64,000 nt of DNA, from positions 14,126,501 through 14,190,500 of the forward strand of contig NC_135367.1 in the NCBI RefSeq assembly GCF_051622035.1, given 5' to 3'. This DNA comes from Arctopsyche grandis (lineage: Eukaryota > Arthropoda > Insecta > Trichoptera > Hydropsychidae). Numbering within the stretch: position 1 is the first letter of the stretch; each line of letters opens with the position of its first letter. The position numbers and the translations under genes are program-made. A model generated the notes under the pieces. The model was given only the letters and a program-made list of their open reading frames with translations, had not been told where the DNA came from and made no database searches. Shown piece after piece: positions 1-64,000 of this stretch.

Positions 1-1
1 T

Positions 2-112
<111 letters not shown>

Positions 113-165
113 TAGATGAATTCAACATTGTTAAGCATTACTATAAAGTATGTATTATATATTAT

Positions 166-171
166 AATAAA
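166..171 (+). promoter_or_regulatory. candidate polyadenylation signal (AATAAA)
   Basis: An AATAAA hexamer lies 54 bases after the stop codon of the partial zinc-finger gene. AATAAA is common by chance in such AT-rich DNA, so this is a positional guess. Confidence 0.35.
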
Positions 172-1380
172 ATGAAAAATGGCTTAAATATGATATACCA
201 TTAATGATATTTTATGGATTGAATTTGAAATGTATGCAGAAAAAGTGTAATATGGAGATCATCTATTCTAAGCATTTCATTAACCATATATTAAAATAAG
301 AAAGCTTTGCTATTTAGGACATATTATGAGTCTTGCATAATATCTGCTGTAGCTGATCATGCAAGAAAGATATCTGGGAACAGAGTTCGAGGAAGAAAAT
401 GCATCTCGTAATATAAAGATTTAAGAAAATGTTATGGGAGAATTTCAATGGAGTTTTTTGATGCTGCTATGAAAAAAACAATTGACCAAAAATAAGAAAA
501 AGTATTAATATGTAAAATAATTGGAAAAAGTATGTCAATACTTGATATTGAAAAACTCTTCTTTGTAAGAGTTTTTCAGTTTAATATTATACATACAAAT
601 ACGATTGTATTTCAAAAACATTGAATTATTAATATGAGATTAGTTGTTTTATATAAGGAATGATATTAATGAACAGAAACGCATTTGTATATCCTTGATG
701 TTTATCATCCGTAATGCTATAAAAATAAACCACCTGATGTAATGCCTTTTGTTATTTCTTTCACTTTGTGTTTTTTGTGATATAAATATTCGAATTATAG
801 CCAAACTACACACACACACTCGCACAATTTCTAAAAACCATGGAAACGTGATCAGGTACCGATGCTAATTACATATCAGTCAGAAACTTGTGGTCGAATT
901 CCCTCACGATCATAATACTTTATTTATTGATACTTCGTATATAGATAAAGCACGCAGGTATATTGGAAAAATAATTATTATTTTTAGAAAATGGTTTAAA
1001 AGGGCGCATCAGGAAATCTTAAAACTGGCTAGCTGATCGCCGGTAGACTTAGTATACAATTGGCACTATCTGATAAGTAAAAAAATATTGTTGTTTAGAA
1101 TTACCTATTTTCATTTTCTGTCTTCAAATTGTAGCTTACTTTCACATAAAAATTTCAATTTATTAATAATTATTGAAATACATATTGTAATTAATATTTT
1201 CTATAATATTATTTTTAAATTGCAATGGCATTTTTGGACATTTACGTATAAAATATATTTTTTTATTGGATTTGGATTGGGGCTGTACTGGGGCAACCAT
1301 CAACTACATATGTGATGTTTTTCAAAAAAATCAAAATGTAGCATTACCAACATTTACCAAGCTTTTTTTAAATATTTTAT
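172..1380. other. intergenic, no gene recognised
   Basis: AT-rich spacer with no ORF resembling a known protein and no element ends I can define. Short features are a CA-rich tract near 810-825 and many homopolymer runs. The 75-residue ORF at 1088-1315 is low-complexity and resembles nothing known. Confidence 0.5.
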
Positions 1381-1388
1381 ACCTAGTG

Positions 1389-2078
1389 TAAGGTGACCAC
1401 TTTTTCCAAATTCAAAACCAGGACATTTTCTCCAAAAACACATTTCTAAATATGTACTTCAATTATTTAAAACGAAGATTAAAGAATCATGGACGCACAT
1501 TTATGACAAAATGAATTCATTTTCTTGAATGCTCTTATAAAATTCTACACAAGACTGGTTAAAATTATACTAAGTGCAAACATTTTAAGGTATCAACATT
1601 CAATTTCGTTTTATCATTGGACTATATATTCATCAAAGTAAAAATCTTTCGGCTGGTGCATTTGATCCTGATAAAGGTCTGTTCATACCTATCCAGCACG
1701 ACCCGTATCCTGAAGGTGTCATGCAAGTGCGGATAGTATTCTTTGGTACATTATATGGACGTATTCATACTTCATTCGCGCATGCGCATTTACGCATTCA
1801 TGCGCGTCCATATAGAATGTACCAAAGAATACTGTCTTGCAGGACACCTGCAGGATACGGGTCGTGCTGGATAGGTATGAACAGACCTTAATTGGTAACA
1901 ACATTTCACTAATTTGCCAATATTTTCGCCGAAGACTTTGTATATGTATTTATCCATCTATTAAATAAATAAATTATATTACATAAAAAAGTGTACTGGT
2001 TTTATTTCAAGACTTACCAGGACAGATACCCAAAAAACCAGTACTGTCCTGGTAAAATCAGTACGAATGGTGACCCTA
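1389..2078. mobile_element. hAT-like non-autonomous element (copy A), carrying a nested MITE
   Basis: Ends TAAGGTGACCA (left) and the complement of TAGGGTCACCA (right) form short imperfect terminal inverted repeats. The flanking octamers ACCTAGTG (1381-1388) and ACTTAGCG (2079-2086) match at 6 of 8 positions, as expected for an old hAT 8-bp duplication. Internal motifs such as AACCAGGACATTTT near the left end and GTGTACTG-TTTTATTTCA near the right end recur in a second copy at 11253-12969. A PIF-like MITE sits inside (1675-1888), so this element is older. No transposase coding is recognisable. Confidence 0.7.
1675..1888. mobile_element. PIF/Harbinger-type MITE, 214 bp
   Basis: Nearly perfect terminal inverted repeats of over 40 bp start with AGGTCTGTTCATACCTATCC. 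They are flanked by a TAA trinucleotide on both sides (1672-1674 and 1889-1891), the TWA-type duplication typical of PIF/Harbinger transposons. The short core contains an internal inverted repeat, CATTCTATATGGACG-like. The AGGTCTG terminus and TWA duplication are shared with the MITE at 49731-50121. It is inserted within hAT-like copy A. No coding capacity. Confidence 0.78.
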
Positions 2079-2086
2079 ACTTAGCG

Positions 2087-2540
2087 GGAACATTTGTTAT
2101 AAGCCACATTTTAAGTAAATAATACATTTAACGTAAATATTGTTTTTGTGAGAAATTTTATCTTGAAATTTGGATAATATATTATGCAACATGATATATA
2201 TGAAAAATAAGTTTTTGTTTTTTTTTTAAGTATTTTAATTTTGAAGTCGTTTCGTGTTTTATGGTGAAAATGAAGGCGTACAACAATTATAATGCCCCCT
2301 TTTCACGCTCGTCCAATATCACGGTGTTAGCATCCTGTGAATGATAACACAGTTGTATTGGCCCTAAGTGAGGAGAGGGCATTAAATAGAATTTGATTTC
2401 AGAGAATATGTGAAATTAAAACCTAAATAAGATGAAAATAATACAAACATGACGATGTAAACGAGATAGATGTTCACACTACACAGATGAGTGCTTGCGC
2501 CGTAGTTTATTGCATGATCTACTAATTAAACAAAGATTGA
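2087..2540. other. intergenic, no gene recognised
   Basis: AT-rich sequence between two mobile elements. I see no ORF, repeat end or RNA gene here. Confidence 0.5.
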
Positions 2541-2951
2541 TACCGAGTTGACACGATCGAGTAACTTGGACGTTACTCGAGTTGGATCGAGTAAACGGAC
2601 ACTAGTCATATGTGAACCAGTCACAGGACAACCGGTCGCTCTATATCGGTCACACGTGATCACCCGTCACACTAAAATTGGTCACGAGAAAACTGGTCAC
2701 ACCCAAAAATTAATCACGAAAAAACTGGTCACACCCAACAATTTTTAATTTTTGGGGTGTCCAGTTTTTTCGTGACCAATTTTCGGGTGTGACCAGTTTT
2801 AGTGTGACGGGTGATCACGTGTGACCGATCTAGAGCGACCGGTTGTCCTGTGACCGGTTCACATTTGACTAGTAATCACCGAACCCGTGGCAACATGTGA
2901 TCCAACCGTTTTTTTAACGTTCTGAGTTACTCACATCGTGTCATCCCGGTA
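2541..2951. mobile_element. foldback (palindromic) element rich in GGTCAC motifs
   Basis: The whole segment is a long imperfect palindrome centred near 2750. The outer arms read TACCG(A/G)G(T/A)TGACACGAT, and the inner arms read through ACTAGT, GTGAACC, CACAGGACAACCGGTCGCTC and CACACGTGATCACCCGTCAC on both sides. TA lies at both termini, compatible with a TA target duplication. Inside each arm the hexamer GGTCAC and close variants recur many times. There is no protein; the 66-aa ORF at 2548-2748 is only the arm read through. Superfamily unassigned. Confidence 0.75.
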
Positions 2952-3325
2952 TGAGAAAAGCTTTTTCAATGCTAATGTATATAGATGAAAATTTTAAATA
3001 AAAATAAAAATTAGCGACAGCGCAATTTTCAAATGAGAATTTATTCAGAATTTGGGAAACACTTCATAAAATCAAAAAAATATTATATATATGCTTTCGT
3101 TTTAGTAGTTTTACATTTTAGTGATGACAAATTTGAAGAATATTTCTAATATAGTTTTGAGATTGTGACTCTTCTCAGGAAAATCTTTTTTCTTAGCAGA
3201 GTTTATAACACCATCTATGTACGAGTTAAAAAGGTTAAAATGTGTGTCTGGCAGCACTGAGGCATAGTGTCACTTTCGCTGCTGATACTTGTCAGTTGTT
3301 ATTTTGTTAATTGGCAGAAATAATA

Positions 3326-6118
3326 ATGGAATGCCGACTTTGCTTGGTTCCAGAGCCAGCGATCTCCATTTGGGGCACTTCCGAATCGCTAGAGATACTT
3401 ATTTCTAGCTGTTGTCAGCTTCAGGTCAGTAGCATTGTTATTTAATTGTAGCAATTGTTAGTAAATTAATAGTTTCATAATTAATACGATAGAATGTGGG
3501 AATTTTTTTTTCTAAAATAAGATACTATTCTGAAGTCGTGCGTTAGGTTTTTAAGCATTTTGGTGTATTTTATATGAAATGAAGTGCATATATATATATA
3601 TGTATGTATGTATGTACAATTTTCGTTTGCTGTCACCAATTTGAATGCGAGTGAATTGTTGTGGGAGAGATGTCGATTTGGAAGAACCCCTTTGCTGAAG
3701 CCAAAAATTGTATGCTATGATCCCTTGAGTGATTATCGATTTGATTATAGTCAAGTTGAAATTACATATATAGTCGGTTTAGTGGCTGAAAGCTTGGCTG
3801 TTTTAAAAAAAATTGGCTGTTTTAACCTAATAATGCAACTCGGTAGATCTTAACACGCTCTGTTTGAAAAAAACAAGCCGATTTATATTCGTTTTTTTTT
3901 GTTAACCCTTTGCCCGCGGCAATAAATATAGCGAACAAGCCCTGTACGCGGCACCTTTTTCGCGAATTTGGCAATCGAGTTTTCGATACAGATTTTAATA
4001 TTTTCCTCAAGTAACCAGATATGTTAATTAACACATAAAGTATTATTTTAAACAATAAAATACATAATATATTTCGTAGTTTTGGCTTAATTGTCAAATA
4101 ATCATTCTTCACACAATTGAGACGTATCGTCGCCATTGTTCAACAGACGTGACGTCACATAAACGAGGTTTCATTATGGTTCCACAAAAAACTAATTTTG
4201 ACTGGTATATATTCATTGTAAGCAAATTGAATAGATGGCATTCAACTCTCAGTAATATATTCAACCAATTTTGAACATTAAAACAGTTCAAATAGGCACA
4301 TATAAGGCTCAAAATCCCGTGCAAAGTTCAGAAATTCTATGGAAGACAGCCGCGCCACAGACTTGTCGCCTAAAGCTTCCATAGAAGACGGCTGCGGGCA
4401 AACGGTTAATTAAGTTAGTTATGTCTTCGCTTGCTACTGTAAAAACACTTGGAATACATAAATGATTAACACATTTAATGTAATGGTTACTTTAATGAAT
4501 AATGATTTAGGTCACAAAATAGAAAGCTTCAAACATCTTGATTTTCGAAAAAGTCGATTTTGTCAGAACGAGAATTTTCGACTTAAAGCTTTTTGCAACT
4601 TAGCCGACGATTTGTATTGTATTGAAGAATGAAATAGTTCTTAAAAAATCTTAAAACATAAATATAAATGAAATAGAACAAAAACTTATAATTGATATTT
4701 CTGTATATGTATTATTATAGGTTGAAATAGATGATGGACTGCCAAATAGAATATGCGCACTGTGCAAATCTAAACTAGAATTGTTTAACCGGTTTAAACA
4801 TGCTTGTGAACAGTCTGATAAAATTCTGAGAGAAAGATTAACCGAGAAAGTACATATTAAAATTGAAGAAACCATTCTCCCCGATGAAGAGTGGACAAAC
4901 TACAGCAATAGTTCGTCGCCTTTTAATATTTACGATGTTAACTGTGGAAGTGAAAAACACATTAACACTGTCGACACCAATGAAGTTTTGATTCGAAATA
5001 TTAAAATTGAGGATGTGAAACCAAATCTAAGTGAATTTTCTTTCATAAAATTAGAGAAAAACGATGAAAAAGTTGCTGCTGAGGTAAAATCTTAAACTAT
5101 TTAAAAGATGAAATCAAATTTAATATTATATGTACAATGTTAATTGTGTATTTTTTAGAATGAATCAGGAGCATATTCCGACACATACGATATGCCGCTA
5201 ACTTTAAATACTCGCGAGACATTTAAATGTGATATTTGTTCTGAGATATTCCTCGAAGAAACACATTTTAAGAATCATTTAAAACATCACCGCAAGAACT
5301 TTAAATGCGATCTTTGTGGAAAAATATTTCTACGGAAGTATGTCTTAAAAAACCACATACAATCATGTAGTTTATCTAAAAAGAACAATACATTTTCTGG
5401 AGAAAAAGGTAGCGCCCAAGTAGAGATACGATTCAAATGTGAAATTTGTTCCATATTTTTCCCCCAAAAGTTTTCATATATGCGGCATATGCTCTTTCAT
5501 GGAAAAGAAAAGCCATTTAAATGTGACATTTGTTCTAAATCCTTTACCCTTAAACATCATTTAGAACGACACATTAACACTCACAGTACTGAAAAGCCAT
5601 ATGCTTGCGAGACCTGCGGCAAGGCATTCGGCACTAAATACAGTTTAGACTTACACATTAAAATCCACATTAGAAATGAAAACCTCGAATGCGAAATGTG
5701 TTCGAAAAGCTTCCACCTTAAACGTTCGTATGATCATCATATGAAAATTCACGCCGGTGAAAAGCAGTATAATTGTGATGTATGCAATCGTTCTTTTTAC
5801 CGGAAATGCGATTTGCAAAATCATGCGAAAATGCACTCTGAAAGCAGAACGCACGAATGTGATATATGTACGAGAGTTTTCGATTACAAATATAAGCTGA
5901 AAAATCACATGAAAATCCACAGCGATGTGAGGTTGTTGCACAAATGCGAGATTTGTTCGAAAATGTTCGCCTCCAAATACACTCTTGGAAGACACATAGA
6001 CACTCACACTGGAAATAAAACACACGTGTGTGAAATTTGCCACTGTGCGTTCTTTCAAAAGTCTAATTTACAAAAGCATATGAAAGTGCACTCGAAAGAA
6101 AAAACCGTAAAAATTTAA
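3326..6118 (+). CDS. ZAD-C2H2 zinc-finger transcription factor, three exons, 473 aa
   Basis: Predicted exons: 3326-3424 (33 codons), 4721-5083 (121 codons), 5159-6118 (319 codons plus TAA). All introns are GT-AG, phase 0 (donor GTCAGT at 3425, acceptor AG at 4719-4720; donor GTAAAA at 5084, acceptor AG at 5157-5158). Exons 1-2 encode a ZAD: Cys3 and Cys6 of MECRLC, the tryptophan motif ISIWG, then the second pair C45-x2-C48 after DDGLP; the ZAD ends in a helix-rich stretch (KILRERL). An acidic linker leads to ten finger units, about residues 176-466; nine are C2H2 and the second ends in Cys instead of the last His. ZADs mediate homodimerisation in insect zinc-finger regulators, so this is probably a nuclear sequence-specific DNA-binding protein; its target cannot be inferred. 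Intron 1 contains a piggyBac-like MITE. Confidence 0.9.
3902..4409. mobile_element. piggyBac-like MITE, 508 bp, in intron 1 of the first ZAD gene
   Basis: Both ends carry TTAA (3902-3905 and 4406-4409), the piggyBac target duplication. Next come matching termini CCCTTTGCCCGCGGC (left) and the complement of CCGTTTGCCCGCAGC (right). CCYTTTG-type ends are typical of piggyBac relatives. There is no transposase; the ORFs inside are short. It lies within an intron and so need not harm the host gene. Confidence 0.75.
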
Positions 6119-6363
6119 ATTTTATTTACATATATGTATGTATAATTTATGTAATATTATTGACTAGCTTGATTAGAAAACGTAGAAGTTTGAGCATGTG
6201 TGGATTTATTTATAATGTATGTATTTATTAGGAATTTAAAAATATTACACTTGTATCTTGTATGTATTATAAAATATGGAAGTAATTTAACAACTACATA
6301 TAATATAGGATAATTGAACTATTTTTTTTGCTGGTTTTATTCCAACATATGATATCACACTGA

Positions 6364-6369
6364 AATAAA
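6364..6369 (+). promoter_or_regulatory. candidate polyadenylation signal (AATAAA)
   Basis: An AATAAA hexamer lies about 245 bases downstream of the stop codon of the first ZAD gene. Another occurs near 6443. Choice between them is arbitrary without transcript data. Confidence 0.35.
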
Positions 6370-6608
6370 TCACTAATGTAAAAATTTACAGAACAAAATT
6401 TGAATAAAATAACAAATACCAGGAGCTCGGCTAATCGATACGGAATAAATATTATTAACTAAAACTTTGAAGTTATTTTTATAACAAAAAAAAATTCTTT
6501 GGTTAAAACAAATGTTTTAGTTTTGGTTTCTGATGAAGATAAAATTTTAATTTGAATACCTTTATCGTACATATTATTGTATTTACATATCAAAATTTAT
6601 CTAAATAC

Positions 6609-6855
6609 TGTAACGTAGAGATTAGGTGAGTGGCGCTCGTGGACCGATGGTTTACTAGCGCAGATCACCTGATCTCTCGTTCCCGCCAAAATGGCCTCTA
6701 CGAATGAGTGAGCCATATGCAACAGCCAATGGGATCGCCTGACTCATCGACCAATAGTTGTTGAGCCCACGAGAGCACACGAATAAACACCTTCTACAAC
6801 GCTCCTGCGTCTTTCTCTCCGATTCTGGAAGCCCCCTCTTCACGTCCACGCAACA
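6609..6855. mobile_element. solo LTR of a retrotransposon, 247 bp
   Basis: The segment begins TGTAACG and ends CGCAACA (TG...CA) and is flanked by the same tetranucleotide ATAC at 6605-6608 and 6856-6859. An internal AATAAA at 6782-6787 is placed as an LTR polyadenylation signal would be in plus orientation. It is clearly more GC-rich than its surroundings. A 4-bp duplication and TGT...ACA termini fit Ty3/gypsy-type elements. No internal gag-pol region is present, so it looks like the product of LTR-LTR recombination. Confidence 0.75.
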
Positions 6856-6859
6856 ATAC

Positions 6860-7515
6860 CTTTAGGTTGCGCCACAAGCAAAATTTTTTAATAAAAATAA
6901 AATCTACAATTACATGTATGTATGTATATCTCAAGGTTTCATTAGCTTTTTTTATATTCTTATTATGATTTATTCGATCTTAGTGTTGAATTTAAAAAAA
7001 AGTTTGATCCAAAAAATGTCTGCTCGTTTATAAGTATCTGAAGAAGGAACAGTTTCGTTTTTGCTTCACCGTTTGATTATAAATAATATTTTGTATATTA
7101 AAGTATACAACTTGAGTCATTTTTATTACTTTCGATATATTTAACTTGGTTAATGGTAAATTATATTGAGTGTATGAAAATTAGGACCCCCTGTCGAGCT
7201 GGCTTACTATGAGGTAATTATGCCGCTTAAACACCTGGTAAGTCTATTCGAAGATAACTTTTGATTGTTAGCATTTAAACCAATTGTTCGTGTATGAACA
7301 AACTAGTACGTTCATGATCGAGCTGGAGCGATATACATATATAAACTAACATTAATTAACTCCATTAACTTTTAATAGAGGGAGTCGTGACTTTGATAAA
7401 AATGGCGATTTAACGCCTCGCTCTCACCTAAAAATTAAATTTATTCACAATTATTTTTATACATTTTTTATAGAAATGCCGTAGAGTAAATTTTTTTGTA
7501 TAAGTGAAAGGATTT
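6860..7515. other. intergenic, no gene recognised
   Basis: AT-rich spacer between the solo LTR and a dispersed repeat. No coding sequence or defined element ends seen. Confidence 0.45.
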
Positions 7516-7519
7516 TTTT

Positions 7520-7800
7520 TTTGATTTTTAAATGCTTTTTATTATTACGAAATTATGTTCACAATATATCTTATATCTATTTTAATAGCTACTGATCTAC
7601 TGATCATTTTCTATTTTACAATTTAATTTAATTTGGTTAGTAATCATAGTATTATATTATTCTAATGTTAATCTAAAGCATAATAGGAAAAAGAGCTCAA
7701 AAACCTATTTACAATCCTTATAAATGCTCATAATACATCTAATACATAATATTAATTAAAGACTCTCTTAAGTCGATGAGCTAAAGCAAAAAGTGAAAGG
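7520..7800. repeat. dispersed repeat, copy 1
   Basis: This stretch, beginning TTTTTGATTTTTAAATGC, matches 22255-22480 over more than 200 bases with few differences. Shared blocks include AATAGCTACTGATCTACTGATC and GGAAAAAGAGCTC. No terminal repeats or coding sequence were found, so the class is unknown; a 3' fragment of a non-LTR element is one possibility. The second copy has the same orientation. Confidence 0.7.
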
Positions 7801-8094
7801 ATACATTTAGGATAAACAAAGAAAAACGAGTAAAAACTAGTTAATTGAATAACTTTTACTGAAATAATAATTGTGAGTGTGAAATTTCTGCTAATATATA
7901 ACCCAGAAAACTGAGGATCCTCTCTAATTGAATAAACAAACTGGCAAGAAATATAAATTTTTACGACTGGAAACCCTATTTACATGTTGGTCTAAACTTA
8001 CATTAAACTCTTTATATGAGTGTCATTAATTGCAGTCGTAGATTTATTACAGCCATTTTAAAGTTCAACCAAGCCACAAAACGAAACCCTCAAC

Positions 8095-10874
8095 ATGACG
8101 CTACCACCTACCCAACGAGTACAGCCTGAACGACCCTATCGTCCGAGAAAGAGACGGCTGTCTTGCTTTATTGTACCTGATCAACTGAGCCCCCCTGTTA
8201 ACGTGGGTGAATGTTGTCGCTTATGTCTGGGTCCTGAGCCACCGGTTCCAATCTGGTGCAATACGAAACCTTTAGTTTCGAAAATTTGGAGATGTTGTCA
8301 GCAGCAGGCTAGTATATATTAAAATAGCCACAAAAATTTATTACATTTGGTAACAATAAACATAATAGTAAACCATTGCTCACATGATTATATTATAATA
8401 AATTTATGATTCAATAAGTCAGTGTGGATTATTTTAACGTTTGGCTTTTAGGTTGAAAAAGACGATGGTTTGCCTGACAGAATATGTACAGAATGCGAAT
8501 CCAAATTGGAATCGTTCAATAAATTTAAAGCGACTTGTGAAATATCTGAGAATTTTTTAAGGAAGAGACAACCGCAAAATGAAAAAAATAAAATAGAAGA
8601 GGTTAAATTGCCGAAAGTAAACAGTCTTAGTAAAGAAAAAACAAAATTTGACGATGAAAATTTGTCAATAATACCATCAGAGAGAAGTCATATTGATAAG
8701 GTATTTTTTTTAAGTAGAAAAATATATTAAATTTTCAAATGTACGTACATACTTTTTTATTGTGCTTGTTGACTGTATTGCACATGTTTTTAATACGGTG
8801 AAGATTTGAACTTGATTTATCGGTAATAATATATAATACATACATATTTGTTAATGACTTATCTACTGCCTTTACAGTTGCGTCAAAGGTATCCAGCAAT
8901 TTTATAAATGATCTGTGGATGAATTTGGAGACAATTAATAAAACATATTAGAATTGTGAAGTAATGTAAATAATTGAAGCTATATAAATAATTTTACACT
9001 ATAAGAACAAGAACTATAAAGGTGGGGTGGGGCATAAAATATCTTGTGGGACAAATAAAATAATTTATTAATCAAGCTCTAACTTTCAATAAAGCACAAT
9101 AATGATAATACAGTAGAACCTCGATTATCCAGATTGCTAAAAACAAACACAAATTTTACGATTTTGCTGCTTTGAAATGCATAACATAAAAATTCTAAAA
9201 TAAGAAGGAGAAATGAGTCAGTAGTGTTCAAACTTCAATACTCAAAGGACGTTTGTTTCTTATAAAATCCGAAACTTGATCGGGATTTAAATATTTATTT
9301 TTAATTATTATTGGTAATCCAATATGGAAAAGAAAACGAGTTTTATTATCATTAAAAGACAAATTATGTAGATAAAAGCAATGCTTTAAAAATTGGTGTC
9401 TTAGGACGTTTAATGTCAAATAAATATGGTGTTGGAACATCAACGATCTCGGATATTAAAAAAACAAAGTGAAAAAGTTATGAAGTTTACTGATTCTTTG
9501 AAGTCAGAAGATGGAAGCTCAGGGAGTAAGATTATGAAAAAATCAGGAAATGAAGAAGTCAAAGAGTGTATTTTTATGTGGTTCATCCAAAAGCGATCGT
9601 CTGGATTGCCAATATCTGGTATATTATTGTATGATAGGTATTCGTGATTTGGCAGCTTCAAAAAGAACAGCTAACTTAAAGCAAAAATCCATAATTAAAT
9701 TTCTTAAAAAAGAATAATTTACTATTGATCTTCATGTAAATGTAGACAAATAAAAATTGTTCATACTGAATGTACACGTCTTATCCTGTCAATTGTGATT
9801 ATTTCGATTATCCGGATTTTTAATTATCCGGACTACTTTCATACCCAATTAGTCCGGATAATCAAGGTTCTACTGTATGTATGTACATTAATTGTTTCGT
9901 CATCATATATATGTATATATATATGTTTTTTTTAGGAAAATATATCGCCAGTTTGTCCAGAGACTATACATGAGAATGAAGAGATGTTTTACAAATGTGA
10001 TTTTTGTGAAAAAAAATTTAACGATAAATGTCTGTTGCAATATCATATCACGATTTTGCATACTAAGTTTATTGTAGAAAAGAAATCGACAGAAAAACCA
10101 AATGAAAAGAGATTACACAAATGCGAAAATTGTTCGGATACATTTGAAAGCCAGTGGCAATTTGCTAATCATATGCTTGATGTGCATTATAAAGATGGAA
10201 AACCAATCAAATGCCACCTTTGCACACACCGCTTTTTTACCGAATATCAATTGAAACTACACCTTGAAGTACATGCAAAACGCAAACGCTACACATGCAA
10301 AATATGTCAGAAATTGTTTATTTATAGGGATGAACTTAAATCGCATATGTTTCTACACTTGAAAAAAAAGAAAAAGTACAAATGTCAAATATGTTCGAAG
10401 GCACAATACACTGAAAGTCACAATTTGGGAGCTAATAATAAATTTGAAATCGACAAATGCGACCATTGTTCTGAGACTTTCCTCCGCGTGATCGATGAGC
10501 AACGTGACAACCAACATCAAGCTGGTTTCAAGCCCTATGTGTGTAGCATTTGCTCGAGAGCATTCGTGCGTCATCGAAATCTTCAGCGGCATGAAAAAAT
10601 ACATATCAATAGTAAACAGTACAAATGCGACATTTGCTCAGAAGAGTTTCTTCTTAAAAGGAATATTCGAAGCCACATGCTGTCTCACATGAGTAATAAG
10701 TCTCACAAGTGCGATGTATGCTCTTCAGTCTTCCGTTCTGGCAGCCAATTGAAAAAGCACATGAAAGATCACTTACGTTCGAAAGATCACAAATGTGAAA
10801 TATGTGATAAAGCTTTCTATCGTAAACATGACTTAATGAAACATTTGAAGATTCATGCTGGTTTGGATGTATAA
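8095..10874 (+). CDS. ZAD-C2H2 zinc-finger protein with degenerate central fingers, three exons, 466 aa
   Basis: Predicted exons: 8095-8307 (71 codons), 8452-8700 (83 codons), 9936-10874 (312 codons plus TAA); all junctions phase 0. Unlike its neighbours it has a roughly 40-residue basic N-terminal extension before the ZAD pair C41-x2-C44; the second pair is C83-x2-C86 after DDGLPDR. The first donor reads CAG|GCTAGT, so intron 1 would be a GC-AG intron at exactly the position where the sister genes use GTCAGT. Exon 3 encodes ten finger positions (about residues 172-462). Positions 5 and 6 keep Cys-x2-Cys but lack a normal His-x3-5-His, so eight are probably functional. Likely a nuclear DNA-binding protein. 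Intron 2 contains a Tigger/pogo relic. The gene is a tandem-duplicate relative of the ZAD genes on either side. Confidence 0.86.
9111..9875 (+). mobile_element. Tigger/pogo-type Tc1-mariner relic, 765 bp
   Basis: Termini CAGTAGAACCTCGATTATCC and its inverted counterpart (ending GGTTCTACTG at 9875) are flanked by TA on both sides, the expected target duplication. Around 9390-9650 on the plus strand lie remnants of the transposase N-terminal CENP-B-like region: GVGTSTISDIKK in one frame, then after a frameshift KVMKFTDSLKSEDGSS and FIQKRSSGLPISG. The DDE catalytic core is missing, so this is an internally deleted, dead copy. It lies in intron 2 of the second ZAD gene. Confidence 0.85.
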
Positions 10875-11252
10875 AATTAATAGAATTGAAAGATTCTGCT
10901 AGTCATACTTATTCTCAATTACATGACATAAAAATTATCATATTTTTACAAAGTTTTTATTAATTTTCCAATTAAATTATATTATTTTACACACAATGGT
11001 ATACCTTTCATAAATGTATTCAATTCAGTTTTTGATTTCTTTTTGAATAAACTTTTTATGACATTCAAATTTCATATTTATTTAAAAATACTCGAGAAAG
11101 GCAGCATAGCTGATGGACCCATTCGACTCACATGTATTTTATATTAAATTATTTTTTAAATAATTAATATAAAATAATGTATCATTGTTGTAAGTGGTTT
11201 TTTTTTTAAACTATTGTCTCAATTTGAATGGTCTGAATAAATATGCATATTA
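10875..11252. other. 3' flank of the second ZAD gene
   Basis: AT-rich 3' flank; the best polyadenylation hexamer (AATAAA) is at 11046-11051. No other feature is recognised. Confidence 0.4.
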
Positions 11253-12969
11253 TATGGTGATCATTTTTTATAAGGTTTTTAATTTTTTCAAATTCAAAAC
11301 CAGGACATTTTTCCCAAAAAAATATTTATAAACATGTACTTCAAATACTAAAAACGTTAATAAACATTAGAGAATTATGGACGAACATTTATGATAGTAA
11401 AAAAATGACTTTGGTGTTTATAAAATCCGATTCCAAGGAGATCGTCGGCCGTCTGCGTACGAATGGAAATTTGTATATGTATTGTATACAAAAATATTTT
11501 TTGGATATATGTATGTAATATCTTTAATATACGAGATATATTGTGATTATTCATAAATTTTGAAGCTATTAACATATCTTTAAAATATTTAAAATAACAT
11601 TTAAAAATCAATTCTTATTATATTTTTTAACAGTTAATGTTTATATTTTAAAATAAGTATTTCACCATGTAAAACATTTTTATATATTTTTATTTTTTAT
11701 TTTTTAACATATTAGTCACAGTGACATTATAGAGAGCTTCAACGCGTCACTGTGGTCAGTCATTCAAATATAAACACATAATCATTCAATCATAATAACA
11801 CATCATAATAATAACACATCATCATTATAATCATAAAATCATAAAAATAACAACCATTTACATTTATAATTGGCAAAATCAACCACTCAACCAGATTAGC
11901 ACAGTTTATATTGAAGAGGTCAATTTCACTAGCAACCCGGTTGAGCAGTTATATAGGAGACGTTGCTAACATATTTGTGCGAGCTACGGGAGGAACAAAC
12001 AAATCACGATTCCTCAGGTCCCTTTTTTACTAGGTGCATAAAACCTAAATTCATTAAGAACCTGAGGATTGTGTATTATCACATTTAATAGATTAAAAAA
12101 GTGCCGCCCCTAATAGGAATAAGCCAAGGATAATAACCATACAATTTCATATAAAGATATCTGAGAACCGTTTTTGGATTCTCTCACTCTTCAATAAATG
12201 AGTCATATGGGTAGGACTCCATATAATGGAAGAAAATTTTAGAATGCTACGTACTAGAGATTCATAAAGAATTTTAAGCACCAATGCACTCTGGAAAGGT
12301 TTACTAACTCGTAGTAAGAATCCCAGCATTTTTGTGGCCCGTAAACGAATATTGTCTGTGTCGTTTAAAATAAAAATTATTTGAGAACATGACCCCCAAA
12401 TCGCAAAATTCATCCACAAACTTTAATTCGACACCACTTTGGCGATAGGGATAAATCGAGCGATTTGAAGATCTTGTCACATTGAGGACAAAGCATTTTT
12501 GAATGCTTAAAAGATAATTTATTTTCGACAGACCAACTTGACAATGCATCTAAGTCCAACTGGAGAAGTGCTGCGTCACTATGAGACTTAACTGTCGAAT
12601 AAAAGGGTAATTGGATTATTAGTCACATTGCGGTGGTCACAAAGACAATTTTTGCTATGAAAACCGTGAATGAGGACTATTTGGCACTCGAGTTTTCGTC
12701 AGTATGATGTACTTTTCGGCTGCCAGATGTTCCGTTATAGAGATTTTAGTGAATTTTGTGACCAATGATCACCGAACCGAATAAAAGATAGTCTGAATAC
12801 TTAATTATTTTGGAAATGTCATTAATGTAAATTAAAAAGAACAATGTCCCCAAATTGGACCCATGAGGTGAAACGGAGTAGACCCCAAAAAGTGTACTGA
12901 TTTTATTTCACGACTACCAGATTGATTTTATCTCATGATATTCCAAAACCATTTTGAATGGTCACTTTA
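11253..12969. mobile_element. hAT-like element copy B, split by a LINE insertion
   Basis: The left part (11253 to about 11640) repeats the left half of copy A at 1389: TGGTGA(C/T)CA terminus, AAATTCAAAACCAGGACATT, the ATGTACTTCAAT/A block and GAATTATGGACG. The right part (about 12886-12969) repeats its right end (AAAAAGTGTACTG-TTTTATTTCA, ending near GGTCACTTTA). A 5'-truncated LINE occupies the middle. No clear 8-bp duplication remains at the ends. Boundaries are approximate. Confidence 0.6.
11700..12885 (-). pseudogene. 5'-truncated non-LTR retrotransposon (LINE copy A), reverse transcriptase relic
   Basis: On the minus strand the segment near 12830-12885 reads SPHGSNLGTLFFLIYINDIS, the reverse-transcriptase motif around P-Q-G-S. 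Further fragments (12549-12304, then 12419-12147 in another frame) match the thumb and C-terminal region: ILNDTDNIRLRATKMLGFLL and ALVLKILYESLVRSILKFSS. Frameshifts separate the pieces. The 3' end on the left carries a hairpin-forming inverted repeat (11713-11758) shared with other copies. The family is jockey/CR1-like; I cannot fix the clade. It interrupts hAT-like copy B. Confidence 0.8.
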
Positions 12970-13090
12970 TGCTAGTGTTTCCAACAGGCCTCCTTTCAAA
13001 AGAGCATTTTCAGTAGATAACATAGTAGATAGATGTTATCTACTGAAAATGCTCTTTTGAAAAGAGGCTTGTTGGAAACCTTAGCATAAA
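12966..13090. mobile_element. near-perfect hairpin MITE, 125 bp
   Basis: Arms of about 55 bp (TTTATGCTA...TTTCCAACA...TTTCAAAAGAGCATTTTC) are repeated in inverted orientation around a short spacer (TAGTAGATAGA), with only a handful of mismatches. The ends abut the right end of hAT-like copy B and LINE copy B. Low divergence between arms suggests a recent origin or arm homogenisation. Superfamily not assignable. Confidence 0.7.
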
Positions 13091-13132
13091 ATGTTTCCAA
13101 TGGTTAAGTGATAATTTATTTTATTCTAAACA

Positions 13133-14169
13133 GACCATTGTGGCATAACAGGAATTCCTAAAGCGCCACAATGGTCAAAAAATATAACACAAAAAAAACA
13201 AAATAACAATTAAACATAAATTAATACATAACGAAAATAATATACTAATCAATTACACATAAAAAAAAAATAAAAAAATACATTTGAACATAAACATAAA
13301 TACATCCATACATAAACATAGCATTTAATAATAACAGCATTTAATAATAAATAGCATTTAATAATAACAGATAAAGTAAAAATATCAAATAAATAATATA
13401 GCATAAGGAATGCCTTGCACCTACAGCCAGTTCCAATAAATATGTAAGAAACAACTACAAATACAAAACATCCCTGTAAGGCCCAAATTGAAGAGAATTA
13501 ATCAAAATTTCACTCATAAATCACAATCAATCATGAAAACAATGATGAGCGCAGACTACCAGATAAATGGGTTAGAGTAATTTCCGACAATTTACGCTCA
13601 CTAAGGTGGAAAATATCACATTCAGTCTCGGCAGCAACGATTTCATTAAGAAGTCGAATAGCTCTTGGAATAGGAGCCATTCGAAAAAGGACTGTGCGGG
13701 CAGGAGGTACAGCCATCAAATAATGATATCTACCACGCACATAGTGATTAGAGATATAAAGTCCCAACTGCTCCAGCAACAACGAACATGACGTATTACC
13801 ACGTAAGAGCTGGAGAACGAAACGAATTAATGAAAAGTTTCTCCGAAGTTCAAGGGAATTATACCCAAGCATGCCCAAAAGAAAATGAGTAGGGTAGAGA
13901 TATGGGTAATACCCATATTCTTTCCTATATAGGAAACGAAGAAATGCTTTTTGCACTCTCTCAATCATCAGAGAGTAATTTGCTTCATGCGGATTCCACA
14001 CAATCGCATTATACTCTAGCTTACTTCTCACAAGCGAATTGAAAAGCAAGCGAGAAGACAAAGGATTGGAGAATAATCTTGCATATCTCAAGACAAATCC
14101 AAGTCGACGAAAGGAAACATCAGCGATTTTCTTGATATGGTTGTGAAAGGTGAATAATAAATGCATCAC
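13133..14169 (-). pseudogene. non-LTR retrotransposon 3' end (LINE copy B), ORF2 C-terminal region
   Basis: The minus strand from 14169 to 13531 encodes 212 residues of the reverse-transcriptase thumb and downstream region without a stop. Motifs such as LGFVLRYARLFSNPL, LVRSKLEYNAIVWNP and MIERVQKAFLRFLYRK are typical of jockey/CR1-group ORF2 C-termini. The endonuclease and RT palm are absent (5' truncation near 14170). An A-rich 3' UTR follows, and a 12-bp perfect inverted repeat GACCATTGTGGC...GCCACAATGGTC lies at 13133-13176. This is the best preserved LINE copy in the window. Confidence 0.87.
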
Positions 14170-15090
14170 TAAATATACATTGAGAATTAGAAAAAAAACA
14201 TTTCTTAATTTTATGCATTTAAAACTGAAATTTTTAAAAACGTAAAGGAGGTTTGTAAAAATAAAAACGATGCAGTATTCAGATTTTTAAAAAAGGCTAC
14301 ATAATTGTTTCAAGATTAAAAATTCAGAATAATATTATAATTGAGATTTTTACATTTCCCTCTACAAAAATATCAAAAACATATTTTCAGTTTCGCAGTT
14401 CTAATTTTAAAACGTGCACAAAGCTCCAGTCTTGTAATTGGCGACCCTGTTTAGTCGGTTCCGTGTTGTCGTCGATCGTGGCCGATCCGACAAATGTCGG
14501 AATATCGGAATCGGATCAGATTAAAAACGTCTATTTGTAATCTGTGAATTGTAAATGGACGTTTGATCCGATATTTGACAATTTGACGCGTCCGACAATC
14601 TGACACTTCGTCGGACCGATAAATCGCTCACTTGTGCACTGAAGCCAATTCATAGAAATCTGTCAGATTCCGATGAATTAATACACAATGCACAAGCTTA
14701 AGTACGATACGGGGGTACTAATCAAACTTGTGCAAAACAAACCAAGTATTTGGGACAGAAAATCTATTGAATATAAAGATAAAACACCAATAGAAAAATT
14801 AATCAATTAATGAATTAAATAAATTTTCAATAGATGGCGCTAAATACCCAGAGACTTGAAACTTTGGTAGCAAACAGTATATATAGAATTTTTTCTTTTG
14901 TTATTATATTCGTACATTGTTGGCAGTGTTTTAGTTGTGACGTACGTATGTATGTTGAATCGAAACGAATATTATAGTACGGCGAGCGTTATCTTACACA
15001 TACACACAGAATAGCGATATTATACATACCTGTATGACAAACATTACATTAAAAATCTGATTCATTTGCAAATATTTATTTATTTATAGT
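14170..15090. other. intergenic, no gene recognised
   Basis: AT-rich spacer. Around 14450-14640 the short motifs GATCCGA and TCCGACAA recur in both orientations, perhaps remains of an old foldback element, but no boundaries can be drawn. Confidence 0.4.
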
Positions 15091-15095
15091 ATTTT

Positions 15096-15141
15096 GGACC
15101 ATTGTGGCTTTATAGGAAGAACCTAATGCGCCACAATGGCC
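15096..15141 (-). repeat. LINE 3'-terminal hairpin relic (copy C1)
   Basis: The segment reads GGACCATTGTGGC...GCCACAATGGCC, an inverted repeat closely matching the 3' end of LINE copy B at 13133-13176. No ORF2 sequence is attached. The repeats imply a very short 3' fragment of the same family in minus orientation. Confidence 0.65.
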
Positions 15142-15437
15142 TACATTTGATTATGAAAAACAGAAAAATAAAAAATAAAAAAATTTATATGTACATATAT
15201 GTTAAATGTATAATTGTATTCAGAAATAAAGCAATGAGGCTTGTAATTTTCTTTTTTATAACATTCATATATACTCTTTTGATTGGAATGTACTTTTTTC
15301 TTTATATATTTTAAATCCATAAGTTTTTTTTTTGGTGATACATACAAGTATTCATGTGTTCTAATATGTAGAAGCAATTGAATTATTCTAGCCACTATTA
15401 CAAAAAAGCCAAAATATTCATTTATTTTTGAAAATTC

Positions 15438-15645
15438 GGGCCATTGCAGCATAATAAGTAGGGATGCTAAAATAACTCGACTTCTTAGTAACTGGGTAGT
15501 ACGAGTACTTACTTAAGTAAGGCTGGATAGATACAAGACTAGTAAGTAAAAGAAAGAAAGCAGGACTCGTACTATCTGAAAAAGTCGAATAATTTGGCAC
15601 CCCTAATTATAAGTAACACTAATGCACCACAATGTAGCAAATTCA
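15438..15645 (-). repeat. LINE 3'-terminal hairpin relic (copy C2), split by a hAT MITE
   Basis: GGGCCATTGCAGCATAATAAG (left) and AGTAACACTAATGCACCACAATG (right) are the two halves of the LINE 3' inverted repeat, separated by the 147-bp hAT MITE at 15459-15605. Removing that element restores a repeat like those at 13133 and 15096. Confidence 0.65.
15459..15605. mobile_element. hAT MITE, 147 bp, inserted in a LINE hairpin
   Basis: Inverted ends TAGGGATGCTAAAATAACTC and TAGGGGTGCCAAATTATTC extend to a common CGACTT. They are flanked by octamers ATAATAAG (15451-15458) and ATTATAAG (15606-15613), an 8-bp duplication with one change. TAGGG ends and 8-bp duplications define hAT elements. There is no coding sequence. 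Confidence 0.83.
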
Positions 15646-15808
15646 AATGAAATGATAACTACATATATGGAGGTAAATGAAAATGAAAAGCACTTTCACA
15701 GGCAGTGTACATATGTAGATGAATAGAGACTAAAACAGTAGGATAATATAACTCGCGATGTAGGTTATAGCTACAAAACACAATTTGGAACTAAATAAAA
15801 TTGGTTAT

Positions 15809-15933
15809 GGCTATTTGCAGGTACCATATCTGCAAATTATTGGCTATTTGCAGGTACTATATCTGCGAATTATTGGCTATTTGCAGGTACTATATCTGCG
15901 AATTATTGGCTATTTGCAGGTACTATATCTGCG
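15809..15933. repeat. 33-bp tandem repeat, about four units
   Basis: The unit GGCTATTTGCAGGTACTATA plus TCTGCGAATTATT is repeated head to tail with only a few changes. It consists of the terminal sequence of the surrounding inverted-repeat element, so it arose by amplification of that element's end. Confidence 0.85.
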
Positions 15934-16010
15934 ACAGGCGCAAAGTCTTCTGCGCATGCGCGTGAACTGTCACTGTCAGCGTGTTTACTGTTAAAATTTT
16001 GTTTTAAACC

Positions 16011-16169
16011 TGTGGCGGCTCGCTATACGACATGGTCGAGTTTGGTCACCTTCCTGCGAGTGGGGACCAACTCGATTGTGTTCGAAGTTAGCTACCTCAC
16101 TCTGCCTTCAGCTTTCATAAATAAAACACGTGCATTAACATGCCAGTCGTCTCATTCGTTCATCCCCCA
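16011..16169. mobile_element. solo LTR (family 2, copy 1), 159 bp
   Basis: Begins TGTGGCGGCTCGC and ends CATCCCCCA (TG...CA), with TAAACC on both sides (16005-16010 and 16170-16175). It contains an AATAAA near its middle in plus orientation. It is about 80 percent alike, by eye, to copy 2 at 16246-16403, which has a different flanking duplication; so these are two independent insertions. Confidence 0.78.
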
Positions 16170-16245
16170 TAAACCTCTTAAAATTTAGTTTGAACTCGTA
16201 AAGTGACGCAGAGTAAAAAATATAATCCAAATTAGTTAATATTAT

Positions 16246-16403
16246 TGTGGCGGCTCGCTTATACGACATGGTCGAGTTTGGTTGCCTTCCTGCGAGTGGG
16301 GACCAACCCGGCTGGGTTCGGAGAGCCACTACCACTCTACCTTTAGCTGTCATATAATAAACACGTGCATTAACATGCCAGTCGTCTCATTCGTTCATCC
16401 CCA
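16246..16403. mobile_element. solo LTR (family 2, copy 2), 158 bp
   Basis: Begins TGTGGCGGCTCGC and ends CATCCCCA, flanked by TATTAT on both sides (16240-16245 and 16404-16409). It shares the blocks CGACATGGTCGAGTTTGG and CACGTGCATTAACATGCCAG with copy 1. The very short LTR and 6-bp duplication do not point to a known family that I can name. Confidence 0.78.
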
Positions 16404-16696
16404 TATTATTAATTGTTAGAAGATTATTATCATATACAACGTATAATACCTACATACAAGTACAAGCCGCGAACTAGCTAAATGATATAAATATATTATA
16501 ATAACGTGCGAAATTTATTTGCCTCATGTGTAATGAACGATTGATTAAACAAGTCTAGCATACATTAAATGTAAGAAATTATAATCGGATTATAAGTTCA
16601 CGCGCATGCGCAGAAGGCTTTGTGCCTGTCACAGATATAGTACCTGCAAATAGTCAATAATTCGCAGATATAGTACCTGCAAATAGCCACAACCAA

Positions 16697-17060
16697 TAAC
16701 ATTAGGAAAGAGTGGTTATTCTAGCCATCAATATAGATTTGCTAATATATAACTTAGCGCTGATAGTATAATATAGTATCATCAATGATGAGTTTTCGTA
16801 TGCCAGATTTAGATTTTTATTTTAGATAATTATATTACACCTAGCTGAGAATTTTAATCACGGTATTGGAAGAAATAATAAGCCATAGGTTTTATTAGCA
16901 TCAAACATTAATAATGCCTGCCAACTCAAAACAAATCATGCGAATAGTTAGTTTCTTTTTGCAATAAATGCTAGTTGGCAGCTGCTGTTAAACAAACAAC
17001 CACGATTGGCAACCATGCTCAATATTCGCTGTCACTTGTCATTGATTGTTGTTTGCTATC
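16697..17060. promoter_or_regulatory. 5' flank of the ZAD-integrase gene
   Basis: This is the only sequence between the inverted-repeat element and the start codon, so it must hold the promoter if there is no upstream exon. Just before the ATG (17025-17060) it contains CGCTGTCACTTGTCATTGATTG. A similar string, CACTTTCGCTGCTGATACTTGTCAG, lies 25-60 bases before the first ZAD gene's ATG, consistent with a shared ancestral promoter. An out-of-frame ATG occurs at about 17014. Core promoter motifs cannot be assigned confidently. Confidence 0.4.
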
Positions 17061-20000
17061 ATGGAATGTCGTTTATGTCTCAGTCCTCAACCTCCAGTTT
17101 CCATTTGGGGAGCTCCAGAATCATTAGTGCTACGAATTTGGACCTGTTGTCACCTCCGAGTCAGTCCCATCACTAATATTAACATATCTCGCTTATATAC
17201 ATATGTATATACTTGAATAATTAACCTAGTTATACAGTATTATCTGAATGCTGGAAGTTGACCCTTAAATTTTTCATTAGAATTACAATTTTACAGATAG
17301 AAAAGGATGACGGTTTGCCAGATAATATATGTTCATCGTGTGAATCCAAACTGAATATGTTTTCCCAATTCAAAAGCACCTGCGAAAAAACAGAAAAAAT
17401 ATTACGAGAAAGATTGACTACAGGTGTAGATATTAAAATAGAAGAAATAGACACGATATTAGAGGACGAAGATTGGAGAAATGACAGTTGTAATAACAAT
17501 AGTTCGTCTAGACTCAGTTATCATAGTAACACAAATGGAGAACAATCTAACGTAAACAACACAAATCTACAACGCCAAGATGTATCGAAAAGTATTTCAA
17601 ATAAAAATTTGGCTGTGGAGGATAAAAAACGATGCGATTTTCTGGAAATCAAGAGAGACGTAGTCAAAGATTCTCCAGAGGTAAATTTATATGTAAAATA
17701 TATGTAATAACAGTCTCTGACTTGATTTAGTGTTAGTATAATAAATGTATACAGGTTTTTCATTTGAAATTGACCCTTTTTCAATGTCAATTTGAAATGA
17801 AAAAGGGTAAATTTTGTAGGAATCCCGATTTATCCCGATCAAATCGAACCATCTATTCCTACAGAGGATAGATTCCCACACTCAACCAGCGATCTCCCGA
17901 AATAACCACTTATACACTTCGTGAAGGTGTTCTTCACACCCAGTCACCATGTGTTTTAGACAGGTTCGTCTGTGTCCAAATGGTTGAAATACGGCTGTAT
18001 GTTTGAATAATGTTTTATTATAAATTTTAGTATACAAGTGTATAAGTGGTTATTTCGGGAGATCGCTGGTTGAGTGTGGAAATCTATCAACCGTCAGAAT
18101 ACATGGTTCGATTTGATTGGGACAAATCGGGATTCCTACAATTTGAAATGAAAAAGGGTCAATTTGGAATGAAAAACCTATATTAAAAATCATTTATTTG
18201 TATATGTATAATTATTTTTTATTTATGTCGATATTAATCCTATGTATGTATGTACATATTAGGGTTTCTGATTTCCCGGACTTTTTCAATTCCCGGGACA
18301 CGGGACGGAGCCCGGATTGTTCACGGGATTCCGGGAATCCCGGGACACATGTAAAAAACCATTTATTTTCAATTTAATATATTTTGTATTAATAAAAAAA
18401 TTATTTATCTATTTACAAAATATAAAAAAAGTAAATGATACATAATATATCTATTAACTGGAAAAAGTGTAATTATAAAATTAAACTTATTTAAAGTAGC
18501 TTCTTAAGAATATTAAAATATTTAAATGAGAATCCGAAAGCCTATTTCTAGATTTGGTACAAAAATTTCCAGCAATGGAAAAAACTTCAGTTTCGGTCGA
18601 AGTTGGTTTTATTGTTAAAAGGGACGAAAATAATTTTTTTAAATCATCGGTTTTTTCTCCTATGAGCATGTATATTTTAATTACTAGCCTCTTCTTACTT
18701 CACTAACGATTTTTTCTTTTTTAAAGTCGAGGTTATTTTTATTTACATTATTTTGTATATCTTTTCTTTGATAACTCCTTATTTAATTCTTCATTCATCG
18801 TCAAAAACACAATTGTTTCATCTTCATCCGAATCTAAAAGAGTTTCTTCCATTGTGGAATCGTCAATACAAGAAGGATATACTCGCTTCATAATCTTCCA
18901 TGCTAAACAACAAACCTTTGAGAATATTTACGATTCTTTGTGTATTTGATTTATTATTTCCCTTCGTGCAGTCGTGAAAATGTTGTATATTTTTAGGATT
19001 TTTTTTAATCCAATTCCCGGGATTCGAGATAAAAATTCCCAGGACACGGGACAACAAAAATTCCGTGAATTCCCGGGAATGTCTGTCCCGGGTCGACCCG
19101 GGCCAGAAACCCTAGTACATATATATCGAGGGAAATTAAAAATCTTTTAACCGCTTAGACGCCCAGCCGACGCGCTGAGCGTATAATAGATACGGCTGTT
19201 TGCGCCTTAAGGCGCTTTGGGCAGCTAAGCGGTTAATAAAAACATTTATATTGAAATTTTTTAATAAATAAAGTATGTATATACTTACTAATAATTTAAT
19301 GTAATTTTAATGACATATTTACATATATATATATAATGTTTTTGTTATATTGTTTCAGAAAGCTATAATGAGAGGAAAATTTAATAAAACACTAGATAAA
19401 ATTGTAGCCACAAAAAAACAAAATAACGTTTACCTGAAAAAAGACCAATATGAACAAATACTGAAAGACGTTGCTACGGCTAAATTAAAACGACATTCCA
19501 AAACACCGTTAGACTATCGCCGTTTGCAACGATACGACATTAAAACAGTCGGCAATGAGAATAGATTATTTTTCCCAGTTCCCGCCGATGGCAAAGGCAC
19601 CATAAAATATTTTGTAACCATCGACGAAACGTTCGATATCATTAACGACATCCACCTAAGCACTGGTCACGGTGGTCGCAACAGAATCCTCAAATATTTA
19701 TGTGATAAATATAAAAATATCACAACTGAAGCGGTCATGTTATATTTGGGTCTGTGCAAAACGTGTCAACAGAGAACGAAAGGCAAGCGGAGAGGTGTAG
19801 TCGAAAAGGCTATCGTCAACGAATTGAATTCTCGGTGTCAAATTGACATCATCGACTTTCACAGTCAACCAGATAATGACTATAATTATATATTAAGCTA
19901 TCAAGATCATATTACGAAGTTTTTAATATTGCGTCCTCTGAAAACTAATGGGGCCTCGGAAGTGGCTGAAAATTTGCTTAGTATTTTTACACTATTAGGA

Positions 20001-20708
20001 GCTCCTTCAATACTGCAGAGTGATAATGGTAGAGAGTTCGTCAATGACATTATTACCGAGCTTAGGAATCTTTGGGACGGTATTAAGATCGTTCACGGTG
20101 AGATAAAAGGGTTTCAAAAACAAAAGTCGACAGAACGGTCGAATCATGATGTTAAAAAAATGCTTACTATGTGGCAGGTTGCAAACAAATCCAAAGAATG
20201 GTCACAAGGTCTCAAATTCATTCAGATGATGAAGAATCACGCTTATCATGACGAAATACAACAGACACCTTACGAAGCTTTATTTGGAACAAAAATGAAA
20301 TTGGGATTGAAAAGTTCGAATTTACCAGCGGACGCCATTACTGATATGCAATCAGAAGAAGAATTAACTAAACTAATCGAAATGACAGCTGCTATTGAAT
20401 CAGCTGACGGACAGTCTGCATTAGAATTGACAATACCTTGTGATATACCTGCTACAATCCCCGTAGAGACGACAGAAGATAGTGCTAGTGATAGGGCGAA
20501 TATTACCGAAACAAATTTATTGTTTCGCGATATTTCAGAACATTGCGATGTGGACATGTCGGATTTTGAGTTAGAGTATGAAAATTCAACAGCACCTCGT
20601 ATGGAATCCTTGTCAGGCAAGAGACAGTTGCTTGAGAAACGTGGGCAAATTCAACCAGAGAAAATATGCAAGCTATCGAAGTCTTGCTTGAGTTATAATG
20701 GGGTTTAA
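17061..20708 (+). CDS. ZAD-integrase fusion protein (predicted), three exons, 610 aa
   Basis: Predicted exons: 17061-17159 (33 codons), 17297-17680 (128 codons), 19359-20708 (449 codons plus TAA); all GT-AG, phase 0 (donors GTCAGT, GTAAAT; acceptors TTACAG, TTTCAG). Exons 1-2 are a ZAD with C3-x2-C6, SIWG and C45-x2-C48, nearly alike in length and phase to the neighbouring ZAD genes. Instead of fingers, exon 3 encodes a KRBA2/SCAND3-type integrase: a His/Cys zinc-binding region (H260, H265, C294, C297) and an rve core with D324 (CQIDIIDF), D383 (LQSDNGREF) and E420 (STERSN), a D,D(36)E triad. An acidic C-terminal tail without chromodomain follows. Catalytic residues look intact and no stop interrupts the 449-codon exon, although the intron before it is full of dead transposons. 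Likely a domesticated nuclear DNA-binding protein; residual catalytic activity is unknown. The alternative, that exon 3 is an unrelated integrase relic not spliced to the ZAD, needs transcript data. Confidence 0.75.
17752..18180. mobile_element. TA-flanked foldback element in intron 2 of the ZAD-integrase gene
   Basis: Outer inverted ends (A)CAGGTTTTTCATTTGAAATT and ATAGGTTTTTCATTCCAAATT are bordered by TA. Inside, several further blocks recur in inverted order: GACCCTTTTTCA, TAGGAATCCCGATTT, ATCAAATCGAACC and ACTCAACCAGCGATCTCCCG with AATAACCACTTATACAC. Nearly the whole 430 bp can therefore fold on itself. No coding sequence. Confidence 0.72.
18260..19114 (-). mobile_element. hAT transposon relic, 855 bp, with transposase C-terminal remnant
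   Basis: Ends TAGGGTTTCTG and its inverse CAGAAACCCTA are flanked by the identical octamer GTACATAT (18252-18259 and 19115-19122), a perfect hAT duplication. Just inside, both ends carry CCCGGGACACGGGAC-type blocks. On the minus strand (18669-18487) the frame reads TSTETEVFSIAGNFCTKSRN then RLSDSHLNILIFLRS, the conserved hAT C-terminal dimerisation region. The catalytic part is gone. Inserted in intron 2 of the ZAD-integrase gene; the perfect duplication suggests relative youth. Confidence 0.88.
19147..19236. mobile_element. short piggyBac-like MITE, 90 bp
   Basis: TTAA at both ends is followed by CCGCTTAGACGCCCAG and, inverted, CCGCTTAGCTGCCCAAAG. TTAA duplication and CC-starting ends fit piggyBac-type elements. 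It lies 122 bases before the integrase exon of the fusion gene. Confidence 0.68.
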
Positions 20709-21467
20709 AGTTAACAGACTCGGTTTGATTCTACATATTTATGTGCCCTACACAGTTTGGCGCATTAGATATTCGTCGAAATGGCTGTTGGAGAAATGGC
20801 GAAATGAATTCCTGCTCGTGCAAATTATTGGCATTTGTCGTGAAGTATAATTTGCAGCGAGTAAATGGCTACAGATCAGTTATACGAATGATATTTTTAT
20901 TTGGGAATCTATTCAGTTGTACATATATAACGAATTTTTTGTAAGATATTGTTTTAGGCTCCCAAAAAATGATTGATACTTTTATATATCAAAATAAGAG
21001 GTGAAATGTAGAAATTATAATACATTTTGGAATTTAAACCAGTGAATTTATAGCATAAAATGGGAGAATGCAAATTTACTAGGATTTCTGATTTTGGAAG
21101 TAATAAATAAAATTTATATTATATACAAATATTTTATTAATTATGTTGTGATCTCAAAATTGTTGTTTTATTAATTTGAAATTTTATTTTTTTGTTAATA
21201 TGTATTTAATAAATACCATGTTAACATGTATTGAATAAATAATGTAATATAATTAAGACATTGTTTATCAATTTTTAATATATTTTTAATGCATTTATTT
21301 ATAGTATATTAAATTATGTACATACATATGTATGTATGTTATAAATGGAAGTAAACATTCAAAAGATTCAATACATTTTCCGACCAATGAAATTTTTTTT
21401 AATTTTCCTTTAATATTGATATATCATGTATGCGTAGATCGATTCTAGTGGATATACATATGTACAT
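20709..21467. other. 3' flank of the ZAD-integrase gene
   Basis: The 67-codon ORF at 20741-20944 directly follows the gene but resembles no domain I know. It could be a decayed piece of the original integrase C-terminus or simple 3' UTR. A candidate AATAAA is at 21102-21107. Beyond about 20950 the sequence is very AT-rich and featureless. Confidence 0.4.
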
Positions 21468-21720
21468 AGTGGACAGGGTGAAGCGATTGAAATGCCAATG
21501 AGCGGGTCACGTAGATAGACGAAAGATGGAAAAAAAGAAGTGCTTGAATGATACCCGAGAGAATGTGAAAGGGTGAAAGGAAGACAGGTAGGCGAAATCA
21601 GAAAATGTGTGGGGTGAGATGGATGAGAGTTGCGTGAAAAACAAATGGAAGAGTGTTGGAGAGGCCTTCATACAGTAGTCTACCATGAACAGTTGTAAAT
21701 ATTGATGATGATATACATAT
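21468..21720 (+). pseudogene. RTE-like LINE 3' fragment (decayed)
   Basis: In broken frames the plus strand reads VDRVKRLKC, then AGHV.RR, and toward the end NKWKSVGEAFIQ. These recall the extreme C-terminus of RTE-group reverse transcriptases (GHxAR...W...LGEAF). A TGATGATGAT tract follows, typical of RTE-like 3' ends. Several stops show it is dead. The assignment rests on short motifs. Confidence 0.55.
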
Positions 21721-22250
21721 TTTATATGGTATATATTTTTTTTAACATAAAAAATATTGATTATTTTAATATTTAAGAAAAAAAAAGTTTATCCACCATC
21801 TACTTTCTTAGATAGTTTCAAAACCTAATAAGTATTGTATTATATACATATATACAAATAGGGTTGGTTCTGAATTTTTAAGGACCAAACATGCCCTATC
21901 ACTAATCAGAACGATATGAGGACATTGGCTCCCTCCTCGAAACGCGAGGGTAAAACAAAACGTGAGTCACCACCCCCTTTCCAACACTCAACCCCTACGA
22001 TTGTCAATGTGAGGGACGTGCCCTTTATATTTATGCATTTGCACATAAGTTGTTGATTTTACATTTTATCAAAAGTACCAATTTGCACATCCATTACCGC
22101 CACACATTTGAAGAATGAACCTTCATAAACCATGTCTCATATAAGCTATATATACATTTTTTTTGGGTATTTGGCAATACTTTTGTTTGGGTATTCCTAA
22201 ATAGACGAAGAATTTTCCTCAAAAATTTACTTATAGTTAGTTCCCTACTG
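21721..22250. other. intergenic, no gene recognised
   Basis: AT-rich spacer; no coding sequence or recognised element. Confidence 0.45.
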
Positions 22251-22254
22251 AGTT

Positions 22255-22480
22255 TTTGATTTTTAAATGCTTTTTATTATTACTAAATTATGTTCACAAT
22301 ACATCTTATATCTATTTTAATAGCTACTGATCTACTGATCATTTTCTATTTCACAATTTTAAATCAATTTTGTTAGTAATCATAGTATTATATTATTATA
22401 ATGTAAATATGTACAGCGTAATAGGAAAAAGAGCTCCAAAACCTATTTACAATTCTTTCACCACTGAGCTAAAGAAGTAT
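22255..22480. repeat. dispersed repeat, copy 2
   Basis: Second copy of the repeat at 7520-7800, same strand, sharing the string CTACTGATCTACTGATC and the GGAAAAAGAGCTC block. Class unknown. Confidence 0.7.
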
Positions 22481-22559
22481 TAGTGAACTAGTAAAAAGTT
22501 TTTTGGTAATTGTTTAAGTAAAAGAAAAATATCTCTTGTGAAACATGTCTTATCTATTT

Positions 22560-22820
22560 ATTTAATTACTATCTGAACCCCGGCATGTGTTCCCGTTCCC
22601 GTTCTCGTTCCCGTTCCCGTTCTCGCTCCCGTTCCCATATGTCGGAAAAACGCAGGTAGCGAACACATTTGAAATTATTGCGTTGCAATGACACTCATTC
22701 CCGTTTTTTTTTTACAGTAATCTTCCCGGACATGCACACAACAAATCCTGAAAGTTTCATCATAATCGGTTCAGTGGTTTAGCAGCCTATTCGAGACACA
22801 CACAGACATTAATTTTTATA
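22560..22820. repeat. CCCGTT simple array plus transposon-like tail
   Basis: About eight six-base units (CCCGTT, with CTCGTT and CTCCCGTT variants) at 22587-22638 are followed by a stretch containing CATAATCGGTTCAGTGGTTTAG and GAGACACACACAGACATT. The sequence 'ATCGGTTCAGTGGTTT' followed by ACA-rich DNA is a frequent 3' part of insect repeats. No boundaries could be defined, so this is a likely mobile-element fragment only. Confidence 0.45.
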
Positions 22821-23249
22821 TACATTTAAGTACATTGTATATGTATGTATTTAAATCTCGGCTAATGAAAATGTTTTAGAAACGGTAAAAATATGCGTTC
22901 CATAAGTACTAAAGTGCGATAGAGATGGAAGAAAAGCACCTTCAGCAAAAAAGTATTAGTGCGAAAGAGACAACAATAGTGACTTCGCATTTGCGCATGT
23001 GCCCTTAACAGATAACTGACAGGGATGCGAACGCATCGATAAAGCTTATTCATTTATATATTATATTTTTAATTAATTCATTTAAAAATTAAATACGCAT
23101 TATTATTATAGGAAATTTCAATTTGAACAAACAGAAATCGATATTTGCCAACTTGCGCGTGTAATAATATTTCGGATTAAAATCCGACAATATTTTAAAT
23201 GCAACTCTATTTTTAATTTAAATTTATTTTATTTATAAATAGTGCCGAT

Positions 23250-23569
23250 TGCGATGCATGTTGCATATGTGTGCACGCCGACCGTCTTATCGGCACCCCT
23301 GCATCGGGGAAATGCAGGAGGAAGTACTTTCACTAACTGGACGCGCATAACCTCTCAGCGGGCGCCATTGGCGAGCGTCGCGACGCTGTTTTTCCGCGAA
23401 AATTCGCCGGATTTTCCACAATAAGCTGGTTTTTCGTCACGTCTGTCGACGTCGACGAGGACACGGGAAACGAGGACGACGGATGCTGTCGTGGCTGTCG
23501 TGACGGAAGCGGAAGTGGCGCTTCGGCGGCACCAAAACAAACCCACCCCGCCAAATCTGCTCACAATAG
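23250..23569 (+). promoter_or_regulatory. CpG-containing candidate promoter and 5' UTR exon of the rhomboid gene
   Basis: This is the first markedly GC-rich, CpG-containing block after the ZAD cluster and ends in AATAG|GTACGTAAAT, a strong donor site at 23570. It has no coding ORF that looks real. Together with the acceptor at 26200 it would give a spliced 5' UTR for the gene whose coding starts at 26635. This is inference; the exon could equally belong to another transcript. Confidence 0.4.
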
Positions 23570-23599
23570 GTACGTAAATAAAATTATTATATCAACCGA

Positions 23600-24236
23600 A
23601 ATTCATATTCGTCACCCGCTTGATTATTGCGAAATATTAAAATTCGGTATTAATTTTCTCGAGGATTGTCTCGAGCGTTCACCCTCGTCGTTAGGGGGTG
23701 AGCAGGTGATTGACCATTGGAACACATCCACTTGTTTGCACACAGCCCCAAAACGCGAACGAGTATTTATATTTTATAAATCTAATCTTATTTATGTTTA
23801 CGAGAATTTATATATTTCACAACATTGTGAAATTGTAAATATTTCCGCTCAGTTTAAATTTTTATTGAACATTGTTACATATGTAGTTTTTATATTTACA
23901 TCGGATGCTATTATTTTTAAAATGTAACAATTATATACCTACCTTTAATATGTGTCTCTTTTTACAAGGCTTTTATAAAGATTATTTATATACTAAAATT
24001 GGAATTTTTGCCCAAATCAAACAAAGTTTGTAAAACGAATAATGCATTTTATTTATTATTTCAACAATTATAATATTTAATATAATAGTTTTCATAGATA
24101 TACTCTCATAGAAAGTGTGTTTATTTCGTGATCGTGGATAAGTTTTGATAGACGTCATTATTGACACGTGCTTATTGATATTGGGCATACATAAAAGTAT
24201 GATTCGTCAAATAATTTACGGTTTAAATATTGTAAA
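23600..24236. other. non-coding, nothing recognised
   Basis: AT-rich sequence after the candidate 5' exon; presumed first intron. No coding or repeat structure seen. Confidence 0.4.
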
Positions 24237-24290
24237 CTAGTGGTTTTATCCGGCTTCGCTCGGTATTTGTAATATAAACAGCTTAAACAT
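24237..24290 (-). mobile_element. Helitron 3' end (minus strand)
   Basis: On the minus strand the sequence reads ACCGAGCGAAGCCGGATAAAACCACTAG followed by T. A GC-rich hairpin (CCG..GCGAAGCCGG) a few bases before CTAG, with T after it, is the standard Helitron 3' terminus. The element extends rightwards to an unknown 5' end. It is similar to the Helitron-like end at about 61020-61046. Confidence 0.6.
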
Positions 24291-24722
24291 TCCAAAACAA
24301 TCTAATAGTAAACATTCATTTTTTTAAATTAAATTTATATGAAAAAAAAAACGATATTGATATTGTCATCATAGAAACTTTGATTTGTTTTCAATGCTCC
24401 CAGACCAAACCTTACGTAATTAAATAGTTACAAAGTCTCTTTCGAAATTATACATATATTAGATATGAAACTAGATTTTTAAATACATTGTAATCCTCCA
24501 TTCATTAATTATTGACTTTCAAAACTTGTACTTTGAAGCAAATCGAATTTGAACATGAAGTGAAGTGAAATTAAATTTGAATTTTAAATTTTTTCAAATA
24601 CATATTATTTTTTTATTTCCCACATCTTTTTTACAAGGTATCTATCTTAGACTTTGACTCACTATCTTTAGAAGGGATTATTGCCATTTTCACGTACTTC
24701 TTTGAAGTATTAAACCGAATTA

Positions 24723-25049
24723 TTGACAACCCTTCGATTTTATCGGAGCTTAAATTTTGGGCTTAAATGTGGTCGTGCTTTGTGTCAGCGTCGACTTTTC
24801 CAACTAATTGTTACGAGAACATCTGATTTCGGAAACTCGTCTCTTGTAAAGGCTTTCCGGTTCCTTAATGTGATAGGTGAGAAATTGGACCTGGTTGATT
24901 GTCATATTGATGACTGGTCAGTTTCATGAGATTCAACACGAGTCTATTTGAATGACATGAATGATTGCTAATTTTATTTCTGTTGTTGTTTCCTTTTTTT
25001 TGTAAGACTGGTGTGACGCATTGGAGCAACTTGTCAAGTTACATTGGTC
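24723..25049 (+). pseudogene. LINE 3' end (copy D), ORF2 C-terminus plus 3' hairpin
   Basis: The plus-strand frame 24723-24929 reads CGRALCQRRLFQLIVTRTSD then FGNSSLVKAFRFLNVIGEKL. It aligns with the C-terminus of LINE copy E (51527-51892 minus: CGRALRHHLLFQPFPAKTSA, FNNSSLVETIQFLTVIDG). A short 3' UTR leads to GACTGGTGTGAC...GTTACATTGGTC at 25006-25049, the same imperfect hairpin as in other copies with G-T wobble-compatible changes. It is 5'-truncated. Confidence 0.78.
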
Positions 25050-25069
25050 GCTAACTTATTATTATTATT

Positions 25070-26200
25070 TATCTATTTTTTATGTATTTATTATAATAAT
25101 AAATACATCAAATAAATAAATTAATGAGTTTGTACAAGAAATGGTTTATTCAACGTTTCGGTATATTTAACATTTCGGTTTGTCAAAATATTAAACGATT
25201 TCTTTCTATAGTTACACAATGTTCATCTGTATATTTTTGTTACGAAAATTTAAACTTTGGTTTGATTAGTTTACGCGTGTAACTACGAATATGTAAATTC
25301 AGTTTACCTATTTCTCTTCATTTGTTAACATCAATTCTTCTGTAGTATCAAATTGGGTTGGAATATTCAGTAATTTTTTGGCTTTAGGCAATTGTCTATA
25401 ATATGTTATGATTATTAACAATATTGAACACTCAGGTAAGAACGACCATACTTTTTTAAACTTTCTTTTCTAAACATTGATATTTTTATATTTGAAAAGA
25501 CGTTAGTTTGAAATTGTATAATTTATATCGTATTGAAAACAAATGAATTTTATTTATTCACTTTTTCACGTTTGCAACAAAATGGCCACTCGACATATCA
25601 AGACAATCGTTAAAATGCGATTAAAACAATTTAATCATCTATATGTAAGTCCATAAAGAAAATGCTTAAATTGTACTAAATTACTAATTAATTCAATGAT
25701 GTTTAAACACAAAATGCAACAAATTTCATGTTAGTGTTTAAACATCGTTAACGCTTAAATTTAAAGCTACGTCTTTGCGATTAGAACTTTTATAGACTTT
25801 CCTGGCGAAAAACGCAATGTCTATTAAGCCAAATTGTGTATTAATTTTGTTTGAATTGGCGTTTAATTTATAATTCAACATTGGTCAATCATTTGCAAAC
25901 AACCTTTTAATTGGGTCGAGGAAATTTTTTATACTAACTACGTTATTAGATTAATGTGCCTACTTTTTATTACACAAAGTTTCAAAACTAATGTTTTCTT
26001 TATCGTTTTCGTCGCCTTTCTGTATACATTCAAAATTAAAGGTCGTTATCAGTTGACCTACCTATAAAACGTAATTAAAACCGATTAGTCACGCACCATA
26101 TAACGTTGCAATTTTTACTTGGTAATTTTTTCGCTTTATTAGACACCCCTGCATTAAAGTTACAATTTAAATGTTGAAAATGTTGAATTTTTTGTTTCAG
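25070..26200. other. AT-rich intronic or upstream DNA, nothing recognised
   Basis: No ORF, RNA gene or defined element. A good acceptor (TTTTTTGTTTCAG) ends at 26200. Confidence 0.45.
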
Positions 26201-26634
26201 AAAATCGCCGCGAGATGGCACACCCAAAACGCCATACAGTTCGGTGACAGTTGTCACCTTTCGCCGCTAGAGCACCGGCGCTTTGTTCGAGAGAAATTAT
26301 TATTTTTAATTTAGCCAAGCCGCGCACCGCTTAATTAATTTTATTTAAAATTTGAATAAAAATAAAAATGAAATAAATAAAAACGGTTGATCGGTAACCA
26401 TGCAACGGAAGTGCCTAATTGCAATCGATTGTTCAAATAAATAAAACAAAATCAATAATTAATAAATCAGAACGCTCTCAGTGCCTTTACGTTGTATAAA
26501 TATACATATATTATAATAAATCTACAATAATCTCTCGCGTATACGTCAATTTAAATAGATAATCCTTTGTGTTCATTCGTGTGTGATTTATATGGAAGTT
26601 TTGCGGCAGCGGTTGTCAAGTTGGGGTGCGCAAG

Positions 26635-29353
26635 ATGTCGTTGTGGCTGAGCGGAGTTGGCCAAGCGGTCCACGAGCAGCATCCACCGACCACCACGGCG
26701 ATCACCATCTCCAACAACACGTCCATGGAATCAGGGATCGAGGCAGGTCCTATACCGACTATCACTGGATCGCTGGGCTCTGGGACGAGGGGTTCTTTAG
26801 GTACCATATCCAGAGTAGGTCTCGACAACGAGCCTATGTACGATACGGACAACACCGATCTAGGGTCGGACGTCGACGAAGCCGAACTCAGGAGGGAGCT
26901 CTTGAATGATGTTAGTATCAATCGTCTTCTTTTTCATCTTATCTTTCGTCATCTATTGTACATGCACATGAAACTTCTTTCGTTTAATTTCAACGTTTCT
27001 TCCATTTTCCTATCTAGTCGTATATTCCTTGGGGCAGTTGTGTCACCCTAATGGTTTCCATGGGTTTCTGGAAACCGTTGTTAAATAACAAAAGTTTTCG
27101 GAAACCCGTTGTTAGAAATTCATAAAATCTAAAAAATCATGTAATTTTTATTGAAAAAATTGATTTTGCGCTGAATTGTCGTTGCGCTGAATAGTCCATG
27201 CGCTGAATTGTCGTTGCGCTGAGTTGTCTCCGCCGAAAGGTCGGCGCTAAGTTGGTTTGCGCTGATTTGTCGTGCCACCGTACTGTTTAACTGTACTTTA
27301 GTTTTGAGATTTTAAAATTTCAAGCTATTTGGAAGACTGTGAACACTTTAGAAGAGTGTCAAAAATTAAAATTAGTAACGTAAAAAAATCAAATTACATA
27401 TGTACACCATTGAATTAAAATTTAACAGCTAGTGGATTTATATCAATAATCATTTGAGATATACAAATAATCATTTGAAAAAAATCATCCAAGTCACTAA
27501 AAATTGAGATTTATATTTATTTAAATTTAAATTTAAATTTTCACGTAATAGTTAGTGCCTTAGACAAAAAAAAATAGTTAAGAAAAAAATTAGAAACCCG
27601 TTGTTCTAAAATTGGGGTGATACCACTGCCTTGGGGTCTTATTTCAGTCTTCATTTTGTCTGAGATTTTGAGCCCACGCGTTTCTTTTTCGATTTCTAAG
27701 ATATAACTACAGCAGCTGTAGATTCAAAAGTATGGATGATAGTCTTTTCAGAAGTTCAGAATTGATTTGGTTGAAATAAATTGCACGTCAGTAAATAAGC
27801 TACTGTTCGGTAACAGTTTTATATTCGATCTATCATATGTTTTCGTTTAGAATTGGGATTAGTATTAGTATTGGATTTGAAATGTAGTTTTATCATAATG
27901 AATGATATTTGGCGTACGTCCATTTTCTTCATTTTGAGAAATATTTTAAATATTGCTAAACATTAAATATTATGTATGCGTTTCACAATTTTTAAAAATA
28001 CTGGTGGCCTGTAATAAGTTTATTTTGCTTTTCCGAGATTCTGGAAATATGGAATTAAAAGTACATAGTGATAACAAGCTATGAATTAAGTCAAACTGAA
28101 ATAGTGTTTTTGAAACTGAAAATTGAACTTACGCCACTTTCAAATATAACGGCTCTTATATAGCTTATTGCGAATATTACAACATTTTAGTTGTATTTTA
28201 ATATTTTATATATCATCTATCTCCATACAAATTACGATAACTTATAATTAATTAGTCAGTATATTCAGTTTTTTCAAAAATTTTATTTAAAAAAACGCTT
28301 TTTTGACGTTATCTAATACAAGAAGCCGACATATTTTGGTGATTTATATTCAATGTTATGGATGTGCAAAGTACTATTATTAAAATTGAAAAGTATTTTG
28401 TTCGCCGTTTTGGTACTACATACATATGCATGTACATATATTATGAAATATTCACAGGTAAAAGTTAGTAGTGATATTTTTAATTTGAATTGTTTTTATT
28501 AAATATTTAAAGATCTGAAATTTCGATTATTGTGAATTATATCAACGGTATGTAAACAAACTGCCTAATTTATTCAGGATTTATAATAACAAAATTTACA
28601 TATTCGCAATAAATACTATTTGAAATTACACAACGTATCACTTTTTAATACAATGAATACATCTATTATATATTTTACGATTACATTTTGATTTATTTCA
28701 AATATAATACTGTATTAGCGTATAGTACTTATGCTGGTTTAGATTTATCGATATCTCGCGTGTTTTCTCGTCGTACATTAATTGGCTTAAATTTTCTCAT
28801 TTTTTTCTCGTTTTGTGTTTGTTTCAGAAATGGCGCATTTTATTCGATAAGGTGAGCGAGCAGCCGGCTATATGTACATACATACATACAAACATATGTA
28901 CATATTTTCGTGACTAGTCCGTCGCGATTTTCCGCGAATGGAAAAATGTATACCTGCCGGCTGGCCTTTCCTTACGATTCGGTCACATTTTATTACCGGC
29001 GAAATCATTTTTCATTTCGATGGAAAAAAGCACTTTTATTTTTCGAGAACAAGATTGCGAAATTACAAAGCGTGTATTTTTACCTTTTGCGATAACGTTT
29101 CAGTACGACCCCGAAGGCTTCGGCGAAATTCCGTGGCCAGATTTCCTGAAAGCCCTGAAAACGCCCGAACTACAAGCTCACATACCAAGCAACAAGAGAG
29201 ATGTAATAATTATTTTTATATACATATGTATAAATATTTTAAAATAAATTTTTAACTGAAAGTTGTGATTTAACATCTGAATTTTAGGTTCTGTTGGAGA
29301 GGGCGAGGCAGTCTAAAGCGGACGCGATCACTTTTCAGGATTTTGTTAATACG
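26635..29353 (+). CDS. rhomboid-family intramembrane protease with N-terminal EF-hands (RHBDL1/3, Drosophila rho-4-like), 5' part
   Basis: Four predicted coding exons, all phase 0: 26635-26910 (92 codons), 28828-28851 (8 codons), 29104-29202 (33 codons), 29288-29353 (22 codons); 155 residues in total, continuing beyond the window. The first exon starts MSLWLSGVGQ and is Ser/Gly/Thr-rich, ending ELRRELLND. The next exons give KWRILFDK, then YDPEGFGEIPWPDF, then NKRDVLLERARQ and AITFQDFVNT. This is the EF-hand-like region found before the membrane core in RHBDL1/RHBDL3 and rho-4 (WR-LFD-xDP-x-G-x-I...KR-x-LL...QDFV). These proteases cleave membrane-anchored proteins inside the bilayer; the GxSG/His catalytic core must lie on exons to the right. 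An earlier out-of-frame ATG at 26592 could begin a uORF. Intron 1 carries a hAT MITE. Confidence 0.83.
27035..27628. mobile_element. hAT MITE, 594 bp, in a rhomboid intron
   Basis: Ends CAGTTGTGTCACCCTAATGG and the inverted CAGTGGTATCACCCCAATTT are flanked by the identical octamer CCTTGGGG (27027-27034 and 27629-27636), a perfect hAT duplication. The interior contains a tandem array (27165-27280) and repeated GGAAACC(G)TTGTT blocks in direct orientation. No transposase. Confidence 0.88.
27165..27280. repeat. degenerate tandem array of a 16-bp unit
   Basis: The unit TGCGCTGAATTGTCGT is repeated about six times with variants (AATAGTCCA, GAGTTGTC, AAGTTGG, GATTTGTCGTG). It lies inside the hAT MITE. 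Confidence 0.75.
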
Positions 29354-31169
29354 GTTAGTAGAATATAAATTGTACCTATGTATATGTATTTCAATATTTA
29401 CGCAAACTATGTATCTATTGTACATAATATGTATCTATATTAATATAAATTGACAACCAGATGCTAAATGATGACGTTTCAAATACTTCATTTTGATTAG
29501 AATTATGTTGGTATAAAAATATTATAAATGCATAGAATTATTGTGCTTATATACCACTGCTGATCTCTAATTTTAATGTGAAATGAGATTAGAAAATTGC
29601 AATTAAATTACGGTTTTTGTCAGTAATGTTGAACTCTACTAATCCTACGTTCGCTTACAAATCCAGACGGTCGGAAAATATCGCGTGTACTGTGATCATT
29701 TTTTGCGAATATCTTCAAAGCAAGTGTAAATTTCATTAAAGCGAACGTCATGTGTTTACCGCAATGAGCCACATTTTTTATTGCACACATCGAATGCAAT
29801 ATGGTCTTGTGTGCAGGTCCGTGCATCTGCTACACATTGTACATATTGCAATTTCACGTGCACCTTTCATGCCACATTGTAGGTACAACACGTTATCTAT
29901 ACTATAAGTATTTATATTGATAGAATGTCTTTGCATTAAATTCTGTTCATTGGATGTAGCATGTCGTTGGGTGTTGGCGCCCAACCCCGAAAAATTCCAG
30001 TGCCGTGCGTGGAAAAATAATAAAAAGCCTAATAATGTCGATGAATATGAAGACGATCGTAGTCACATAAATTCCGTGCGCGCACAAACATAATCATTTT
30101 TTATATCTCGATTTTTGTTTACGCAGCCCAACTGAGAAATCAGGGTAAAACCCTGTCAAGGGTTATACCGATAGTTGTTTGTGCGGAATTGATTAATCAT
30201 GTACATACATATGTATGTACATAAATTTTACACGCGAGTGCTGTAGTGTTTAAACCATTTGTGCATATACATACATATGTACATATACTATTATGTATGG
30301 CGATCTCTAACTATTTTATTTTCTTTTATCTATAATGCGACATTGAATGTTAATGGCTTGATATTTGCCATTCCTTTCTCTTGTATCGCGTCGTAAAGAG
30401 TCGACTTTTCGTCGCGCTTTACGATTGTGTCGTAAACGATGTCGTTTTAACATTTCGCGATAGATGTAATGGCGAAGATCGCATCGTATCGTTAGTCCAT
30501 TTGAATCATAGTAATTGTTTTATTTATTTTTCGTACGCTTGACCTATAGGGTGTACCTCGCGCGAGGTGTGATGAAAAATCCAGCCGTGTTGATACATTC
30601 CCGTGTTGTGTCCGACCGCCCCATCGACTCCGAATCGGATCATCTTGAATAATTTATAAAATATATATTTAAATAATTTATATAAATTGAACTATTTATT
30701 TATTTATTATTGAAGATAGTAGTAGTAATAACTTAAAAGAAGTGTCTATTCAAATTGACCACTATAAAAAATTGTATGTATGTACATACGTATGTTTTTT
30801 TTTCACTATTTTTACCTCTGTCTGTTTTAAGTGTAATATTATCATAGTGCTTGTAGATATCCATTACATAAATTTCTTATATTTTTAAATTTAATACTTG
30901 GGAAAGGCGCAGACCCAATTTTATATTTTCCCATGATGCCATTTTTTGGTTGCCCTTGAACGACATCTAGTATTAAACTGTTGGGCCTGATTTCAATAAT
31001 TCTCGTTAAATAAATTCTCTGTTTCTATACTTGAATATAATTTTTCATCAATTTTGAATAGCATTACTTATTTTATGTTTATTACAGCTAAATGCATGTG
31101 TATGTATGTATTTCATTCATTTCAATTAATTAAACATTTTTCATATACTCCTAGGACCAAGCCGGCGAG

Positions 31170-31445
31170 AGGAGTAATTTTTTTGAAATCATATTTAAAT
31201 AGTGGTGACATAGTGGGTAGGATGATTTTTGCCAATTTCATGAAGAACCGTTTCAGTAATGAAATCAGATAAATTGGCAAACTCTGATAGGAAAAGATCG
31301 GCTTGGAGTCACAGCTTATGCTTATAGTTTATTCCAAGTATTTATATACTTGGAATAAACTATTTTCAATCGAGGTCAACCCACGGGATTGACGCGTCAA
31401 CCTCTCGATGGTTAGCATTAACCCAACCACCGAGCTCTTTCACTG
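31170..31445 (-). mobile_element. tRNA-like SINE, copy 1
   Basis: On the minus strand it shares with copies 2-4 the order: tRNA-like head with GGTGGTTGGGTTAATG, ACCTCGATTGAAAATAGTTTATTCC, TGACTCCAAGCCGATC, AATTGGCAAAAATCATCCTACCCACTATG and GATTTCAAA. The B-box region is partly altered. No separate 3' hairpin tail is visible. Confidence 0.7.
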
Positions 31446-34400
31446 GCTAAAAATTATTAAAAACAAACAATCTTAAATGGGTACTTTGAAACCACTCTTG
31501 ATAGTTTTCAATAGTGTATAGTCTTGAGTCAAGTCTGTTATTTGAAGTTTATATCGTTTTCTAAGACGGGTTGTTTCGTGCTGTTTGATATATTGATTTT
31601 TTTTTTTTGATTATCACTATAATAATAAAAAGTGTTAATGATTAGTAATCGGTCATATTATAGACAGGGCGGTGCACACGCTAGGGGGCTATTTTTCGTA
31701 TCTAATCGAGTGCGCGTGATCGAACTGACCCTTTCGTCGCCGCCGTATCGAAATTTTACGTCACTAATTAAGCCGTAACGTCTACTTAATTAATTGGTGC
31801 TCGAGGAGTGAAGATAAAAAAGGTCCACAAACCTCAGGTATATGCCACAGGGTCTGACGGAGGTCTTTTTATTTGTTTTTTAATTTTTTTTTCAATCTCA
31901 TTTACGGTCGTCGATGATATTTTACGGCCACAAACATTGTGTACGTAAGTTTGGATTAGATTAGACGGGGAATTATTTTAAACGACGCATTTATTTATTT
32001 ATTCGTTCACTCGAGGATTTGTTTTTCTCTTTTTTTTCGTCAGCTTTTTTATTTTTTTTTATTTTGTATTTATACATTTTCGGTCAAACATTTATTATTA
32101 AATCTGAAATGTCTTCTTTACGCCTTCGCGTATTCACTAGATTGTTTAAAGTGTCATAACATATTTTTATGTACATTTTTTTTTACTTTAGGTGCCATCC
32201 ATGCCTAATATGGTAGTATGTAGATGTGTTCCAAAAAGATTAAGATTGGTATAAATGTATTGATTTATATGTTTTAGTTTTGAGTTTTTGGTAATGTCGC
32301 TTTTCGTATGGCCGAAAAATGTTACACAATATTAAAGAGAAGTTAGAATTCACAAAGTTTGCATTCGTTTTTATTGTGGTTACAACCAATTTTCATCGAT
32401 TTGGGACGTTCTATAGTTTATTGAACTATCGTAAAAATAATAAATCAACCGATCAATACAAAAATTATCTGAATTTTGAAGGAAACGTAAATTTTTTTAT
32501 TATATTCCCAAACACGAATTCACTTTTTACCGACAAATCTTTATGTATTTTCTTGCAAAATTTAAAGATTTCATCATCGATAATAATGTTTTAATAATAA
32601 AATAAACCTTCGATTTAATTTCTCATTTAAATCTTGATTGATTGTGCACAATTTTAAGGAATCTCTAATTGAAGAATTTATTTTTGAGCAATTATCTCTG
32701 AGCAATTCGAGATTTCGGATGAATTTGTTATATTTTAATAACATGTAAGAAAAAAAATATTTTTGACTTTTAAAATTCGCTAGATAATTAATTATAAGTA
32801 TTTTTATGCAAGAAAAAATCACAATCAATAGAAAAAACATCTGACTAGATTCCAATACTCACTTTTGGCATAGCAATACTAGATTTTGAGTTGAAGACAA
32901 ATGCCAAAAGTTTGTAAAAATTGCGTATATTTTTAAACGCTTATATCTCATAAACAAGAAGAAGCTAACAAAAATCATTGTCATACTCGAATTTAGTGGG
33001 TCAAACTTAGTATAGATTGATTAGTCTTCGCTCCGGTATTTTTTTTGTTGTTCACTGTAATTGTACCCTAAGACTTTTGGTCTCTGCTTAGGCGAAAGCA
33101 CTCATTTTGTTTTTTTATTTAATCGGCAATATACATATGTATGTATATTTTTAGGGGACGTTGATGACATAGAATTGGTGAATTTACAGCATGTATGATT
33201 TCCACTAAATAAATGATTATAAAAACGGCCATATCACGAAGCCTTCTTTTTTATCTAGTCTACTCATTTCGCCCACAATATATACATACACATAAGTATA
33301 TACACTTGTTTGAAAGATTCCGTTAGAACATATTGAATTGAAATTTTATCAAAATGTTAAAAACTGAAAATTTTGAATAGTTTCTTCTTTGATTTTTCCC
33401 TACACATAAGTATAAACATCATAGAACTTCTTTTGACTATTTTTTTGTTCTAGTAAGTTCTTCACACGGCTATAACACGAGTGGCCCTATATGGCCACCC
33501 GGTTCTTTGTTATCATTACTAGACTAATTTTATTTGAATTTCTATGGGCGGTCAGACTGACACTTACTGCCTTCACCTTTGTGTCGTTACGTCTTTTAGA
33601 CTCCACGTGACACTTTATTTTTATTGCCCCTCCTCCCCCTCACTTTTCCACTTCTTTTTGATTTCAATCGAATACTGACACCCCGCCCGCCTCTCACCTC
33701 GATTTTCCTTCGTCTTTTTTTCGAATCGGTTTATTTCTTTATTTAGTCCCGGTTTATCTGTGCGCGCCCCTCTCATTAATCGATTTGTCCGTGTATTATT
33801 GGAAGGATCGTGAGAATCGAAAATCTTCCTAGAATCCATTATCTCCGCTGAAATGTACATGTAATCTTTTTACCATCTGACTTAACGACTGGCGCTTTGT
33901 CTTAATTAGTTCCCTAAGGAATACAATGTCCTTCTTTGCACTAAAAATCAAATAAATAAAAGGGCAAGACGTTAAAATCGGCCATAATTTCCGATTTTAT
34001 GTTTGCGCTGTATGTATGCCTAATGGTATACAGATACAGTGTATGTGTGTGTATTTAAATTTGTCTGCTTCGAACGATAAATATCGATAAGGCGCCCTGT
34101 AGAATTTTCTCTAATTTGATTAATTCAATTTGGCTATCGGGTGTTTGTGTCGTTAAATTAGGGCCGGTGTCAAAGCCTGACGACAATCGACCAAAGTGTA
34201 CAAAAAACAATGGACGAATTCCTCAAAAGAGGTGATGATCAACCTTCGGCTGCAGTGTTATTCCGTAGTTAATTGAAAACTTAGCTTATATTAAATATTT
34301 TTACAATTTTTAGTATAGATAAAAAAAATCGTGTCATCTTCGTCAATTTTCCGGAAAGGAAAAGCCAAAATGTCATACAATACTATTCGAATATCAAATA

Positions 34401-37356
34401 CTAAAATAATTACTTAAAATAATTTATTTAACTTTTATAAAGTGTTTAAATTTATGTCATTCGCAAATTTCATGTATTTTTAATATTTTTTTCAATATAA
34501 CCTGCCAATTTAACAATTCTTCCATATTTACAATTTTTCCATTTTTTATTAGACTAGAAAGTGTTCAGAATAAATAAATTCACCTGCATGATTCCTTATA
34601 TTCAGTTATTGAACTAGTACTGATAGCATCTATGTATGTAAAATGTATTATATGTATATATGTACGTATGTAGGGTCGTAGATTATTTGAATTTCATCGC
34701 AAGGGGTGGAAAAGTGATTTCGAGGTTGAGCATCACTGACGTCGATGGTCCTCGGGTCCAGATAGGTGTTGTAAACTGTTTAGGGTCGAGTCATTTGTTA
34801 AAAGAGGACATGGCGAATCCGAGATAAGAACTCAATATCTCGGGCGACGGATAAAAACAATACCCGTCCGCTGTCGACATTCCGACCATAAAATAGGTAT
34901 GCCGATGAGACCGATTATCCTCATAGTCTGACGATGACGATCATCCTTATCTCTTCGAGGCTTGCAAAGTTGAATTTATTGCGCTCGGACTGGGCCGCGT
35001 ATTTTGGAAAAGCCCAACTCGGGACGCCTCCGAGTGTAATATATTCTGCGGCGGGTAATCTAAAATTAAGCATTCAAATTGATCTCCTCCTTCATAGGAT
35101 AATTCAAAAATGGGTGTCTGTGTCTGCCTGCCTTTGTGTCACCTCTCGAGGGACAAAATGATAAAAAAAGCGTATATAAGAAGAGACAAACAAATAAAAT
35201 AAACCCAACAACAACACAAGAAGTGGACCGTGTTAGCGTAGAGTAACATAGTGTGTGGCGCTAACAACTTTATTTTCCCATGGCGCTCCCACACCATACC
35301 ATACACAAAAACATGCGGCTTTGCATTTAAACCAGTTCTTTTAAAACCTCATAGGCATCTCTAGTACGTATAGGTAAGACTTGCTTGGTTAAAAATTCAA
35401 AATTGAAAATAAAACCGCCAAAACAAGTACTGTAAAAATATCATACATATGTGCTCATTCATAGCTGGTTACCTGTTGGAAGCTTTAATTTTAGAACATT
35501 TTTGGTGCATATAATTTACTCTTAATTAAATATACTGATTGATTAGTGAGTGAATACATGTTCGCTTTCTGATTCTCCATATAGTAATCGACCAATGTTG
35601 ATATTCGTGAAAATCTAGATCCAAGTTTGTAATACTATTTTATTCTCTCGGTAGATGGATTGAATGTGATTGAATTCGTTTATAAATACATACATATGTA
35701 TGTAGTACAAATATAGATTTTTACAACATACCTGGTAATAATAGTCTGTTTATATTATGTATATTAAAATGTAATGATATATGTACGTATGTATGTACAT
35801 ACATACAATGTACTCCTTTTTAGAAAAAAAATTGGACCATTCGAAATGAAAAAATGTAGAGAGAAATTGAGATTTTTTTTGTTTAGCGGTGGCCCAGTCC
35901 ATTCTAGGATTTATTTTTATGTTCAACAAAATCTGATAAATATTGCTCGATTTAGAGCTGATAAATAAATGCAAATTTTACTTTAATTCATTTTAATTGC
36001 ATCTAACAGTTGGTATTGCATAATGATTATATTTTTTTAGATTTAATATATGTTTTTGCTAAGATTCGTGCCGAATAAATGTACTAGATATTTTTTTTAA
36101 AGTGAAAAATTATTTGATGTTTTTCTATGTATATTATAGAAATTTTTGAAAATGAATGGAAATTACATGGATGAGTAATATGTAAATGAAAACATGGTTT
36201 TAGTTAGATAATTTCGGAAATAAGTACATATTCTGTGTTAGGAAATACATATGTACATATGTACACCGTACAAATACATATGTACATATGTATAATGGAT
36301 TAATTTAAATGGCTCATAAATCCCTTAGCATTTCGTATTTTCCATAAACTTTTTAAACTAGTCACCGTGTGGGTGTTCTGGTGTATCGAAATACAAATCT
36401 TTATTATTAACATGTTCAATGCGGAGCACATTCAAACATTCGACCCACGTATCGACCACACAGTAGCTAAAAAGTCTTTTTTCGTATATAAATCTAAATA
36501 TAACATAAAACGTTTTCAATTTTACTCGAATCGAGAGGAACGACATCGTTTGAAATCGTACGAAAGGAAAAAAAATAGTTCTAATAAGAAATGTACGTAT
36601 TCCAATATGATTGTCCGATTCGGTCGTTCTTCTCTCTAACCCTTTCGCCCACGGTTACGGTGTAAATAAGACGATATGGTATATATATTTACTGGATCCG
36701 AGCAAACAATCGTCCGGGGTGGTCCCGAAGTCACCTCCGTGGGAAGACTCTGAGGTCTGATCTCATCACACCTTGAAATTTGCGGACAAAACCGTTCGAA
36801 GATTGGGGGTAAATGGGAAATAACACGGTCGTTCGATCTTGGTTTCTCTTTTTACACTTATTTACACTGTAGATGTATTTTTTCAGACGTTGCAGGACCC
36901 CTTTGTCATAGTCACGTAACTCCGTGTCGATGATTGAGTCCTTCTCCTGGCCGAAGCTCTCTGATCTCTTCCTTTGTGTGAAAAAAAATGTGAAAAAAAT
37001 TTCTTTAGGGAAAATCTTCACGACGCGCAATGCATAGTGACTTGACTAGAAATCGACCAGTTTACTTTGTTGAGACGATTCTCACTCTTCTTTTCGCCGA
37101 ACAGGTGTTATAAATTTGGTTTTTGTTAATTTTATATACACATATGCATATATTTATGTATAATAGGTACAAATACATATAAAATATGTACATAAATACA
37201 AATGTATATGTACAGGATTAGGTAAATGAATTGGCTTAGTCGTCATATATCTTGGACATACATACATATATGTATTCCAAATTTATAGTATGAAAAGCTG
37301 AAGCTGTTTGAATTTCTATAAGAATCATTATTTTATTTATTTTTGATTAATTTTTA

Positions 37357-37672
37357 CCATGGTGTCATTGCGGGATTGCCCCAAAGGCAACACCTATGGC
37401 CATATGTGTATGTATTAAAATTTATAATATTCTTACAAATTTGAAATTAAATTCAAATAATGTTGACAAATTAGGGTAGGTGGTCAATTTGGTAAGAACG
37501 GTTTCAACAATGAAATAAATTGTCAAAATCTAATAGGGAACGATTGACCTGGAGTCACTTATATTTTCAAGGTCTGGCCAGCAATACTGGATTAAGGATC
37601 GAAGCCGTGACCCCTCAGTTGTTAGCAATATACGAGAACCATTAAGCAATGATCCTGGTTAGCATAACTAGT
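37357..37672 (-). mobile_element. tRNA-like SINE, copy 2, with LINE-like 3' hairpin
   Basis: Minus-strand SINE with the same block order as copies 3 and 4 (AGTGACTCCAGGTCAATC, CAAATTGACCACCTACCC). After GATTTCAAA-like sequence and TATAAATTTT it ends in an inverted repeat (37357-37401) with CCTTTGGGGCAATCC in the loop. This matches the 3' end of LINE copy E (GCTTTGGGGCAACCTG). Confidence 0.73.
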
Positions 37673-39966
37673 CATAAATTATATAATAGTTCTTGCGTAA
37701 CTAAATTGTTAAATAAATTAATAGTAAGCCCTTCAGTAATAGTCACACTAATTCTAAACATTTTTCTGATGAGTTAAATAAAGCATTAACCAATATGAAA
37801 ATATTAGAAGAAGTTAAATAGCATTAAAGATTGCTTTGATAACAGCCTATCTATTATGGTGACATCCACATGATAGCACTATGATTCCAAATCGATACAT
37901 TTTTAAGTAACTTTGCGTAATTATAAAATGGTCATGGCTTTACGATTGACGTCACACTACACTAATATCACACACACACGTTTCGATTGAATTTCGTCCT
38001 TAGCGAATCGTCGCCACGTAATTTTACCTCATAAATCATCCACCTGTCGCGTTTGTATCTCTATTTGTTTCGAAATTTGCCGACACGTAAAATATAATAA
38101 TACGGTTTCGAGATTTAGCAGATATTTTCCCCTACGTTCTCCCCTGCCCTCTTCCTCCACCTCTACCACGTCTAAAATCATTGTCCTTTGACAGGATACT
38201 TGCACACGCATCGTACGATATATGTATATACCTGGCGCTATGTTTTTTTGAAACAATGACGACGACGTGTCCATCTAGAGATGTTCGAGACGCGATAAGC
38301 AGCCACCCGTCGACAGCTTGACAATATTATTTTCCGAACAATTAATTGGGTCGGGTTCTCCTATAAAAAGTCAGTTTTTTTGTTATTATTATCGGTTATT
38401 GTCTCTTTCGCTGTTGTTTGCCTTTCGCTTTTCAGTTGTATTATTTTTTTGTTATTATTGGGTATATTATCGAAGAGCACGGTGCGTTTTACACCTCTTC
38501 ACCTACATATGTATATAGGGCATACGTGTAGGTATGTATGATATATCGGTAAGTCTTATAGATGTGTGCTTTCTTATCTGCTACTCGGTGGTCGTTGGGA
38601 CAAGTCTACGTTTGTCAATTTATGGCGAGGATGTTGTCGTGGGTCATCGATGGTGCTTATTCGGTGGCATTAAATCGGTGGTTCGTAAGGTTTAACATTA
38701 TTTTATTTGAGAGTATACATATACATATAGTTAGTTTTTGGTGAATGTGTTTTATTTGTTAAATGTGTAGAAACAAATTTCGATCGATGTAACTGTTTTT
38801 ATTATAATTGTGATCTGGAGTCTAAAGTTCTAATTTCAATATAAAATTTTATGATTTTTTTTCTTAATAATGTACAAATGATACATGCGTACGAATTACA
38901 CATTTAAAAAATTCAACATTCCGAAAGTGGATTTGGTTCACTTTTGCATTGAACGACATCCGCGTTTTTCTTCACGAATGCAAGCGACCACACACATGCG
39001 CATAAACAATTTGGGTCGCATTCATTAAAAACTCATTTATTGTCTGAAAATTTTTGATAGTTCCATTTAGCCGAAGGCTCGAGGAGATGTCGCGAGGCAC
39101 AAAAAGGGGACCAAGACTAAATAAAAAAATAAACCCGCCAAAAAGAGGACTAAGGATCCTTACATTTGAATTATTATCGAAGGTCCACACTGAAAAAAGT
39201 CTAATGGAAGCGTTAAATAATTAATTAATTCGTGGAGACCCGTCGACGTGCCGTGACTTTTATTCTTTTTGTACTATTTTCCCAAACTCCGAATGGACCC
39301 GAATAATAACGATGAGTGTATTTTAATGAAATATTAAACGATTCAACCGTCTCGACGGAATTTATTTAATTATGTTGAAATTTAATAGGCGCATTCGATT
39401 CGTATTTGGAAAATGGAATGGTTGCCGAAATACGTACTACGTATTGCATGTAAATATATTATGAATTTAATCGGCTTCGGTGGCACTGTCAGTATTAAAT
39501 ATCACTGGTATAAATTAGCATGCGAAAATGGAGAGTTTCAAGACGGCTAAAAAAATAAATAATTTTCGAATATTTATATTACAATATAATTTAAATTGAG
39601 ATATCAAAGGAATCAATGTATAATTGTAGGCTGTCACAGTTTTTAATCATTTTAACAAAGGATCACAGCACGTGGGTGTTTCTTAAGTAATCCAGCTTTA
39701 TTTGGAGAAATTACACTGTTGTAATTAAATATGTTATGTAATCGAAATATTCACAAACTATTTTTTTTTTAATTTTAGTAGATGTGAACATATAAATTCG
39801 ACAAAATTTAACATTCGATATTCGTATAAATACACAGATATGTATGTACTTAAATATTTCGTCGAAGAATTCTTTTTAATTATTGGCTTACTATTTTATT
39901 TTAAACTTTTTATCATATGTACACATAACTCAACTATTTTACTAACAGTAAATATTTTGTAATATG

Positions 39967-40008
39967 TTCCGTTTAACGTACATGTGCACATATGTACGTT
40001 AAACGGAA
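39967..40008. repeat. 42-bp palindrome
   Basis: TTCCGTTTAACGTACAT is followed after a short centre by its exact reverse complement ATGTACGTTAAACGGAA. It could be a hairpin footprint or a symmetric binding site. No flanking duplication was seen. Confidence 0.7.
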
Positions 40009-42851
40009 GGTAGGGTACATAAACAATCATTTAATGTAATAAACATTCATACTGTTGCCGCATTAGCCATTGTCCTTCCGCAGTTAATTCTGTACATAGA
40101 TGTTGCTGGGTAATAATAATGTATTATAGATTATACAATTGTCGAATTTTGGCGAACGGTGAAAGCGGAATAGTAATGCTTTTGAATTGACACGTTTTTC
40201 GCATGCATCGAAATTGCATTATTAGTTATATTGTTATGTACGCTAGCGTTATTTCGAACAATGATGTCAGATGCGATCGGTCGTCTTTAAAACCCCGAAG
40301 AAAATCGCATTTAGCCGACAAATTGTTTGTGCAAAAATTTCACGGACTATTTTGTTGCAAAAGCAAGAAGTTTTTCACCATTGTCGGCAGGATTATCGAC
40401 CGAAGACGCATATCCTACCAAATCTTACGTACTATGTATTGTGTGACTGTTCGCCCACTTCTTCTCGATCGACCGATAATATAATATATACATACTTATA
40501 TATGTATAGATAGTATACATATGTACATATATTGTATTATGTACAAACCACAGCGATAGCTCAATAGAAAGAGTCTTAGTTCAAACTTGATATTGAATTT
40601 TATCGATGGCATCAATGTTGCATCAATAGTCCATTACTTTATGATTACTTTGTTAAAATATTTTATGAAAGTAATGAAAATATCGTTAATAATTCAGTCC
40701 TTAAGTGTTGGGTTGTTTATGTATGACAGGGAGATTTAGTATTCTTAAATTATTTTTCAACGATTTTCAGAATTTCTTCGCCGGCGTGATGGTGAAATCA
40801 ACAAATCAGATTGATTGACTGTCAGATTTTCCGTCAGATAATCGAGCAATTTTCCGAGTATTGCCAAGCAAAATATTTATCTTATTCATAAATCATCGCT
40901 CATAAAAATTTCATTCGCCTCTATCCACTTCAAATGACAGTATCAAACAACATCCACTTTACTTATTCTAATTATTTATCAACATAAGTATTTCTAAATA
41001 TTTTTCAAAAACTTAGAAATACTTATGTTTTCATAGCAGATAATAAAAATATTATCATTTTGAAAATTCGCAAATTCAGTTTTAAATTCGCATTCGACAC
41101 AATTTGGAAGGAATTGAGGGTCAATTTTGATATCTCATCGGTCAGATTAAAGTATGCGTATGGATAATGTGTATATGTGTAAAGAATAATTCAATTATGT
41201 TGTCTGTCGGACGATCGGTGAAGTTCCAAAGGGCCCCGAGGGGGAGGTTTTTGCGGAGGAGACATTGTTGTCTGCGACAGTGCAAGAGACCCTTTTGTCC
41301 CCGATTGTTGCCAAATGGCCCATTGTGCCATTCGAGTGATGAAAGAAAATATTTATTTTTGTCCAGTGTCGAATGTCCATTGCAATTTCGGGGGATATGC
41401 GAGAGCAAACAGTGGAAAACATCTCTCCCCCATCCGATCTGCAATAACTAACTAGCCGGGTTTGAGAAAACCCACCCCTATTGAATTCGGGTCGTTAGCG
41501 AATGTGCGAATCAAAACAGACCCGACGGAAATCAGGGATTTTCAATATGTATTTTTATAATATTGTTTTGTAAACATTTAAAATTGATTTATGTGTATGA
41601 GTATATCTGTCGAATTTCTACAAATTAATTGTGAATTATTTTGCATATATACATTGTATGTGAATTTCTGTTTTGTTTTTTGTGGATTTTATTTTAAATG
41701 AGACGTTATTTATTTGGATTTCTTTTTGCAAAATAAGAAGGTGTCGTGCAATAACGATAAGCATACAATGAAATTGGTCAGGGTAGCCGATGGCTTTGGT
41801 TCAATAAATTATACACGGGGAGATCCTCTCATTTGTTAATGCCATCTGACAGGGGACTAGCCGTGTTGGTCAAACAAAAACTCAAAAAGGGAGACCCCGA
41901 AGGGAACTCACACGATGTCCAAAAATTCATAATATCGAATCGAAATTTATCAAATTAATCCCGACGTGCGTAAATCATTGCGAGTCCTCGAAATTCAAAC
42001 TCAAATGTATTATATCGCGATCGACCATTCGAATGTATTATTTATCATATTTTTTACGTATTGTATAGATTGAACAATAATAAAAACCGATGTTTATACG
42101 TGTCGATTGCATCATGGTCAAAGGATTTTCGCGTGTAGCAAGTTTCCATAAGGGGATCGATTACGACATATCGCTTTTATTTCGTCGCCACAAATCGTTC
42201 GACATATTGGCCGTGAAAATTTTATAACCCCACGTTAAAATTTTAATTTATTTAATATGCATATTTTCAAAGTAATGTGTGTGTATAAAAAGTAGAATAG
42301 GTATATAAACATTGCCGATTTGGATTTAATAAAAAAAAACTCGTTCTCGTTAATTTATGGAAGATTAAATTGAAAACAATATATATGTGTGTGCCTATTT
42401 ATTAATATTGTATTTGGAATGTTTTTAAACGGTCGACCTTTGGAGAAATGAAACACGGAAGTCGTAGTTTTGTTAGTGAATTTTATTGCAGTGGTTTTTA
42501 AAATGTTTGATCAAACGAAATGCGATGGGGTATATTTTATGGTGGATATTTTGCTATTTACTAGATTCATTACGTGAAACTCAATGTTTCTTGTATGCAT
42601 CAAACTACAGCTTTACGCGATTTTATAATTTATTTTCGTTCTGTAAGTATTTTATGATGTTGTAAAATTGCTGTAACGATAAATCGAATTTAATCCATAC
42701 TAAATTCTAGTAAGAAGATACATACATATGTATATATGTACATACATACATACAAAGGGACATGTGTCAAAATATTTTATTTGTGTTATTTATTTGTTTA
42801 TATTTTTAAATATGTATTTCTTTATTTATTTATCCATTATATACTAACCTC

Positions 42852-43099
42852 GACTATAGGTGCCACTGTAGTTTCCCAAGTTGACACCTATGGTCAAAGT
42901 TTTGTACATAGTACCAAATACCATCATTACACGTAATGAGTATACACAAAATATGAGTTAAAAACACTGTGCGACAACCCCTGCCAATTAACTCTTCCAC
43001 CGCGGAAGCCGCTAAAGCAGCTCCGTTATATGTAGATATTCTTCTTCCCAATTTATCGAGTAAAACCAAAGAGTTGATTGCAGTGCTCAACTCAATGTA
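42852..43099 (-). pseudogene. MutS-homologue (MSH6-like) ATPase fragment fused to a LINE/SINE-type 3' tail
   Basis: On the minus strand 43099-42953 reads YIELSTAINSLVLLDKLGRR, then ISTYNGAALAASAVEELIGR and GCRTVFLTH. This matches the Walker B/signature stretch of MutS homologues, closest to MSH6 (SLVLxDELGRGT...CRTLFSTH). The catalytic Glu of Walker B is Lys and GRGT is GRRI, so it cannot be functional. Homology stops after the FxTH motif and the sequence passes into GTAATGATGGTATTTGGTAC and an inverted repeat (42852-42895, GACTATAGGTG...CACCTATGGTC) of the LINE/SINE 3' hairpin type. It is a non-functional, probably retrotransposed or transduced fragment of a DNA mismatch-repair gene. Confidence 0.72.
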
Positions 43100-43603
43100 A
43101 TCAGGTAGGTTGAATTAATCTTTGACTATCACTTATTTTTCATACGTTTCTATTAAATTGTTTAAAAATGAAAATCTTTCAATTATATGTATGTATGTAT
43201 ATACAAACTTTTTTTAATTAATAATAAACTGATTGTATATATGTATGTATCAAGTTTCAATTTAGACCACATGCGCTTTACATACCTATAAATCATTCAA
43301 CACATTGACCGACACTAATGTTAATTTCTCATTATTTTATATTGGTACTTTTTGAGTAGCGTATAGAAGAATTTTAGTCGATTAAAATTCTCGACTTTTT
43401 TGTATTAAATTGAGTCACAAATGAGGCCTATTATAATGTCGTTGGACACATCTGACCAAAAATTGTTTGTAATCTGCCGCTTTGACTACCTGTGGTCTCA
43501 AAAAAAAGGAAAAGCACGCACTTACGCAACAACCTATTCCCGATTCCCAAGACTCGGAATTTCCGTTCATACATACATAACTATTTGTATTTATACATAG
43601 TAC

Positions 43604-43802
<199 letters not shown>

Positions 43803-46800
43803 AAGTGGAAATATTGTATACGAATCACGGTAGTAAATATATGTATGTATACAAAAAAAGGACAAACTTTTATTCTAACCCTTACGGGACGATTTAACAC
43901 CTAGAGATCCGAATGGGTCGAAAAAAAATAGTCCGCGCCTCTAAGTGGCCCAGTCATTATAGTGACATTTATATCTCAATAAAAATGCGGCTCTAACGAC
44001 ATAAATAAATCCCCGTTGCGTTTTCGGCCTTTATAAAGCGGACCTTATTATATTTTATTCCGAGTGTGTGTGTGCCGTGTCTGGACCACCGCGCCGCTGG
44101 AAACTTCCCGAAAATCAAATATTTTGTCTTCACGCCATATTTGGTATCACCAGTGTCCAGTATGGACTCTACTTTGTGCCATGTGTACTACTACTGCTGC
44201 TCTTTGTGGTCTCGCTCGAACGCTCATAATAAATAAAGAACCACTTGACATCGCTATGCTAATTGTGAACGTACACACGTATAAATAAGTACAAGTACGT
44301 GTGGAGGAGGAGGATTTAAAGTGGGATCGCAAAATGCATAGGATAATTTACTAACATTTTCTGGGGAATATGCACTTTAAATTATTAAATCATCTTAGTT
44401 GTGGTCTTGTTAGCGATCTGCTACCGAAGCGCTTCCAGTTACGATCAATATTAAAATCCTCACGCTCACACACAATTTTAAATTTTGCTTAGATTGTTGT
44501 ATCAAATTGTATTTTGTAATAAAAATAATCGGTATCATTTACAAAATAATAAAGACAATTCCGCAGTCTTCTCCATTGTAATGGATCATTTGTTACAAAG
44601 CACAATAGTTGTTATGTAATTTGTAAATTTTAACTTTCTAAAACATATGCTTCCCAAAGAGGATTGAAGATTACCGCTGAACATGGTATTTAAAATTTAA
44701 AATTTCACTTGATTTGGAATTGAACGTTTAGACATGAAACTGAGCCATTTAATTGCGTGTTTAATTGCGCTCACTCGAACCCTTGAATCGTTTGTCGGTA
44801 AGAACTGTTATTAAAGAAACGTTGCAACCCGAGAAATTTTATGTATATTCAAATTAATATATGTCCGTATTAAATTACTGAATTTTAAATTTCTCATTTT
44901 TTATTATTATTATTTTAGTTTAATTAAAATAATAGTCTATTGTTCGCGGGAGACACGTTAATTATTCTCACCGTAGCATACGTAGATATATATTTTTAGA
45001 GTGAACCCGTTCGTTCGTTACGTATGCCGGCGCCTAATGAGTTAAAGTCAATAAACAGAATATATTCTTTTAGGAGCGATGTCTTCCCACGCTTCTTTAT
45101 ACACATATATACTTTATATTTACCCAAACAATCTACGTATTTGTGGATGAAATTCTCCTTTTACATAAAGGACTATTCCCACAGTACATTATCCCTTCAC
45201 ACGCTAAAAATAACGGAAAATTTTCAAATTTTAATTAGTTAAAAATTGATGACAGTTCTGGATTAATCACATCCGTTCTTATCAGCTTTATAATTTTGCC
45301 GCATTTCTCTCTGTTAGGGCGGTCCCTGTTTGTCGATTTTATTGGAGATTTATTTGGTTGTCGATTTCTATCACTTTCCATCAACTTATTCAAGTTGATG
45401 GATTAAAAGTTAAGGTCACGCTTGCAAAAATAGTATCCGTGTAAGATTTGAACTGCGACTCGCAGTTTGAAAAGCTCTGGGTCACTTTCTTTGAGTACAG
45501 GTGGTCGTCGCGGGCCTTTGTCACGACCGACCTTCTCCTCCGCTTATAAAGAAGACGTTACAGCTTCCTTTATCATCAGCCAGCTTAATGGCTGAGGCAT
45601 CCTTCCATTGTCGACTGGTACCAAGCATTAGCACCACAACTACCTTAACGTGTCACCGTTTTTTCATCATTATTTATATTATATTTTGTCATAATCTTCT
45701 CGCGTAAAGTTTATTACATACACACTTCCATGTGAAATTTAATATTAAAATTTTAATTAGTGGCTTAGTCTTGCGTTTCTTTTGTGGTTACTATTTAAAT
45801 ATTTATACTCACCTTATATATTCACTGTTTCGGAAATGTGATCGTTTGTCGGGTCATACGTTAAAGTCTGTGCATGTCACGAACGGAGACGTACATATGT
45901 ACATATTTATCATTTTTCACGACTGTTTGAATCATACGAATTCACATTGCATAAGTTCCTGTGTGTAATCTACCCTTGATTAGTTAGTTGCTTAGGCTTA
46001 TTCATATGAGGTTTGGTTCATTTTATACATACGTATATGTATAGGTGATTAGTTAAAGGGTTAAATCGTTTCTGAGCAGGCTGGCATTACAAGGTTAGAA
46101 AGTGCAGCAATTATGTGAAACTAATGTCTGTAAAAAAAAGTCGTGTACGACAATAACAACAACAACAAACAACGATTACCCGAATTTGGCTCGTTTGTAT
46201 AATTGTTTTATGGGCATAATGACTTTTTTAAGGTTTGGTTCCCTCCCTTTTAGATATTTTTGTGTAGTAGTTGTAGTAGTCCTCGGTCGGCTTGTTTCCT
46301 TTGATTTTTAGAAAAGTACCTCTATTAGTGAAGGTTACCTTTCCGAGTAATTGCAGGTGTCGTATACCTGTGCTCATTTGTACATATGGATAGTTTTACC
46401 GAAAATGTAGGCAGTTTATTCACACTGTGCCAAGTTTCAATGTTTATTTATGTAAGTATAGATAAATTGATAGTTGTATTACGTATTTAAAGAATTAACA
46501 GTTTCATATCTACATACATATGTATGTATGCAACGTCTCTTTACTTTTATAAAATTTGAACACCTTCTATTTTTTTAAGATGGTAGATTATGGAACAAAC
46601 TAATGTGTCAATTTCGATTGCATCGGTAGATGTCTTCACTTCGAAATCTAATATTCGATATATTTAAAATATTGGGTGGTCGAACGAATGTCGAATGTGT
46701 TCGAGTTCACACGTTTTCCGGTGCTGTTTCATTTCCTGGAATCCGAATGAGATTAAGGTAATACATAACAGACGGTAACAAATTGATATTGGGTCTATTG

Positions 46801-47755
46801 CGGTTTTACGGTTCGACGATGGTCGATCAAACATTGCGGTTCTATCGGTTTGTCGCTTCTTTCTTCGTTAAGGTAAACGAGGTATTATATATTATAGTAG
46901 GGTATATTACATTCAAAATCACTATTCCGAACCACTGTCAATAAAGTTGAAATAGCCTAATGATAGCCAGTCTTTGATAAAAGAGGCGGCACTAGGAAAA
47001 CATTAGAAATATTATCGCGGTTATTTGCCAATAGTGTCCGGAAATTGAACGCTGAACAAAGATTCCCTTTTTCCTGTTTTCAATTTAGTTCAAACGTAAG
47101 CCGCTTTATTATTTGTTATAATTTAATGTGGCGTGTGAAATTAGGTATACCGGGATCTTTATTGTAAAAATAATCAGGCAGTAATTACATACAGACTAAA
47201 GGCAACAGAACTCTGAATATATATTTTAAATTGGGTAAAAATGTCTCGCATAAGTTTTTAAGATTAGGATCCAACTATTTTTAAATATAAAATTTACTAA
47301 ATTAAGGCCTCTCCAGCACTTTACCATTCCTGCCTATTAGAGTTAAATTAATACATTTAATTTTATGTAGAAAATCATTCTGAGTTCATTAGTCCAACAC
47401 AACATTGTTTCCGTCTAATTTGTCTTAGATACGATTCAAGTAATTGGCTTTGTCGATCGCGGCGTCTAATTAAATTTAAAATTTTAAAGTATGAAAATGT
47501 GCATGTATCCGAAAATTATTAATATGAATTTCATGATAATTGATTTGTTTTTGCTTATTTATAAAAAAAAGATAATTTAGATTCATTTTTCTTTACCAAT
47601 ATATGTATATGAAGGTAATGCAGTTGTTTTTGTTATTCATATGTATTTTTGTATATAACACATTTGAAAAGGCATTTGCTTTGAAATATTAGTATTATCA
47701 TACATAAAATACTGGCACAGATTTAAATACATAGTTTTAATAAAAATATATTTTC

Positions 47756-48062
47756 CCATGGTGTCATTACAGGTTTCCCATGACAAATATTTATGGTATA
47801 AAACTTGTAAATATATATATTTTTATGGATTATAAATTTGAAATCGTGTTAAAATAGTGCTGAAAAATAGTAGATAAGATAGTTTTGCCAATTTGATGAT
47901 GAACCGCTACAATCAATCGATCGAATTGGAGTCACAAATATCCAAGTCTGATCAGTAGCACTGCAGAATAAATTCATCTCAATCGAGGTAAACCTAGGGT
48001 TTAAACCTGGGAGCCTCTCGCTGGATACCATTAACACAACCACCAAGCTATACTGCCGGCTG
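47756..48062 (-). mobile_element. tRNA-like SINE, copy 3, with LINE-like 3' hairpin
   Basis: On the minus strand an A box TAGCTTGGTGG (48050-48040) and a B box GGTTTAAACCC (near 48008-47998) are spaced as in tRNA genes. The SINE body follows: ACCTCGATTGAGATGAATTTATT, TGGATATTTGTGACTCC, AATTGGCAAAACTATCTTATC, GATTTCAAATTTATAATCC. It ends in an inverted repeat at 47756-47797 (CATGGGAAACCTGTAATGACACCATG). RNA polymerase III transcription is expected from these boxes. Confidence 0.82.
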
Positions 48063-49730
48063 ATGACGTGGTAATTCTACTGTTAAATAAAATATTATCA
48101 CGCATTTTACGTATTCATTATTTCGTTTTCCGAATTGTCTTTTTATAACAGTTGTAATATTTCGACAAACTAGTTTGAAAGATTGTGTAGTTAGCAATTA
48201 ATCTATTAAGAGCTGATGATGTACACATACTGAAATATGTAGTATGTATAAGTAAAGCATATGTAATTTCTCAAAATTAGATATGTATATTGAGTGCGTT
48301 TTGAGATGTATCATATTTTTACATCCAATCATTTTTTTGATTAATACCACATTATTGCAAATCTATCAATCGTAAGCTATTCACTCATCACTAGAGGTAG
48401 GATAGTTACAGTGCTATCCATTGTTCCATTGTTGTAAATCCTTTGTAAAAAGGTTCGGCAAACCTTTAACAATGCATTTACAACCTTTGAACAATACGCA
48501 GCACCTTCTGGGTCCGGGCTTTACTCATCACCAGTGACCGGCGGCCAGGATTCACATTTTTTGTGGCAAAAGAAAATTGTTCTGCTCATGACATCAGAAA
48601 ATTTGAAAATTCTATATTCTGATATATTTTGTAGATGATATATTCTGGTTGATATACGATATATTCTAAATATCTACCGTGTGTGGTGGTCCTTACCTGA
48701 TGGGGCACCCTGCCGTCACTAATAACACCTACCAATCACCCCATTATTAATACGGTTGACGCTAACGAGCGGTGACTTTTTTATTGCACACACCTACCTA
48801 CCTACGTGTGCGAATATTAATTTAAACTTATATTTTTATTTATTTATTTAGCCAGAGGCTGATCAACTCCGCTCCGCTCCGCACTGACGTGTCGTCATTA
48901 TAACCCGGGATGAATATTGGCAATGGGGCTTTTGCCGCGCCGACAAACGATAATAATTTATTATATAAATATATGAACTTTTATGTACCTGTGTATACAT
49001 GGTTAGCGGATTAATTATAGGTTCCGGTTGTAATACAGTTGTCGGCGATGTTCTGACGAAAGTCGACCGGTCGAAAAGAAGAGCGCGGCCGCCGGGGCTA
49101 ATTTGAAGGTAACCGTCGCACGGTGTAAAATATCATTGTTTCATCTCACACCGAGATTGGTGGATGGTCCACTCTCTCGAGTATGGCCACCGGAGGAGTT
49201 TCCGTCTTCGGAATCATCATCGCCTCGGTGGTTGGTTGTAGTCGTGTCGGAAAATCCCCGACGAAAATGGGGCGTCTCTAGGGGCGGGGCGGTTCTGTTT
49301 AAGCGCTTGATTGATCGGCTTTCGCCACTCTGTTTGATGTGAATTTATGTGTGTAAAGAGTAAATTGTAGATTTTAGGATGCTGGTTTATTTTTTATCCA
49401 GTTGGTATGTACATACATATATTAATTGGTGTTGGTTGTGGTAGATACATTGTATATTCATGAAAGCGTCGGAGATGAAATTTTTGATGATTAAGATGAA
49501 GATGAAATTATCTCGACATATACCCGTTTTATATGCCGTATTTTAATTGATAGTTTAATCGATGTTGTACTTATTACTTTTCTATTAGGTTTTATGTTCT
49601 GGTATTACAGAGATTCAGGAAAAGCTTTGAGTAGATACGCTAGGCGATTGGATTAGGGTTAAAAAATAAGTGATTAGATTCGTATTATAAATTATCATAT
49701 TTCTTTAGTTATTTTTAGAATGTTCAGTTA

Positions 49731-50121
49731 AGGTCTGACCGCACTATACGACAACCGAACGATCCTTCACTTCACAACAGTGTGCGACAATATTAGGTAA
49801 ACCGCACTGGAACGACAGATTATGTCAATCATTCGTTCGATACGAAGAAGAACAATCGAGAAAACCCAAAAGATTATGGCTACATGCTATTTCAAAGTCA
49901 CGATATGAAGAAGGAGAATAATTGTCGCAAGGCAACCCCCCACTCAACGACACCTTGCGTCAAGTTGGTCGAAAAGTCAACTTTGACGTAAGGTGACGTT
50001 CTACGTCATGCGACTGTCGTGCAGTGCGTTATATCTCATACAATTTCATACAAACAATATTTGGTCGAGTACTGTTGTGAAGTGAAGGATCGTTGGGTTG
50101 TCGTATAGTGCGGTCAGACCT
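49731..50121. mobile_element. PIF/Harbinger-type MITE, 391 bp
   Basis: Inverted ends of about 50 bp start AGGTCTGACCGCACTATACG and differ at very few positions. TTA lies on both sides (49728-49730 and 50122-50124). The AGGTCTG terminus and TWA duplication match the MITE at 1675-1888, although the internal sequences differ. No coding sequence. Confidence 0.83.
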
Positions 50122-50217
50122 TTATTGATCTATTCTTAACTGCGAAAAAGTTGCAGTTTTAGCTAAAAAAATTAGTCAAAATTTATCACAATTAAATATA
50201 TATAAATGTAATTTTAC

Positions 50218-50761
50218 TAGGGCTGTGTAGTCAGAGTCGAACTTTTATTATTTTCTTTAATTAATAGTTTTATGGTATGTGTCAACTTGAGTCTCCAATT
50301 TTATTTTAGTAAATCCACTAATAAATTTAAATTAAAAATTTTTTTATAAAAATTATGATTTTAAATTACATTATAAATAAAATCGTTGAATTTGTAAGTA
50401 TTTTGATATTTTGTGGCCAGAATCGACTGTTTCCTCCGTCTCGTACTTTTTTATTCTTATTTTTCGTATTGATTTATTTGTGTATGAAATTTATACACAT
50501 ACATTATTAATGTACTTACATTTTTTTGATATCTATTTCGTTACCAATAATTCAATAAATTGGGTTAAATGTCAATTTTTAACAATTTTTTTTAATTCCT
50601 ATAATTTTTTATATTCTGAAAATCGCTGTTATTTTTATTATCAACAATTCTATCCATTGGCAAGGAAAGTCTTCCTAAAATCGTTCAAGTTGGAGTCGAA
50701 TCATAAAACAAAGTCGGAGTCGGAGCCGGTAAATTTTGAACCGACTCCACAGAAAGCCCTG
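50218..50761. mobile_element. hAT non-autonomous element, 544 bp
   Basis: Ends TAGGGCTGTGTAGTCAGAGTC and inverted CAGGGCTTTCTGTGGAGTCG are flanked by AATTTTAC (50210-50217) and CATTTTAC (50762-50769), an 8-bp duplication with one change. GTCGGAGTCGGAG subterminal repeats are typical of this widespread hAT type. The 124-aa ORF inside is low-complexity and not a gene. Confidence 0.82.
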
Positions 50762-51422
50762 CATTTTACAGACATGAACTCTTGAGCAACGAGTATCCTA
50801 TGTGAGACTTTTATGCAAGTAGTTCTGTATACGTTCTGTCATTTTGCTCTAATTTTATAGGATAATGAAGTGCATTCACTATTCTGACAAACGATGCAAT
50901 TGCGAATCATCCGCACTGTTCATCAGTGCACTATTGAATTATCTGCTCATTCATTTTGTACAATCAATTTATTTAGATATATTGGTTTTCAAACGTGAAT
51001 TGAATTCATATTCAGATTGAATTCATACCTGATTGATTTCATACCTGCGTGTTTCTACATATATGTAGCATATGTACATGTGAATGTACGGCTCAATGAT
51101 GTCCAGATCGTTGAACGCAACGATTATCGAGCTAATTGTTATAAGCATTATACTAATGTATGGCATAATTAGACGCGAGCATAGTCGGAGTGCATCGAAT
51201 CACTGTCCAAACGGTCATTACCAATTGCTCTTAGGGCAATCATTATGACCCACTCACTGCGTATCATAAAGCGTAATAATGACACGGGGGAGTAATTACG
51301 TAAGGCGTGTCGTCGTAATATCTTCCGAGGGGTCATACGCCGATTTTATTCGGTCACCGTTTTCTCACAAATCACGTCCGATTCTTCATTATATTTATTT
51401 ATAATAATAATAACAATAAAAT

Positions 51423-51892
51423 GACCAGTGTGACCTGACAGGTTGCCCCAAAGCGTCACACCAGTTTTACAAAACAAAAGAAAGAAAATAACAAAATAAA
51501 AACAATAAAAATTTCAATCATTCATCTCATTCAAATAGTCTCGTGTTGAGTCTCAAGAAACTAACCAGCTCATCAACATGACAATTGAACAGGTCTAAAT
51601 GCCCATCAATCACAGTAAGGAACTGGATAGTCTCTACAAGAGACGAGTTATTGAAAGCAGACGTTTTCGCAGGAAAAGGTTGGAAAAGTAAATGATGACG
51701 CAAAGCTCTACCGCATTCAGGCGCCGAAAATTTAAATTCCAATAAAATCGAAAGGTTGTCGATTCTTCCCTTTAATACTCCAAATAAATATTTGGAAATG
51801 GCAATAATTCTTCTCGAAGATAGTGAGTCAAAGCCTAGCATACCTTGTAAAAAGGCATTATAAATATGTATATATGTATATGTATAGTCCAA
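51423..51892 (-). pseudogene. LINE 3' end (copy E), ORF2 C-terminus plus 3' hairpin
   Basis: The minus strand 51892-51527 encodes LQGMLGFDSLSSRRIIAISK, then CGRALRHHLLFQPFPAKTSA and the final VSFLRLNTRLFE, parallel to copies B and D. After an A-rich 3' UTR comes the hairpin 51423-51466 (ACTGGTGTGAC...GTCACACTGG with GCTTTGGGGCAACCTG inside). It is 5'-truncated near 51860. Confidence 0.8.
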
Positions 51893-52227
51893 TTGTGTAG
51901 TTTGTCCTCATATACAGTTCTTCATTTCACTTCTTACATTGATACCTTTATATTTATACTTAGAACATGTGGAAAGCATACAAGGGTACGAACATTTATT
52001 TTGTTGCTTATGCTAATTTTTATTTACTGGCCCTCAAAATAGTTTTAAATGTCAATCTAAATGATTAATTTGAAACTGAATTTTGATTCAATTGAAATGA
52101 ATTTATTATTTATTTTCAAATAATATAGTATAATATTTTTACTAATCAAATGATATTTATGGGTAGCATTATATTTATGGGTATGGGTAACTTTTTTCAA
52201 TTATTTTTTGTATAATGCAGGTTTTTT

Positions 52228-52545
52228 ATGCTAAATATATTTCGGTGGTTGGATTAGGTCTAGCCACCGAGAGATTTCCGGGTTCAAGCCCTGGGATGAC
52301 CTCGATTGAAGAGAATTTATTCGGAGTATTTCTGCAGTGGTGCTGGTGAGACTTGGATATTTGTGACTCCGAGTCGATCATTTTATATCCAGAGTTTGCC
52401 AATTTATTTGATTACGTTGTTGATACGGTTCCTCATAAAATTGGCAAAACCATCCTACCTACTATTTGTCAGCTGTATTTGAATACGATTTCAAAATTAA
52501 TAATCTATAAATTTATATATTTACACGTTTAATACCATATACTAA
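52228..52545 (+). mobile_element. tRNA-like SINE, copy 4 (plus strand)
   Basis: Plus-strand copy with head TTCGGTGGTTGGATTAGGTC, B box GGTTCAAGCC (52281-52290), then ACCTCGATTGAAGAGAATTTATT, CTTGGATATTTGTGACTCC, AATTGGCAAAACCATCCTACC and GATTTCAAAATTAATAATC. It contains an extra internal segment (GAGTTTGCCAATTTATTTG) also seen in copies 1 and 2. The 3' hairpin is not preserved here. Confidence 0.82.
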
Positions 52546-53141
52546 GTTCGGCACGGCGCGATGTCGTGATGAAGAAGGAAGCCATTGGTCCATTTTTATG
52601 GTCTCTTTCTCCCTTCTGATCCTCGAGTTTTTGGCCGAAAAAAGGTTCCAGTCTATCTACATCCGCCTAAGGGCGAAAACACACTGAGTGGTGCGGAACG
52701 TCATGTCCTTGGCTCCCCGCTGTGACAGTGGGTGTTCTCCAAACTGAATTCGGGTGTAGTTATACGTGCAGAGTGCTTATGTTTCTCCTATATATCTTAC
52801 AATATAAGATTAACCTTTATCTATCACTGTTAACTAAGGATAAAATATCACCGAAAACACTCCAGGGGGTGATTTTTGGAACTGTTTACCACGAATATGG
52901 GCTAGGGGTGCTGAATATTTTCGCATCTTTAAAAGCATCTAAAAAAAACGTACCACTTATCATTCAGTGTGTTAAAGTGCAGGTTAGTTAAAATTTGACG
53001 TAAGATTATTACTTTGTTCGTAATAAAATTATTCAGCGTATTTTTTTATCACACCTCGTATGTCTCTAAGGTGTAAAACTCATAATAGTATCGTGATAAT
53101 ATATAAATTTTTAAATTATTATTACTGGTATCACTCATGAC

Positions 53142-53956
53142 TAGCTACACGTATTTTGGGCATCTATTTTTGTCAATTTTAGCATTTTCATTTTGCATTT
53201 TAGCGTTTTAGGGCATTAAAAATGTTGAATTTTAGCATCTAGTTTTATGAAGAGTTTTATTTTAAATAATAAAAAAATTTGATGAATTTAATAAAATTTA
53301 TATACATATGTATATACAATTTAAAGACAACACAACAATTAAAAAATAATTGAAAATTTTAAAAATGTTTTGGCATTAAAATTACAATGAAAAAAACATG
53401 AATATAAAAATACAAAGACAAAAAAAATGAATATAAAAATATAATACCAATTATAATTTATTAAAACTCAACATGGAGCTTATTTCTACAGATTATTTTT
53501 TGAGATTTGTGCGACGATCGGTAACAATTATATTGTATTTACTAAAATACCTTTCAGCATCCACACTATTGACGGGACACCAAATAGATTTAGAGCTGTA
53601 CAACCAAACTCTGGTTTTAAGGCGCTTTTTTGAGCAGCCTATTGGATACACAGCTCCAACTGTCTTCTTTTGTTTACAGTCGTAGACAAAAGCAGTTGCA
53701 TGGTTTCGATAGGAAAAACACCGTCTATGGTAAACTGCAAGCTCTGTTTTATCCCCTCAATTTCTTCACATAATAAATGGGTAAAGGGATAGGGAGACCT
53801 TTCTAAATTGTCTATTAATTTTATGCAAATTTCACATTTGTTTGTTATTTTAGCATCTATTCGCATATTTTACAAATTTAGCATATATTAGCATCTATTC
53901 CGAGTTTTAGCATCAATTAAGCATTAATAGCAAAATGCCCAAAATACGTGTCTCTA
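53142..53956 (-). mobile_element. hAT transposon relic with transposase C-terminal motif
   Basis: Inverted ends TAGCTACACGTATTTTGGGC and TAGAGACACGTATTTTGGGC lie between CTCATGAC and GTTATGAC, an imperfect 8-bp duplication. Subterminal TTTTAGCATCT motifs repeat on both sides. On the minus strand near 53578-53510 the frame reads CPVNSVDAERYFSKYNIIVT then DRRTNLKK and a stop, the hAT dimerisation motif (SVDxERxFSKY...DRRxNL). Much of the transposase is missing. Confidence 0.82.
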
Positions 53957-54674
53957 GTTATGACTCATGGCCCATCGCTTTGGATTGTTTTAAAATGTTT
54001 GCAAATAATGTGACCTTACAATCATCACAGTAAAATATGCGAATATCTACAAAAAAAAAAATATCCGTCACGCTGAATAATAAAAAAGACAATTCAGACC
54101 AATGTCATAATTTAGTACCCAAACATTTACGATGGTCGAAGGTGTCCACCCGATCATTTGTGTCTTATTGTTAGTGATCGGATATTTTCACGGCCGATTT
54201 GTTTGATCCGACCCGGCCCGTTCCCTTTCATTTCGTCGGCTTGTTTATTTATTTATTTGTGTCGATTTGATTTTTCTATTGCGGTGGTCTCTCTCTCTCC
54301 TCTCGTTGGGTTTTTCTCCTTTGTCTGGCGCCACCGCCAGGACACCGAATCCAGCATAATGGGGCGCTAACCGCAACGCGAACGGTGTGACGTTTCTCGT
54401 TTCGAATATGTGTTTCCTTTCCGTGGAGCTCTACGGTGGTCTCGCAATTAGCGTGGTACCCGTTGTGGCCACACCCACGCCCGGGTCCACTTTGCGGGTC
54501 GTTGCTCATGCTCTGACGTCGGCTGCACCACTCTAATCTTTTGACTATCTCAAGTGGTGGCTCATTTTGCGAATTTCGTGTAGATTCAATTGTCAAAATA
54601 AGATTTTTTTAGTCGACGACCATTGATTGTTTCAAAGCAATAGAAATCTTTGTCGCTAGTCATTATACTTCCAG

Positions 54675-54960
54675 TCAGGGCCGGCTCAAAGGTGCAGCAG
54701 ACGGTGACACGACAACTCGTTCACAGATTTTCCGTAAACCGAGGATGCGCTCCAGGCATTACGTATACGGCCATCTCTTTCTCACCCCGTCTGTTCACCA
54801 AGATCTCGTTTACTATGCCATTACGTATGCAGCCATCTCTTTCACAGACCGTCTGTTCACCGATAACATAACATAAAATCTGTGAACGAGTTGTCAGGTA
54901 ACCGCAGCAGACTTAGCACTTGCCTAGGGGCGCTGCGAGGAGTCCCAATTTTTATTTTTT
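54675..54960. mobile_element. fragment of a CAGGGCCGGC-ended element, split by a MITE
   Basis: CAGGGCCGGCTCAAAGG and, after the MITE at 54703-54903, CTTAGCACTTGCCTAGGGGCG read as one terminus of a DNA-transposon type common in animals. The opposite end was not found. Confidence 0.4.
54703..54903. mobile_element. Mutator-like MITE, 201 bp
   Basis: Inverted ends GGTGACACGACAACTCGTTC and GGTTACCTGACAACTCGTTC continue to ACAGATTTT. The nonamer GCAGCAGAC is directly repeated at 54694-54702 and 54904-54912. A 9-bp duplication with GG-starting ends fits Mutator-like elements. Internally a roughly 60-bp block (CCATCTCTTTC...CCGTCTGTTCACC) is present twice. Confidence 0.68.
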
Positions 54961-55012
54961 TGATTATTATATTGAAAAAATAAAAATAAAATAATTTTAT
55001 AATGGTAACAAT

Positions 55013-55238
55013 CAGTGGTGGCTCGTGGGAATTCATAGTGGAGAGGCTGCAGAGATTAGTCAGGCTGTAGTAGCTCGTTGACCATACCGGTGATCAAATG
55101 CAGACAAAAATAGCATGCATATGTACTATACTGGGAGGTCTGCAGCCCTGCAGCCCATATATACGGCAAAAATATCTTGCATTCGTACTATACTGGGAGG
55201 ACTGTACCCCGCAGCCCATATAGACGAGCCGCCATTGG
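55013..55238. mobile_element. hAT MITE, 226 bp
   Basis: Ends CAGTGGTGGCTCG and inverted CCAATGGCGGCTCG are flanked by GTAACAAT (55005-55012) and CTAACAAT (55239-55246). Inside, a roughly 55-bp block containing GTACTATACTGGGAGG is tandemly duplicated. No coding sequence. Confidence 0.72.
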
Positions 55239-55299
55239 CTAACAATACTGATTGTAAAATATTATAATTTACGAGGAACGCAAGAAGTTGACTGTCAAA

Positions 55300-55549
55300 T
55301 ATCAACGACTCACGAATAAAACTTCAAGTCACGTCTCCAATATCTAGAGCGATATATCTGATCAACCGGGTTGCTAGTGAAATTGACCTGTTTAATGTAA
55401 GCCGCACTGAACTGGTTGAGTGGTTGTGGAGCATCGTCTGCGGTTGATTTTATCAATTATAAATGTCAAGCAAGGATGTTTTATATACCTTTATTTGTGT
55501 TATGATTGTGTGACTGGCTACAGTGACGCGTTAGAGTACACTGTAATGC
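55300..55549 (+). pseudogene. LINE 3' UTR and hairpin (copy F)
   Basis: The plus strand contains CAACCGGGTTGCTAGTGAAAT, GGTTGAGTGGTTG and TTTATCAATTATAAATGT, in the same order as the minus strand of LINE copy A (12000-11860). It ends in an inverted repeat GACTGGCTACAGTGACGCG...CACTGTAATG at 55512-55549. No ORF2 residues are left. A 3' fragment of the same LINE family. Confidence 0.7.
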
Positions 55550-56984
55550 TAAAAATAAAATATACATATATGTATATCAGGGATGGATTTGCTTCACGAA
55601 ATTAAATATCTTAACCAACCAATTAAATATTTGGCGCTTTGATATCTCAATGCTTCATGCACCACCTGGAGAGGCTATTTAAATACAGCTTTTGACGTTA
55701 GCACCAACTAAAACCAATAGTATGTATGTATATGAATAAACTAGTATGTTCGTGAATGAACCAGATTGAACACAAACTGTTACATACATATAAAATATTT
55801 TATTTCACGGCTGTTTATATATGTATAATAGGGAGAAAAATACGTGATTTAGTAAGAGCTAAGTTGTTTTGCATTAATAAGAATCGTGTATTTTGTTGTT
55901 CGCGCGCGTGTTAGAGGTCCATAACAAAACATTTTCGGCCAAATAATAATCGATGTTAAGAGTTTACCTACTGCAAATATGTAATATAGAGCACTATATT
56001 AACGGGTTGCCTAACTTTAAAAACACCTGATTAAACCGCAAATGATCCGTCCGACCAAAGAACGGATACTCGCGTTAGCGCTAAAAGGACGAGCACGTCA
56101 CGAATTGTCACCATAAATTTTCACGTGATTGCACACACACAACAAAGTGCAACAAAGAGGCGTTGAAAACGATCATCACACATGTTTAAATAGAATATAT
56201 GAGAGTGCAGAACCGGCGACAATAGTAGGTGAACGAATTAAAACAAATATCCGGTGCAGCGAGCGACAAAAGGGACGATATAAATGTATATTATGAATTG
56301 TATGCGTGTGTATGCCCACGCCCAATCAAGCGTCACTCGCTGCTCCTGAATTGACGAAACTCGCATCCTGTTTAAGAAAAAAAAAATTGTAATGTTCAGA
56401 GTACCATTATTCGTACAGGTAATTCGTCGAGTCGATTCCCAAGCTTGGCCAGATTGAATAAGTGGATCACTTCATTGGCATGTCATTTTAGTTATGGGTG
56501 TCATATTTGTCTTGTCCAGTCGCTCTGGCGCCATATCTTCCGTTATTAATATGATTGACGGCGTCTACCAATCAACTCCAGTTTACCGGTCAATCTTCAA
56601 TCTTGTCGTCGTCCTAACCAATTTGCCGGCATTTGGGTATCGTGTGTATTTGACGTCTCGAATATTACGTGTCGATCTCACTTGATGGTGGCTGTTAATT
56701 TGATCGAAAGTGTCAATATCATTTTTATGATTTGCTGATATAATGTCTGTAAAAAAAATCAAAAAAATATCTGAAATTTGCCATACATTTTTAAAAAGAT
56801 GAGACACGTACCTGTCATTTCCGGTCAATCAACTTTAACACGTCAGAGTGGGACTGCCATATACATACATACATATATATAGGTCAATATTTAGTAACTG
56901 TTTTTTCGATATTTAGTAAGCCAGTGTCACCATTTATTATATATATTACAATGACTTTAATTTGGTATTATTATAATATGCATA

Positions 56985-57062
56985 CAATATGTGATTATAT
57001 ATGTACATATGTATGTATGTTATGTTATGTGATTATATATGTACATATGTATGTATGTTATG
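56985..57062. repeat. tandem duplication with ATGTACATATGTATGT core
   Basis: A roughly 36-bp unit, GTGATTATATATGTACATAT plus GTATGTATGTTAT, occurs twice head to tail. The core belongs to the self-complementary TACATATGTA motif scattered over the whole window. Confidence 0.75.
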
Positions 57063-60000
57063 TCAGTAGTTCGACTGCTCACGAGACTCTTTTACTTGTA
57101 CTTTAATTATTCCAAAAACAACAATAATCGTTGTTTGAGTATTGAAGGTATTAGTCTAGTCTCGTGTCACACAATAGTGGTCTTAATTGAATAACGCGTT
57201 CTCGGTATCAGCGGTCCAGGGATGATGAGAAAATTGCCCTCCGCCAGCGTCTGGTTACTCACAAGTCAAATTACGTTGTCACGTGTCACTTTCTGATGTC
57301 ACGGGGGTTTGAGAGTTGACTCGTAAATAATATAATTTATGAACAATTTAAATCAATGTCATATTTCCTTGCTTTGTACTTTATGGTAAGGCACCATACA
57401 TACATATACACATATGTACGTACCATATACATATGTACGTACATACATACATATGTATATGGTAAATCTTCTCCGATTGATGTGCGTCACGTAAATGTCC
57501 TTTTACTTCTCGGTGATAAATTCTAGCGTTCGGATGGAAAGTGCGAGATTCGTCGAACGGCGTCTTTCTCACCTTTTGTGAAGATATATAAAATAGCAAT
57601 ATTTGTTCTACCTGGAGGGATTTTCACAAAAAAGATTTTCAAATGCGTTGTTCGATAAGCACGTCGGAATTTTTCGTTCGGAAAAGGATCTCAAAGAAGG
57701 GCAATCGTCGAAAAAGCACGTGCAAAGGATTGTTGTCTAATTCTATTATACAAATGTAATAGACTTCGGTTTGGATGTGCGAAAGTGAGCCAAGTCTTTC
57801 GATGTGAAACTGTGAGAAATTTATTTTGGTCAAGTCGTTTGTGTGACAAGAAGAAGTTTAGATCTGTCAAACTGAAGTTCGTACGATTTTCTATAAATAT
57901 AAATGGGTGTAAACTGTATATTGTATTGTTTAATTATATATAATATGTTTTTCCAATTTTACAAGATATTTAAATCACTTTGTATAACAATCAAAATTTG
58001 ATACATATTTCTAATCGTAGTTATGCGGTGAATACTACAAATTGCGTTTATAAAAAATAATTTATTGATTGTTAGAATTTGTGCTATTTAAACCACACAC
58101 TTGTGTGCATAGAACCTCCAAATAAAACCTAAAATAAAAATCTGATTCGGGCTAGCTTCATATTTGCACGAAACGTTACACATTTTTCGACCTTGTTTTC
58201 TCGGCAAAAACATGTTTTCCCTCCGAGATAATTCTGTAATGAGGTTGATTTATTATCGAGCGTACAAATTGCCTGTTTGTTTTGTCGTAGCCCTACGTTG
58301 TATTTTATTTTACATTGTATATACATACATGCATAGCTTAACAAATATTTACAATGTGAAATTTATCGTCTTTCGTGATTCCGTTCTTATTTATTATTTT
58401 AAAGAAAAACGCTATCAATGCCATAGCTATAGCTTGTTCATTACATAGATATATTTACTAAAATATATTATATACATATATGTAACATATTTTTTTGCGA
58501 AATATTCACGTGGTGCGCTATGGGTTATTAGTTGGATGTACAGGTAGTCCTCGACTTACGACGGTTCGCACTTACGACCGGAAAAAAATAATATATTTTT
58601 TATTAATTAATTATTTTTCAAAAATTGATTGATAAATCTCAAGCGGATGTGAGTTATGAAAACGGGGAATTCTCTTTCGGAAGAAATGAAACATCGCAGT
58701 AGTTTTAAAAATTAAGTTATTTCTCATTCCTTTGGGATTCGTCACCACTCGCACGACGGTAACAAACTCATACGGTCGTTACTGTTTGTTACATAACTGT
58801 TCGTTATTGTTTTAGGATGTTTATTTTCTCAATTTCGTGTTAATTAGTGCTCAAATTTTTATTTATAATGTGTGATAAAGAAACGTGATAATGACTGATA
58901 AAGAAACTCTTGTTAAAAAAAGGAGAAAGGTGATAGACTTAGAAATTAAACTTGAAGTGATAAAACAATATGATAGTGGTAAAAAGTGATGGACTTGGCA
59001 AATAATTTGAAATTGTCACATTCAACGGTCTCCACTATTTTAAAAGATAAAGAAAAAAATCGTAAAGCCGTTAAAGGGTCCTTGTCAATTAAATCTAAAA
59101 TAATAAATAAAAAAAGACTCGGACCCATTCAACAAATGGAAAAATTACTAGTGATTTGGATCGATGACAAGATTGAAAAGCGAATTCCATTGCGTCTCTT
59201 AAAGCTCATTATTTAAAAATTTGCGCAAGGCATTGAAGCAATAGAAGAAGGAAAAACTTTCAAGAATTTTGGAAAAATTATAATATCCTTCATGCTATAA
59301 GAAATATAGATAAGGGATGGACCCTTTAACGGCTTAAAAAGTTACTTCAGCATGTATGTATGGAATATGGAAAAAAAACTCACCAATCGATTTGAACCCG
59401 TTGCTCTTTCCATATACGAAAAAGAAAAAAATGTCGATGATATCACTAACCTAATCGTACAATTTAGTGAACGTCTACAATTTGACGTAGATAACGAAGA
59501 CATCAACCAACTTCTTGAAAATGATTCAGAAGGTATAACCAATGCAGAATTATTAGATCTTGAAACTCAAATGGTTGCAGAAGAGGATATTGATGAAAAT
59601 GAATCAATCACATCTGCGGAACCGCTGAAAAAAATTGTATTGAAAGAAATGGCTGCTGCTTTTAATTTAATTAATCAAGGAATACAAAAGTTTGAAATTA
59701 TGGACCCAGACAGTGAAAGATTTTCAAATGTGAACCGCAGGATTCAAGAAAATCTCGCATGCTACCGATAAATATATAGAGAAAAAAAACAGGATACTGT
59801 TCAAACAAAATAAGACACATTTTTCAAAAAAACTAATAAGACTGTATCTCAAACTGAAGATGAAGAAATGGACTGTACTTATGTGATAAGTGATGAGGAT
59901 TTATCTAATATATAATTTGGAAAGAGACTTTGTATGTATGTATGTATGTAAATATGTATCCTTCGTCGTCGTCCATAGATCGGTGACGTCATCGAACACG

Positions 60001-60114
60001 TGATTCGATTTTTTTTTTTCGATCCATAGGCGCCGATTTGTTTTTTTCGATTCAATGGATTCACCCCCGCGGGGGCGCAAGGCGAGTAGTTTCATGGGGC
60101 CCCGAAGGGGGCGC

Positions 60115-60465
60115 AGCTTTCATGGGGCGCAGCCTTATAGGGCGCAGCCTTATGGGGCGCTGCCTTATGGGGCGCAGCTTTCATGGAGCGCAGCCTTATG
60201 GGGCGCTGCCTTATGGGGCGCTGCCTTATGGGGCGCTGCCTTATGGGGCGCTGCCTTATGGGGCGCAGCCTTATGGGGCGCCGCCTTATGGAGCTCAGCC
60301 GCATGGGGCCCCGAAGGGGGCGCAGGGGGGGCGCTGCCTCATGGGGCGCAGCCCCATGGGGCCCCGAAGGGGGCGCAGCTTCATGGGGCCCCAAAGGGGG
60401 CGCAGCTTTATGGGGCGCAGCCTTATGGGGCGCAGCCTTATGGGGCGCAGCCTCATGGGGCGAAG
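60115..60465. repeat. 15-bp minisatellite (TTATGGGGCGCWGCC)
   Basis: The unit TTATGGGGCGCAGCC or TTATGGGGCGCTGCC is repeated about twenty times with interspersed GGGGCCCCGAAGGGGGCGCAG variants. Because 15 is a multiple of three, several frames stay open on both strands (Met-Gly-Arg-Ser/Cys-Leu and Tyr-Gly-Ala-Leu-Pro repeats). These ORFs are products of the repeat. Confidence 0.9.
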
Positions 60466-60910
60466 CCCTAAACGGCAACTAATCATGGGGGCGAAGCCCT
60501 AGACGGCATTTAATCATGGGGGCGCGGATGGGCGAAGCCCTAAAAGGCATTAACTAAGGGGGGCGAAGCCCTAGACGGCATTAAATCATGGGGGCGCGGA
60601 GGGGCGAAGCCCTAAAAGGCATAAACTAAGGGGGGCGAAGCCCTAAAAGGCAACTGATCATGGAGGCGAAGCCCTAGACGGCATTTAATCATGGGGGCGC
60701 GGAGGGGCGAAGCCCTAAAAGGCAACTGATCATTGGGGCGAAGCCCTAGACGGCATTTAATCATGGGGGCGCGGAGGGGCGAAGCCCTAAAAGGCATCAG
60801 CTAAGGGGGGCGAAGCCCTAAACGGCAATTCCTCATGGGGGCGTGGAGGGGCGAAGCCCTAGAAGGCAAAGGCTCAGGGGGGCGCCGAGGGCGAAGCCCT
60901 AGAAGGCAAA
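60466..60910. repeat. GGGCGAAGCCCTA minisatellite with higher-order period of about 70 bp
   Basis: The core GGCGAAGCCCTA(A/G)A(A/C)GGCA recurs about twelve times. Alternating spacers (TTTAATCATGGGGGCGCGGA versus TTAACTAAGG or ACTGATCATG) produce a higher-order unit of roughly 70 bp. GGGCTTCGCCC-like cores are self-complementary. Confidence 0.88.
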
Positions 60911-63757
60911 AAAAAAAGATTTTTTTTTTGATTTATTTTAAATTTTTAAAATTTTTTTATTTTTTAATTAAATGTTTACTATTAGCTTAGTCATGTTTAA
61001 GCGGTTTATATTATAAATACTGAGCGAAGCCGGGTAATACAGCTAGTAATTTATAATTAATAAGTACGGATGATGTAGATGTTAAATTTTTTTTAAATTT
61101 AAATATGAATTCATTTGAATTACTGTATTAATAAAAGTAAGTAAAATCACCGAAAAAAAAAATATAAATATATTCCTCGACTTACGACGGATTCGACTTA
61201 CGACCGAGGTTCAGGAACGTATCTCCGTCGTAAGTCGAGGAATACCTGTAGTTGAATAAAATTGATGCGGCGCGAAAGGACGAAACGTGAGCGGCCATAA
61301 TGAAGTCGTACTTTTGTGATAAAATATAATAAATACAAATGTATTTTAAAAGGACGCGTCAGAATAAATACCTTTTGTAACGAATAGCGTCTTAAAGTTA
61401 AAGGGTCGTAAATGGATAGGCAATCGTGTGAAAACGTGTAAATATTTCACCAAATCGGATTAAAAGATCCTACGAATAGATACCGAGGAGATTTTCGAAC
61501 TGAATGTATTTGTAAATCTATTTCGCCGAAAGTGGGCCAAGTCACCTGTTTATTTGTTTATTTCTGTTTATACATTTTTAAGAATTATAATTAAATTATT
61601 AGACCGTACCGATGTGCAGTATTTCCATTGAAACAAAACTTCAACATTTATTATTATATTGAAGTAATTTTCCTATGTGTTCAGATAGAAGGAAAAAAAG
61701 TTACATATTTAAAATATATTTTTTTAAATATTCATATGTGAATTTATGAATTTATTATGAATGAATCGAACAAAAGACGTATTAAAATAACTAAAGCTGT
61801 AGGATTATTCATATTATCTGAAAAGTTCCGTATTCAATTAGTTAAAGCGTGTGAAAGTTCTTAAAAGCATAACTTGCTTTTAAGTATTAACAGATAAAGA
61901 TAAATAATAAATGCTGACATCATTGTTGTATGCAAATAAATATCTACAGATTTTTGATTTTCAAATTCCGTTTTATACGATTGACCTTAACTATGCTTTT
62001 GAATAATTAATTTATTATCGCCTTTTTGGTGTGATGTAATAATAGTGCATTAAATTTGAGCCAATAAACGGCAAGGTTTATTAGATCGAATTACGCACTT
62101 CGTCTCGCTGTTTAAAATTATACGACCTATAAATTTCGTAATTTATGTATAACATTTTTTATAGGACTTTTAATGCGGAAAAATTATGTTTTTGACTTAA
62201 TTTATACCGTTGACTTTCGTTTTATTGTGTAACGAAAATGGGATTTCTTTTACGATTTCGTGTCATTGGATACCATTGTATAGCATTGTTCTACAAACAC
62301 ATTTTCTTATTCAAATTTTCAAAACACGCAATGCCCGGCAATGATAATAATTCTCGATAAAGGAATGCTCGTTGTTTTAAAAGCCTTATTTTTAACGTTG
62401 ATATGACATTATACATGAAATATAATTCATTTTTAAACCAATTTTCTTTATAAACTCAATAATAATCGATCTATGGCGCGATGGGTTCAAGAGGCATATC
62501 AGATTTTTGGATCGGGGGTTGCAATCAGGCTTCGTATCGATATTATTAAAATGGTTCGATGTGAATATCAGCGTTTGCAGAGGGTGTAGGGGACCTCACA
62601 AGAGTTGTAACAATAGAGAGGGATGAGAGAGTACACCTCGGTGGTCCCACGAGCCGCGGTGATAATTGCGCTAAGTGCGGCTCTAATGGCAGACATCTAA
62701 TTAGCCCGTGGGATTGTATGACAGACGACCACAATAATATCCACTTTGTGCACCTACAGGTCCACAAAAACAAACAACAATCCTTTGTGCAGTGACAGAT
62801 TACATGACCACCCTGTGCGGGCGAGAGATCCAATTCGCACTCATTGCGGATAATTCCCTTCGCTCAGATGCTTAAAGTCGTGTCGGCATTCTCATGACTT
62901 GCATATTTCGAAAGAAAAATTAAGATAGTGATGAATGTATGTACATACATATGTATTTTCATGGTTTTGGAATACGAATATGTTCGAACTTGGAATATTA
63001 CCCGCCATAGTGGACATATTCTAACTAATTATTTTGGGCAACTCTTAAATGTATGTGTATACTGAAAATTTTGCTTATACCTTTGTATATATTAAGGATA
63101 GAAGGCAAAGTTCGATGAAATATTGTCTGTCGTACATAGGTTAGAATTACCTCGTATCATGACATTCGATTAGGGCATCTGGGTTATCAGGTACCCTAGA
63201 TTGGTCCTATCTGTGTCGTTGATGATCCATCCAGGACACGTTCGCCGTTCTCAATTGGTTAATTGGGCTTTGTGTGACGTCACGCACGCGGCATGTGCAC
63301 TTGCAACTTCCCGTCTTCAATTCCTCAAGTCCGATCGCCAATTGTATAACTGGGTATTATTGTAGATTGCCGTAGATAAGTGACGATTGCTTTATTATGA
63401 GGGAATATATGTATAGGTGCATATTTTTTTGAGAGTAATCTTCAGAAGAGCCTACTGCGTAGTAGAAGTAAAGGAAGGAAGCAGGTGCAAATGCTAAAAC
63501 GATGAGGGGGGTGCGTGCTATATGAAGTGGTAAAGAGCTCGTGCCGCAGAGGAAGTCTTTTGTTGGTCCTCTGATTTGGGGTGAAGCTAGGGTATATATT
63601 ACCAGTTTGTCTATATTTTTATTTAAAACACTTTAGAACAATTCTTATTAAAAAAGTGAGTACATATGATGGAGTTCATAATTTTCCTAAACGGAATTGG
63701 TATATTATTTTAAAAGAGTTACTATTTTTATTTTATTTTTAAATAAATACATACATA

Positions 63758-63797
63758 TGTGCCACGATAGGAATTACCCCAAGGCGACACACGCGGT
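63758..63797 (-). repeat. LINE/SINE-type 3' hairpin (copy G)
   Basis: GTGCCACGATAGGAATTACC and CCAAGGCGACACACG form the familiar imperfect inverted repeat of the LINE 3' end in minus orientation. An A-rich stretch follows to the right, as in the 3' UTR of other copies. Any coding part would lie beyond the window edge. Confidence 0.55.
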
Positions 63798-64000
63798 TAG
63801 TTCAATTTTTGTAAATAAATACTAACAATTTATCAAACATAACAGTACGTAGAATACAACAGAATACATATCATGGATATGAACAAATTTTTATACACAA
63901 CAAATTTTGCTAGAAAAACACTATATATTATAGATAGCATTTATTCAACAAATTCGAGATTCCGATAACTCGAATTTGCGAGAAACTGATGGGGAGGATG

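Follow-up and report, generated by a model that had tools for sequence, protein, structure and literature searches.

The window analysed here is a 64,000-nucleotide stretch from the caddisfly Arctopsyche grandis (Trichoptera, Hydropsychidae), located on contig C13. Within a cluster of ZAD-C2H2 zinc-finger genes it carries a gene in which two exons encoding a zinc-finger-associated domain (ZAD) are followed, in phase, by a 449-codon exon encoding a KRBA2/SCAND3-type integrase. The relevant features are as follows.

3326..6118, plus strand: neighbouring ZAD-C2H2 gene of normal architecture (exons 3326-3424, 4721-5083 and 5159-6118; intron 2 in phase 0)
8215..10874, plus strand: neighbouring ZAD-C2H2 gene (exon 1 at about 8215-8310, exon 2 from 8452, finger exon 9936-10874; intron 2 in phase 0)
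14834..14866, plus strand: alternative first exon (MALNTQRLETL) of the database protein 'isoform X2'
17061..17159, plus strand: ZAD exon 1 (MECRLC...CCHLR, 33 codons) with the first Cys pair and the phase-0 donor A|GTCAGT
17297..17680, plus strand: ZAD exon 2 and linker, with the second Cys pair (ICSSC) and the donor GAG|GTAAAT in phase 0
17681..19358, plus strand: intron 2, holding a MITE-like element (17749-18183) and a hAT-like insertion (18260-19114), both element types being assigned by eye
19359..20705, stop codon 20706-20708, plus strand: integrase exon 3 (449 codons) with an HHCC zinc-binding part, the integrase core, an altered active-site loop at residues 248-262 and an unmatched tail instead of the KRBA2-type C-terminal domain

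The splice sites of the ZAD-integrase junctions, read by eye, are all in phase 0, the acceptor of exon 3 being TTGTTTCAG|AAAGCTATAATG. With both CxxC pairs present (MECRLC and ICSSC), the domain is recognised as a ZAD: zf-AD (PF07776; cut-off 28) gives 33.1 bits on the stop-to-stop frame of exon 2, and two solved chains, 7pok (2.4e-5) and 6fp5 (2.3e-4), which we take to be Drosophila ZADs, match it. An earlier note on this DNA had described the same succession of exons, and it is borne out by phase-0 splice sites like those of the neighbouring ZAD-C2H2 genes. The absence of the finger exon from its expected place, which had likewise been claimed, was also confirmed, as a strict C2H2 pattern has no plus-strand match after position 10794 in the window. 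Since tblastn with the finger exons also gave no convincing match at 20500-27000, the idea of a hidden downstream finger exon was rejected.

The junction of the two parts also occurs in a database protein. The NCBI/UniRef entry P0001, a protein of 588 residues named 'KRAB-A domain-containing protein 2-like isoform X2' from A. grandis, is 100% identical to the window across exon 3 and has the exon 2/exon 3 junction E|KAIMRG in common with it. Its first exon is the one at 14834-14866, and this isoform is thus devoid of the first half of the ZAD; without exon 1 the zf-AD score is 26.5, below the cut-off of 28. Judged from its name, the entry looks like a computed gene model. A database search with the ZAD region had 145 candidates and returned three proteins. 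These are P0001 and a pair of ZAD-C2H2 proteins of A. grandis, and a protein beginning with ZAD exon 1 was not among them. P0001 is the only one of the 120 integrase homologues listed per search to have PF07776 in the precomputed Pfam column, and a ZAD-integrase protein from another species was found neither among the matches listed in the integrase searches nor in the ZAD-region search.

Conservation and divergence of the integrase exon

Pfam scores of exon 3 are under the respective cut-offs for both rve (25.3 bits) and Integrase_H2C2 (21.1 bits); all six relatives scanned in the same way also fall short of the cut-off for rve, and all but one for H2C2. The assignment is instead carried by direct homology over the HHCC part and the catalytic core. 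With the exon as query, phmmer returned 180 proteins at E<=1e-3 (best value besides its own record 1.6e-132), and an alignment-based search returned 235 homologues. Among the matches listed, 120 of the 180 and 120 of the 235, the named homologues are mostly KRBA2-like or SCAND3-like and come from many arthropods and other animals. In the PDB, exon 3 matches the integrase of PFV at 2.8e-14, an enzyme which contacts DNA. The catalytic triad is kept as D163, D222 and E259, which corresponds to D,D(36)E. The view that the exon encodes a KRBA2/SCAND3-type integrase with an intact triad therefore stands, as does the more general reading of a plus-strand ZAD-integrase gene within a ZAD-C2H2 cluster; what the earlier note had overlooked are the changes in the active-site loop, the lack of a match to the C-terminal domain and a second locus of the same kind.

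In an alignment of 115 of the 119 listed relatives (P0078, P0090, P0091 and P0093 were left out), exon 3 keeps 72 of the 82 columns that are conserved at >=90%. Nine of the 115 relatives diverge from the conserved columns in a larger share, indicating that the window integrase is unusual but not extreme. Its changes accumulate in the active-site loop, where, with the triad kept, the family consensus KPRHSQSQGSVERAN is not retained. For columns conserved at >=80%, 8 of 14 are changed within residues 248-262 compared to 16 of 116 elsewhere (one-sided Fisher p 0.0006); at >=90%, the corresponding numbers are 3 of 9 and 7 of 73 (p 0.075). Four or more loop changes, gaps counted, also occur in 16 of the 115 other relatives, and thus an altered loop is not peculiar to a fused gene. 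A second difference concerns the KRBA2-type C-terminal domain (VRVRVPDVDRGR...), which is present in P0008 and P0016 and for which no convincing match was obtained downstream of exon 3. Many of the listed KRBA2-type relatives are short and may also be devoid of this domain.

The frame and the core of exon 3 are conserved beyond neutral expectation. In a simulation of 340 codons at 35% amino-acid change, none of 500 runs remained free of stops, the mean being 7.1 stops; the simulation comprised substitutions only, and 35% was chosen to suit a terminal branch of 0.45-0.49. Part of this constraint may stem from a transposon phase, and in a dN/dS comparison of exon 3 with its paralogues the synonymous sites are saturated. 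The AlphaFold model has a mean pLDDT of 81.9, and 29 of the first 35 ten-residue blocks reach at least 90; values drop to 73 in the block 251-260, which falls into the changed loop, and mostly to less than 50 in the tail. In trees built with FastTree, the window exon groups with six Logan-derived proteins (P0002-P0006 and P0009; local support 0.995-0.996). Three of these, P0005, P0006 and P0009, have lost catalytic residues, and around the third of the catalytic positions they show whole-residue gaps, a hint that other relatives, too, are non-catalytic. Given the intact triad, enzymatic activity of the window integrase is possible.

Other integrase copies and a second locus

The 475.7-Mb genome was searched with the integrase exon, and 94 matches of 461 candidates were scored, so that all counts are lower bounds. 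The sole full-length match among those scored is the window copy itself. At least six further KRBA2-type loci were found among them, all partial, truncated or broken: one on C6 (44% identity), one on C4 (41%), one on C1 (51% over 121 residues), two on C11 (41% and 31%) and a fragment on C13 (39%). In the C4 copy, a frame of 330 residues is open; its core shows a gap of 4 residues, and the third catalytic site has altered residues. A query from another lineage, P0016, recovered the same core loci with the exception of the C13 fragment; weaker matches to its C-terminal half were observed on C2, C5, C6 and C7. The earlier note had named many near-identical dispersed copies as a finding that would speak against it. 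No second copy above 51% identity is present among the scored matches, and the remaining ones are at most 30% identical and mostly lie inside long open frames, from which they are read as probable LTR-element polyproteins; the idea of many dispersed copies was rejected. Terminal inverted repeats around exon 3 were not recognised among the 25 longest of 68 inverted pairs. Thus, neither several similar copies nor recognisable ends mark the window integrase as a mobile element.

One of the other loci, L021 on C6, has the same layout as the window gene:

L021 5959-5846, minus strand: ZAD exon 1
L021 5771-5538, minus strand: ZAD exon 2
L021 5338-4406, minus strand: integrase frame after TTTTTTTAG|AAAATTCTA, in phase 0 behind the ZAD exons

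Here, the frame shifts and a stop follows in a broken remnant of the C-terminal domain, which indicates that L021 is broken or truncated. Frameshift and stop would fit a decaying insertion, and would count against reading such fusions as host genes. The ZAD of L021 resides in an inverted 427-nt repeat with 82% DNA identity to the neighbouring plus-strand ZAD-C2H2 gene (dN 0.121, dS 0.363, ratio 0.33). The integrase tree places L021 and the C4 copy as sisters (support 1.0), and the integrases of L021 and the window fall into different supported clades (local support 0.996 and 0.992). A ZAD tree was built from 13 rows, in which P0121 and its own locus represent one gene, and here the L021 ZAD is placed among the six from C6. 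The ZAD of the window's fusion gene belongs to the other group (split 0.989), together with two ZADs of the window, P0121 with its gene on C13, and P0122, which comes from another contig; the supports being weak, it has no clear closest local neighbour. This tree replaces one of seven ZADs, in which the window ZAD had grouped with one from another contig (0.793). As L021 combines another integrase lineage with another ZAD group, integrases were probably acquired twice. In the whole genome, 150 of 989 candidate ZAD exons were scored, all of them above the cut-off. Taking 989 ZADs, the chance that 2 of 7 KRBA2-type loci lie at most 2 kb downstream of a ZAD is 9e-5, a figure computed post hoc and under the assumption of uniform placement.

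Both fused loci have an acceptor-like site just upstream of the integrase ATG. Among 4868 ATGs from the window and the other loci used, 4.4% have such a site in phase 0 within 45 nt and open to the ATG, and 10.6% have one in any phase. An acceptor near the integrase ATG is also seen by eye in L022, where the pattern missed it, and L025 has one in another phase. Read by eye, L022 may in addition start with a small exon that ends in MQTSE and is followed by a short intron. An acceptor this close to the ATG could render the open reading frame of the element easy to capture.

These findings have to be weighed against three alternatives. The first is that a transposon inserted beside or inside a decayed ZAD gene, that its frame is not yet broken, and that the joined model is a functionless annotation product. 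The broken integrase frame of L021 in the same layout, the partial or decayed state of the other KRBA2-type copies, the additional insertions in intron 2 and acceptor-like sites that are not rare would all be in line with such a scenario. However, the genome search yielded no further copy with more than 51% identity, which makes a recent insertion unlikely, and yet the frame is intact; both Cys pairs and the splice sites of the ZAD are present, most of the conserved core residues are kept while changes are enriched in the loop near E259, and no flanking terminal repeats were recognised. We consider this explanation rather unlikely. A second scenario replaces the two captures by a single old ZAD-integrase gene, which came to lie on both C13 and C6 by duplication. 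The identical exon layout and phase, the similar starts of the third exons (KAIM- in the window, KILSKM- in L021) and the lack of a clearly closest local neighbour of the window ZAD, albeit at weak supports, point in this direction, but the supported separation of both the integrases and the ZADs, and the high DNA identity of the L021 ZAD exons to the adjoining ZAD-C2H2 gene, render it improbable. Least probable by a little is a still mobile element that itself carries a ZAD, or has an active integrase: the intact D,D(36)E, the ZAD upstream of two of seven KRBA2-type loci and the acceptors in L022 and L025 would agree with it, but neither ZAD nor finger matches were found up to about 4-5 kb to the left and right of the five other KRBA2-type loci (E<=1e-2), on which ground a ZAD as part of the element was rejected, the two fused ZADs belong to different groups with that of L021 among its own C6 cluster, no near-identical copies were found in the genome search, and the loop is changed and the C-terminal domain not found.

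A proposed integrase capture and its known parallels

On balance, we favour the view that the window locus is a domesticated host gene born by integrase capture. As read from the sequence, a transposon-type integrase seems to have taken the place of the DNA-binding zinc fingers in a transcription-factor gene. In such a course of events, a KRBA2-type element would have dropped its integrase reading frame into a ZAD-C2H2 gene, downstream of both ZAD exons, a phase-0 acceptor immediately 5' of the integrase ATG would have allowed the ZAD exons to splice onto the integrase, and the zinc-finger exon would then have been lost. The ZAD is described as a domain for protein-protein interaction without DNA binding of its own (PMC7655104). 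From this property and the resemblance of exon 3 to PFV integrase, we infer a protein in which the ZAD would mediate pairing and the integrase DNA binding, with catalysis reduced or absent. More precisely, the ZAD might provide dimerisation or partner recruitment, and the HHCC and RNase-H-like parts of the integrase might contact DNA. As the loop and the C-terminal domain are decayed while most of the core is kept, the product would probably act as a regulator or silencer and not as an active integrase. The fusion gene is predicted to be expressed, to bind DNA, to recruit partners and to have a regulatory role; DNA binding would rest with the integrase in place of the fingers, as the earlier note had supposed. 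More tentatively, it is nearly as likely as not that the ZAD clusters of caddisflies repeatedly capture transposon integrases, comparable to the capture of transposases by KRAB/SCAN genes of vertebrates, with at least two independent births in this one genome, one of which led to a lasting host gene with its integrase re-tuned from DNA cleavage to DNA binding.

The second, damaged fusion on another contig suggests that insects may build host-element hybrid genes as vertebrates do. If ZAD clusters capture transposase or integrase exons, the making of new regulators from mobile elements would be a convergent route of insects and vertebrates. The window locus provides a concrete, testable case, and the broken second example allows comparison. 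In the literature searched, mostly outside subscription journals, we found no described ZAD-integrase protein, and the papers listed for ZAD together with integrase or transposase do not mention one in their titles and the beginnings of their abstracts. The main text of PMC12062965 contains neither 'zf-AD' nor 'ZAD', and that of a survey of arthropod fusions (PMC13389597) neither 'ZAD' nor 'integrase'.

Insect ZAD-C2H2 genes resemble the window gene in their ZAD exons, phases and local clustering; however, they carry fingers, and the C-terminal C2H2 array of this class of transcription factors is not found in the window gene. Vertebrate KRBA2 and SCAND3 are rve-derived, and SCAND3 is a fusion (PMC3257199). 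Judged by the database names of the homologues only, they represent the same integrase family as exon 3, and similarly place the integrase behind an N-terminal domain of a local zinc-finger family. In contrast, the window gene has an arthropod ZAD at its N terminus, its catalytic loop is altered and the C-terminal domain was not found. KRABINER and SETMAR also join a host regulatory domain to a captured transposase, just as a host ZAD is joined to an integrase here; these, however, are tetrapod genes with transposases of DNA transposons, whereas the window gene combines an insect ZAD with a retroviral-type integrase. KRABINER and other host-transposase fusions, and the splicing mechanism behind them, were reportedly described by Cosby et al. 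in 2021. Fusions of a host regulatory domain with a captured transposase (PMC12062965, PMC8232201) and BTB-integrase fusions, in which a ZBTB11-type BTB/POZ domain is combined with an integrase-like HHCC part (PMC12062965), are known. ZBTB11-type proteins keep an integrase-derived part in a host regulator, as the window gene does in our reading; in these, the zinc-binding part of the integrase occurs together with BTB and finger arrays, whereas in the window gene HHCC and core stand in the place of the fingers.

Insertions and repeats of the predicted fusion gene

Intron 2 of the ZAD-integrase fusion gene contains a hAT-like non-autonomous insertion which, including its flanking duplications, spans 18252-19122. 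Its termini read TAGGGTTTCTG (18260-18270) and CAGAAACCCTA (19104-19114), and 8-bp duplications, GTACATAT, flank it, one on each side. A MITE-like element (17749-18183) is also located within this intron; the repeat search of the window identified inverted ends of 44 nt (84%) and an internal inverted pair of 106 nt, 92% complementary. Downstream of the alternative first exon and upstream of exon 1, the region 15800-16720 carries tandem units (GGTACTATATCTGCGAATTATTGGCTATTTGCA) and, recognized by eye, inverted copies on its opposite side, in a layout resembling a foldback element. A dispersed repeat inside this region has a match (92% over 162 nt) in L021, the locus on contig C6 carrying a broken second ZAD-integrase.

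The second ZAD-C2H2 gene and other open frames

In the region 8190-8330, exon 1 of the second ZAD-C2H2 gene lacks an ATG at the start position of its relatives, with CCRLC in place of MECRLC, and possesses a GC donor. Because of the missing start ATG and this donor, the gene may be altered. By eye, the following open pieces resemble the C-terminal portion of a reverse transcriptase from a non-LTR retrotransposon:

13531-14286, minus strand
51527-51907, minus strand
L021:2673-3282

A Pfam scan returned no match for 13531-14286, and the sole match of 51527-51907 was weak and unrelated. At 59987-60502, both strands carry overlapping open frames built from a short GRSLMGRS-type repeat unit, probably a simple-repeat artefact.

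Relatives of the KRBA2-type integrases

Locus L022 (C4:33690500-33700400) harbors, on its minus strand, a 330-residue frame of KRBA2 type whose third catalytic site is altered. A possible short first exon, MQTSE, was also noted there, and L022 is perhaps another domesticated integrase gene. On contig C2, the genome search identified four 285-residue frames matching, at 30% and with equal or almost equal scores, the C-terminal half of P0016, a KRBA2-type protein of another lineage:

C2:34296438
C2:31587896
C2:31895707
C2:33518343

The Logan-derived proteins P0005, P0006 and P0009 are near relatives of the window integrase, in which the third catalytic site contains whole-residue gaps while the open frames are long.
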